A DNA stretch of 64,000 bases from Argopecten irradians. Its lineage: Eukaryota; Mollusca; Bivalvia; Pectinida; Pectinidae. Positions within the stretch are counted from its first letter, which is position 1, and each line of letters starts with the position of its first letter. The notes below the pieces were generated by a model that saw only the letters and a list, made by a program, of their open reading frames with translations, made no database searches and was not told the DNA's origin. A program made the position numbers and the translations under genes. The stretch is from positions 63,046,902 to 63,110,901 of the forward strand of contig NC_091134.1 of assembly GCF_041381155.1 (NCBI RefSeq). The letters are read 5' to 3'. Shown piece after piece: positions 1 through 64,000 of this stretch.

Positions 1-2826
1 ACTGTGGTAAAAACATTCATAGTGTGGGTGAGAAATATCCATCATATACTGTGGTAAAAACATTCATAGTGTGGGTGTGAAATATCCATCATGTACTGTG
101 GTAAAAACATTCATAATGTGAGTGTGAAATATCCATCATATACTGTGGTAAAAACATTCATAACGTGTGTGTGAAATATCCATCATGTACTGTGGTAAAA
201 ACATTCATAACGCGGGTGTGAAATATCCATCATATACTGTGCTGAAAACATTCATAACGTGGATGTGAAATATCCATCATGTACTGTGGTAAAAACATTC
301 AAAACGTGGGTGTGAAATATCCATCATATACTGTGGTAAAACATTATTTATGTGGGTGTGAAATATCCATCATATACTGTGGTAAAAACATTCATAATGT
401 GGGAGTGAAATATCCATCATATACTGATGGTAAAACATTCATAACGTGGGAGTGAAATTATCCATTCATATACGTGGTTTTGAAAAACATTCAATAACGT
501 GTGTGTGAAATTATCCATCATATACTGTGGTAAAAACATTAATTATGTGTGTATGAAATATCCATCATGTACTGTGGTAAAAACATTCATAATGTGAGTG
601 TGAAATATCCATCATATACTGTGGTAAAAACATTCATAACGTGGGTGTGAAATATCCATCATGTACTGTGGTAAAAACATTCATAACGTGTGTGTGAAAT
701 ATCCATCATATACTGTGGTAAAAACATTAATTATGTGTGTGTGAAATATCCATCATGTACTGTGGTAAAAACATTCATAATGTGAGTGTGAAATATCCAT
801 CATATACTGTGGTAAAAACATTCATAACGTGGGTGTGAAATATCCATCATATACTGTGGTAAAAACATTCATAACGTGGGTGTGAAATATCCATCATATA
901 CTTTGGGAAAAACATTCATAATGTGGGTGTGAAATATCCATCATGTATTGTGGTAAAAACATTCATAGTGTGGGTGTGAAATATCCATCATATACTGTGG
1001 TAAAAACATTCATAACGCGGGGTGTGAAATATCCATCATATATTGTGGTAAAACATTCATAGTGTGGGTGTGAAATATCCATCATATACATGTACTGTGG
1101 TAAAAACATTCATAACGTGTGTGTGAAATATCCATCATGTACTGTGGTAAAAACATTCATAACGTGAGTGTGAAATATCCATCATATACTGTGGTAAAAA
1201 CATTCATAACGTGGGTGTGAAATATCCATCATATACTGTGGTAAAAACATTCATAACGTGTGTGTGAAATATCCATCATATACTGTGGTAAAAACATTAA
1301 TTATGTGTGTGTGAAATATCCATCATGTACTGTGGTAAAAACATTCATAATGTGAGTGTGAAATATCCATCATATACTGTGGTAAAAACATTCATAACGT
1401 GGGTGTGAAATATCCATCATATACTGTGGTAAAAACATTCATAGTGTGGGTGTGAAATATCCATCATATACTGTGGTAAAAACATTCATAACGCGGGTGT
1501 GAAATATCCATCATATACTGTGGTAAAAACATTCATAACGTGGGTGTGAAATATCCATCATATACTGTGGTAAAAACATTCATAACGTGTGTGTGAAATA
1601 TCCATCATGTACTGTGGTAAAAACATTCATAACGTGTGTGTGAAATATCCATCATATACTGTGGTAAAAACAAACATTCATAACGTGTGTGTGAAATATC
1701 CATCATATACTGTGGTAAAAACATTCATAACGTGGGTGTGAAATATCCATCATGTACTGTGGTAAAAACATTCATAATGTGGGTGTGAAATATCCATCAT
1801 GTACTGTGGTAAAAACATTCATAGTGTGGGTGTGAAATATCCATCATATACTGTGGTAAAAACATTCATAGTGTGGGTGTGAAATATCCATCATATACTG
1901 TGGTAAAAACATTCATAACGCGGGTGTGAAATATCCATCATATACTGTGGTAAAAACATTCATAACGTGTGTGTGAAATATCCATCATGTACTGTGGTAA
2001 AAACATTCATAACGTGTGTGTGAAATATCCATCATATACTTTGGGAAAAACATTAATTATGTGGGTGTGAAATATCCATCATGTTCTGTGGTAAAAACAT
2101 TCTAATGTGGGTGAGAAACATCCATCATGTACTGTGGTAAAACATTCATAACGTGTGTGTGAAATATCCATGATGTACTGTGGTAAAAACATTCATAATG
2201 TGGGTGTGAAATATCCATCATGTACTGTGGTAAAAACATTCATAACGTGGGTGTGAAATATCCATCATGTACTGTGGTAAAAACATTCATAACGTGTGTG
2301 TGAAATATCCATCATATACTGTGGTAAAAACATTCATAACGTGGGTGTGAAATATCCATCATATACTGTGGTAAAAACATTCATAACGTGGGTGTGAAAT
2401 ATCCATCATGTACTGTGGTAAAAACATTCATAATGTGGGTGTGAAATATCCATCATATACTGTGGTAAAACATTAATTATGTGGGTGTGAAATATCCATC
2501 ATGTACTGTGGTAAAAACATTCATAATGTGGGAGTGAAATATCCATCATATACTGTGGTAAAAACATTCATAATGTGGGAGTGAAATATCCATCATATAC
2601 TGTGGTAAAAACATTCATAACGTGGGAGTGAAATATCCATCATATACTGTGGTGAAAACATTCATAACGTGGGTGTGAAATATCCATCATGTACTGTGGA
2701 GAAAACATTCATAATGTGGGTGTGAAATATCCAGCATATACTGTGGTAAAACATTTATAATGCGGGAGTGAAATATCCATCATATACTGTGGTGAAAACA
2801 TTCATAATGTGGGTGTGAAATATCCA
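1..2826. repeat. 47-bp satellite array (about 60 units)
   Basis: Head-to-tail units of about 47 bp, each containing ACTGTGGTAAAAACATTCAT, then a variable ACGTGGGTGTG or ATGTGAGTGTG segment, then AAATATCCATCAT. The array is cut by the left edge of the window, so its true length is unknown. Units differ by point changes (ATA/GTA after ATCAT, CATTCATAACG versus CATTAATTATG) and by a few 1-9 bp indels. The last units, from about 2690, are more diverged, as expected at an array edge. There is no unique spacer between units, so this is not a CRISPR-like array, and no frame looks coding. Confidence 0.97.
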
Positions 2827-3623
2827 TGTGAAATAACTAAAATGTGTTTGGTATCTTTCATTTGTGTTTTGTAAAACAAATAAAAACGATTGAAAAGGAA
2901 TTTTGAAAAATTCTACGAGTCTTTTACATGTGGCAAGCGCCAGTTCCTTTGTGTCAATGTAATGAATTAGAGCCCCGAAGATTGTGTCATCAGTGTCAGT
3001 GTATTTGCATCGTCCTTAGAGAACAGTTATAGGTTACCGTTGACGTTCTCCACATCGATAGCATCGAGATATACATAGCAACCATCTTACAACACGTATG
3101 TTTACGAGAATTTCAAACATTCATTGCTACATGATCAACTCCCACAAATTCCGTTAGCAAACGCTTGTGTAGTCATTTAAACAACGTATACAAAACAATA
3201 AAAATACCTCCACAATTCACATTTCTTTTAGAAGACCTCATATCTACATCTTTTCTATATTCATCACCGAAAACCTTAAGGATCCCAAATGACCACGATT
3301 GTTAATGACACAACGCCAAATAGAACACAGAAAATTAAAATCATACCGAGTAATCATTTTGTACTTCTCTGAAGATGTAAAATCTAGTTTCATTATTTGT
3401 AAAAGCAGGTGATATAAGTCAGTAAGGCATACAATTTCTACAATGTTAAACATGTTCCTCGAATTAGTACTATCCCGCTTGACCGCTGCTTCCCTTAATG
3501 TTGGTGTTAAAATCATCATATTATTTTTTATAAACCAAACCCGCTATCTCGAATTAACGACTATAGTTAATTTTGATTAACTGAATGCTACGTACAATCC
3601 TTTCTAATATTTAGTGTAAGTGT
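2827..3623. other. Intergenic, no gene seen
   Basis: AT-rich single-copy DNA between two tandem arrays. A 91-codon minus-strand open frame lies at 3244-3519, but it has no recognisable domain or splice signals and looks fortuitous. Confidence 0.6.
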
Positions 3624-4415
3624 TGATGGGGTGTGCTGTCCGGGTGGGTGTACTGTCCGGATGGGGTGTGCTGTCCTGATGGGGTGTACTGTCCGGATGG
3701 AGTGTGCTGTCCGGGTGGGGTGTACTGTCCGGATGGGTTGTGCTGTCCTGTAGGGTGTACTGTCCGGATGGAGTGTGCTGTCCGGATGGGATGTGCTGTC
3801 CGGATGGGGTGTGCTGTCTGAATGGGGTGTGCTGTCCGGATGGGGTGTGCTGTCCGGATGGATTGTGCTGTCCGGATGGGATGTGCTCTCCTGATGGGGT
3901 GTACTGTCCGGATGGGGTGTGCTGTCCGGATGGGATGTGCTGTCCGGATGGGGTGTGCTGCCCGGATGGTGTGTGCTGTCTGAATGGGGTGTGCTGTCCT
4001 GATGGGGTGTGCTGTCCGGATGGGATGTGCTGTCCGGATGGGGTGTGCTGTCCTGATGGGGTGTGCTGCTCGGATGGTGTGTGCTGTCATGATGGGTTGT
4101 ACTGCCCGGATGAATTGTGCTGTCCTGATGGGGTGTACTGTCCGGATGGAGTGTGCTGTCCGGATGGTGTGTTCTGTCATGATGGGGTGTGCTGTACGGA
4201 TGATGTGTGCTGTCATGATGGGATGTGCTGTCCTGATGGGGTGTGCTGTCCTGACTGGGTTTGCTGTGCGGATGGGGTGTGCTGTCCTGATGGGGTATGA
4301 TGTCCCGATGGGGTTTGCTGTGCGGATGGGATGTGCTGTCCTGAAGCGGTGTGCTGTCCTGATGGAGTGTGCTGTCCTGATGGGATGTGCTGTCCGGATG
4401 GAGTGTGCTGTCCGG
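3624..4415. repeat. 18-bp minisatellite (about 44 units)
   Basis: Units of 18 bp with consensus GATGGGGTGTGCTGTCCG. Because 18 is divisible by three, stop-free reading frames run across it on both strands (a Cys-Pro-Asp-Gly-Val-Cys pattern on plus, a Ser-Thr-Pro-His-Pro-Asp pattern on minus). None has a signal peptide, flanking exon or non-repeat domain, so I call it non-coding. The plus strand is strongly G-rich relative to C. Confidence 0.95.
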
Positions 4416-5896
4416 TGTATATGGTGGCATGCTTCAATGAGATAGCACTAGAAAAAGGATAGGAGTCTTAACTATTACAAAGAGACGAAACGTGAATGTA
4501 GTGCAGCCTAGCTAATTAATGAACCAAACAAAGGATCAGGAACCAAATTCTACTTCGAGCTCACGAGATCCGTTTTTAATTTTATTCAACATATTCAAAA
4601 TATTCGAAATATTAAGAAGTATTGTATGCACAAGACGACCAGGAAAACCCAGGTGCGGAATATCAACAATGTGCTTCAATATTTCTCTCTGACATTCTAC
4701 AGAGTTTGTCCTTACAGACCTGGGAGTTTTAGGGGGTAGCGTTAGATTATTGATTACGACACTACTACACCATGCTAGTGTAAACACTAGCAGTGTTTTA
4801 AGATGCAGTTCTTGACAAAATCAATACCAGATCACAAATAATTGTCTCCAAAATGTTAATATTTAAAAAAGGAAATTCAGTTTATTTTATCTTTGAACCC
4901 TCCGCTCACACCAGGCGCTTTGAATTATTGGAAACGTCACCAACAGTAAGTCATTTTTAAAACAACAATTGAACAGACCGACTGCTGAACTCACTGTAAA
5001 CATCATCTCCTTCCATAAAAATTACATTTGCACATGCAAAGTTCTCTCTAACACTTCATTCGGAAAGCGGTGTTTTGATTGGTTGGTCCAAAACACCTGA
5101 AAAACATATGTCCCTATTAGGATTATTTCAGAGCCTCTTTTAGTTGGTTGCATGGTTAGTTTATTTAGGAATATCTACATGACATTAGATATTTCGCTTC
5201 TATCCACCAGGGGCATAACACGTACGACGACCATAAAAGGGACATAACTCAAATTTGTCCATATGCTACAGTAAAAGCAGAATTCTTACATAAATCAAAA
5301 ATGGAACTTTTAATTGTGTTTCGATGCATAAATCAAGCTAAAAACGGAAGTTTATTAATAGACAGTATATTTTCGAATCGCTTCTCAACTAACAGAAAAG
5401 GAATGTTAGGCTTCAATTCACACGGGGATTATTTAATTAAAAGATATAAGGTATTCGATGATGAATCCGAAGTACATAGGCTTACAAGTGATATCATGAT
5501 CATATGTACAAAGACACACACTGACAGGTATAAATCAAGCTAAATGATGAAGAAATCTGAAGCCATGTATTGTCTATAATAAATATTTAAAAAATCAGTC
5601 CTGCAAAACCGCTGACCATGAAAGTGATTCTGCTGATTGGGCAGTTATAGCTATTGATTGTATGCATGTGAGATAATAAGCATTTAAGCCTTGGTTAAAT
5701 GGGTCCAAAATTGAATTTTCTGGAGGGTAAATCATGGGAATAGCGAAGCTTTGAGAGTAAAGAGTAAAAGTCTTAAAAAGCACTCTCAGAACTATGAACC
5801 GTGGCAATTTGATTTTGTTATCTTTTGTAATAATTTTAATGTCTACATATTTTCAAAAAAAAATGAAAAATTTAGCAAATACCATTTAGCCTGTTG
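4416..5896. other. Intergenic, no gene seen
   Basis: Unique AT-rich sequence. Open frames of 70-83 codons occur by chance on both strands, with no domain or splice signals. Confidence 0.55.
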
Positions 5897-6365
5897 CCCT
5901 GCAGGTAGGACGTTAGAATTGTACCTGCTGTCCATATTGCATGATCGTAAAAGGCGACTGATTTTAGAATCTTATCTTTTCTCTTCTTCCTAACTGACTT
6001 TATTCTTCCTAACGTCTCCCTTGACACCTCCTCACTTTTGGCCTTCTGTTGAACGATCGCCCCTGCGAGGAAGGCTCTGGCGTCTGTCCCCTGGCCGAGA
6101 TACATCAAAGTCTATAAAAGTGGTAGTTCTGCTAAGCGCTCAGCATACGGGAAGTAGGACTACTGATTCCCGTTGTCAGTATAATGTGACAGGGTGGCGT
6201 TTGTTGCTTGGTGTCTTCGGCGGCATACTTCAGTGGTATAGCACTATAAAAGGGTAAGAGTTCCACTATACAAGAAGACAACACGAACATGCCGCAGTCT
6301 CCAAAAACACACGCCTCGTACTACCTACACGCTACATACTGCATACATGGGAGACCGTTCTGCCT
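5897..6365 (+). mobile_element. SINE-like retroposon, copy A (3' end degraded)
   Basis: About 470 bp matching three other copies in the window (7999-8273, 15991-16483 and the reverse copy at 46975-47501). It begins CCCTGCAGGTAGGACG and passes through shared blocks such as GTTGCTTGGTGTCTTCGGCG. It loses similarity before the (CAAA)n tail seen in the other copies. Short open frames inside it arise from the repeat and are not genes. Confidence 0.8.
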
Positions 6366-7998
6366 GTCAAATTGTTCAATTGCTGGCGGCTATATTTGCG
6401 ATTATGACATTTTCACTATTTCATGTCATTGACGAAGTCGCTTAAATAAAACTGTGGGAAAAACGTAATTGGTGAATCCAATATATTTTTGTTAATTACG
6501 AAACGAGCATTTATTAGTTTTATGTTGTCTTTCTGATAGAACTGAAATAGCCATTTGTACAGTAGAGTCAAAAGGATATAATTACTGTCAACTTTCAATC
6601 AAATAGCGCATAATTGATTTCATAGGAAGTTACACCAATTATAAATTTGAACAATTGCTGCTTTATTAACGACAAAGTAAAACAAAACTCCTATTACTGT
6701 AATCATGCTTTAACATGAATTGCTGGCACAAAAAGCGGAGATTAGTGCTAAAACATGTCGATTTACTGAACCTTACATCATCATTTAACACTTGAAACTG
6801 TCCGTGTGTTGTGTGGCGGCCGAACTACTCCGTTAATGGGGGTAGGTGGTTTATGACCTGCCTGTAAAATGCTGTAAGTTGGCAACCTTACCAGACATCG
6901 TTCCCAACATCCCACCTAAGGAGAACGATAAAAAGGTTTATTACCAAACTATTTTTATCTAGGTTTCCACCGAAACAGCAGCTAAAGACACATAATGTAA
7001 TAGGCGTGCTGTGGTAGTGGTTACATATATATGCTCTATGATGGCATTGAAGAAGATAACGTCTGTACGTATTAAATAAAGTATATTTTTCAAAAATTGA
7101 ATAAATATAGAAAAGTCAGGAATGAGTCAGACTTTCTACAGGAAACTTATCTAAACATGCCGGCTAATTGTCTTAAAGTTGATTTTGAACTCTCTTCTAT
7201 ACCATAACCTTCAATACTGCCAGATAATATTTGTCTTGCCACGATAAACTAATGGCTGTCAGGAGAGGCCATGGTGACCAGACATCGTTTGATCAATATT
7301 GATGTTAAATGCATGGCGTATCAACTGTGGTATTTGTCTTGTCCCGAAAAATGTTTCCGATCTTCGTCACGTGGACGTTTGTAATACGTCCCTGTGGAGA
7401 GCGCAAACTCAGATGCCAAATTCATCACACGGAACAACATTGCAGTCTTATTTTATCGATTAAAATGTCAGTATTGGACGACAGGCAAGTTCGTTTACTG
7501 AATGCGGCACCAAACCTAGATGGGGACGGCCAATACCAACGGAAAAACTCTTCTTCGGCACTAAGGACACATTATACCAGTTGATAAGTATTAGATATTA
7601 CAGCAGAATCAACATATTCTATTCTCAAATATTTTCGATAAGGTCAGTATTTATCATACAATCCGCCTGATATACAGTGACTTCTCCCATGTTATGTTTT
7701 CGCAAACGGCACTAGTTTAATATCACCTGAATGGTTTTTCCGGAAATCCATATATGCATTGTGATGTCAGTAAACAATGACGTGATGTCAGGGTTCGAGA
7801 ACGGCGTGACAAAATGACGACCTCCGTTGGATTTTTGCAACAATTTTGATATTGGGATTCTCCGAAATGAAGGTTATAGTACATGTAGTTTTCTGTTTTA
7901 TGTGGGATTTTACGAAACTCTTTTCAAATCTTTATATGGAATAAATATCCATTTAAGATCCTGTATGTATGTTCCATTGTTAAACACGTCACATTATA
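6366..7998. other. Intergenic, no gene seen
   Basis: AT-rich unique sequence. A 91-codon open frame at 7309-7584 (+) shows no recognisable motif. I see nothing else I can support. Confidence 0.5.
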
Positions 7999-8273
7999 CC
8001 GGCAGTGGGACGACTGATTCGCCCGTTGTCAATATAATGTGACCGAGTTGGGTGTGTTGCTTGGTGTCTTCGGCGGCATGCTTCAGTGATATAGCACTAC
8101 AAAAAGGCAAGAGTTCCCCTATACATGAAGACACATCACGAAAATACCGCAGTCTCCGAAAACATGCACCTCGCACTTCACACCCCCAATACACTACATA
8201 CACGGGAGGCCGTCTTACAATGACCCTGGCTCTTAATAGGACGTTAATTAATCAAACAAACAAACAAACAAAT
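7999..8273 (+). mobile_element. SINE-like retroposon, copy B (5'-truncated)
   Basis: Contains only the 3' half of the family: it starts near GGCAGTGGGACGACTGATTC and ends in GGACGTTAATTAATC followed by (AAAC)n. Truncation at the 5' end together with a simple-repeat 3' tail is typical of LINE-driven retroposition. Confidence 0.8.
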
Positions 8274-8832
8274 GGTTTTTTTTTAAATCAATCAATTTTT
8301 AGGATAATTTCCATTGAAATCACATGAAATGCATTTTCTTCATTGATTTGAAAGTAAGTGTCTCCAGTCATTTTTTTGTATCGTGTCACCAACTAGAAAT
8401 AATTGATTTTTCGATGTATGACAAGAATTGTGCTCAATGGCGAAATAGGGTCATATTTACCTTTGAAGAAAGTGATTCATAACAACAAAACAAATGTCAG
8501 AGCCAGCATGATTAGTCGAGTGATGTCATGTTCAAGTCAAGCAGTAGGAAATTAACAAACCTAATGGCTTTCACATTTTTAAAAACCCAATGGCCCTATG
8601 CTCGGAATATTGATTAAATAGAAAATGTTTAATATTAAAATCAAAATGTTGACTATTTCATTGGAATTGTTTGAATTTTGATGATTACCACCATTGTCCT
8701 TTGTCTTTTGATAGTATTACTATGGAGTATTTATAAGATAAACTGCATCAACGAGTGTTGTAATAGTTTTGAATGGGTAGACTAATATATAGTCCAAATT
8801 GTCCTGACAAAGATTAATCAATTAACTATTGA

Positions 8833-9066
8833 ATACTAAACGTTTATAAACCATCTTCACCCGAGGAGGATTATCTCACGAGTGGAAATCCAGCAGTATT
8901 GGATGACGAGATAAACTGGAGTGGTGTCGGTAGTTTGGTGAAGGGTGATAGACATTATGGCTTGATAGGACATTGTCTGTGGCAACAAACACTGGGAATA
9001 CGAACCGGTGTTACATACCAAACGAATCAATTCTTCAATTCGGAATGTCGCAAACCACATGGATGA
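8833..9066 (+). other. Possible orphan exon or gene fragment, unidentified
   Basis: A 77-codon frame without an ATG is open on the plus strand and ends in TGA at 9064-9066. The predicted peptide is balanced and protein-like, with segments such as GSLVKGDRHYGLIGHCLW and TGVTYQTNQFFNSECRKPHG. The stretch is richer in GC than its flanks. There is a weak possible 3' splice site (…CACCCGAG) near 8865 and no convincing partner exon nearby. It could be an exon of an unrecognised gene, a decayed exon, or chance. I do not recognise the family. Confidence 0.22.
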
Positions 9067-11479
9067 ATCCAGAGATGAGGAGCGTCTGGGTCATACACAT
9101 CGGCTTGTATTACAATTCCATTGCCTCCATGAACTAACGTTTATTACATGACGATTTTATAACTCAAGTTGCGCCGACTGACAGCTTAATCCCGCCCTTT
9201 TTTCCATGACGTCACAAAAAATAGCTCTCATATTTCAGTTATATTTTCATGTCAAAAAACAATATTACATTCATAATGAGGAAAAACGGTATAAAGCTAG
9301 TATATTAATAATCCGAAATAAAAGGCCAAAATAAATAAATTCAAAGTAAAATCAAAATCATTTCTATGGAATATATATTCAGCCACTATAGGGCCTTCTT
9401 CAGTCCGAAATAACACTAACACAACATGTTTGTCTACATGTTTGTTTACATCTATTGTGTGCAGGTACGAAATCACATCATTACATTCAAAAAATAAATG
9501 AGTTTTGTTGAACATTGACACGTGATTTTGTGGGATGTGAAAGGAAGCCCGTCAATGTATTCATAGGCATCGAATCGGGTCAAGTTCTGCATTCAAGTTA
9601 TTGGAAAATATAAACAGATCTGCCCCAAAATAGTTTATCGATACAGAAACAGTGGTAATTGTTAATAAAATAGTATAAGCTCAGAAAAATTTAACTCGTG
9701 TAGAATGGAGTGAATCACTCAAGTTTTCTAGAATTGATTGGGAATTATATGGTAGCATACTTGTCCTGAAATGCCCCGTGTTGCTTAATTCAGATACCCA
9801 GAGTCACAACTGTATGACTATCGGCAATAACTGGTGCCTTTTTTTCTCTAATGAAAACACCAACATGACAGATGGTATCAAGAGATATATGTTGATATTA
9901 TCACTGGAAAAAGTGCAGGAATACAGTGACCCCAATTACTTCCGGTACTAGCGCGATATGGGTCCCTTGGGATTCGTGCTGCTTTATGGTTTATGGTAGA
10001 ACCCTGTAAAGGTTTCGGTCGGCCGTGAATAATGTATGACGTTTCAGTCTGAGGTTCGGTCTCGTGGCTAGACATGCGTGTAGACTAATCTCTAGTCGTC
10101 AGTATAGTTACTCATCGCTCTAGTCTCGTCTTCAACCAGAATATTACACGTCAAAATTCAACTTTCAATTAGGAAACCATTGGGGAAACCTAACAGGTTT
10201 TTCAGCCACACATATTGCGCCCCTTGATTTTTCTGTGGTGTACTGATTATTGGTGATGCGGCTGTCTTTGAAGTCAACATAACTGACCAGCTCCCATGTT
10301 TGATTGAAACTTGGCGACGCTACCTTTCCGTATCACCTGGTTCTATCAACCTTGTATTGTTAATACTTTTTAAGTGCAAATCTGTCCTTCGTTTTTACTT
10401 TTTAAATGTGTATGAGTTTGAATACCATTATGGCATATCAATACACAACATATAAATATTGAATTGTACATACAATGTTCCACAAATTAAACATTTAACT
10501 AAAACGTACACAAAGAATACAATGGCGATTACAATTCCTTGCTCTAATCTTAAATCAACAAAACAGAGACAAAACGCTGACAAAACAGAGTAAATCTGTG
10601 TGTTTCGTAATAGCTTCCGCATGAAATGTCCACATATGATAAAAATACATTTCATAATGTATTTCAGGTATCCAGTACTGTGTTAACATGCTATATCTGT
10701 CTGAGATTGTGACATGGCCTGGGTTAAACTTAAATCTGAAATATGGGTGTCGTCATCGCAGGACACTCGCTCTTCCTGCATGGATATCTAGCTTTCATCT
10801 TTGTATGTTTTGACAGAAATTATAAGTTAGCTTCTTTCCATCGTTAAATCGGTTTCAGATATGTTCATTATAACATTGGTGTTCTTGTTCTTTTGAATAG
10901 AAATGACAATAAACAACAGCCATCGATGTGGAAAAAAAACCTCATGAAACAAGAATTTCATTCTAAAAGCGAACTCACAAAATAAAATACGCATATGTAC
11001 AATATTCCTTGGTAGAATGTAATGTAATACAAAACATAAACTCCTGATCTACTGTGTAGTCACTATCTAATATATCGATGACGCTCGTATTAACAAGTGA
11101 ATTTTATTGAAAATAATGAATGTTACTGGTTGTTTCTCAAACTCCTAAGACTTACAAGTAAACACATTAAACTAATGACCAGCAATGTATGAACAATAGC
11201 GTGCTTTTAATCCAAAGAAGAGGCTGGAATCAAACGCGACACAAGCAAATGATATGATTTAGAGGTGTAAATTCAGTGCCAGTCTCATTAATGTCAATCC
11301 AATAAAAACATCACGAGAGCCAGATGATGGAAAAGGTACAGAATCTGGACACTTCAAGGTAAAACAAAATACTCTGGGTCGAGGAGAGTAAATCTGTTTC
11401 CTGTAATAGAAATAAAGAGAACTTCTCTTGATATTAAACTGAGTATCCTATATTGAAAAACAACAGAGTTTACGATTTA
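9067..11479. other. Intergenic, no gene seen
   Basis: AT-rich. A GC-richer patch at about 9920-10080 is open on the minus strand (65 codons) but shows no motif, and nothing else is supportable. A CRE-like TGACGTCA occurs near 9208 without an associated gene. Confidence 0.45.
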
Positions 11480-11483
11480 TTAA

Positions 11484-11788
11484 TGATGCTCCACCGCCGA
11501 GAAAGCATAAACGATACTCATCATTTGAACAATAAACAACAAACTTATAAATATACCTATAAATTTATTTTGCTTTTGGTGCATGCGCAATCAGTGCTTC
11601 ATTCCATATACAACATAGTGCCATGGATTTTTTTCTTTATTTTTATATTGAAGTAAAATAAGAACCTCAAACTTTTTAATGGTGGTAACGGCGTAAAGTT
11701 ACTTTTGTAACTGAAGAAAAATACTAATTCGTCTAATCCTGTTTTGATAGAGGAAATGTACCATTTGTTTGTCAGCGGTGGAGCATCT
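11484..11788. mobile_element. TTAA-flanked MITE, copy 1
   Basis: A 305-bp element with terminal inverted repeats: TGATGCTCCACCGCCGA at the left, and GTCAGCGGTGGAGCATCT at the right. It is flanked by TTAA on both sides (11480-11483 and 11789-11792). Two further copies lie at 37162-37518 and, inverted, at 17823-18632. TTAA duplications suggest a piggyBac-type transposase, inferred only from the target site. It has no coding capacity. Confidence 0.85.
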
Positions 11789-11792
11789 TTAA

Positions 11793-13737
11793 ACCAACTT
11801 ATCTATCTCACGATACTGTATGTGGAGTTTCCCTCCCTCTTTGTGATTTACCAGTTAGGTTCCTTCCCTAGCCTGTGATGGGGATCCTATCTCATTACAG
11901 CCCGTACCTAATCTCACATATGTCTTCCTCCGTCAGTGTGTTCGGATAGATTCAGCAATAAAATGTAATCCTGTTGATTAGATCGACGACTCAGAAGCAT
12001 CTCAAGTTGTGGGTGAAATGTCGGAAAACTGGGGTTTAGTAGTGTGTCTGAGGATGCTTACTAAGATGATTAACAAAGAGTACTTTTATAAACGATACAA
12101 GAATATACTAGCTACGTTACTCTGATAATTAATTTTCAAAACGTAATGAATATTATTTTCAAATAATCAAACTCTGGATAATTTTCTAATCAGAGGCAGC
12201 TAAACTTTCTAGATTCAGAATAAAAATTCATGGCGACTTTCTTGGTTTACAAATATGAGTTCGATTTTCAAATATCTTTGATTTTTAAAACTACTTTCAA
12301 ACCGATATCATTCTAAGAACACATTTTAATGCCAGTTTTTTACGCAATCCATATATATTTACACTTGCTAGGCTTGGTCACTATACGCTTATACTAGCCG
12401 ATTTTGTTTACCATAACTGCATGGTAACATTGAACTTTGAACTTGCGTAAGGAAATGTTCTGTGCAACGTAAAAGGACTACTTTTTTTAAAAAGAAACAC
12501 ATGGCTTTGTTTACATTTTGACGCAACATTACGTGTATATTGTTGTTTTTCATAGAATTTTGGAAAAATGTAAACAATATATACATATTTTATATTTATA
12601 TATGATTCAAACAATTTTTAAATTTACAATTGTATAAAGAAACGGAAAAATATCCCGACCGGGGCGACGTGCTTTCATTTTTGTTAAAAATGATGGGTGT
12701 CAAATGTAAACATTACCTCTGTGCCTGTTCGTCCTACGATCGAGCCTTTGGGGTGGACGGGTGTGAGACCCTCTGATAGAGGTCAGTTATAAACATATCC
12801 TCTTGTCTTTGTTCTTTGAGTATTTAATCATGTGTATTATAAAACATGCACCGCTAATAATCCACGTGTTGACAGTTCCGCGTCACCACAAATACATTGT
12901 ATCCATCGAACACAAGTGAATTTGTTTCATCTATCGATGGCGATATGGATCTAAGCGTAGATTATATAATCACATGGCTCCCAAGGATGTAATACCGTCA
13001 AGTCAGACGACATCTCAAACACATTGAGCTACTTGAAAATCGGTGTTTGCCAACTTCGGCAAACTAAAGTGTGTAAGCGTGCGTCAGCTTCGCCTCGCTG
13101 CACAATAACGGTCACCGAGTTCACACATGTGGCCGTGTACAAATTCTTTGTTATTACGCTATATATTAACTTTTAGCAAAATTGAATATATATTTAAAGT
13201 TCTGATCTGATTAAATAAAATTATCTCTGAAATTTACTTTGTTTGTCATGTTTATTTTACACTAAAATATTGAACTTTTTTGTCGTCGCGGATGAATAAT
13301 TCTACCTTACGTGAAGCGTCACCATTCGCTGTTCAAATGAGTAAGCTCCTCCCACTTTTGACCGACTTTTATTGAATAATTACGTCACTTTCAAATGACG
13401 ATTTTATTGCATAAAATATAAATAAAAAGTCGTGTGAGTGTAAATATAGGGATAACGCGCCCCATAGAATATATTCTTAGAGGAATTGCTCCATACAAGC
13501 ATGGTTAACATAAAAACGAAATCCAATCCCTATATGGCGTTAATTGATACAGAGGATCTCAGATTATTCTCTAATCACATAGCTAAATTGTACATATGAC
13601 TTCAAACTTAGAACTTTATCAAGTAGTGATCAACATTTATCTTGCTCTAAAGAAACCTACCCTTGTTTGTGACGTTAATCATTATCTCCCGCCAGACATC
13701 TTATGTAAGCATTCTCAATAACTCAATGTAGAACTTA
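11793..13737. other. Intergenic, no gene seen
   Basis: AT-rich unique DNA. Two overlapping minus-strand frames at about 12389-12614 show no motif. Confidence 0.5.
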
Positions 13738-13914
13738 ATGAACCTGATGGGTCGGGCAGAAAGAAATCTGTCTTCTGATCCCCACTGGCCACTACCATAT
13801 GTTTCAGATAACAACTCGGAGGACATATACACCCTCTTGGAAAGTCGGCGACAATTCGCTTACATTGCGGTATTTATAAGAATGGTTCAAATAATTTGGG
13901 TTTTTTATCATTAA
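13738..13914 (+). other. Small open frame, 58 codons, unidentified
   Basis: ATG at 13738 and TAA at 13912. The peptide begins MNLMGRAERNLSSDPHWPLP, continues through an acidic segment (SDNNSEDIYTLLESRR) and ends in a hydrophobic stretch (AYIAVFIRMVQIIWVFYH). The first half has codon and base composition unlike the AT-rich flanks, so it may be an exon remnant or small gene. No family was recognised and no splice partner was seen. Confidence 0.2.
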
Positions 13915-15990
13915 GACTTGATAAATAAGCTTCCTGTTATGATATTTGTTTACAGTAGGCAACATAACGTCTGGAATATGTCACATACTTTATAAGACAT
14001 CGTGTGATATTAGGAATATAATACCTTGAAGATATAATTAAGTTATGCAGTTGATCGACATTGTTCCTTCCACATATTGCAGCTTTGACTTGCAACAATC
14101 TCTATAGATGAGAATAAAGCTCTCTGTGTCAGCAATATATCTGCGAAATGTACTTTGGGTCGAATGGTCGACTAGAGACAACAGGTTTGCAAATCTGTAA
14201 AATAAGATTGGGCCAACGAGTAACAATATAATAATAATGATTAAAAAATTAGTTCATTCTACTAGGGTTACATATTTAAACAAGTTGAATTTACAATGTG
14301 GCCCTACACCATATACATTTATATCAAAATGCGGTTACTTCCTAACAATTCTGAACATTCTTATAAATATTGCATTATGGAACGTATGCCAGGTGCAAAA
14401 CTTTAAAATATCCTTTAAATATCGACTGTTTAAAAACAATAACGTTTTCGGAATTTCTAAAATTCTCGTTCAATCAAATTGAAACAAGTGTAAACAAATG
14501 AACGGTTAAAATAACTTGTTCTAGCATTTTAATGTAAAACTTTGAAACTGGTTCTTCTTGACTAACATCCCTAACATACCAGGTAAACATGTTACTGAAA
14601 ACATTTGGAGTACCCCATGTTAAATTTTGTAAACAAGAACAGCTTTTCTAAAACTTGAATAGTTTTTAAGTGACAACCACTTCAAATGAATAAAAAGCAC
14701 TTTGAATAGAGTTAAAACATCTCTAACATTCAGTAAAACTCTTGTTGCTCTTTTTTTGCAGTATGTACAATTTATGAATATAAGATTGATTACTAGCCTC
14801 ATTTTAGACTTCAGAACAATATACAAAATGTGGGGAAACTATACGTTGGTAAACTATGTTCAGAACATCATTTGACATAAATAGCTTTAACATTTTCAGA
14901 ACACCCATCTATTTTGAAACTTTCTAAAATGTAACCTACATATGTATAATTTGCGATGATTGGTGCTAGATGCAAATTAGTAAGAGATTAGAAAAAGGTA
15001 AACTCTGAAGAATCGTAAAACAGTACAATGAGTATAGAACCATGTATTTCTGGAGAGTAAGCGTTCTCGGCCTCGTCAACATCATGTTATTTCCTCTGAA
15101 CTCTGTACTAAAAGTTTCTCATTCGGCTCTCGAATCGTGCGGTGTATGATCGAATCGCGAACTTCAGCGGCTTTATCTTATCATTTAACAAATTCAGGAG
15201 AGTCATTGTCAAGATTTTTCTTATTATTGCATTTTCCTGTGCACATGTAAAAGCTGTACAACTCCATGCGCACAATGAGTGACGTCAAAATATGGTCTTT
15301 CCTTTCATTTACTAAAACTTTTTTTCTTTCATTTTTTGTCATTTTTTATAGTCCCAGTAGACCATGCCAAGGTTCAGGGCCTGTCTTCGCTACTCTTACA
15401 TCATCATAAAGCCTGTTCCATTTCGTCACGTTACATGATATTATTATAATTTTAACTGCTATTAACATACCCGGTTGATGCACTTTTACTGCTAACCGAA
15501 TCCTTTTTTGGCTCTTCCACTTCCACCCGTGACACAACCAACCTCATGGGTAATAAAAGGATACAGGTTTTGGATTTGTGCCATCGCGATTGATTGTTTT
15601 TCGGCGGATCCCCGTGTTGGTGTGCTGTAATTACGTACTTGCTAGTTGGCTATAGTATGTGATCTATTATTTAGTATTGTGTATCAGGATAGCATCATTA
15701 GCAGTGTAACCTTGTACAGGCGGGGTTCTTTTATTAATAATCAGCAAACCTGGAAAAACACATAGGTATCCAAAGTATACAGGTAAACATTGTTAATTCA
15801 GCAAAAAATACACTTTTTAAGCAATCATTTTTCTGACTGGATGAGAGGCTGTCACGTGGAAAGCTTTTGTTATTTTCTGGAACACATTTTTTTTAAATAT
15901 TACTTATTCGCCTTTAATTTGTTAAAATGGCAATTCAAGTTAAATTATAACGACTTAGAATTTCGGTTAATATGGAGTAATTGATTTTAG
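13915..15990. other. Intergenic, no gene seen
   Basis: AT-rich. Scattered open frames of 60-81 codons on both strands carry no recognisable motif. Confidence 0.5.
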
Positions 15991-16483
15991 GGCGTTAGAA
16001 TTGTACCTGCTGCCTCTATTGCATGATCGTAAAAGGCGACTATATTTAGGATATTATCTTTTCTCTTCTTCCTAACTGACTTTATGTTTCTCAATGCCTC
16101 ACTTTTGGCCTTGAGTTGAGCGTTCGCCCCTTTGAGGAAGGATCTGGGTTCTGTCCCCTGGCCGAGACCCATCAAAGTCTATAAAAATGGTAGTTTCTGC
16201 TCCTGCTTAGCGCTCAGCAAACAGGGAGTGGGACGACTGGTTCGCCCGTTGTCAGTATAATATGACCGGGTGGGACGTGTTGCTTGGTGTCTTCGGCGGC
16301 ATGCTTCAGTGATGTAACACTTTAAAAAGGGCAACAGTTCCACTATACAAGAACATACCGCAGTCTCCCAAAACACGCACCTCGCACTTCAAACACGCTA
16401 CACACTGTATACATGGGAGGCCGTCCTTACATGGCCCTGGCTGTTGATAGGACGTTAAAAATCAAACAAACAAATCAAACAAG
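15991..16483 (+). mobile_element. SINE-like retroposon, copy C (near full length)
   Basis: About 490 bp. It starts GGCGTTAGAATTGTACCTGC and ends GGACGTTAAAAATCAAACAA with a CAAA-rich tail. It aligns along its length with the reverse copy at 46975-47501. B-box-like GGTTCGCCCG and GGTTCTGTCCC strings are present, but I cannot assign a tRNA ancestor. Confidence 0.85.
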
Positions 16484-17822
16484 ATTAATTTAAGGACGTG
16501 AAAAGGTCAGAGGTCACCAACACGATCATCTGTGTTTTCTCTCGGCACTCCGGTTTACTCCCACTCTAAGACTCCTCGTGTGCTTAATCCGGGCTATCGA
16601 AAGTTATAAAAAAAAATCCCAATACATTATCGACCTGGTGAGCAAATACTAATATCGGGCTTCGCCTCGGCTATTATTTTCTATGGTTAAGCCAAATATA
16701 AAGCCTCATGAGATAATCTTCATCCTCCAAAACGTATCGATTGATAAAGCTTATAGTCCAATGACGAGAATACAATTGTAAGGAGCCCCTGTACTTGACA
16801 CACTTCGTTTGATTTGTCTCTCTACTATGTTTACTCTGCAGTGGTTTACATAGATATGTAACATTAATACGTGAAAGAACACAGGCATTTAAAACACTTT
16901 ATTTAATGACCTGCACGTGTTTTCGTGAATATTATAATTTATCTGTCACATAATGTGTCAAAACCTAGAGCAGGCGTCTTGTGGCAGGCACTATCACAGA
17001 GCACTCTTCTGTAGCTTCTTTATCTAGCTGGAACTATTACAGAACTCTTACAAAACACCGGGATCTGAGAATTACTAGAAGTTGTTATCAATTTGGACAC
17101 GCGAGAGTGACCATATACCATTTTTAGAAGTTGGAGGGACCTAGATCAATAATTAGTAAAACCGTATTCTATATTTATAGTACATTGTGACATGTAGAAT
17201 ACGTGTTTACCGATTTAGTAATCTAAACAATTATATCCGTGAACCGCCATACAACTGCTAGTTCTATGTTAGCTGCAATATTGTAGCTCTAAAGACTTTT
17301 TGACAGAAAATGGTGTCGTCTTTAGAAAGGTATAGTAGGCCGGGTACGTATATTCGTTCTAATTGTGGAGTTGCGATCTACTCTCCCAGAACAGTAAACA
17401 GACCAATATTTTTTTCTCGTGCACTTAGTTTTACCTTTAGATATTTGTAAGCTTTGAACATTTAAAATTCAATTTTGAAGGCTTGTCAATGCATTAAAGA
17501 AGAGGAAAAAAATGTTGTCTCTCGCATATCTGTATATAATAAATACATCTATAAATAGTAGCCATATTTGATTTCTCTTTTGAATGCATAAAACTCACAA
17601 TCAAGTTTGGTTATAAATGTAGAACTTGTTTGTATCCCTAAATGTTACCCTACGGGCTGTGCTAACTTTAATCGCTACGGCACAGCATTAGTTAATCTAT
17701 AAACAATTAAGAGAAATTATTTCATCCATCCATTATGACCATTGGTGACATCTGTCATTAAAACAATAAAGTTAAAAGTGGACCTAGATATTGACACCAT
17801 TTGTAGATTTGGCTAAAATTAG
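16484..17822. other. Intergenic, no gene seen
   Basis: AT-rich DNA upstream of the MYND gene. No exon, RNA gene or repeat that I can support. Confidence 0.5.
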
Positions 17823-18123
17823 AGATGCTCCATCGCAGACGAATGGAATTTTTTTCTCTATCGAAAACAGGAGCAGACGATTTAGTATTTTTCTTCAGTT
17901 GCAAAAGTTACTTACTTTACACTTATAGTCTTATACCACCATTGAAAAAATTAAGCTTGTGATTTGACTTCAAGATGAAAATATTAAAAATAAATAATTG
18001 CATTCCGAAAAAAAAATCCCTGACACAATGCCCTATATGGAATGAACTACTGATTGTGCATGCACCAAAAGCAAAATAAATTATTTTATATTATTTTTGT
18101 GTTAATTAGACACATATACATAG

Positions 18124-18257
18124 AGGTTACACAACGAGTGGCTGTTGGATATGTAATTTATTCCACACGAGTGAGTTATTTTTTAAAAGTTACAAAAGAC
18201 AGGAGCTTACTAGTGTGGAATAAATTCCATTTCCAACAACCACGAGTCGTGTGACCT
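18124..18257. repeat. 134-bp inverted repeat (hairpin) inside MITE copy 3
   Basis: Left arm starts AGGTTACACAACGAGTGGCT and passes into AATTTATTCCACAC. The right arm is its imperfect reverse complement, ending GTGTGACCT. The arms are about 48 nt, with roughly 40 nt between. It is probably a small foldback element or the end of the insert that split the MITE. Confidence 0.75.
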
Positions 18258-18361
18258 GTTTCTAACACAATTATATCCTCTTTTAGCCGATAGAAATACG
18301 ACGAGGATAAGTACGCTATCCAACTGCAGTTTTGGCGTCAAGCGGCGATCACAGCATAGCA

Positions 18362-18369
18362 TGACGTCA
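18362..18369. promoter_or_regulatory. CRE palindrome upstream of the MYND gene
   Basis: A perfect TGACGTCA (the CREB/ATF consensus) lies 223 bp 5' of the start codon. A near-match TGACGTCG follows at 18381-18388. The surrounding 18290-18440 segment is GC-richer than its flanks and is the best promoter candidate for the downstream gene. Function is inferred from motif and position only. Confidence 0.4.
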
Positions 18370-18591
18370 CTCGGTTATTGATGACGTCGACAAAGGAAGA
18401 CACGACACTCATAAAGACGTAGTTCGGTCAAAGTTCACCGCGTCAGCCTATCAGAATGCGTACAGAGTTTATACCATGTGTGGTATAAACAAATTGTTAA
18501 TCAACAGATGCACCGTTTATTTGATACCCTGAGAGTTGAATAACACTGACTATTGTGGTAGAAACACGATTAAACATCAATTGCTGTTAAA

Positions 18592-21500
18592 ATGGTGAGT
18601 ATCGTTTATGCTCCGTCGGCGGTGGAGCATCTTTAAGCTTAATCAAACATATTTATTGATAAACTTAAACTCCAAGTGTTACCATCGGAACTTTTTATTG
18701 GAATGTGTAATTCAGATGTCTATTACATTATCCAGTAATTGACAATAGAAAATAATAGACAGTTTAAAAAAACACAATCTGCATGTTTACCAGAGTGTGT
18801 CAAATCAGTGAGAAAAACAATAAAAGCTTGCATTTTTTTTATTATTATAATTATTTTATCTATTCACTTAATTCATTATTTCAGTTCAACTTTGCATATT
18901 TTCTTGGACAAAATATGGATGAAAAATATATTGGATGTGAGAGATTTGTGTATATTTGTGATGACAGAGACTTAGATATAATATTATATCTAAGTCTCTG
19001 GTAATGATAAAATGTATTTTTCCGTTTAATTTTATATACCAGATGGTACAGCAATGAAGAAAGAAATTATATACAATGGGGAATAACTCTTATTGTGTTA
19101 TAGGCCTACCGTACACTATAAAGAAAGTTGCAGTGTACTAAGGGGAGCAACTCTGTTAATCTTATGCAGGTTGTGTAGTAATAATAAGAAAATTACGCAT
19201 ATGAACTTTTCTTATTTACACAACTTATGTGTCGTTCCTTTTATAATGAACTGTGGTGTTTTTGAGATACAAAATACAATCATTACGTGGTGCCTTTACA
19301 GTATCATATTATTTTCGTTTCGTTTTATTTCTATGATCTCCCGCCGTTTCATAAAATACCACGTGACTCCATGTTTTGATGGAGAGAACCAGATTCAGCA
19401 CACGACATTATGGATTCGAAGGTAAATTATTGATGAAAAAAATAAAACCTTCTAAAATTTCCACTAAAATCATTCTTGCAATACAAAATCTATTAATTGG
19501 GTTACAAATAGAACGAATAAACCTGTAAATAATTGCTTCGAACTAGGCCTAACTTAGACGTGCATATCTCCATATGTGTACAAGTAAACAACAAATTGTT
19601 CTACTATAATGTACGCCAGTAATAGTAAACGTGTTACCCGCACATAAGAACTTGAATTACACGTTCGTTGTCATTGCGAGTGTCTAAGGAGTGCTTTCAA
19701 CGGTTATAATAATAAAAAGAAACTTTGGTAATCCTCATTCCTCAATAATTTTTCTCTGAATGCGAACTACACCACAATCATGGAAGATGCGAACATTATA
19801 TACTGTTATAGTTACAAACAGTTTCAAAGACCTATTCTGGAAATTAGCACAGCTGTTATGGTACGTGATAGAATAACTAAGCGCTTGCACAAGCTTTATA
19901 AATACAGAATTTTCACTAAGAGTGCATGACAGATAAGAGGCCTAGGATGTTTTGATTGATCAGACATCAAAAAGTACACATGGTGGTCAACAAATCAATA
20001 AATCTACATCAGAATTGCAGAATGTTTTAAGCTGAATACTACATCATTGTACCCTCTAGGCCTATTCAGTAATAAAAAATTATACTGCAAGTTAGATAAG
20101 GATAAGGAAATTTTATTAATTTTCAAAAGTGATCCAATTATTGGCAGAATCGCTCATTCATTGCAAATATATGGCTAAAAACATTCTTGACAATATGTCG
20201 CTTTTGAAATACCAAATAAAAAATGACCTGTGTAAAGTATGATTTAAATTTGCCACCCATGGTATCCAACAGTCAGATTTAGTGTTCCGCCAGCAAGACT
20301 CGCACATGCACCCACGACCCGGACTTCCTGGTCCACCCAAAGGTGTTCGTTTCTAATATAAGTATAAGTATAATACTGGGTCAAGGTCTATAACTCGGCC
20401 AGACATATAACACTACCCAATTTCAGAAAAAGTATGATTATTAACCAACCGTATAGGATATAATAATAGGAATATTCTCAATCGACAGCCAAATAATTTA
20501 TCTTTATTTTGGTATATGATACAATATATATCATGCCGTATAAATGTCACTAGGTATCCAAAAACATCGGAAAACAGCCAGATTTCAACTGGTCGGACAC
20601 TGTGGTGTCCTCCGATGAACACGCCAGGGCTCTAATGGGTAGCTCAAAAACCACTGCATGTCAACACTTCAGCGTCATAAGAATGAAAGTTTGGTAAAAA
20701 ACAAACTTACCGGTTAGTAAATCCCTGGATAAATACCATCCATTTGCCTAACGTAGCCCTTTGAAATTTCCGATTGAAAAAAATTATGTCTCTAGCCGCC
20801 ATGTAAGTATGTGTGCAGTAGATTTGTTTTGTCGGCGTTGATTGGCTCTCGAAAATTAATTGACCAATCAACGCCGAGAAAACAAATGTACTACACACAT
20901 ATCAACATGACGGCTAGAGACACACATTTTTTCAATCGGAAATTTCAAAAGGCTGTATTGCGCAAATGGATGGTACATAGATAAACACTAACATACCGGT
21001 AAGTTTGTTTTTTACCAAACTTTAATTCCTATGAAGCTGAAGTGTTGACATGCAGTGGTTTTTGAACTACCCATTAGAGCCCTAGCGTGTTTATCGGAGG
21101 ACACCACAGTGTCCGACCAGTTGAAATCTGGCTGTTTTCCGATGTTTCTGGATACCTAGTGACATTTATACGGCATGATATATATTGTATCATATACCAA
21201 ATTAAAGATAAATTATCTGGCTGTCGATTGAGAGTATTTCTATTATTATATCCTATACGGTTGGATAATAATCATACTTTTTCTGAAATTGGGTAGTGTT
21301 ATATGGCCGGCCGAGTTATAGACCTTGACCCAGTATTATACTTATACTTATATTAGAAACGAACACCTGTGGTCCACCACTCTTAACAAGTGATCTAAAG
21401 GGAAATTCACCCTAGCTCTATCACTATATACAATTAAAACTTCCTATATACACTACTAGTACTTTACCACATCATTTTGGTATCTCGAAACCCCCACATT

Positions 21501-22660
21501 AAATTGTCAATATTATATATTTTATGCAATTTAAGAATGTTTTAATTATATCATCGTGTACTTATCACTGAGTAAATATTTCACTTGATAAGTTGATATG
21601 TAATAAGTATTATTGTGTTTTCTAGATAAAAGGTGGTAAGGAAGAACAATCGGAATCTGGATCGACACGCACAATAGAAGACTTTGTCATGAGCATTGCC
21701 AAGAATCTCAAAGATCTTGAATATGAGTCTCTACTGGATGTACATGAAACCCTTCAAAAAATGAAACACAGCTTAAAGTCCAAACATGAAGTGAATTACT
21801 GGAAAGTGTTACAATGTCTAGGAGAACTATCAGTCGACCAGTTTGTGAGATCACTTGTCCTGAATGAGAAAGCATCATGTAAGTGTCACACATATTCGAA
21901 CCTACAATGTCTGATGCAGCTCTTCGTTCAAATGCAGATGAATGTTGCTGTTATCAAAAGACAGTTGGCATATAAAAGACAATTGGTTCCTGTATTTTTT
22001 AAGGCCCTGCGGCAGAAAGAAGATCCCTGTTTGGCGAGAATAAGTCTTAGGGGAATGTTTCTTTTACTGATTGTTGGAAAGACTGAACTAGTCGAAGTCT
22101 ATATGAATTCCAAATTACTAAGGGATATTCAAGCTCAAGTGAAATCTCGCTGTGCTACCATTGGAACCTATTCAATAGAAGCCATATATTACTGTTCAGA
22201 ACTTGTGCTCACAATGGCCATTCATGGAACACCCAAGACGAGACGAATTATTAAGAATTCTCCAGCCTTTAGAGTAATGAGAGACTACTGTAGGATATTG
22301 AAAAAGGAGATCGAGACCAATGATCATTTCGATCTGCCTAACCTCTATAAAATACTGGACAACTGTGAAAATGTAGAGATTATTATAGCTGACGAATGTG
22401 AAGCAGAAGAACTTGCAATGAACTGGAAACCAAAGGAGATATTAAAGGAGGACTTGGGGCAGGGTTTTCAATATGGTAGAGATCTGATATTTTGTTCTTC
22501 TCCATCTTGTCGTAAACTGTACAGTGAGGGGATGGACAACTTCAGATATTGTGGTGCTTGTAGACTTTCCAGGTATTGCAGCGAAACTTGTCAGAAAGAC
22601 CACTGGAAAAAGAGTCACAAAACAAGCTGTCTCCGTAGTCCACGGGAAGAACCATTTTGA
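18592..22660 (+). CDS. MYND-type zinc finger protein (two exons, 345 aa)
   Basis: Exon 1 supplies only the ATG (18592-18594), directly followed by a consensus donor (GTGAGT). Exon 2 is 21626-22660, after the acceptor TTTTCTAG. The join is phase 0 and reads MIKGGKEEQSESG. If exon 1 is wrong, the first in-exon ATG is at 21689 (323 aa). Residues 1 to about 285 look all-helical, leucine- and lysine-rich, possibly armadillo- or TPR-like; this is inference. The C-terminus carries a MYND finger: Cys291/296, Cys310/313, Cys319/323, His332/Cys336, with a first pair spaced CxxxxC. MYND fingers bind zinc and usually recruit proteins through proline-rich motifs. No SET domain is present, so it is not a SMYD methyltransferase. 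Nearly all coding sequence is in one exon, compatible with a retrocopied or expanded family. I cannot name an orthologue. Confidence 0.75.
18965..19000. repeat. Perfect 36-bp palindrome
   Basis: CAGAGACTTAGATATAAT is followed immediately by its exact reverse complement, with no spacer and no mismatch. It lies in the MYND-gene intron. Confidence 0.9.
20338..21370. mobile_element. Foldback DNA transposon with 8-bp target duplication
   Basis: A near-perfect palindrome of about 1033 bp. The arms (about 20338-20845 and 20866-21370) are inverted copies, meeting at a roughly 20-bp centre between GGCGTTGATTGG and CCAATCAACGCC. The outer ends read CAAAGGTGTTCG and CGAACACCTGT, flanked by GGTCCACC on both sides (20330-20337 and 21371-21378). 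An 8-bp duplication points to a hAT-type non-autonomous element. The same 69-codon open frame (MFIGGHHSVRPVEIWLF…) occurs once per arm on opposite strands; it reflects the palindrome, not a gene. It lies in the intron of the MYND gene. Confidence 0.9.
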
Positions 22661-22989
22661 TTTGTTCATTTGTAAAACTGAAATAATGAGATATCATTAA
22701 TTTCATTAAGCAAAGTATTTTAGTGTTATTCAAAGTCTACCTTTGTGTTGAAAACTTTTATATGGATATTGAAAATCTTATTTGAGAGTTGGAAGAAGTC
22801 ATTGACATGCAAGTCAACATTTATTCATTTTATTGTGTTTTGGAAACAGCGTATAGTTTCGTTGAATTTAGTATTTGAATATTTAACTCAATATATCGAT
22901 TACTTTCATTACATAGATCTGTATTTTTTTTTTCATTGTTTTTTTTTTTTTAATTTCAACACCAAATGCAGCTCATGTTTTTTGGGTTT
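22661..22989 (+). other. 3' flank/UTR of the MYND gene
   Basis: AT-rich sequence after the stop codon, ending in T-runs near 22927-22952. I see no consensus AATAAA before the repeat block begins, so the transcript end is not placed. Confidence 0.4.
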
Positions 22990-23088
22990 TTAGGTCACCT
23001 GACCAAATTTAAAGGTCATGACCTATTGCGATAGTCTTTTGTACGTCGTTGTGCGACATCTGTTAACATTTCCTTGTGAACGCGATGA

Positions 23089-24322
23089 TTTTAGGTCATC
23101 TGACCCAAAGGGTCAGGATGACCTATAGTCGTCATGTTTCGTCCGTCGTCGTCCGCCGTGCGTTAACTTTTCACATTTTGAACTTCTTCTCAGGTTCTAC
23201 CAGTGCCATTTGGCTGAAACTTGCATGAAATGATCCTGACATGGTCCAGACAAAGTGTTGTTATTAGGGCCCCGCATCGAGATGCGGGTGCCCTATAGTA
23301 ATCAGCTTGTCCGTCTGTCTGTCCGTCCGTCCGTCTGTCCGTTTTTTTTCTTTTGCACATTAATGATGGAAGGGAGTGGAGTATTTTCCCCATATTTTAC
23401 ATGATGATTCCCCATCCATCCTAGATCTGCTTGGTAATTTTTCAGGCTGAAATTAAATTAAAAAATCGGCCATCTTGGATTTTAACATTTAAAAAAATCA
23501 CAATGTTGTTGCTCTTAACTGATAAACATTTTGTTATAACATTATGATGCAAAGTTGTTCAGAATTAAACAAGGAGTTGACTGTCCAAAGGTAAGGTCAT
23601 GGGCCAAGGTTACTAAGTCAAAGGTCAAGGTCAAATTTATTTGAGTTAATTTTATGCTCTTAATGTAATGTTAGCTTGGAATCAGGATTCAAGTTAAATA
23701 CTTGGAAGACTTTTTCCAAAGAATTATAATAATGTACCATCATCGGTTTCCCAATTAATGTTGACATTAATTATTTATTAGCAACATATAGCTAACACGG
23801 AAAAATTTGTTGTCAAAATACTACTTTTCCACTTAAGCACGTCGACAGACACATAGCGGGGCCCTTTCTGACGTGTCAGTGTTCTAGTTTTTCAGGTCGA
23901 TCCAAAATTCAAGATGGCCACCACAGCTGCCATCTTGAAAACACATTTTGAACTTCTTCTCAAGTTCTAATGGTGCGATTTGGCTGAAACTTGCATGAAA
24001 TGATCCTGACATGGTCCCGACAAAGTGTTGTTATTTTTCGGGTCGATCCGAAATCCAAGATGGCCGCCACAGCCGCCATCTTGAAAACACATTTTGAACT
24101 TCTTCTCAACTTCTGCCTGTGTGATTTGGCTGAAACTTGCCTGAGATGATCCTGACATGGATCGACAAAGTATTGTTACATCTCTGGTTGATCCCAAATT
24201 GAAGAAGGCTACTATGACACTATATCTAATTAAATTCCTACATGTTAAGGCCCTTGAGCCTCTTGTTTGAAATAAAATTTGTTGAAGGAAACGGAAAATG
24301 ATCCTGACATGGTCCTGACAAA
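23089..24322 (-). mobile_element. Helitron-like element E1 (146-bp core), nested in E0
   Basis: The minus-strand 3' end is at 23089-23125: a CCTGACCCTTTGGGTCAG hairpin followed by ATGACCTAA. Next inward is an ACGGACGACGG run, then between two and three 146-bp core units, then the GTTGATCCC… module and a truncated 5' region at about 24322. It is itself interrupted by the class 3 element at 23267-23887. Confidence 0.7.
23267..23887 (-). mobile_element. Helitron-like class 3 element, nested in E1
   Basis: Inserted into the T-run of a 146-bp core unit: host sequence GTTGTTATT is to its left, and TTTTTCAGGTCGATCC to its right. On the minus strand it begins CTAGAACACTGACACG with subterminal AGGGCCCCGC. 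It ends with an ACGGACGG-rich microsatellite, a CCCGCATCTCGATGCGGG hairpin and GCCCTAA. Its interior (about 23350-23850) is a different AT-rich sequence. The exact ends are ambiguous by two bases because of the T-run. Confidence 0.75.
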
Positions 24323-26151
24323 GTATATAGTTATAATTGGACCTTGTGAACACCATAACTTGAGTAAATATGGACCAAACTAAATGAAACCTTGTATAAA
24401 GACTAACATTGTATAGAGATATTGGTTGAATTTGAAAATTCTCCTGATTTGATTGTAATTTAGAGTAATTGCCCTTTGCACAAATTATTATTATTGGACC
24501 TTGTAAACACAATAACTTGAGTAATTATATATAAATATGCACCAAACTAAATGAAACCTTGTATGTAGACTAACATTGTTAAGATGGTTGAGTTTGAAAA
24601 TTTTCCTGATTCGATCATATGACTTACTATATAGCTAGTAATATATATGTCCCCCCAACTTCTTCCACTTTCTTCCGCCACGCTGGTTTCCACAGCTTTT
24701 CTCAGAAACGATTTGGCCGATTATCACAAAACTTCACATACATACTCATTAGGGTGTGGGATTGTGCATAAAGGGTTTTTTTCCCAATCGGAAGTCCAAG
24801 ATGGCCACCAGAGCCCATTTCCAGTTTTGAGATTTTTTCGTTGGATTTTGATGAAAATAAGTATATAGTGGTTATTTGGGACATCGAATAACATGGCAGC
24901 ATTTTCGAAAAGCACAGTTTCCATGGTAATGAAATAGAGGCCTCTGATTGGTCAGAAATGTAGATATTGTCAGAATCAGTTTAAAATTGGTACACGGGGA
25001 TTGTGAGGTATACTTATCAACATGGCAACAGGTTTGAAAAGACGTGTTGTCATGGTTACCTAATGGAGGCCTCTGATTGGTTGAAATCTACATTTTGTCC
25101 GATTAAGCTGAAAATTAGTACACTGGGGTTAAAAGGTATGCCAAACTTGGCAGTGTTTTCGAAAAGTTCAGTTGCCATTGTAACGAAATAAAGGCCTCTG
25201 ATTGGTCGAAATTTAGATGTCAGAATAAGCTGAAAATTGGTACATGTGGGTTTTGAGGTATGCTTATCAACATGGAATTAGTTTTGAAAAGCTGTGCCAT
25301 CATGGTTACCTAATGGAGGCATCTGATTGGTTGAAATTTAGATTTTATTAAGCTAAACACAATGGTTATGAGGTATGATGAACAACATGGCATCATTTTT
25401 GAAAAGCTGTGTAAAAGCCTGTGTTGCTAAGCTCTTTTACCATCGTAACGAAATGGATGAGTCAAAATTTTAAAGCTTACAGATTGAGCTGAATATCAGG
25501 AAGATTAAGCTGCCATCTTTGAAAAGATTTGCTCTGACAGCAATTGACACGTCATCTTAAGTAATTTTTCGTAATTTGTTATCATTTCCTACTGCAGTTC
25601 GTTAAGGGGACATCGTAATGGTCCTCCATTACAATCATTACTTGTTGTCCTTTGCAATAGTAATTATTGAACCTTGTGAACATTATAACTTGAGTAAATA
25701 TGCACCATGTTAAATGAAAGTTTGTATGTATAGACTAACATTGGAAATATTTCGAATGAGTTTGAAAATCAGCTAGATTCGACAGTTATTAACAGAGTTA
25801 TTGCCCCTTGCACTAATAATTATATTCGACCTTGTAAAAGCGATTACTTTAGTAAATATAAACTGAGCTTAATGATAATGCATATAGACTAACATTGGAA
25901 TTACCTAGAATAAGTTTGAAAATAAGCTTTAAGCTTTGCAATAATAACTAAAAAAAAGTTTACTATTGAACGTTGTGAAAATGGTAATGTGAGTAAATAT
26001 GCAACAATTGTAAGCTTAATGAAACTTTGCATGTAGACTTGCTAGATGTATGTTCCTATTTCGTGAACAAAAGACATCAGTTGGCTAGTAACTGACATAA
26101 CTAATTTGTATCAAATATCAGGTGACCGTTAAGGCCTATGGGCCTCTTGGT

Positions 26152-28002
26152 TTTTAGGTCATCTGACCCGAAGGGTCAGGATGACCTATAGTCATCATGT
26201 TTCGTCCGTCGTCGTGCGCCGTCCGCCGTGCGTTAACTTTTCACATTTTGAACTTCTTCTCAAGTTTGACCAGTGGGATTGAGCTGAAAATTACCTGAAA
26301 TGATCCTGAGATGGTCCCGACAAAGTGTTGTTATTTTTCGGGTCGATCCGAAATCCAAGATGGCCGCCACAGCCGCCATCTTGAAAACACATTTTAAACT
26401 TCTTCTCAAGTTCTACCGGTGCGATTTGGCTGAAACTTGCATGAAATGATCCTGACATGGTCCCGACAAAGTGTTGTTATTTTTCGGGTCGATCCGAAAT
26501 CCAAGATGGCCGCCACAGGCGCCATCTTAAAAACACATTTTGAACTTCTTCTCAAGTTCTACCGGTGCGATTTGGCTGAAACTTGCATGAAATGATCCTG
26601 ACATGGTCCCGACAAAGTGTTGTTATTTTTCGGGTCGATCCGAAATCCAAGATGGCCGCCACAGCCGCCATCTTGAAAACACATTGTGAACTTCTTCTCA
26701 AGTTCTACCGGTGCAATTTGGCTGAAACTTGCATGAAATGATCCTGACATGGTCCCGACAAAGTGTTGTTATTTTTCGGGTCGATCCGAAATCTAAGATG
26801 GCCGCCACAGCCGCCATCTTGAAAACACATTTTAAACTTCTTCTCAAGTTCTACCGGTGCGATTTGGCTGAAACTTGCATGAAATGATCCTGACATGGTC
26901 CCGACAAAGTGTTGTTATTATTCGGGTCGATCCGAAATCCAAGATGGCCGCCACAGGCGCCATCTTGAAAACACATTTTGAACTTTCTCAAGTTCTACCA
27001 GTGCGATTTGGCTGAAACTTGCATGAAATGATCCTGACATGGTCCCGACAAAGTGTTGTTATTTTTCGGGTCGATCTGAAATCCAAGATGGCAGCCACAG
27101 TCTCCATCTTGAAAACACATTTTAAACTTCTTCTCAAGTTCTACCGGTGCAATTTCGCTGAAACTTGAATGAAATGATCCTGACATGGTCCAGACAAAGT
27201 GTTGTTATTTTTCGGGTCGATCCGAAATCCAAGATGGCCGCCACAGGCGCCATCTTGAAAACACATTTTGAACTTCTTCTCAAGTTCTACCAGTGCGATT
27301 TGGCTGAAACTTGCATGAAATGATCCTGACATGGTCCCGACAAAGTGTTGTTATTTTTTGGGTCGATCCGAAATCCAAGATGGCCGCCACAGGCGCCATC
27401 TTGAAAACACATTTTGAACTTCTTCTCAAGTTCTACCAGTGCGATTTGGCTGAAACTTGCATGAAATGATCCTGACATGGTCCCGACAAAGTGTTGTTAT
27501 TTTTCGGGTCGATCTGAAATCCAAGATGGCAGCCACAGTCTCCATCTTGAAAACACATTTTAAACTTCTTCTCAAGTTCTACCGGTGCTATTTCGCTGAA
27601 ACTTGCATGAAATGATCCTGACATGGTCCAGACAAAGTGTTGTTATTTTTCGGGTCAATCCGAAATCCAAGATGGCCGTCACAGCCGCCATCTTGAAAAC
27701 ACATTTTGAACTTATTCTCAAGTTCTACCGAAGGGATTTGGCTGAAACTTGCATGAAATGATCCTGACATGGTCCAGACAAAGTATTGTTACATCTCTGG
27801 TTGATCCCAAATCGAAGATGACTACCATGACACTATGTCTAATTAATTTCCTATATTTAAAAGCCCTTGGGCCTCTTGTTTGAAATAAAATTTGTTGAAA
27901 GAAATTGAAAATGATCCTGACAAAGTGACACCATATATAATTAATTTTACTATTGTCAAGGTAGTCAGATGACCGTTAAGGCCCTTTGGGCCTCTTGTTT
28001 GG
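26152..28002 (-). mobile_element. Helitron-like element E2, complete, about 10.5 core units of 146 bp
   Basis: Minus-strand 5' end at 28002: ACAAGAGGCCCAAAGGGCC, then TTAACGGTCATCTGAC. The core of tandem 146-bp units runs about 26230-27790. Then come an ACGGCGCACGACGACGGACG segment, a TGACCCTTCGGGTCA hairpin and GATGACCTAA at 26152. It directly abuts E0. The repeated 63-codon minus-strand frame starting MSGSFHASFSQIA is a by-product of the satellite. Confidence 0.85.
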
Positions 28003-28071
28003 GATTTTTTGGGGTTTTTTTTTCTTAATTTTTATTCAATTGGGCTTAATCAACATATACGGTACTATGAG

Positions 28072-29786
28072 CAGGGATCAATCTAGGTTTTTAGGTCATC
28101 TGACCCAAAGGGTCAGGATGACCTATAGTCGTCATGTTTCGTCCGTCGTCGTCTGCTGTGCATTAACTTATCACATTTTGAACTTCTTCTAAAGTTCTAC
28201 CAGTGCGATTTGGCTGAAACTTGCATGAAATGATCCTGACATGGTCCTGACAAAGTGTTGTTATTTTTCGGGTCGATCCGAAATCTAAGATGGCCGCCAC
28301 AGCCGCATTCTTGAAAACATTTTGAACTTCTTCTCAAGTTCTACTGGTGCAATTTGGCTGAAACTTGCATGAAATGATCCTGACATGGTCCCAACAAAGT
28401 GTTGTTATTTTTCGGGTCGATCCAAAATCCAAGATGGCCGCCAGAGCCGCCATCTTGAAAACACATTTTGAACTTCTTGTCAAGTTTGACCAGTGCGATT
28501 TGGCTGAAACTTGCATGAAATGATCCTGACATGGTCCCGAAAAAGTGTTGTTATTTTTCAGGTCGATCGGAAATCCAAGATGGCTGCCACAGCCGCCATC
28601 TTGAAAAACATATTTTGAACTTCTTCTCAAGTTCTACCAGTGCGATTTGCTGGAACTTGCGTAAAATGATCCTGACATGGTCCCGACAAAGTGTTGTTAT
28701 TTTTCGGGTTGATCTGAAATTCAAGATGGCCGCCACAACCGCCATCTTGAAAACACATTTTGAACTTCTTCTCAAGTTCTACCACTGCGATTTGGCTGAA
28801 ACTTCCATGAAATGATCCTGACATGGTCCCAACAAAGTGTTGATATTTTTCGTGTTGATCCAAAAATCCAAGATGGCCGCCACAGCCGCCATCTTGAAAA
28901 CACATTTTGAACTTATTCTCAAGTTCTACCAGTGCGATTTGGCTGAAACTTGCATGAAATGATCCTGACATGGTCCCGACAAAGTGTTGTTATTTTTCGG
29001 GTCGATCCGAAATCCAAGATGGCCGCCACAGCCACCATCTTGAAAATACATTTTGAACTTCTTCTCAAGTTCTACCTATGTGATTTGGCTGCATATTCAT
29101 CTGCATGAGATGATCCTGACATGGTTGGACAAAGTTTTGTTACATCTCTGGTTGATCCAAAATCGAAGAAGGCTACGTATATACCATGACACTATATCTG
29201 ATAAATTTTCTACATGTTAAGGCCCTTGGGCCTCTTGTTTGAAATAAAATTTGTTGAAGGAAATGGAAAATGATCCTGATATGGTCCTGACAAAGTGACA
29301 CCATATGAAATTAATTTTACTATTGCCAAGGTAGTCAGATGACTGTTAAGGCCCTTTGGGCCTCTTGTTGGGGAAATAACCCGTTTTCAAAATCAGGGAA
29401 AAGTTTGGTGAAATATAGGGGAATTTGTATCTTCTTATTTTGGTTCAAAATTATATTCATTTTGACGAAAAAGTACTGTAAAACAACTAATTTATTTTTA
29501 GATTTAATAAAGCAAGATTTTAAGCCAATAATGAAAAAATTTAGTTTATCATTAAATATGCAGAAGTTGTATGATAAATATGAAGAAATTTGCAAACAAA
29601 AGTCTTAAAAAATTAATGAAAAATAAGTCACAGGGGAAATTGTGTTATAAAAACGGTCATTTTTTAGCTTCCAATGGGGGTGGGGGGGGGGGGGGGGGGG
29701 GTTAAATCTTCAGGGAGAATTTTAGGCCGGAGGTAAATTCATTCCTTGAAGGGAAATTTACCAAATCAGAGCTAGATTGATCCCTG
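28072..29786. mobile_element. TIR element hosting E3
   Basis: Terminal inverted repeats CAGGGATCAATCTAG (28072-28086) and CTAGATTGATCCCTG (29772-29786) bracket element E3 plus about 410 bp of other sequence, including a G-run at 29679-29702. Flanks share only ATGAG, so a target duplication is not certain. The CAGGG start is hAT-like, but the assignment is tentative. Confidence 0.55.
28089..29370 (-). mobile_element. Helitron-like element E3, complete, about 6 core units of 146 bp
   Basis: Same class as E2. The minus-strand 5' end is near 29370 (AACAAGAGGCCCAAAGGGCC), the core runs about 28160-29080, and the hairpin-CTAA end is at 28089-28125. Its units are more diverged from one another than those of E2, suggesting greater age or an older amplification. 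Confidence 0.82.
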
Positions 29787-30947
29787 ATGAGCCCAATAAC
29801 ATTTGTACGGGACTAGTATCTGCAGTGGTGATCATGGAACATAACTATTAGTAGTCTTCCCGGTGAAATGACGTTAGCACAAGATATCATAATTTGATGT
29901 CATTCCACCACTAATAGAAACCGTATACATAGTCTCGCACATTGTTATCAGGTATCACATGGTAATAATAATACAAATGATGAAAACCAATACATAGATA
30001 TGCACATGTAAATCATTTTTACCAGGCAATGAAAAACACATTGCTTTCTTTCGGAGTAACTATAAAGCTACTGATGTTGATGCGAGGTCCATGCATAAAA
30101 ATGTTGTTTTCTTTTCTTATCTTTATTTTATAAGGTTTTACGTTCTAACATTTAGTGATCAATTTCTACATGAACATTTGTTATAATTTTTATCAGATTG
30201 CTTTAAAATAAACATGAAGTTGAGATGGGTTTTTTACGTATACTATATGTATGGTAGTACATGGTTCTGTTGAGGTTTTGACTACATTATTTAATCTGCT
30301 GGGTCCATTTGTTAAGAATGGTTATAACTTAATCACATGATATATACATTACATAATTTTCTGAATCTGAATACAGTATAGCTAATACGCATTGTCAAAT
30401 TCCTTAAAACTTAAAATGAGCTTGAGCGAAAAGAATATTCATGTAAACTTTAGATCTGATTCATTTTAGATATATATATTACAAGAGAGTTTGACCAGGT
30501 ATATATATGATTTCGTTATCAATTGAATATATGATGATTTATAAAATGTGATAACTTGTATCGCCTTTTGAACAAGTGTGCCCAGCTGATACCAATTGAA
30601 CCTATGCCAATATGCGATGAACAATAATTGATGTGCCAAAATGTGTTTAGTATATATTATACAGGGGTAATACAAAGATCTACTTGTGACATGACATAAA
30701 TATGTACAATACTACAATTGTCCTTGTATACATTTCTAATTTATCATAATTACTAATATCGCAAATAATAGATTGACCTGCTATTACTGCTCTTATATAC
30801 CTGCCGAGATGAAGCCAAATCTTGTTTGTATGCTAGCTAGTTCTTCAATTATTTGCCCTTTTTTGTGAGCTGGTTCAATACAGTGGTATATTGTTTGTAA
30901 AAACCTTTAATAAGAAAGGTGTAAACTGAATTTTCACTTATGCTCAA
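29787..30947. other. Intergenic, no gene seen
   Basis: AT-rich unique sequence. A 69-codon minus-strand frame at 30466-30675 has no motif. Confidence 0.5.
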
Positions 30948-30957
30948 GGTTTGTACT

Positions 30958-31040
30958 TAGCTACTATTGTATCAGAAAAGATATCACCTTCTGACTTTTC
31001 CAGTCAGAAGGTGATATCTTTTCCACTACAACAGTAGCTA
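30958..31040. mobile_element. 83-bp hairpin element with 10-bp target duplication
   Basis: Two 38-nt arms (TAGCTACT… and …AGTAGCTA) surround a 7-nt loop; the inner 20 bp pair perfectly (GTCAGAAGGTGATATCTTTT on one arm). GGTTTGTACT flanks it exactly on both sides (30948-30957 and 31041-31050). A 9-10 bp duplication suggests a Mutator-like mobiliser. It could fold like a precursor microRNA, but the duplication explains it as an insertion. Confidence 0.85.
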
Positions 31041-31050
31041 GGTTTGTACT

Positions 31051-31793
31051 GTATTTCGATCAATCAGTCAAAAGAGCAAATTAAACATCATACGCCAGGT
31101 ATCGGTACATGTTGTTGTTGACACCATCTTGGAGCAATTAGTATATATGTAAGCTGAAAATGGCGATTGGTACGTAGCTATAGAGGGCTAATGAAAGCTT
31201 AAGGATTAGAAGCAGCCATTTAAGTACCTTTTGGACTATTTTAATGTAATATGACCTAAACAGTTTCATGGTTTTAACTACCACAATTAATCTAATGTTG
31301 GTATGCTATTTATGCACTGTACATAATTATACCAAATGGAAGCGACACTATACACATGTACGACATTAACATCTCGAGATCTTGTATTTCTTAGTGCCAG
31401 AATATAATTCAAGTGTTGTGTTCTTAAATAAACGTTTACAATTGTTAATTGTCTTCATTTTCCTTGTGAGCCTCCTTTGTCAAAGCTCGGGCTTTGTCAC
31501 TGTCACAGTGTTACGCTTCATAGTTATATTTTGTAATCACGATGCATTAATGAGAAAATTTATGTGATTCCAGTATCAAAGTATATGTGAAGTATAAATT
31601 AATTACTACAAAATATGTGACTGGGTCAAACACATGTATAAAATTGGTTCACTTTCACATAATTAAAGCTAGTTCTGTCCAGGCTAGGTGCTCTACCAAT
31701 GCAAATATGCTTGCATGCCATTAAGGTTGGACACTTTGCTTTGTACTAGAGTAATTGATGTTGACATTTATATATACATACAAATATTTAGTA
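31051..31793. other. Intergenic, no gene seen
   Basis: AT-rich. A 61-codon frame at 31382-31567 is hydrophobic and unrecognised. Confidence 0.5.
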
Positions 31794-33551
31794 ACAAGAG
31801 GCCCAGAGGGCCTGTATCGCTCACCTGGTTTGTAATGCCAAGTAATGTTCTGAATACAGGTTCATTGTTTCTTTTCTGAAGGAATTTTAATATTAACCTC
31901 TAAATCCCCTATTAGGCCCCACCCCTCCTGCCCCCAGGGGTTCAGAGCCAAAATTTATACAAGTTCTGTTCCCCTTCCTCCAAGGATATTTGTGGCCAAA
32001 TTTGGTCACAATCCAAGCAAAACTCTAGGACAAGTAGCAATTTATAGGATTTACTTCTATTTCCCCTATTGGGCCCCACCCGTCCTGCCCCTGGGGGGCC
32101 AGAGCCAAAACTTATACAAGTTCTGTTCCCCTTCTCCGAAGGATGTTTGTGGCCAAATTTGGTTACAATCCATACAGAACTCTATGACAAGTGGCGATTT
32201 AAAGAATTTACCTCTATTTCCCCTATTGGGCCCCGCCCCTCCTGCCCCCTGGGACCAGAGCCAAAATTTATACATACTCAATTCTTATTCTCCCAAGGAT
32301 ATCTCTGGCCAAATTTGGTTACATTCCATGCGGAACTCTGTGACTAGTAGCGATTTAAAGGATTTACCTCTATTTCCCCTATTAGGCTCCGCCGCTCCAG
32401 CCCCCGGGGGGCCAGAGCCAAAATTTATACAAGTTCTGTTCCCCTTCCCCCAAGGATGTTTGTGGCCAAATTTGGTTCCAATCCCTGCAGAACTCTATGA
32501 CTAGTAGCGATTTAAAGGATTTACCTCTATTTCCCCTATTGGGCCCCGCCCCTCCTGCCCCCGGGGGGCAGAGCCAAAATTTATACAAGTTCTGTTCCCC
32601 TTCCCCCTAGGATGTTTGTGGCCAAATTTGGTTACAATCCATGCAGGACTCTATGACTAGTAGCGATTTAAAGGATTTACCTCTATTTCCCCTATTGGGC
32701 CCCGCCCCTCCTGCCCCTGGGGGATCAGAGCCAAAATTTATACAAGTTCTGTTCCCCTTCCCCCAAGGATGTTTGTGGCCAAATTTGGTTACATTTCATT
32801 CAGAACTCTACGACAAGTAGCGATTTAAAGGATTTACCTCTATTTCCCCTATTGGGCCCCGCCCCTCCTGCCCCCGGGGGGCCAGAGCCAAAATTTATAC
32901 AAGTTCTGTTCCCCTTCCCCCAAGGATGTTTGTGGCCAAATTTGGGTACATTCCATTCACAACTCTATGACTAGTAGCGATTTAAAGGATTTACCTCTAT
33001 TTCCCCTATTGGGCCCCGCCCCTCCTGCCCCTGGGGGGTCAGAGCCAAAATTTATACAAGTACTGTTCCCCTTCCCCCAAGGATGTTTGTGGCTGATTTT
33101 GGTTACATTTCATTCAGAACTCTACGACAAGTAGCGATTTAAAGGATTTACCTCTATTTCCCCTATTGGGCCCCGCCCCTCCTGCCCCCGGGGGATCAGA
33201 GCCAAAATTTATACAAGTTCTGTTCCCCTTCCCCCAAGGATGTTTGTGGCTGATTTTGGTTACATTCCATGCCAAACTCTAGGACAAGTAGCGATTTAAA
33301 GGATTTACCTCTATTTCCCCTATTGGGCCCCGCCCCTCCTGCCCCTGGGGATCAGAGCCAAAATTTATACAAGTACTGTTCCCCTTCCCCCAAGGATGTT
33401 TGTGGCTGATTTTGGTTACAATCCATGCAGAACTCTAGGACAAGTAGCGATTTATAGGAAATGTTGACGGACGGACGGACGGACGGACGACGGACGACGG
33501 ACGCCGCGACATGACATAAGCTCACCGGCCCTTCGGGCCAGGTGAGCTAAA
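31794..33551 (+). mobile_element. Pearl/Helitron-like element, about 10 core units of 158 bp
   Basis: 5' end ACAAGAGGCCCAGAGGGCC, then subterminal CGCTCACCTGG. The core runs about 31880-33460 with units of about 158 bp, each carrying CCCCTATTGGGCCCCGCCCC and TTTATACAAGTTCTGTTCCC. Then come GACG repeats (33463-33500), the hairpin GGCCCTTCGGGCC and AGGTGAGCTAA. The 5' and 3' subterminal sequences are inverted repeats of each other. The general plan matches pearl elements of bivalves as I remember them. Long open frames here are products of the repeats. Confidence 0.87.
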
Positions 33552-34224
33552 AATGGAAGGCATATTTTCGTCTTTACATCAACTGTTTATTACGAATTCA
33601 ATATCATCTTAAACAATTAATCATTTTAGTTCTGTGATTACCACCAGAATGAAATTATCAAATACAACCAACAAATAAATGTACACCCAAGATTGACTAC
33701 ATATATTGCTAATCTTCAGACAAGAATAAATGTAATTGGACGATGAAAGGAACTGCAAAGCTAAGATAAATGGTTATAATTAAAATCAAATTTTAATTAA
33801 TATGCATGATTTACAATTTCACTCATTTATAATGAGTCAAAGAGTCCCTTAGTTGAAGCCCAATTTCTTTCTTTTTTCATCCTTATTCAATAATTTCTTT
33901 TCCACCAAATTTTTGATGAAATCATAAAACGTAATACTTGAACTTCAAATGTTCATTCACAAAAAAATGGTGTATAAAAATAAACAATGCTTTACATATC
34001 ATATTCGGAATCCAGTGTCTAAACTCCACTACACTCGAACCACAACCCAGTGTAGGCCGATTTCATGGATTACCAACAATGTATGCTTCTTTACATTCTT
34101 TAATTATTGGTATGTAGTGTTACTAGTGTAAACATTTTCTGAACAAATCTGAGGGAGGAAAATAAAATAAAACAAATTTTTTTTATTAGAATTTTGTATG
34201 ATTTATACAGTGTTGTAGCGATTA
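33552..34224. other. Gap between the repeat block and the SOD2 3' end
   Basis: AT-rich, no gene seen. Confidence 0.5.
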
Positions 34225-34241
34225 GCTTTTCTAACTGGTTC

Positions 34242-34247
34242 TTTATT
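34242..34247 (-). terminator. Candidate SOD2 poly(A) signal
   Basis: AATAAA on the minus strand, about 385 nt after the SOD2 stop codon. A second AATAAA lies at 34182-34187. Use is inferred from position. Confidence 0.4.
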
Positions 34248-34631
34248 ATATATGGTGTTTCAGACTTTCAGAAACTTTACATCAAAATTTGCATTGTAAT
34301 TCGGTGAGTGACTTTTATAATGGTTGCAAAACAACATAAAAAATCCTTGATTAATTCTGCAGTTTGAATTCATAGATAATGCTAAATGTCTGTTGATATT
34401 CCATTATATGTATCACCATCAAACATGCACCAATATTCCTAAACAGTTAATATACCAGAAAATCCATGACCACAGGAGCTTGGAAAATTCCTCATTAAGG
34501 GTTAGTGATTCTCTACATGGATTAAAGATGTGGATGGTGCAAAGCACCTGTGGTGATGACATCAAATGGATTTTCCATATTAAAGCACTTTTACAGGGTT
34601 CACACAATTTTCAATGTTCTGTCACATATAC

Positions 34632-37600
34632 TCAGCAATCCATCATGGCATCATGTAATTTCTGTGAAACACAATCCCAGTTGACAACATTCCAAATGGC
34701 ATTGACGTAGTCGGGGCGGACATTTTTATACTGTAGGTAGTAGGCATGCTCCCAAACATCAATACCAAACAGAGGAACCAGCCCTATACAAACAGAAATA
34801 ACATTTACTCCATCAACAGTAGTTGTCAAGTTATAGCTGAAGTGACCTTAGCACAGAAATGCATACATGTATCATACACATACACTAAAATCAAGTATGT
34901 GGTAGCCAAACTGTCCACCGAAATTTGATTTCTGTATCCATGAAATCCGATTTAGATACCATGAAAATGAAGATTTTCAAAACGTCAAATTCATTTTATA
35001 AAAAGAAGTTTTATTTAAACTGGATGATAAATATTTTTCATCAAATAGAATTCTTCAAACAGAATGAAAGCATTTTATAACAATTAATGAGTCTTCATAT
35101 ATTTTTCACACTGATCATGCATGCTTAAAAAGCAATACACTCATTGCTTTCAAGGGAAATATTTAAATAATAGTTAAAAAGTACATTACTCCTGAGTTTT
35201 GTAAAGGAAAATTTACAATTTGGAATAAAACTGAAATACCTTATTCTCTCAAGTGAATAGGTGAAAATTGTCATAAATAACCTGAGTGAAAGAAATCAGC
35301 AAAATTAACTACAATCATATTACCAAGAACTAGCCAGATTAGTTTTCTTTCCCTAGTTGAACCCAGAAAAAAAATGCAAGTCATTGGTTATTAGAATCAA
35401 TGTACAGGTAATTCTATCTTCATTCAGACTCATTCATATCAGTAGGCACACAGAATGATGAACTGTCATAGAAAATGACACAAAGGAAAGCACATCAGTA
35501 TAGCACTGGTAAAACATAGATTGGATGTTAACAAGACGACACACTCCTTACTCCAATATTTTCTATCGCATGGTACCTCTTTATGATAGCCTAGATAGCA
35601 GCAGTCAAAAGCCTTTATTTCATCAGGAGACATTCATAACATGATAAGGGTGTATGTAATGCTAAAGATCTTTTTGACAGTAGATTGCATGTACTGCAAA
35701 CCAGCAGATCATTTTGTGACAGGATAGAAGTGAAGAAAGTTTATGGTACATGTATTCTAAATGTATGATATTTCAGCAAACGCGCATGTGATTCTTACTA
35801 CAACATCAAATGATATTAGAGGTAAAGAAATTGTAGTAAAATATTTGAAATCATTTTGTCAGAAGATTGTACAGAAGTGAAGAGATAAATAATGAAAATC
35901 CTTGGAGTACTGAGGTCACAGAATGCTTATTTGACTTGTCATAAAAACTACATCAGATTAGGTTGGAATATTTATGTAAATACTGTACATGGGTATCTCA
36001 AAACACAAACACAAAAGATTGCAGATTCTTTCTAAATAAGCAAAAGAACACAAGACATATACATATATGGTATATTTTAGTGCTTGATCAAGGCTTAAAT
36101 GTTTAGGATGCATGCTTTAATGAAATACACATGTACCCATCTAAATTTCTCATAATGTTGATGTTTTGTTATAAATGGATGCTAAAGGTGGAGCTAATAA
36201 CAAGAGATCCCAGATCGCCGTCCACCAAAGAATGATCTATGACTGAACTTTTCAAACTTCATTTGTAACAAGCGATCCTAGAGGGATATTGCCATCCACC
36301 AAAGAATGATCCATGTCTGACAATGGAAAGAGGTATCTTTTCTCTGCACAAATAGACCCCTAGGGGAACCTACATGTGAAATTTGAGACAGATCTCTTCA
36401 GTAATTTCTGAGAAATAGTGGTAACAAACTTCTACTATTAAAATCAAAGATGGCGGCCGGCCACCTATCTTATTGATCAATCGGTCACAAAATGAAATAT
36501 GCACAACTTAAGCCCTAGGGGAACCTATATATAAAATCCCTTCAGTAGTTTCTGAGAAATAGCGATAACAAACTTTATATCAAAATTGAAGATGGCTGCC
36601 TGGCAGCCATCTTGTAGACCGATCGGTCTAAAATCGCAACATGCACAACTAAGGCCCTAGGGGAACCTACATGTGAAATATGAGAATGATTCCTTTGCTA
36701 CTTTCTGAGAAATAGCAATAACAAACTTTAACTATCAAATTCAAAGATGGCTGCCTTGCATGCTTCTTGTTGATCAATCTGTCCCAAAACACAATATACA
36801 CAACTAAGGTTCTAGGGGAACCTACATATAAAATTTGAGACTGATCTCTTCAGTACTTTCTGACAAATAGCAATAGCAAACTTTAACTATCAAGTTCAAG
36901 ATGGCTGTCTGGTGGCCATCTTGTTTATCGATCAGTCCCAAAACGAAATAGGCACAACTTAGTCCCTAAGGTAACCTACATATGAAATTTAACAACGATC
37001 CCTTCCGTACTTTCTGAGAAATAGCGATAACAAACTTTAACTATCAAAATCCAAGAGGGCTGCCAAACACCCATTTTGTTGATCGATTGGTCCCAAAAGT
37101 CAATATGTACAACTAGGGCCCTAGTGGAATCTACACATAAAATTTGAGAATGATCCCTTAAAGATGCTCCACCGCCGACAGAGCATTAATGATATTCATC
37201 ATTTGAACAATAATTTGTGTTGAATCGTGTATATATATGCCTAATTAACACAAAAAAATAACATAGAATAATCTATTTCGCCTTTGGTGCATGCGCAATC
37301 ATTACTTCATTCTATATAAGATATAGTGCCACGGAATTTTTTCGGGATGCAATTAATTGTTTTTCATATTTTTAACTTGAAGTAAAATTAGAAGCTCAAA
37401 CTTTTCAATGGTGGTAATGGTGTAAAATAAGTAACTTTTGTAACTGAAGAAAAATACAAAATTGTCTGCTCCTGTTTTTGAAAGTGAAAAAATACCATTT
37501 GTCAGCGGTGGAGCATCTTTAAATACTTTCTGAGAAATAGCGATAACAAGAATTGATGGACGGACGAAAGTATGGACCACGGTCGAAAAACAATTTGAAT

Positions 37601-40600
37601 AGCCCATCAACTGATAATGGTTGGCTAAAAACAACCAAGACATGGCTGCCTGCCATCTTGTCAAATCTATTGGTCCCAAAATGCATTATGCACAACTTAC
37701 ATGAACACCAATTTTCATTCAAGTGTACCCAAAACTTCAAAAAAGATTCCTAGAAGAAAAGACTGTTGATTGAATGCTGAACATGGATGTTATTAGTCAT
37801 TTGACAACCTTGCAACAAAATGTCATTTATATGAAGCTTACTGGCTATTGATATTGATTTTATGAAAGACTTTTGGGAAATTATGAAGATCGATATGTCT
37901 GAATCAGATCACTCAAAGCTGAACTGAATCTCTACAGAGTTATGATAAAACTGAAAGACATTCAAAATGGTTTTGAAAATGGCAGCCATTTTGGAGACCA
38001 GCCAGAAAAAATTGAGAAGTTTGAAATAGAAATGTATTCTCATAGTGGAAATTTGAAAACTGAATTCAAAATCATGTTACAAAATGGCTATCATAACTGC
38101 CATGGCAACATTTTTCGAGGCCGAAAAATAACAACACTTCAATGCTTGCCATTCTGTTATGTCCATACCAGGGTCAAATATATAATATGTGTATTTCAAG
38201 TAACAAAATTGTTTTTAAAAAAAAGTTGTTGGTAAATCTCACTGTTGGAACTGTGGAAACGTGCCACAACTAGCTGGAACCAACTAACTACGGTGTAAAC
38301 GTGCCACAACTAGCTGGAACCAACTAACTACGGGGTAAAGTGCCACAACTAGCTGGAACCAACTAACTACGGTGTAAACGTGCCACAACTAGCTGGAACA
38401 ACTAACTACCGTGTAAAGTGCCACAACTTGCTGGAACAACTAACTACCGTGTAAACGTGCCACAACTAGCTGGAACCAACTAACTACGGTGTAAAGTGCC
38501 ACAACTAGCTGGAACCAACTAACTACGGTGTAAACGTGCCACAACTAGCTGGAACCAACCAACTACGGTGTAAACGTGCAACAACTAGCTGGAACCAACT
38601 AACTACTGTGTAAATGTGCCACAACTAGCTGGAACAACTAACTACGGTGTAAACGTGCCACAACTAGCTGGAACAAACTAACTACGGTGTAAACGTGCCA
38701 CAACTAGCTGGAACAAACTAACTACGGTGTCTACGAAGAGGTAACAGGTAACTAGTGGAACTCAAGTGGAGAAGAAATTTAAAATGAGTTTTCTCAAGAT
38801 GGCAGCTGTAGCAATCATACCAAAACTCAATACCCAAATATTGATGGCAATATTTACGTATGTTAAAAACAAGGAATTTAAGTAAATGTAAAGAAAATTA
38901 CCAGATAATTCACTTATAATTCCAATACCCAAGAATTTATAATTCCCTTCAACTCTTCTATTTCAGATATCAAAATTTCAAAAACCTATCCAGTTGTTTC
39001 AAGTATCATAATCAGACATATAAGTATATATAATATCAAGTATGATATAACTTATACTACCAAAGTAATACACTTTCAATACAGTACCTCTTTCGGTTCA
39101 TAATATTTTTCAATGTTAAAATGTGTTTTACTAGTGAATACTTCACACTATTTAAGTTCAAACCAATGGATGATGCAGCAAGTCTTCCATAAATCCATGC
39201 AAAGGTGTTTGCGGTCTTACATGACCAACCAAAGATAATTTCTATATTTGATCACAGATGTCCTTGTGTGCTCCCTCGATCCCCCTTTCAATATTTCCAA
39301 GTTTCAAAAATGGCAATCCAATAGTCTGTTATGATAATTTTTTCCCTGCTAGTCATTTGGACTAGAAAACCCCATAATTTTACTAGCCCAACTATTTACT
39401 CACTAGTCCAAATTAAATATATAGCTTTTGCTTCAGCACTCAGTCATCATCAGTTTATGATTTGTTTACCCAAATTGTAGTCTAGATATGTTTGTGAATG
39501 CAAATTCTCACAAAATGATGCATCCGGACTGAAATAATCGCATACAGAATGCACTCAAAATGTGTTGAAAAATGCAATTAACCACCGCTCTAGTAAATAT
39601 AGTATTTTATATTGATTTTAATTGGGTGGGAGCTCGAGTCCAATCATACTAATTCATTACAATTGGCACTAGTCCGGCCGTAGTCGCGTGCATTGGACTA
39701 GTACTTAAAGTAGCAGACTGATCCAATGAATGAATACTGACATGTAGCACATTTACCTGGTAATATTTACATGTAGCAGTATTTACTCATTAGTCAGGTT
39801 AGTTTATACTCCAGCAGGAGAGCAGTATTATATTTCTATATTCAATACCCCTAAGGTATTTTCATTTCATTTCAACAAATTCCACTGCATTTGCATCAGG
39901 ATTTGGCATCAGACAAAGCCTATATCAGCCACCTCCATTGCCATTCACTTATATGTGGAATATGGAAAGCTTCTGATTTTTACTAGCACTTACAGAGCTA
40001 GTAGTCTTCCATGTTAAGTGATAATTCCATATTTAGGATATAATCTAAGAATCTAAGAGAGTGTTATGGTGTTAGTGTATGGCACACCCACATCCCAACT
40101 TCTTCAACATCGAAACAGGTTCACAAACTAAATGTAATGAAACTGATTACTTGGTGGCTTATTATATTTTCAGGTGAAATCAGGAGTTGGGTGTTCCATA
40201 CATATTGAAATTAATAATTTTGTTTTCAGGGTCATCCCACATCACATGACATTGGCAATTCAAATTCCAAGGTCATAGTTACCTGTGGCTGTGGTAAGTT
40301 CAGTCTGAAGGAAGCCCAGGCCGTCAGAAGCTGGTATTCGCACTAGCTTATCAACTGAATTAAACCAGGTTAATTTTGGCAAAGTTATTTTAACCTATTC
40401 AGCTAACACAAGATCCATTGAGGGATTTCTGGCATACAATGATGACACATCTCTAATATCAATATGATACAGCCTATCAATAACCCATGATTTTTCTAGA
40501 AAATCTTGTAGATGAAGAAGAACATATGTTTAAGCCTACCAGTATATAATTATATATACATTAAAATCTATGAAACAACCCATATCCAGACCTACACAAA

Positions 40601-43600
40601 ACAATCCTATTATGCTATAAGTACTAATAGACTATAACTGTTATGATCTAAGGAAGATGATAATACTACCTGTGGTTGGTTGAAGTGGGTCCTGGTTAGC
40701 ACAAGCTGCTATTCTAAGTCTTTTACTGACAGGATTGAATCCTAGCCATCCCCATCCAGATCCCTGGACAGCAGTAGAGGCACTGCTCAGCTCTGTCTTC
40801 ATGGCTTCAAACGAGCCAAAATCCCTATTGATAACTTCGAGGAGATCCCCTGACGGTTCCCCTCCTCCGTTGGGGCTAAGAACCTCCCAGAAAATGGAGT
40901 GGTTGATGTGACCACCACCGTTAAACTTGAGGGCTGGCTGTAACTGGATCACTTGATTAATGTTTTCTGCATTAGAAGAAATAACATAAATATCAAAGCT
41001 CTTTTTGTCCACAGCATGGATCAGTGATAAATCGTGTACATACAGTAGAACTTCCCCAAACCGAACATGGTTGGGGCATGGAATTTTGTCCGGTTTAGAT
41101 CTAGGGTTCGGTTTAGAGAAGTGAACCAAATATTGATCATTATGATCTGGATTTAATTGATCGGAGGTTGTTTTCTATACTATACCGTAATGCCTGTATG
41201 CCTTGTGTTCGTTATGCCAACCAATATTACTGTTATTGTGAATATTATCACAAAAGAGAGAAAAAAGGAAAGGATTAACATAATCTTGACTTTGTTACCG
41301 CAAATAAAGGTAGTTATATATACTTGCGTGAATGTTGCCGTCTGCACTAACCTACATACGGGTGATCGCTTACCGTTACATCAAGAATCACATTTAATAT
41401 GGTCTAATTACACAATGATCAGTCAATGCTGGTCATAATATGACATGGTTATTTTCGAAAACAATACATGGCTTCGGCTTCTTTGCTCTCAAAATTGAAT
41501 ACAAAACTTTCTCTTTACTAGCTCTGCTTGTTTTCCTACAGTAAACAAACCGCCAGTGCATGTGGTAGACCTTCGTTAAATATCTATACAATGGACATTC
41601 AATAATTGCATCACCATCTCTGGTATAATCACCGTCTACATATACCTCTCACACCTGTATACATGCCCCAGGAGATGGCATGCGACAACTATGGACATTA
41701 TATAGGAACGTGTGTATTTCAAGGTCGGTTGATCACACATCAATGCAAGCTATCAGTGTCGATCAGGTAAAGCAAGTTTTCAAAAGTGAATTTTAGTTAC
41801 ATTTGACTATTCCGATCTCAAAATCGGTCCGGTATTCAGAATTGGGAGGGATCAGTTTTGGGAAGTTTTATTTACTATTAATAAAGAGGAATTCATGCCG
41901 TACATGACATCCGTATTCGGTTTCTAGAGGTGATCGGTTTTGAGAAGGTTCAGTTTCGGGAAGTTACACTGTATATGCAATTGGGGTTTTCACAATAAAA
42001 TAAAGTGTAGCCAGTCTTTTTAATAGTATGATAGTATTGCATCAAAGTGCACAAGTCTCAAAGGAATTCACAAATTGTCATTAATGTATGTCCACATCAT
42101 TTTCTTCGGGCCGAATAAAAATAAATATGCTTGTTTCTGGTAACACCCTTTAAAAATGAAAGGTTGGTAGGTAGGGATTTGTTTTCTTCTTTTTTATATA
42201 TATATATATATATTTTTTCTTTTCATCCCAGTTTCTTGCTGTAAAATACTGAAAAGGACATTATTCAACATTATATTAGCCATAGATTTGATTCCCATGG
42301 TATTACTGGTGTCTTAAATTTACAGAATTTGTACCCAAATTCCTCATTTAATTGCAAAAAAAAAGTTAAGGTTGTTATTTGTTTGCTTTAAGCCAAAACT
42401 GATTTAAAGTTTTGGAGCAGACACTGATTTTATAGAGTCGGTATGGTTACTGGAAACATTACTTTTTTTAATGTCCTTTTCTTTTTGTGTCCATCTAAAT
42501 TATTCAAACAATGTTAGAGATAGCAATAAAATGAGAATAAAATATTTTGTTGTTTATTAACATACTTAGTAGTTGCTTATTATAATATAATTGGGTTTTG
42601 AATAAGGCATACATATATATGTGTCTCAAAACATACTTGTCTCTGTTGCTTCAGCTAGTTTCTCCTCAGCAATGTTTAGATTGTTAACATATGCAGCATG
42701 ATGCTTTGAGTGGTGGAGTTGCATGATGTCTGCAGAAATATAAGGTTCCAATGCATTGTAGTCATAGGGAAGGTCTGGTAAAGTATGTTTCAGACGACTT
42801 GCCAAAGCCCCAAAAGCTCCAACACTTTTAGGAATACTGAAAAAAAATGAATTGAATGGTTTGAATTGAAACCATGGCTAGGAGATTTATTGTAATCAGG
42901 AATTGGTGTATTGTTACTTCACAAAATTAAGTTTCTCATTCTTTGTAGGAATCTGGAAATCCGTATTTCAAATATTCATTTTTTTAAGATATTTTTTCAC
43001 CACTGTTTTCCAATATCTTTTACGGAATATCTGCATCATCTGAGATTAGCCCGAGATACTCTGGCCCTGACACCAGACTTAGACATAATGATCGATGGAT
43101 AGATGTCAGGTGTAGGGCTATATCAAAAGGTGGAACTCGTGGACACGATTTGGTATCGGGTCAGGTCATCTCCAATTCAGACTGACCTTCGAGAAGCCCC
43201 ACTTACCTTGGCCTTTTCAACAAATGAATTATTTATCTATCCAAAAAAACAATCCGTCGAGATTAGGGGCGAATTGCATACTATGAGAAAATGGCAACGA
43301 TGAGGAGGAAGATTTAAAGTTCAATGTTGCGTAAAGGAAACTACTGTATTGACATAATGTAACGTGCATGCATGATAAAATGAATTGCTTTGGGTAGATA
43401 AATTATTCATTTGTTGAAAAGACCAAGTTAAGTGACACTTCTCGGTGGTAATGTTTTGTAAGCAGTCTAAAACGGAGATGACCTGGCCCGATAACAAACA
43501 GTGTCGGCAAGTTCCACCTTTTGATAAAGCACTGCGCTCTGACCCTACACCAGACATCTAGCTGTCATAATGTCTAAGTCTGGTGTCAGTGCCAGAATAT

Positions 43601-44991
43601 CTCCGGCTACATCTGACACAACTTCGCAAGCCAAGGGTATGAAGTCCAATTTTCTTCCTACTACCCTTGGCATATCTCACTTCAGAACAGGTGTTTTTGC
43701 TTTCAAATTGATTGGATGCAGCTAGGTTCAGACGACCAATGAAAACGCAGCTTTGATATGTCAACAAAACTGAACTGAAGCGATAGTATAGTGACCTACA
43801 TTTGTATAATGAGGCATCAGGCATGTCATGCCTGTCAACATCAACTCCTAGCGAAGTTATATTACTATCTATTTAATCAATTACATGTTTTATACCTGCT
43901 AAATGAACATCGTGGAGACGTTGCTCTCAAAACAGATAGTGCATGGTTTATGTTTCACAAATTAAACAATTAAAATATATACTGTGATCTTGTTACAAAA
44001 TTGGACATTGCAAAACTTCTGCATGAAATACAAAAACTGGTGTCTGAACTAACTAATAAGCAAATGACTCACACACTTGTTAATCTTTGATATTTTGAAT
44101 CTGTCGCAAACAACACACGTTTCATAGGGCGCTGCCATTTTTTCAACCATACAACAATGATACAAGCTTTTTAATTGGTTGCTTATTACATAAATGGAAG
44201 TGGCGCAACTGCGGTGATCCAGCAGGTGGTGCAGTGCAGTAACAGCCGTTCTGAACCAAGATATGCCAAGAGTAATAGAAAGAGAATCGGCTAATACCCA
44301 TGGCTAGCGAAGTTGCATCTGAGATTACTCCAACAATGTTAGAGGTATAGCACGACGAGACACTTTTGGAACATTGACAGTCAGCAAAATAATGTCCGAT
44401 AAAAAAAACGGCTGACTAGTCAACTCTCATGTTATGGGAGTACATCAGAGATATGATAACTTGTTTTAAGAGAAAGAAAATAATCGCACAGAAATATATC
44501 AGATATTCTGCCGAGGGTTAAGGTAGGCAAAGTTATATTAAATATGAGCTTTAAACCATAGGAGTCTGCTTCTGGTTTTGGAAAAAAAATTCATATAGAG
44601 TCTAGATCTAGTAGGGGTAGGTTATTGTATTTTTCAAAAACTTGATGATGAATTATGCTGTGGATGATTGATGGCAATCACCTTCAAATGATCTAGCCAG
44701 TCTAGACATCTTGGTAAGGAATAAATAAATTTTCGATAACGTACATTGTATGCAAAACACTTCGTATTATGACTAATTAACAACTTTTTTTATAATGCAA
44801 CATGCAAGTCATTCAAGTGTCCTTCACATAAGACTTTTGTTTTAAGCGGTTTGTCAGAAATGGAGCCTTCCAATTAGACGAGAAACGTATAACCTGACAA
44901 CACATCAACAATAAGCATTGCTTTGATTTACATGACAAGAAAACGTTTGGAAATAACACCTTTTCAAAACAGTTGTAGTAGCAGACAGCAT
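34632..44991 (-). CDS. SOD2: Superoxide dismutase [Mn], mitochondrial; four coding exons, 226 aa
   Basis: Converts superoxide to oxygen and hydrogen peroxide in the mitochondrial matrix. Coding exons on the minus strand: 44960-44991, 42637-42836, 40670-40966 and 34632-34783. They sum to 681 nt including the stop, with GT-AG introns and matching phases (2, 1, 1). Start [10 protein letters not shown] leads a basic, hydroxylated presequence of about 26 residues; the mature chain begins [11 protein letters not shown]. Manganese ligands are His52, His100, Asp185 and His189 (human mature 26, 74, 159, 163). Tyr60, His56 and Gln169 of the proton relay are present. There is no gap against the human enzyme from the mature start through these residues, as I recall its sequence. 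The last exon has [17 protein letters not shown]. Introns carry MITEs, satellites and a pogo-like element. The gene is divergent from WTAP. Coding sequence looks intact. Confidence 0.97.
36196..37577 (+). mobile_element. Satellite-cored dispersed element, about 6 units of 153 bp
   Basis: Starts TAACAAGAGATCCCAGATCG, with a second, similar ACAAGCGATCCTAG start at 36267. The core units (about 36320-37150) carry CCCTAGGGGAACCTACAT and CTTTCTGAGAAATAGCGATA. A short GACGGACG run ends it near 37566. Each unit also has AAGATGGCTGCC-type palindromic segments. It looks like a decayed relative of the pearl-like elements upstream. It sits in SOD2 intron 3 and is split by the MITE at 37162. Confidence 0.65.
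37162..37518. mobile_element. TTAA-flanked MITE, copy 2
   Basis: A 357-bp element with ends AGATGCTCCACCGCCGAC and GTCAGCGGTGGAGCATCT, flanked by TTAA (37158-37161 and 37519-37522). It interrupts a core unit of the surrounding satellite element: GATCCC precedes and ATACTTTCTGAGAAATAGCG follows, and one TTAA joins them into a normal unit. This confirms TTAA as the target. Confidence 0.9.
38240..38735. repeat. 40-bp minisatellite in SOD2 intron 3 (about 12 units)
   Basis: Tandem units built from GTGCCACAACTAGCTGGAAC followed by CAACTAACTACGGTGTAAAC. A few units lack one or two bases (GTGTAAAGTG, GGAACAACTA). It is non-coding. Confidence 0.95.
38736..40282. other. SOD2 intron 3, no further feature
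   Basis: AT-rich intronic DNA. I see no exon, RNA gene or clear repeat before the candidate cassette exon. Confidence 0.5.
40283..40354 (-). other. Candidate 72-bp cassette exon of SOD2
   Basis: On the minus strand, acceptor TTTAATTCAG is followed by 72 nt and donor GTAACT. Entry and exit are both phase 1, matching the intron between SOD2 coding exons 3 and 4, so inclusion would add 24 residues ([20 protein letters not shown] then TTAT) between Gly177-flanking Thr176 and the next exon without a frame shift. The stretch is GC-richer than the intron. The insertion would fall between the Gln169 loop and the Asp185/His189 ligands, so such an isoform might not be active. The opposite strand is also open and spliceable here, so the strand and reality are uncertain. 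Confidence 0.25.
41043..41971. mobile_element. TA-flanked TIR element (pogo/Tigger-like ends)
   Basis: Ends CAGTAGAACTTCCCCAAACC and (reverse complement) CAGTGTAACTTCCCGAAACT are flanked by TA on both sides. The length is about 929 bp. CAGT…AAC…TCCC ends and TA targets recall pogo/Tigger non-autonomous elements; the superfamily is inferred. There is no transposase frame. It lies in SOD2 intron 2, 76 bp from coding exon 3. Confidence 0.7.
41972..42636. other. SOD2 intron 2 remainder
   Basis: AT-rich intron with a short TA microsatellite at about 42197-42213. No gene seen. Confidence 0.6.
43035..43617. repeat. Large inverted repeat in SOD2 intron 1
   Basis: Arms of about 215-240 bp (43035-43250 and 43379-43617) are imperfect inverted copies separated by about 130 bp. 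Shared blocks include TCAAAAGGTGGAACT, TCAGGTCATCTCC and TTTTCAACAAATGAAT. Both arms encode a frame starting MSGVG on opposite strands, a reflection of the duplication. It is probably a foldback element. Confidence 0.7.
43619..44315. repeat. Second, outer inverted repeat in SOD2 intron 1
   Basis: CAACTTCGCAAGCC…CTTGGCATATCTCACTTCAG at 43619-43688 matches in reverse the segment 44248-44315. The arms are about 70 bp and the spacer about 560 bp. It is adjacent to the inverted repeat at 43035 and may be part of one composite element. Confidence 0.6.
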
Positions 44992-45518
44992 GGTTCCGTA
45001 GGCCCCGTTATGAAAATATGACCTTGACATTGACTTTGATTATAGAAAAGAAACGAACAGAACAAAAATAAAAATATAGATTTATCTATTCCATATATCT
45101 TATAAGAGAAATTATGTAGACGTTTGATTTTAATAATTATACTTACCTGTATAGAATGCAGCTTATTTACATGCTTTTAACAGAAGAAGAATTTTCTTCC
45201 GTATTATTTACAAAAGATGGTTATAAATTTGTATTAACCTTATAAAAATAATTATTTAATTTTTTTCTAAATTTATGCGAAATATTTGATTATCAACTTA
45301 GTTTTCGATTATTTCTTGATAATAAACTTGGTCAAAATCAAATAATTTGCATTTAAAAGCAAAAGTTATTTTTACATATGAATGTATCGCAGCCGTCCCA
45401 TAATTCCTATGTTAATTACATATGGCGGCCCCCTTGTGTCGATGTACAGACTTTAACATCGTTTAAATTTGTCTCCGATTGTAAAATTTCGAAATCAACA
45501 AGAATCAGTATAGTCAAG
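44992..45518. promoter_or_regulatory. Divergent SOD2/WTAP promoter region and likely WTAP exon 1
   Basis: Lies between the SOD2 start codon (minus strand, 44991) and a consensus splice donor AGTCAAG|GTGAGC at 45518/45519 on plus, the best candidate for the end of a non-coding WTAP exon 1. The WTAP coding start follows in the next exon, whose acceptor is TTTTTTGCAG at 46836. An ATGGCGGCC string at 45422-45430 resembles the YY1 motif often found just downstream of TATA-less start sites. No TATA box is evident on either side. Transcription starts are not placed. Confidence 0.45.
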
Positions 45519-46836
45519 GTGAGCAAAAGAAGAAAATATTTTAAACATTGAATATATATTGATCTTGAAAAACATTTTGTTAAGAAGTGTTTCAAGGAAG
45601 TAATAAGGCGTGGCGGGTCCAAATCGACGCCATGTCGACGAAGGTTTTTGAACTTTCCTGATTGTTTCGTGTTAAAGGGTAATCTTGAAGATGCCAGCCG
45701 TATTTTTAGTAATTGTCGATCTAAGATATTTCAATTATTGTCAGAATTCATTTACTTTCATCCTTCATCTTTAAAAATGCAACGTGCTTTCGTTCTCGTT
45801 TAAACGGAACCATTTTTAAGCAAAACGTGATGCCGACCCATGCCATGGGAATATGATTTTAACAGATTATCAACTAAAATTGACAGGTGGAAATAGCAAG
45901 ATTTGCGTACTTCATAAGCTCCTATATATCAATTGTTACTTGTATAACAGCTGCGTTCCGTAAATATTACGATAATCAATTTATTATAGAAATATTGAGG
46001 CATTGATATAAGATTTAGTATATTCCCAGAAATTACCCATAGATAAGGCCCGTTAACAGATAGGTCCAAATAGAAAGTGAAACTAAAATTATGTTACTAT
46101 TTCACTGACTGGCGATTAGCTCTCATCACCAAGTACAAATTCTCACAAATGCATATTTCAAACTTTTATTTATAATTTTCAGTCACTATGGGAATGGGGC
46201 CTGAGGCTTTGAAATTTGGATAATGTGTGAGAAAACCAAAATTGGAGGGTGGGGGAATAAAATGTGAAAAAAACATAATGAATAGGATTGTTTGTTTCCA
46301 GTGTAATTTATGTACTTTTCTGAAGAATTATATATAATTAAATCCTAAAGATTCTCCAAGATTAAACTTCAGTTATTGTTCAAATTATGGGTATCATTTA
46401 CATGTAAGCTCTAGATCTGTTGGAAATTTAAGGCTTAACTTTTGAAAAAAAAATTAAGAGGCTTTAACTTTGTTTTTGGAAATGTGGCTGAATTATGGCC
46501 CCCAAATCATTCTGGAAAAAAGCCTGGCTGTCTACTCAGTAGCATCTTCAAATTTTATTACACATGTAAAGACATATAAACGTATGCGATAAAACATACA
46601 TGCAGTAGTCTGATAGTAGCATCAGAGTTCAAACTGCAGTTTGAGCATTTTATTTATGATGAATTTATAATAATAATGTTGATAAAAATAAATACACACA
46701 CACTTTTAAAAATCTTGTATGGATGTTCATTTCCTTTACCTTAACTCCTTCCATGAGGTTTATCACATACTTTATCATTTAAGTATGATACAGTAAGATA
46801 AGAGGATAAGCATAACCCTTCTTTCATTTTTTGCAG
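45519..46836 (+). other. WTAP intron 1 (inferred)
   Basis: AT-rich sequence between the putative non-coding first exon and the first coding exon. No repeat or other gene was seen. Confidence 0.4.
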
Positions 46837-46850
46837 GTCAAATATTTACC

Positions 46851-49800
46851 ATGACAGACAGTCCGCCTTCACCAAAGAGGGTAAGTTCAAATTAACTACA
46901 TCGGGTAACATGTATGTATATATTAGCTAGACTTTGAATTATGCTTTCATATAACATTAGACAATGTTATGCAGTTTGTTTGTTTGATTTATTAACGTCC
47001 TATTAACAGCTATGGTCATGTGAGGACGGCCTCCCATGTATGCGTAGTGTTGCGTGTATGTTGTGCGAGGTGCGTGTTTTGGGAGATTGCGGTATATTTG
47101 TGTTGTGTCTTCTTGTATAGTGGAACTATTGCCCTTTTTATAGTGCTATATCACTAAAGCATGCTGCCGAAGACACCAAGCAACACACCCCACCCGGTCA
47201 CATTATACTGACAACGGGCGAACCAGTCGTCCCACTCCCTGTATGCTGAGCGCTAAGCAGGAGCAGAAACTACCACTTTTATAGACTTTGGTGTGTCTCG
47301 GCCAGGGGACAGAACCCAGGGCCTTCCTCACAGGGGCGAACGCTCAACTCAAGGCCAAAAGTGAGGCGGTGCCAAGGGAGGCATTAGGAAAGATAAAGTC
47401 AGTTAGGAAGAAGAGAAAAGATAAGATCCTAAATTTAGTCGCCTTTTACGATCAGCAATTGGGGCAGCAGGTACAATTCTTACGCCCTACCTGCAGGGTC
47501 AACAATGTTATGCAGATTTAACCAACAATCAATTACTGCTACTTCATGAAGAAAACCAGTGGAATTTGAAGTGATCATTGTTTTTGATTGTTTTTAGGTG
47601 AAAATGGAAACAGTGGATCTAAATGAACTCACTCGTGATGAATTGATTAACAAGTAAGAATGGTTACAATGAAATAACAACAGGCCCCACCCCCATCTTC
47701 ACTCGCCCCCCAACCCAAATATTAAAGAGCAGATATCTTAAAAATGTGTTATTTGTAAGCAATATATATACTTGATTGATTACCATAAATGGTTAGTGTT
47801 ATGTTAATGCTCATGATCATCTGTACAAATTGTTTTATCTAATTTAAAAGATAATTTCTTTCCCTTGCATGCTTAAGATTATGCTTTTCTATTAAATAAA
47901 TTATAAGTAATGGGACATGGCAGTACCTTGATTTGAGAGGTTGAAATAAGTGTTTATTTGAACTGCTTGTTAATATTTGTTATTTGGTTATGATATACAA
48001 GGAAAAGGACATGTGTTCTTATTTATGTGAAATTTCGTATATTTTGTGTTAATTGCCAGGGTGAAAGAGCAAGAAAAGTATGTGCGGTATCTTGAAGAAA
48101 GACAGTCAAGAGGTCGAAAAGGAGGTAATTAATAAAAGAAAATAGTCATTCTATTATTGATTGATTTTTGATGTTTTTTATCAATTCATAGTATATATAC
48201 TACAATCAGAAAAATAAATGATGTGATAGTGAATCCTCAAAGGAGTATTAATGCCAGCAGTAATTGTAGTAAAAATACATACATATCCGTGAATATACAT
48301 GTATATATATAATTTAAGACAAACTTCAATTACCCTATTGCAAACAAGAATACACAAGGGACCATTTTTTTCTCAGATGAGGATTCAGATGTGAAAGAAT
48401 TGGAGGAGAAAATGAAACAGCAGATCCGTGATAACATGAGGCGAGAAAGTACCCTGGTTCATCGCCTTGCCACAAAAGAGCAGGAACTGCAGGACTACAT
48501 TGTAGGATATAGTAGTACTTCATTCAGTTTTAAGTTTCATAGCAAGATTTAACTTGGAATTTGTGTCTACTTTTTTAGGCCAATTCTATTAGATATGATG
48601 CAAGCATTTCTTCAAAATAAAGAACTACAGATTATTTCGTTCTTTATATTATTGATGCTTTACTAGAGTCACATAAGCTGAAAGACAATATGAAGGATTT
48701 TTTATTGTATATGATTCGCAATGTAGTACTTTTGATATCGCTATAATTAAGGGTAGAAAAGTATTGGGTCAAGTATTTTAAGATAGAAAAGTATTCTAAT
48801 ACAAATATTAATGAATTTGTTTCCTAGCAACTAAGATTTTTTTTATCTAGTTCAAAGTTTTTAGAAGAAGAAAAAAGAACTAAAGGCAGAAACTGCAGTT
48901 TGAAGTTGCATTGATATGTCATTGTGTGATTATTTTCATTTTCAGAACCAAATTGCAGAAATGAAACAAGCACAGACTCAAAACTCTGCTCAGCTCAGAT
49001 CTATGCTGTTGGACCCTGCCGTCAATCTAGTGTTCCAGAGAATCACCAAGGAAATGGACGAATCACAGGAGAAACTCAAACAAACCCAAAATGAACTAAG
49101 TGCTTGGAAGTTCACGCCAGACAGGTGCCTATCACCCCTTTTGATAACTCTTATAATACTGACCAATTCATTACCAACATGACATGTAAGGCTACTCAAG
49201 CTTTGTTTCCATTTTAGTTTGTTATGCCCGTATCAGGTTCGTATTGTACCACAGCAGCCCAAGATGTCTGATGCGCTCGCTCAGGAAAGTGTCCGAAACA
49301 GACTGTCGGCCAGTTCCCGAGATCTTAGCCAAATGTCAAACTCGCTGTGGCGGTTTCTGAATTTGACTCAAGTTTAATTAATTGACACACACACAAGGTA
49401 TACTGACCATAAGCTATGCGTATGATGCTGAAAGGCCAAATACCCAGACTGTGTTGTATACAGGGCTGGTGCCCAGCAGTGCATCCTAACTTTAGGTTTA
49501 TATTGAGGTATCGCCCATGGATAAAGTCCTGATCATTGCCGTTACTACTCTTACTGCAGAGTGACACTTTGTCGCAAAGCTTGGGACAGAACTGTTGCTA
49601 CCACTACAAAACTTTTTTATTTTACTCATTTGATCATCTTTCTATCAGTCAAATGAAATAAACACTAAAAAGCTTAGAATTTCACATCATTTTCTATTCC
49701 TCATCCTTATTGATAAACTGAACTTCCCCTTGGGTATGGAAAGAAGTAATGACATACACCTTGGCTTTAACACTCCATGAGACAAACACATAATGCAGAA

Positions 49801-52800
49801 GATTAAAAGTTGATGACAGGTTTGTATAGAAATGGCTACTTCAGTTCATGGTACATGTATTGACTTTCTCTGTAAGATAGTTTAATGTGTTTAACATCAA
49901 GAATGTGTTTTGGGGACTGGAATTATTCTATCCTATGAATAGAGGATATAAACCTCTTCAAACTTGTCTGGTAATTGGGGTAAAGGGTTTTATATGGTGC
50001 CATATTTCTCTCTATTATGCAGAGAGAAGGGATGTTGATGTATTGATAAGTTTTATGAAGTCATATGCACTAATCAATGACTTCAGATTTAATGACATTT
50101 TAAATGATTTTCTTGATTAGCTGTGTGTTTACATTTGTACATGTGATTGTCTGCTTCCATATTTTCCCATCCCATCTTTACAAAATGAACTTGCTATACA
50201 TAGGCATGGTATGAAAAGTTGTATTTATGATAATTTCATTTAAGTCATTTATTTGTGTAATTGACAAGGTATGTTTGAATGCCATGAAATTGAATGAGAA
50301 AGCATTCTCAGTTTGACACCAAACGATATCTTATGCATTGTTTTAAATCAGACAATGTTGTAGTATAACACAAATGCTCATACAAAGTATTGCACCATGT
50401 CTTAAGTTCAGTAGATGGGATGGATCGCTAATTTGTTTATCATTCGTTTAAAATGACATGTTGTTAATTATTGTGAACTGTATCTTGAGAAATCTTAAGT
50501 ATCATTAATAAATTACATAGATGTTACAAGATAATGAAGCTGTAATATTACTTATACCCTTTAATAATGGTTGATGTAGCTCGCAGACAAAAAGTTAAAT
50601 TACCAGGTAACAGCTTATTGCCTTTCATCCAGAACATCCTTATGATGAAAAAGAACTAAACAATTACCATAATCTAACTTCTGTTTGAGACGGATCGTTT
50701 AGACATGCCTTGCATTGGGTTCAATCCTTTCCCATTCACAATAAGATAGATTGGAGCTTATCGTATATCAATGAAATTAGCATGGCTAATGAAAAAAAAA
50801 ATATTTACAGTAATAAAATTAAATAGAATTTATAAATATTGCCTATCATTGTGAAAGCCATAAATTGTAGTCAAAACTTATAAGGTATTTGACGGATAAT
50901 TGACAAGTTATTACTTTAATACTCTACATAATTTGACAATTATTTGCCTTATCTAGAAATGTTCAAAAAGTTACAAGCAATGTTAAAGCATAAATATAAA
51001 ATAAATAACAGAAAACAATGTTAAAGATTTTAACAACAAAAATCTATGGTCTGACTATAATAGCATTTTTAGCTGAAATACACTATCTGACACAAATGCA
51101 TTGTTTTCTAGATAAATTTTGCCTTTTAATTTGTTTGCTGCTACCTCTACTACCTAGCCTTTCTCTGTGCTTGTGTTGTTAATTTGTTTTAGTCTGCATA
51201 TAAATAGTTTCTTTTGTTGTCTGTTGTCTTTCTGAAGGGGAACATATGATGTTCCAGTCATAACGATGATGTTGAATACAGTATAAAGTTCAGCTTAAGA
51301 ATTGTTACAAAAACACAATCAATAATGCATATGCTGGACATTACTGGTAAAAACAAAAAACATTTAATTTAGACCAAAAAACCTTGTTCAAATAAATAAG
51401 ATGTCAATATATGATTAGTTATTGCAAATATATAGTTATAGAGGGGGAGGGATAACTTCAAGAAAAGCAAACTAAAGTTTTATTTGCATTGATATATACT
51501 TGTCATTGCCATTAAGAAACAAGACTTGCCTGTGTCACCACTGTCTGGAAAACTGTGTAGTTATATTTGTTGTCTTTTATGTTAATTTAAAGCTGCAGTT
51601 GATTTTCAGGAAGAAGACTATTTTGTGTTTATTCCGAAAGCTTGTGTGGCAAATAGAACAATTTGCCAAAGTAAAAAAGAAAAATGCACAATAGAAATGG
51701 TGAAAATGAGGTAAAATGTGCCTGAAATTTCTGATATACAGTGTAGTTATTGAGTGAATCCTTCGGAATTGTGTCTTAAAAATATAAAGAAGTGGGGGAA
51801 AATTCCTGCAGCTACAGTGTGTCGATAAAAGAAAGCTGCTGTTATAAATGTGTGGCTATAAAGCATAAATCATTCATAGATGAAAATATATAGATACTTT
51901 GATAAAGATTGAAAATAGTATACAAATCTGTGCTAATAAATCTGAAAGATTAGGTTGGTGGAAAATTGGTGAATATATTTCATGAGCTATGTATGGATTG
52001 TGGTAGTTTTAAGGTACCAGCAGAGATAAATGGAATCACCAGGTCATCATCAATAGGTGTTAAAAAGAAGAATATTATATAAAAAAGTAATAGGTGGAGA
52101 AATTAATTCCATGTTCTCCAGTAATGAAGACTGCTTTACTCCAGTAAAGATAGGGTATTACCCCAAAATAATTGCAACAGATTTTTTTCTTTGTTTTTCA
52201 AGCAGATCTGACTTCGTTTTATACAAGAAAAAAAGTTGCCACAAATAAAAATTTGGGAAATTGTTTTTCTTGATCCCGAAAATTAGAAAAATTGGGATAT
52301 TTGCATAATTTGCCAACTTTGAAGCCAAATATAAACTTACATGGTTATCACGAGATAACAGAAAATTAATTTATGACAAGAACGTTGTAAGGACAGCACA
52401 GATTGCCAAAAACATAAGTTGAAATCAATAAAGGGAAAAAGTATGAAAATTGTATAATTATGTCCTTGCAACAGCCAAATATGCTTTTGTTGAATTGTTA
52501 AGATAAAAAATTGTTATTATCAGCAATACCATTGATATTCATTTTGGTGGAATCTTTTTAAATAAAACTTGTTGATTAAAGGCTTTAAAAGTAAAACATT
52601 TTACTTTCACTACCTGAGATAATATGGTTGCTCAAAGTTGGTCTTTTGGCCTTTTCCAAGGATATTTTGAAGCCCAAGTTGAATAATATGTCTTTTTTTC
52701 ATTCAAGAATTATTCAGTAAGTACCGTCTCAAGTGTTTAGATAGTTATCAATTCAGATTCTATGTAGGCTATACTCACCTAAAAGAGACTACTATATCAA

Positions 52801-55800
52801 GATATCCCCAAATATAAAAGACGTGAGGTCGATCAAATCCTCATTTAGTGCCAATTTGACTAAACTCCTCTAATTGGCTAAGTCCTGAAGTTGAAATGTC
52901 AAAAATGTGAATATCTATTTTGTGACTAATCAGATTGCAAAATCCTTTGGCAGATATTACCACCATAATGGAGCGCTTTTTATAAAGTGAGATTGAAGTT
53001 TCTTTTTGATCAAATATTTGCATAGGTCAGTTTTTCATTTTTTCCATAATGGAACTGGATGGGGGTTATATAATGCTCAATGAGATAAAGGAATAAAATA
53101 AAAGTTCAAGTTCAATTTTATAGCTGAAAATCATCACAGTTCTGATTTATTTACTGGCAAAATTTATGACAAATGAATAAAGCATATTCGAAAAATTAAG
53201 ATTTTTGTATTGCAGATTTATGGACTTCGACATATTTTGGTATTCAGCCAAATTAACGTTATAGGAAGTTTTTACTACTAAATAAGATGAGCATATTTAT
53301 ACCGTTTTTTACAACAAATGATAAAAATAACAAGTACAAAATATACAAAAAAGGATGTAACATATTTTGAAGCATTTGCTTTTTTATTTTCCGAAATATT
53401 AACTACCAAAATGGGTGTTTTGCCAAAAATCTAAGTATAAAAACACTTCAAATTGGCACGATCAGTCAACTTGACATGTTAATATTTAGGTTTTTTCTAG
53501 ATAATGTATTATCGATCATGCATTAATATCAAAGAAAATGTAATTCTTTAAGGCATTAAACATAAACTGATATAGTTCAGGGTAAGATTTTATAAATGTT
53601 TGCATCTAAAAAGAACAAAAACGGTAATGCTAGCTAAATTCAAAAGGTTTTGAGCCATTTTCATCCTTCTTTATTGACTGAAATTATTGTTTCATTTAAA
53701 CTTATTTGTACTAACATAAAGTTTGTCTTACTATATACCCGATTCCATATTTCAAGTATTGCAAAAATAGCAGATATTGTACTTTAAAAGTGTCAAAAGT
53801 GTAATTTCTATATATTTTCTTATTTTTTGGGTGTTGAAAAAATGATTTTCCGAACATAATTTTTAGCGAATTTTTTCATGGTAAAATACTAAGATCCTCC
53901 AACCCAAAAAGCAGAAAACAAATTCTGTTGCAATTATTTGGAGGTTAGGCCTCTATTTTTCATATTTTTACTGGACTACTTATATTAATGGGAACTAAAC
54001 GACCTAAGTGAGAAAAGTAAATTGTTTCATCAAAACAGTGAATTCAACCACCAAGGATACATTTGGGTACAAAAGATCATAATTCAAAGGAAATGTCAGG
54101 GAAAACTACTACTCAAAAAAAGTCCAATATCATTCAGTGGGAAGACAATCAAAGGTCAAATCAACAAGGGAGTGTCACCAAGGTCAAATCAACAAGGAAA
54201 TGTCACCAAGGTCAAATCTACAAGGAAATGTCACCAAGGTCAAATCAACAAAAAAATGTCACCAAGGTCAAATCAACAAGAAGATGTCACCAAGGTCAAA
54301 TCAACAAGGAAATGTCACCAAGGTCAAATCAACAAGGAATTGTCACCAAGGTCAAAACAACAAGGAAATATCACCGAGGTCAAATCAATTAGGAAATGTC
54401 ATTTAGGTCAAATCAACAAGGAAATGCCATTAAGTTCAAATAAACAAGGAAATGTCATCAAGGTAAATACAACAAGGAAATGTCACCAAGGTCATATCAA
54501 CGAGGAAATGCCATTAAGGTCAAATCAACAAGAAAATGCCATTAAGGTCAAATCAACAAGAAAATATCATTAAGTTCAAATCAACAAGGAAATGTCACCA
54601 AGGTTGATAAAACAAGGAAATGCCACCAAGGTCAAATCAACAAAGGAATGTCACCCAGGTCAAAACAACGAGGAAATGTCATCAAGGTCAAATCAACGCA
54701 GAAATGTCACCAAGGTCAAAATTTTGAGGAAATATCACCAAAGTCAAAAGAATGAATAATATCACTACACATCACTTCAGAATTTTAGAGATAAGGATAT
54801 ACAAGCTCTGTGAAGTAATGCATTCCTGACTGCTTTGGTTTTAAAAACTAAGTAAAGTTACATCTACAACTAAAACAAATATTAAAAAGCCTAGTTCAAA
54901 ATGAAAGGACATGCAAACATCGGTGACTGTCCTCACTATTACTGGTTACGTAATATTGGGACTGCTTCAATTTGTCAATACAATGTTTGCTTAGAACTTT
55001 TCTCTGCAGCTGAAAATAGAATTTTTCATCGGAGATGAATGGAACATTCAAAAGGGGGAAAAAGGGGGGAAAAACAGTGATTATAACCCTGACTTACCAT
55101 TAGGCTAAGCACTACGAGAAGGTATACAGACACTGTGTTCTTCTGAGAAATTCAGTGATATGTGCATGAAGCTGTGAACAGCCAGTGTAGTAGGTGACGA
55201 GACAAGCTTCAAGATTCAATCTTCACACAACTGTTTAACTGTTCTATCTGTATTGTAAACTGATTTTGCTGGAAACTTTGCTGTTAATATGTCAATACCA
55301 TCATAGATAATATTATCAGTTTCAATCTGTACTCCAGGATTCTGAAAGAAGATTTATGATCATCCAGATGTTTCAACACAACAAATAGGAGAGTTATACA
55401 TAGGAAGAATGAGAATCATCACAACAGCTATCATCATAACGGCTAGAAAAAGGACATGGGAATACAGAGTAGTAGGGTATAGAAATATAGCTAGAGAAAG
55501 AGAATTCATCTCGTCGGGTATAGAAATACAGAGAAAAAGTGGCATGCAGAATTAATGTGTTTTCAGCGGCATATTTCAGAAGAGCAGTAATTCCAGTTTT
55601 CCATATGATGCAGTCCAAAGAAATAGAGAAAGTTAAAAAGTTCAGTGGCAAATTCCATAAACAGAAATTTAGAATTTCTGTATGAAGTGATCCAAAGTTG
55701 ATGTGTATGGTGGAAGATGACAGTGTTTTATTTATAAAGCAGTAGTTGCATCAGTGTGATGTTACAAATCGTATGTAGCAGTGTGTGTTTCTACATTACC

Positions 55801-58800
55801 TGGTGCTGTGAGATATAATGTAGGCCAGTCTGTGTTTCTACATTACCTGGTGCTGTGAGATATAATGTAGGCCAGTCATAAAAAACAGTGAATTGAAATC
55901 CAAGTTATTTCATATCAGTTCCAAAAAGAAAGAAAAAAAAAACTGTGATAATTCTGTTCCATGTTGAACATCATGTTAAAAATGTGTTGATGGAAAAAGT
56001 GAAGGAAAATATGCAAGTAACTTAATATAAAAGTGTTCCCAGTTGAACATGGTGTTGAAAAATAAATGTGTTCATAGAATAAGCAAAGGAAAAATGCTCT
56101 AATTCTCATTAGGGTTTTCAAACAAAGTGTGTTTGATTATTCATTGGAAAAAGGCAATCGTGATTCTCTGAAGTGAAGCCATCAAAAGACAACACAAGCC
56201 TGGCCAACAAGTTGTGATTCTTAATTAAGAAATTAAGTTATAGTTGTCAAGTTTACTTAATCATTGGTACCTTGAAATCCAAACATCAATCAAAACAAAA
56301 CAAATTCATTCTTATTATTTATTCATTATTTTTCTGTGATTGTCAGATTTATTCTTGTGAGAGAGTACAGTATTGGTTTGCAGGTGAAAATGATGAATCT
56401 TTTAGATTATAGAAAACAAAAGGATTACTTCACAACTTCAATATCTGTTTTGAGAGTTTTAAAGAGAAAGAACAACTTTTGAAATACCAAAAATGCCAAA
56501 TGTTGGTGTTTGGATTTCTGGATTCTAAGTTCAGGTACCATTCATAGATCCACTCGAATAATGTTTACTTACTTGTAGTTTGTTGTATACAAGTGATGTC
56601 TTCAGTTCCTTAGGTAGTGGAAGAATCAACTTACACAATGTAGCATCAGAATTCTAAAACAATTATCACTATTATAAATCGAAACATTAAGAATAATTTT
56701 TGTCTCGCCTGTGATGGTATCGAGGAAAGTTAAACTAAGGTGTTGCTTTTTTGATGATGTAAACATTTGCATTATTAAAAAGACAACTTTTGTATATGAA
56801 AAAAAAAAAAATTTAAATCACATCCGATTGAACTGAAAACTTAGTTAAGTTACTTACTCTTTGCATCTGTCAGAACACATGGACAAACATATTGGTTGAG
56901 AAAAGATTCTAAATCAGTTCTGGTATTTTGAGAATTAATGCTAACCAATTCTATATTAAAAGTTGAAATACTCTTTGCATCCTTAAGAACACTGTAGATA
57001 AGGATCCAGGAAAATATTTTATACTTCTAAAATCTCAGAATTTTGCTGGATTTGATAAGAGAAATATGTCCAGTTACTCTGTAGTCAAATGGACCTTTGA
57101 CATTATATGTAAACATGGATATCAGATAGACAAATGATTACTGGTATTTGTTATTATCAAGAAATACTTTGAAGATTTCTTATATATTTACTAAATCGAT
57201 ATATTGGAATATCTTTATTCTTGACATTTAAGTCCTTAGATCTATATAGAGCTGTAAGTACATTGTACTGTACAGTACTACTTTTTTGACAGTATGGAGA
57301 CATCAGAGGAATAACTAACAATGTTCAACAAGAACCTGGATGTATCGTATATGACAGTAGTTGGTCGGCAAATGATTTTTAGCATTATTTTATTTTAATT
57401 ATTAGATAATGATTTGATAGCTGATTTCTTTTCAAATGACCACATTACATTACCAGTTTAGTACTTCAACCTTTTATATATTCAAAAAATTACTGGCCAA
57501 ACAACTAAGGAAGGTAGATATAGAAGATAAACTTACCTATGTTATGAGAGGGGGGGAAATAAGTAATAAAAACTAGTAACCAGGCTGAAAGATGAAGTTG
57601 TGATTAGTATTTGTAAGAATATTAACCGCTGACATTTAGTCTGTAGGAGATATGCTGATGTGGTCGTTTTTAAAGATATCATAGATCCTTTAATGTGTTC
57701 AGGGTATGAAAAGAAAATATAGGTATGGATTACACATGAGTTTTATAATGCATTGCATAATGTATTACACAACATGTAGCTGTGCAGCGATGTTTTCTCA
57801 ATTTAATATGATATATACGGGTATGGTAACATGAAGTGGTCACTTATCACTCTGGCATCTAGCCAATAGTCTGATAACTGCCCTCTCCTACTGTAGATTA
57901 AACTGTCATATGTTAGACTGTATCAATCTGGCTTGTGTAAATCTCATCAATTTGTCTTATCAAAAACATTTGATCATGAATTGAAATCTTTTTTGAATGC
58001 CATAATATCCAAGGTTTGAATTTCATGTTGATAAGTTTTGTTGAACACAGTTCAAGAGAAAAATAGTAAAACACTGAAAGAATAATGTGCCTCCCATAAT
58101 TTTGCTGTAAATGTTGTGAAATAATAAGATTGTAAGATTGTTTGTTGACATCTTTAACAAAAGCATTAAAACCTTTATTGTGTTAAGGAGTTACTTGATA
58201 AAAAGATGAGATATTAAAAATTATGATTAGATATAGATGGCTGTCACATGTTGTATAATTACATTATAAAAGTTTTCATGTTAGTTATTGATATTAATTA
58301 GTACTCGATATATACGTGATGAAACAGACCTCGTACTTCTATAGGGGTTGGGTATTTTTATAAAGGTGATGTAGCAATGTACTGTAAACCACTTGATACA
58401 AATTTAATTCTCAAGAGAGCTCAAAAACAAATTGAAATGTTTGCAAATATTATATGAAATGAATGTATGATTTTCACTCAGTACACCTAAAACGGTAAAT
58501 ATCTGCGAGTGAGTTAAAAAGGATGAAAACAACAAATATTGTAAACATGAAAATGTAGTGGTTTACAGTAAAGCTCATGCAGTGTTATAGTTAATTTTGA
58601 TGCATATCCTTCAATTATTTGGCAATAATTGGTTATTTTTTCCTCCCTTTCTTCTTAAAAAGCATTCAGATGGTTGTCGAAAGGATATTGTCAAATGTAC
58701 GTAGGATGTGTCTCATTTTGGTACTTTTCCTCCCAAATTGAGATTTGTAAAAAGATGACATTGTAATTGACAAACCATTGATTAAGAGTTCATATTCATG

Positions 58801-61800
58801 TTGAATTGTTCAATTTAGAACTAAGAATATGTGTATGTTGCTAAGATTATATTAACTTTGGGCTAACTGATCATGATGAAAGAAATTTTGGTCCAGATGA
58901 TGGTTAACAAATATTTAATCGATCTAAGTTCATATCTGCAAAAATTTTCAAGGTTAAACATTATTAGAAGTGATAAGCATTATTGTTTTGACAACCATTG
59001 TACAAAGGTGTATGTCACACAGTGGTTTGCTATAGTATTGATTACATGAGACATAATCAGAATCCATCATATGCATAATTCGGTACTGTAAACACACTTT
59101 CTTTCGCAGCTATTAGATTTCGTGGTTTTCCATTTCAAAAGAAGTGAGCGAAGATTAATATTCATGGATTTAACAATTGAATAATTCCTATCAATACGAT
59201 GATGAAGTTTTAATTGGCCGTGATAAACTTTCACAAATTTACTTGGATCGTGAAATTTGCGACGAAAGTAAATCACAAGCGAATGAAAGTTATTGGATTT
59301 ACAGTATTTGAATTAAAAGCCATGCTATTTAGGAAGTGTGTCAATATTTCAATAGAAATTTAAGTTAAATATTGATATTCACTTATCATTATGGCTTTTT
59401 TTGATGCGTCAATGATGTTATATTTACATTTTCACTGCAGTCCCACTATGTAACCTTACCAACCGCAGTTTGCAGTCATATAGACAATGAACTTCAAGCG
59501 CTTATTATGACGTTATTATCATTTGTCGTGCCAGTGATCGCGGAAGACAGCTGTTCAAATGGCTATTCCATCCATGAAGATAACGAATGATTATTTCATC
59601 ATAGATGCAAAATTCCTTGGGATTTCGTCTTTCAGTTGGCATTCATAGCCATTATGAATGCCAACTGAATAGAGGCAAATTTAACATGAAGCGCTAGCGC
59701 TCCATAGAATTTGCCTCTGTACAGTTTGCATTCATATTGGCTATGAATGCCAACTGAAAGACGTTTAATGCTTAAGTGTAGTATAGTTACAAATTTACAA
59801 ACAGTGTGTGGAGAGATGTTCTCCAGGATATTGTGATTGACTTCCACTGGCTGGCTTGATTTCATAGCTAAAAGGTAGTGGTTTGAAAATGATCCAATAT
59901 AATGTAATTCAATCACTAGGATAGGAGTTTGGATAAATTTTTAATGCAATGTCATATTTAGGCAAAAGTCAATTATGGTATTTGTAATTTCAGAACAAGC
60001 TCATGTACCAGTACACTAATATGTTGTATAATTATGTATAATTACTTTTAAGTATTTGCCTCAGTGGTACATGTTTTAAACAAACTAATTAAAAATGGAT
60101 CATCTTGGATGAATATTTTTGCCATGTGAAGGCTGATCAAAAGAGGTCACATTCATTTCTATGGAGGTACAATGTTGTAGTCTCCTCTAAGATGGTTATT
60201 TAGAAATGACATATATGTAGACATCATTATACTAAGATTGTCCTGTAAGTAATTAGCTAATAAAAAAATACTGCAGTACTTGGTCAGGTATCTGATATGT
60301 AGGCACATGTAAGTTTATGAAAACAATAAGTAGATTATCTCCCTTGTAATGTTTTGAGATGGTTTTGCAACACGTGCTCATACAATTAATTATTATGATA
60401 CTTTTCTAAATGCTTTAACTGCATAATTTATCAGATTACTAGTAAACATTTTATTTTTCAAAAAAGATTTCCACTACCTAGGTAGTGAATTTTCTTTGCT
60501 GATATAGTCATTATACATGATAGTATGTAGAGGAGAAATTTGTAGTGGCATACATAATAATTGCTTCAGTTTGATTTCTACATTGCTTTTAAATTTCATT
60601 GCCTCAGTAGTTCAGAAATTATAGAATCTGAAACCAGTATGATGATTTCAATAATGTAAGTCACAGCTATCTAACTCGTTAAGTCTGTAGTTATGGTTAT
60701 CAATGATGATACCTACGCTCAAGGCTGATTTATCATTTATGTAGACATTGACTATTGAAGCTGAGAAGATATGTTAACACTTTATAAAGACCAGGTGTTG
60801 ATTGTAATAGTTGCTTATCTATTGGTACATTTCAAATAAAAGTGTTTCAATATCACAAACTCTAAAACGAAATTTGCTATCACTGTAATGTTATCATAAG
60901 TCTGCTGGTTCAGTTTCTTTTACTTCATAGGATGCAGATACTTATTTGTTGTTTTTTCATGTTATATGTGGAAACATTCAAAATTAGCTGTAATGAATAG
61001 AATTCTGGTTGTGGGGCTAGTCGGAAAGGTTCTGTATATCTGACCCATTCCAACACAATGTTAAGTGGAATGGGTCAGATAGAAAGACTAGCCCCATAAT
61101 CAGAATTGTATTCTTTACAGTAAAAGTGTGTGATAAAGAATATACTTATTGTATAGTGAAAGAAAAATAATGGAAATGCTCTAGAATGTCTGATAATAAT
61201 ATTACATATATTATGCATATGAATACAGTATATTCTGCTAATGACCATTATCTGCTGTTGTGTCATTTGTAGAAGTGTTTTATAGTTGAATACATCTGTA
61301 AGATGAACTACAAAATACTTGACCAGTACTAAAATGAACTGTTTCAGCGTCTCCCTTCCTTCACATGGCGAAGAAGATGGGATTTTTAACTCCTGGTAAG
61401 GTGTTTCTGAGCCCTTTATTGTTCTGACAGCCCCTTTTTGTGACCCATTTGTTTTGCTATTTTCAGCCAAACTGGTAAGAGGTTGATGGCCAAGTGTCGG
61501 ATGCTTCTTCAGGAAAACGAGGAGCTAGGAAAAGTAATCAACTCTGGGAAAACAGCTCAGTTAGAAGGAGAGATCGCTCTACAGAAGTCCCTTGTACAGG
61601 AAATGACCACCAATCAGTCGGGTAATGAGTCTATATCCTTACTCATATCGAATATTGTGTTGCTAGAGTTAGCTGCTCTTGATCAGCATGTTAATATAGT
61701 GACACTTTTCTCACAAATAAAATTTATCATATTATGTTCATGACCTGCTTACAGGTAAACCTACTTGTAAAGAGAAAATTCCCCTCATCAGGGAATGATA

Positions 61801-63017
61801 AAGATTTGTAGGGAGGGCTATATCAAAACAAGTCTTGGTGATTGCCATGATTACTGACACTCTAATATTATATAAGTTGTTCCATTCTGGTTCTGTTTGG
61901 AGATGACTTAATATACATGTATAGGCTTTGCATTAATAACATGTAATTTGGATTAAGATACTCCTCTGACTGGGCCCAGGTTTATACAAGTTTTAAGCCA
62001 TGGCCATGTGTTGACAGAAATCTCTAAAAGTTGTACAGTTAAATAATTCATCCTCATTATTGTTATCGTCAACAGTGCTTTAGACAAAGGTTATCAGACT
62101 TCTTGTTTGTAGACATGCTCAAACACTATACGAGTATTGAAATTATTCCAAACTTATAGCAGGAAAACCTACCCCAGAAAGAGATTAAACTTTATCCTAT
62201 ATATCTACTGGTATAAAGGGAGATAAGTGTTATTACCTTCCCTTTGTAAATTTATTTATAATTATTCACATTGGTTTCCTTGTCAGAGCTGGATGACCTT
62301 TTAGGCGACCTTGACGAGGATGTCGAGGGCATGCAGAGTATGATATATGTGTTACAACAGCAGCTCAAAGACACTAAAGAACAGTTGGTACTCGTACAGG
62401 AGGAGAACGCACAGCTACGCCTCACTCAAAATACCATCCCAGTCACAAATGTGCCTCCTACAGACGCTAAACCAATCGTAAAACAGGAGGCATCTAGTTT
62501 TCCCAACAGTCCAATCATAGACTCCGTACCACAAAACACATGGATAACACACAGTGATAGTAAGTATGAACCCACACAACAACAGTCTCATGACTGTGAT
62601 ATTGCCAAAGAACAACCAGAGACAACTGAAGGTAACGGTGAAATAGAACCGATGGAAACAGACCAACAACTATCGTCAGATTCATATGACACGCCCCCAT
62701 TGTACTCCGTCACTACAGAACTTAATCACACCTCAAATCAGAATGACTCCTTAGAACAATATAGGACAGCGAGAAAAGACGCTCAGATACACGAGAGTAA
62801 TGACGATTTGTCACAAGATGCTTGGAGTCCGAGGAAACCCGTTCTTGACAAGTTGGATGAGGAGAGTGCTTTACGGAAATCCCACGAGGAGTTAAGTTGT
62901 AGTCCAGATACAACAAGCTTGGACAAATTAGGGGAGAAAGAGTTATCATCTGGGGACTTCTTACACATACAGAATGGCGTTAATAGGACTAGCGAAGGAG
63001 AGATTGAACAGGCGTAA
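46851..63017 (+). CDS. WTAP: WTAP, m6A methyltransferase complex adaptor; seven coding exons, 446 aa
   Basis: WTAP (fly Fl(2)d) holds METTL3-METTL14 in nuclear speckles and links it to the VIRMA/ZC3H13/HAKAI cofactors. Coding exons: 46851-46880, 47598-47653, 48060-48124, 48377-48501, 48946-49124, 61467-61621 and 62287-63017; they total 1341 nt with consistent phases. The start MTDSPPSPKR resembles the human MTNEEPLPKK, including the basic tail of that segment. Diagnostic blocks are LTRDELINK, RLATKEQELQDY, LDPAVNLVFQRI, QNELSAWKFTPDS (residues 140-152), KRLMAKCRMLLQENEELG and LDEDVEGMQSMIYVLQQQLK. The region from about 60 to 265 is a heptad-rich coiled coil. The rest is acidic and Ser/Gln-rich, predicted disordered, and longer than in human (396 aa). 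Intron 6 of the coding region is 12.3 kb. The gene is divergent from SOD2. Confidence 0.97.
46975..47501 (-). mobile_element. SINE-like retroposon, copy D, full length, with 14-bp target duplication
   Basis: A reverse-strand copy in the WTAP intron after the first coding exon. The (CAAA)n tail lies at the left and the CCCTGCAGG start at the right. The target duplication ACAATGTTATGCAG flanks it exactly (46961-46974 and 47502-47515). Its length is about 527 bp. The 77-codon open frame at 47288-47521 is part of the repeat. Confidence 0.92.
49218..49377 (+). CDS. WTAP: Candidate alternative last exon of WTAP
   Basis: It lies 93 bp after WTAP coding exon 5 (end 49124). Acceptor TTTCCATTTTAG precedes 49218. 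Entry phase is the same as that of the normal next exon: the pending AG plus T gives Ser152, followed by 52 codons and TAA at 49375-49377. The result is a 204-residue protein whose tail includes PQQPKMSDALAQESVRNRLS and SLWRFLNLTQV. Codons are GC- and CpG-richer than the surrounding intron, as expected of selected coding sequence. An AATAAA follows at 49657. The protein would keep the N-terminal half of the coiled coil and lose the rest. Human WTAP also has a short form ending at this same junction. Not proven; needs transcript evidence. Confidence 0.5.
49378..54149 (+). other. WTAP large intron, first part
   Basis: AT-rich intronic DNA without a recognised gene. Short open frames are unremarkable. 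The first 280 bp would be 3' UTR if the alternative last exon is used. Confidence 0.6.
49657..49662 (+). terminator. Candidate intronic poly(A) signal
   Basis: AATAAA 280 nt after the stop of the candidate alternative last exon. It would allow a short WTAP transcript. Confidence 0.4.
54150..54748. repeat. 28-bp minisatellite in the WTAP intron (about 21 units)
   Basis: Units read AAGGTCAAATCAACAAGG plus AAATGTCACC. Each carries an AGGTCA half-site; later units vary (CCATTAAGGTC, GTTGATAAAAC). Open in three frames on plus because 28 is not a multiple of three and stop codons are lacking; these frames are not genes. Confidence 0.95.
54749..58379 (+). other. WTAP large intron, middle part
   Basis: AT-rich intron. 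Apart from the duplication at 55786-55879, no feature was seen. Confidence 0.55.
55786..55879. repeat. Two-copy 47-bp tandem duplication
   Basis: GTGTTTCTACATTACCTGGT through TGTAGGCCAGTC occurs twice in tandem with no differences, so it is recent or maintained. Confidence 0.9.
58380..58570. mobile_element. CTGTAA-end MITE 1
   Basis: Ends TACTGTAAACCACT and AGTGGTTTACAGTA; 191 bp. It shares terminal CTGTAA with the elements at 59084 and 60988. TA at each end may be the target duplication. Confidence 0.6.
59084..59306. mobile_element. CTGTAA-end MITE 2
   Basis: Ends TACTGTAAACACACTTTC and (right) GAAAGTTATTGGATTTACAG followed by TA; 223 bp, with CTTTCTTTCGC near the left end and GCGAATGAAAG at the right. 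No coding capacity. Confidence 0.65.
59626..59763. mobile_element. 138-bp foldback MITE
   Basis: Outer arms CGTCTTTCAGTTGGCATTCA and their reverse complement surround further inverted segments (AGAGGCAAATT/AATTTGCCTCT) and a GCGCTAGCGC centre. Internal repetition of ATGAATGCCAACTGA suggests rearrangement. Confidence 0.75.
60988..61120. mobile_element. CTGTAA-end hairpin MITE 3
   Basis: Long inverted arms beginning CTGTAATGAATAG at the left and ending TATTCTTTACAG at the right, including GGGGCTAGTC/GACTAGCCCC and TCTGACCCATTCCA/TGGAATGGGTCAGA. 133 bp in all. It lies 346 bp before the next WTAP coding exon. Confidence 0.75.
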
Positions 63018-63105
63018 AATGTATTCAAGTGTGTTGGCACAATCATAGTTCATTCACTCATCCAGTAGTCAGATTTCATTTTCAGACAGATTTTGAATAT
63101 TTATC

Positions 63106-63176
63106 ATTAAAAAAATCAAAACGGTCTTTTTGAGTATTCTAGAAAATTGCATTCATGAATGGGGAGAAACAATAAA
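63106..63176 (+). terminator. WTAP candidate poly(A) signals
   Basis: ATTAAA at 63106-63111 and AATAAA at 63171-63176 lie 89 and 154 nt after the WTAP stop. Either could end the transcript. Confidence 0.45.
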
Positions 63177-64000
63177 AATTATTTTATGAAATTCATCAAG
63201 GGAGCTAACTGTGCACAAGGGATATATACACTTCTTAATACTGTTACGGTGATACTGTATATATGTAATATAAATTCAGCTTGTACATATAATGTACAAA
63301 CAAAAGACCAAAATCAAGATAAGTGTATAACGCATCTTAAAAACATTTATACGGTAATGTAGAAGAACTTAATTTTATTATGGTATCAGGAAACACAAGT
63401 TATTTTATAAAGTTTAAGTTATATTTACAAACCAGTTGACATATTGAATCTAAAGGCTTTGGCAATATCAGTTAAATATTTATCAATAACTCTGGGGTTA
63501 TTTTTTTTAAATGAAGTTGATAATTGAATTGTCATGTCAGATAGACAGAGAATTTATGAATTTTCACTTAACATCTTGTTTATTATAAATGTTAAAACAC
63601 TTGCAACAACTAAATATCAACTACCATGGTAGTATTTATCAAAGTCCCCTTGTTAATCATGAGAAAGTCTGATAAAGTAGACAGAAACTGATATTGTTTG
63701 TATTCATGACAAAATTTCACATCAAAAAAATTTCTTAGTCAATGCATGAGAAATATTTTGTTTTTACTAATTTGGAAAATCAGCTATAAATCATATTAAT
63801 GTTTCCATGAATAGTTTTGAATTCCACCAGAGTGGATGTTTGCATTACTGTACATGTTATACTATGTTGTTGAAATGCTTTACGATCAGTGGCTGTAAGT
63901 AAGATTTTTATTGATTTCTTTAAATTTTTAATTAATTTACATGATAGTAACCTTTGTAAAAGGTTTATATGACATATGTCTGAAGATACGAATATAAGTC
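63177..64000. other. Downstream of WTAP, no gene seen
   Basis: AT-rich sequence to the window edge. A 67-codon frame at 63159-63362 has no motif and probably lies in the WTAP 3' UTR or flank. Confidence 0.5.

Follow-up and report, generated by a model that had tools for sequence, protein, structure and literature searches.

The SOD2 and WTAP genes

The window, comprising the whole analysed stretch of 64,000 nucleotides from the scallop Argopecten irradians, harbors the SOD2 and WTAP genes on opposite strands in a divergent arrangement, with 527 bp separating the SOD2 ATG from the donor of WTAP exon 1 (Table 1). SOD2 lies on the minus strand, and a complete spliced model of four coding exons, starting at the ATG at 44991, yields a protein of 226 amino acids, in agreement with the leftward reading originally predicted from this position. 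The best PDB match of the protein is 8sks, 'Superoxide dismutase [Mn], mitochondrial' (e-value: 1.3e-101; identities: 144/201 aligned residues), which we take to be the human protein. Both Pfam SOD domains (PF00081 and PF02777) score above cut-off, and one 23-residue stretch and the sequence DVWEHAYY are present, which we assign as the metal-ligand motifs. By its orthologue-level similarity and both SOD domains, this gene is SOD2. A second MnSOD copy was located on a different contig of the assembly by profile search.

The SOD2 protein starts with MLS and carries 26 residues ahead of KHTLPDLPY, a predicted import extension, and exon 1 presumably encodes the start of the mitochondrial transit peptide. 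The coordinates of this exon refer to its coding part, with the upstream limit set by the ATG, which has an A at position -3 (by eye); an additional in-frame ATG is found upstream at 45030. With the donor at 40667 instead, exon 3 would be one residue longer. The exon 1 donor (AAG/GTGTTA) is weak, its score of -0.7 being equalled or beaten by 13.8% of the GTs in the window, where the scores represent within-window ranks, as the splice-site matrices and background frequencies, like the 22 motif strings used below, are human-type or general ones rather than species-fitted. The assignment of exon 1 therefore leans on reading phase, position and the MLS start. The weak donor, together with the presence of the strongest donor of the window on the same strand 156 bp upstream (45147), albeit without a good acceptor, would be consistent with a misassigned first exon and a real 5′ end elsewhere, for example in an alternative first exon, which would alter the start-to-start distance. 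However, of ten in-phase ATG-to-donor candidates between 42840 and 46000, two are located at the gap (45030 and 44991) and the remaining eight fall inside two inverted-repeat elements (43047-44322), while human SOD2 likewise has a short transit-peptide first exon followed by a phase-2 intron, making a misassignment highly improbable.

WTAP lies on the plus strand and consists of an untranslated exon and seven coding exons, which encode 446 amino acids from the ATG at 46851. The donor of the untranslated exon (AAG/GTGAGC) ranks among the top 0.07% of GTs in the window, and the proposed rightward gene with a probable first exon ending at 45518 is confirmed. The best PDB match of the protein is 7vf2, 'Pre-mRNA-splicing regulator WTAP' (e-value: 6.6e-73; residues 1-284; 125 identities within the first 237 alignment columns), again presumably the human protein, and the Pfam Wtap domain is present (PF17098; e-value: 3.5e-59). 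Across the whole assembly, the Wtap profile gave two matches at e-value ≤ 0.001 among 17 candidates scored, both of which are exons of this gene. As such, the gene is WTAP, on the basis of its Wtap domain and orthologue-level similarity across the N-terminal half. Comparison of the first 252 residues against viral and prokaryote genome contigs produced 20 and 33 pattern matches, respectively, with no relatives among them. The two genes reach well outside the originally given range of 44960-46880, covering 34632-63017.

Table 1. Coordinates of features in and around the SOD2-WTAP pair (positions are those of the window).
Feature	Position	Strand	Basis or remark
SOD2 coding exon 4, up to stop codon	34632..34783	-	Pfam Sod_Fe_C match and spliced model
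SOD2 coding exon 3	40670..40966	-	Spliced model
SOD2 coding exon 2	42637..42836	-	Spliced model
SOD2 first coding exon (10 residues and 2 bases)	44960..44991	-	In-frame join to exon 2
Gap, SOD2 ATG to WTAP exon 1 donor	44992..45518		GC 0.27; self-match only in assembly
CpG-preserved 1 kb	45001..46000		CpG o/e 1.43; TpG/CpA o/e 0.99
TCAAGGTCA, candidate match to ERR (estrogen-related receptor) consensus	45019..45027	-	Just upstream of SOD2 ATG
Donor CAG/GTAAGT (at 45147)	45141..45149	-	Top-scoring donor of whole window, either strand
WTAP untranslated exon 1	45400..45518	+	Right end is the donor; left end arbitrary
ATGGCGG, candidate YY1-like core	45422..45428	+	1 found vs 0.22 expected
WTAP exon 2, ATG at 46851	46837..46880	+	Acceptor in top 0.06% of AGs, donor in top 0.23% of GTs
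WTAP exon 3	47598..47653	+	Spliced model
WTAP exon 4	48060..48124	+	Spliced model
WTAP exon 5, weak donor ATT/GTAGGA	48377..48501	+	Spliced model
WTAP exon 6	48946..49124	+	Wtap profile search and spliced model
WTAP exon 7, behind 12.3-kb intron	61467..61621	+	Wtap profile search and spliced model
WTAP exon 8, up to stop codon	62287..63017	+	Spliced model

Adjacency of SOD2 and WTAP in scallop and human

Human SOD2 and WTAP are divergent (SOD2 minus, WTAP plus), with TCP1 and ACAT2 as neighbours and with start sites tens of kb apart, a spacing which, along with the enhancer looping described below, differs from the scallop gap of 527 bp. TCP1 and ACAT2 were sought in the scallop assembly, and neither is located beside the pair. 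The Pfam L18p profile, used for MRPL18, gave no match at e-value ≤ 0.001 in the assembly; exon-split genes can escape this search and the result is thus no evidence for absence. No conserved gene was recognised in the 40-kb flanks on each side of the window (by eye, among ORFs of at least 55 amino acids with GC > 0.385).

The original prediction had named the same neighbours on human 6q25.3, and their adjacency is upheld by two papers, where SOD2 and WTAP are the two immediate flanking genes of one enhancer (PMC6472090) and a SNP is placed in the SOD2-WTAP intergenic region (PMC5457668). The same two genes thus adjoin in both species, with an enhancer between them in human. In a 3C analysis described in PMC6472090, an enhancer within the SOD2 super-enhancer touches the start sites of both genes, in what are termed long-distance interactions.

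Given the same neighbours in humans, the adjacency was very likely inherited from a common ancestor with vertebrates and the pairing is probably very old. The chance of a named gene lying divergently within 527 bp of another is ~3e-7 for the 846-Mb assembly and 3.5e-6 on the 75.5-Mb contig carrying the pair, corresponding to 0.006 to 0.07 expected cases across 20,000 human neighbour pairs, the latter being an assumed figure. Ancient microsynteny is reportedly the subject of Irimia et al. 2012. In literature coverage that omits most subscription papers, no report of the SOD2-WTAP pair in invertebrates appeared among the matches listed. As in the ancient bilaterian microsynteny covered in PMC8851819, scallop and human share unrelated neighbours, the present comparison being one of two species.

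Shared regulation is a candidate explanation for neighbours that last across distant animal groups without an obvious functional tie. In the scallop, one pair of human neighbours is arranged nearly start to start, and two further genes of the human neighbourhood are found elsewhere, so that the cause of the adjacency becomes testable.

The interval between the genes

A 600-bp query spanning the gap has itself as its sole match in the assembly. An unrelated gene between SOD2 and WTAP was looked for and none was recognised: the gap holds no Rfam match at gathering score, no tRNA (ARAGORN, bacterial setting) and no Pfam family at e-value ≤ 1 in three of the five gap-overlapping ORFs of at least 45 amino acids. 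One ORF in SOD2 intron 1 similarly matched no Pfam family at e-value ≤ 1.

In PMC7817982 and PMC6585903, bidirectional gene pairs are defined by transcription start sites within 1 kb of each other, and the ATG-to-donor distance fits this definition unless the first exon of SOD2 is distant. The pair likewise consists of divergent protein-coding genes with a short, CpG-preserved gap, although bidirectional pairs typically have a GC-rich CpG island, whereas the scallop gap is AT-rich and its start sites are predicted only. The short distance agrees with the original claim that start sites lie a few hundred bases apart; as these are unreadable from sequence, the spacing of the start sites themselves is inferred.

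The CpG o/e ratio over 45001-46000 is the maximum of the window (1-kb windows, 100-bp steps), compared with 0.50 and 0.40 in the two gene bodies, where TpG/CpA o/e is 1.28 and 1.29. This stretch contains 32 CpGs vs 13.8 expected at the window rate (nominal Poisson probability: 2e-5, for a stretch picked by scanning 64 kb). The maximum spans the gap and drops steeply into WTAP intron 1 (0.20 over 46001-46836), while the fall on the SOD2 side is uneven (0.80, 0.45, 0.82 and 0.62 in successive 250-bp bins leftward from 44999). A CpG peak over the gap and low values in the gene bodies are expected if an unmethylated promoter gap separates two methylated genes, and the stretch is read as a putative unmethylated promoter region for SOD2 and WTAP. 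At the control gene TCP1 (first exon match at 11290748 of contig C15), CpG o/e is 1.13, 1.57, 0.92, 0.40 and 0.51 in 500-bp bins from 11289000, and most bins across 7.5 kb upstream are near or above 1, with dips to 0.49 and 0.61. As seen upstream of TCP1, such a footprint marks unmethylated DNA rather than bidirectionality, and it therefore bounds the gap but does not prove a single promoter. The control ACAT2 is less clear, with a single 500-bp bin at 1.13, which precedes the earliest exon recognised by more than 2 kb. Within the window, a similar CpG peak is also found at ~12.1-13.6 kb.

Two of the five best donors in the window lie 371 bp apart, in the gap interior and at its right edge, and face outward. 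The former, at 45147, had a chance of 0.003 of falling there (of the 7,322 GTs in the window, the minus strand of the gap contains 21). An untranslated SOD2 exon ending at this donor was considered. The five AG sites between the donor and the ATG score between the 33rd and 78th percentile, counted from the best, and direct joining to SOD2 exon 2 would leave no in-frame ATG ahead of the mature protein (by eye).

A putative shared promoter

We favor, with a probability of roughly 0.6, the reading that the SOD2-WTAP arrangement is inherited and that this divergent pair is transcribed in opposite directions from one short promoter region, and the two genes likely share this promoter in the scallop genome. 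Both would be transcribed outward from the AT-rich, CpG-preserved region at ~45.0-46.0 kb, with start sites probably less than ~450 bp apart; at such proximity, open chromatin and factors bound in the gap would act on SOD2 and WTAP alike. The position of the start sites, the actual use of common promoter elements and any co-expression are predictions. SOD2 is a mitochondrial antioxidant enzyme and WTAP an RNA-methylation partner, and if the two are co-regulated, RNA methylation would be linked to an enzyme of the stress response.

Alternatively, two independent core promoters may abut, the old adjacency having persisted through inertia, with no regulatory constraint, in a genome that rearranges slowly. 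A gap of 527 bp does not easily hold two separate promoters, and TCP1 and ACAT2, neighbours of the pair in human, are absent alongside, having either left in this lineage or joined in vertebrates. In favor of this alternative, which we consider somewhat unlikely, the functions of SOD2 and WTAP are unrelated on present knowledge, the search with 22 strings demonstrated no shared motif and, according to PMC8851819, lophotrochozoans retain 93% of the blocks new in the bilaterian ancestor.

A regulatory block, in which a SOD2 enhancer within or close to WTAP, or a WTAP enhancer within or close to SOD2, keeps the pair together across lineages, would be in line with the human super-enhancer element touching both start sites (PMC6472090) and with a WTAP variant associated with higher SOD2 expression in a study cited in PMC11594476, while the 12.3-kb intron of scallop WTAP offers room for such elements; we consider it quite improbable as the explanation. 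Of the originally proposed 'shared promoter or regulatory block', the shared promoter fits scallop and the regulatory block fits human, and a single cause behind both would be conjectural. The looping described in human argues against a compact shared promoter being the conserved feature. It is unlikely that a half-kb shared promoter was the ancestral bilaterian state, from which vertebrates separated the promoters and kept their coupling by an intervening enhancer touching both. Such an ancestral promoter would couple the m6A writer complex with the defence of mitochondria against superoxide.

Candidate elements within the putative promoter region include the ERR-type TCAAGGTCA, which occurs once in 1.1 kb vs 0.10 expected at the window rate and is one of the 22 strings tried. 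ATGGCGG is likewise a candidate YY1-like core, and the longer string AWNATGGCG has no occurrence in the same region. Strings for NRF1, full GABPA, SP1 and CCAAT are absent from 44900-46000. Strand skew over the pair is weak and uneven. An ETS core, CGGAAG, is found at 45201 on the minus strand, TATAAA occurs twice (45222 and 45241), and two GAANNTTC palindromes are located at 45189 and 45650 (4 strand hits vs 0.79 expected).

Gene models and copies of SOD2 and WTAP

Exons were joined at AG/GT sites into one long reading per gene (Table), and the resulting models agree with the original prediction that SOD2 reads leftward from 44991 and WTAP rightward from a first exon ending at 45518. The 226-amino acid SOD2 product (a 227-amino acid alternative, with its donor three bases further on, is equally open) contains both Pfam SOD domains above their cut-offs and best matches PDB entry 8sks, named mitochondrial Mn SOD and presumably human (E-value: 1.3e-101; 144 of 201 aligned residues identical, ~72%). 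The 446-amino acid WTAP product contains the Pfam Wtap domain above cut-off, and its best PDB match, 7vf2, is named WTAP and likewise taken to be human (E-value: 6.6e-73, with 125 identical residues over the first 237 columns of the alignment).

Coordinates and strands of gene, repeat and splice-donor features
Feature	Position	Strand	Remarks
SOD2 coding exons	44991-44960, 42836-42637, 40966-40670, 34783-34632	-	spliced model, 226 aa
WTAP untranslated exon 1	right end 45518	+	spliced model
WTAP further exons	46837-46880, 47598-47653, 48060-48124, 48377-48501, 48946-49124, 61467-61621, 62287-63017	+	446 aa
Tandem array, 47-bp x 60	1-2827		
Tandem array, 18-bp x 44	3625-4415		
Tandem array, 146-bp x 20	26242-29173		
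Tandem array, 157-bp x 10	31892-33459		
Tandem array, 40-bp x 12	38253-38730		inside SOD2 intron
Tandem array, 28-bp x 21	54152-54748		in 12.3-kb WTAP intron
Top donor	31825	-	just outside one end of satellite array
Top donor	33541	+	just outside other end of same array
Top donor	43207	-	in inverted-repeat arm
Top donor	45147	-	within gap; best-scoring 5' splice site of window (45141-45149)
Top donor	45518	+	WTAP exon-1 donor

Across the 846 Mb assembly, the SOD N-terminal profile has three matches and the C-terminal profile four, all on contigs C1 (where the window occupies C1:63046902-63110901) or C16; the C1 matches represent the SOD2 of the pair, whereas the C16 matches belong to a second MnSOD of divergent sequence. 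Both Wtap profile matches are exons of the WTAP gene described here. Since Wtap matches are confined to this one gene and the second MnSOD is on C16, the only MnSOD to which WTAP is linked is the mitochondrial-type SOD2. The C16 gene (L028; C16:4674500-4684499) differs at its N-terminus, with a hydrophobic stretch ahead of the domain, and the frame change at a run of A in its first exon is an assembly slip or a defect.

The intergenic gap and a putative shared promoter

The SOD2 ATG and the WTAP exon-1 donor are separated by 527 bp (GC 0.27), and a 600-bp query across this gap matches only itself in the assembly. Searches of the gap returned no Rfam families, no tRNAs and no Pfam domain in the three of five ORFs run.

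Scanning the window in 1-kb windows at 100-bp steps places the maximum CpG observed/expected ratio (1.43) at 45001-46000, with gene-body values of 0.50 (SOD2) and 0.40 (WTAP), while TpG/CpA ratios are 1.28 and 1.29 in the respective gene bodies versus 0.99 in this kilobase. The CpG ratio declines from the gap steeply toward WTAP and unevenly toward SOD2. Such confinement of CpG depletion mainly to gene bodies, together with the ~72% SOD2 identity to the presumed human chain, is suggestive of an invertebrate. As oyster methylation is described as mainly intragenic in PMC3840415 and PMC3985014, we read 45001-46000 as a putative unmethylated gap separating two germline-methylated genes. The TCP1 (CCT-alpha) control fits, with ratios of 1.13, 1.57, then 0.92, 0.40 and 0.51 across the first matched exon, although bins further upstream are mostly high too (dipping to 0.49 and 0.61); the fit of ACAT2 is loose, with just one bin at 1.13. 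This footprint limits the spacing of the methylated-body starts and is no proof that one promoter drives both genes. The most likely arrangement, at a probability of roughly 0.6, is that SOD2 and WTAP would be driven by a shared divergent promoter in this genome; the main rival, independent promoters that abut, is less likely. A second CpG peak (12101-13600; up to 1.37 per kb) is possibly another promoter or a transposon.

The string TCAAGGTCA, a match to the ERR consensus, occurs immediately 5' of the SOD2 start codon, and ATGGCGG, a YY1-like core, at 45422; 22 strings were tried, and such single hits count as weak evidence. NRF1, full GABPA, SP1 and CCAAT strings do not occur in 44900-46000. 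When all 7322 GTs of the window were scored with a human-type donor matrix, five reached at least 7.5 bits, two of which lie in the gap or at its edge, facing outward. The minus-strand donor of this pair has no good partner acceptor ahead of the SOD2 ATG and possibly marks an alternative SOD2 first exon or an upstream transcript. Should this donor be part of SOD2, transcription of SOD2 would begin above 45150, less than ~350 bp from the WTAP start site.

According to PMC6472090, the SOD2 super-enhancer includes an enhancer, its strongest, that in human MCF10A cells makes contact with the start sites of both SOD2 and WTAP, and joint regulation therefore exists in human at long range. In the present genome, both genes start out from a single kilobase. 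The two species fit a compact ancestral arrangement, as seen here, as well as a spread-out one, as in human. Many human bidirectional promoters arose only after the chicken-fish divergence, according to PMC2423431, and a very deep SOD2/WTAP bidirectional promoter would thus be unusual.

Probable inheritance of the adjacency

Under random placement, the chance of a named gene being divergent and within 527 bp is 3e-7 (3.5e-6 within the contig), giving 0.006 to 0.07 expected chance cases if human is assumed to have 20,000 pairs of neighbouring genes. The prediction that the two genes are also neighbours in human is matched by PMC6472090 and PMC5457668, and PMC11594476 describes them as lying near one another in human as well as in two bat species. 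Given the low chance probability and the human arrangement, inheritance from a common ancestor is much the simplest explanation of the adjacency. SOD2, WTAP and ACAT2 are also named together with regard to 6q25.3 in PMC4451983.

The multi-exon TCP1 match is located on C15; of 41 CCT-alpha profile matches, no C1 match comes closer than 25 Mb to the pair. ACAT2, a cytosolic thiolase (best PDB match: 1wl4, acetyl-CoA acetyltransferase 2; E-value: 4e-135), is found on the same contig as the pair at C1:41.4 Mb, 21.7 Mb away, and a mitochondrial ACAT1-like gene at C1:61.9 Mb. In contrast to human 6q25.3, where we take ACAT2 and TCP1 to adjoin WTAP, both genes thus lie away from the pair here; departure in the scallop lineage and arrival in the vertebrate lineage both fit. 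CCT-like exons with identical scores on C4 and the short contig C451 (L011, L012) suggest an uncollapsed haplotype copy or recent duplicate.

Repeats and other features of the window

In satellites with 146- and 155-bp units (23888-24199, 26242-29173 and 36358-37159), AAGATGGC words face GCCATCTT, an arrangement similar to paired YY1 sites. SOD2 intron 1 harbors two adjacent inverted-repeat elements (43047-43609 and 43612-44322), with arms of up to 71 nt that are mostly 78-85% complementary. A 33-base stretch starting GTTTGTTTGATTTATTAACG, probably a dispersed element, has copies at 46978-47010 (+), in a WTAP intron, and 8229-8261 (-), with 0 and 2 mismatches, respectively. The nearest recognised gene on the SOD2 side is a 344-amino acid open frame at 21626-22657 (+) with a MYND zinc finger (Pfam E-value: 1.1e-6).
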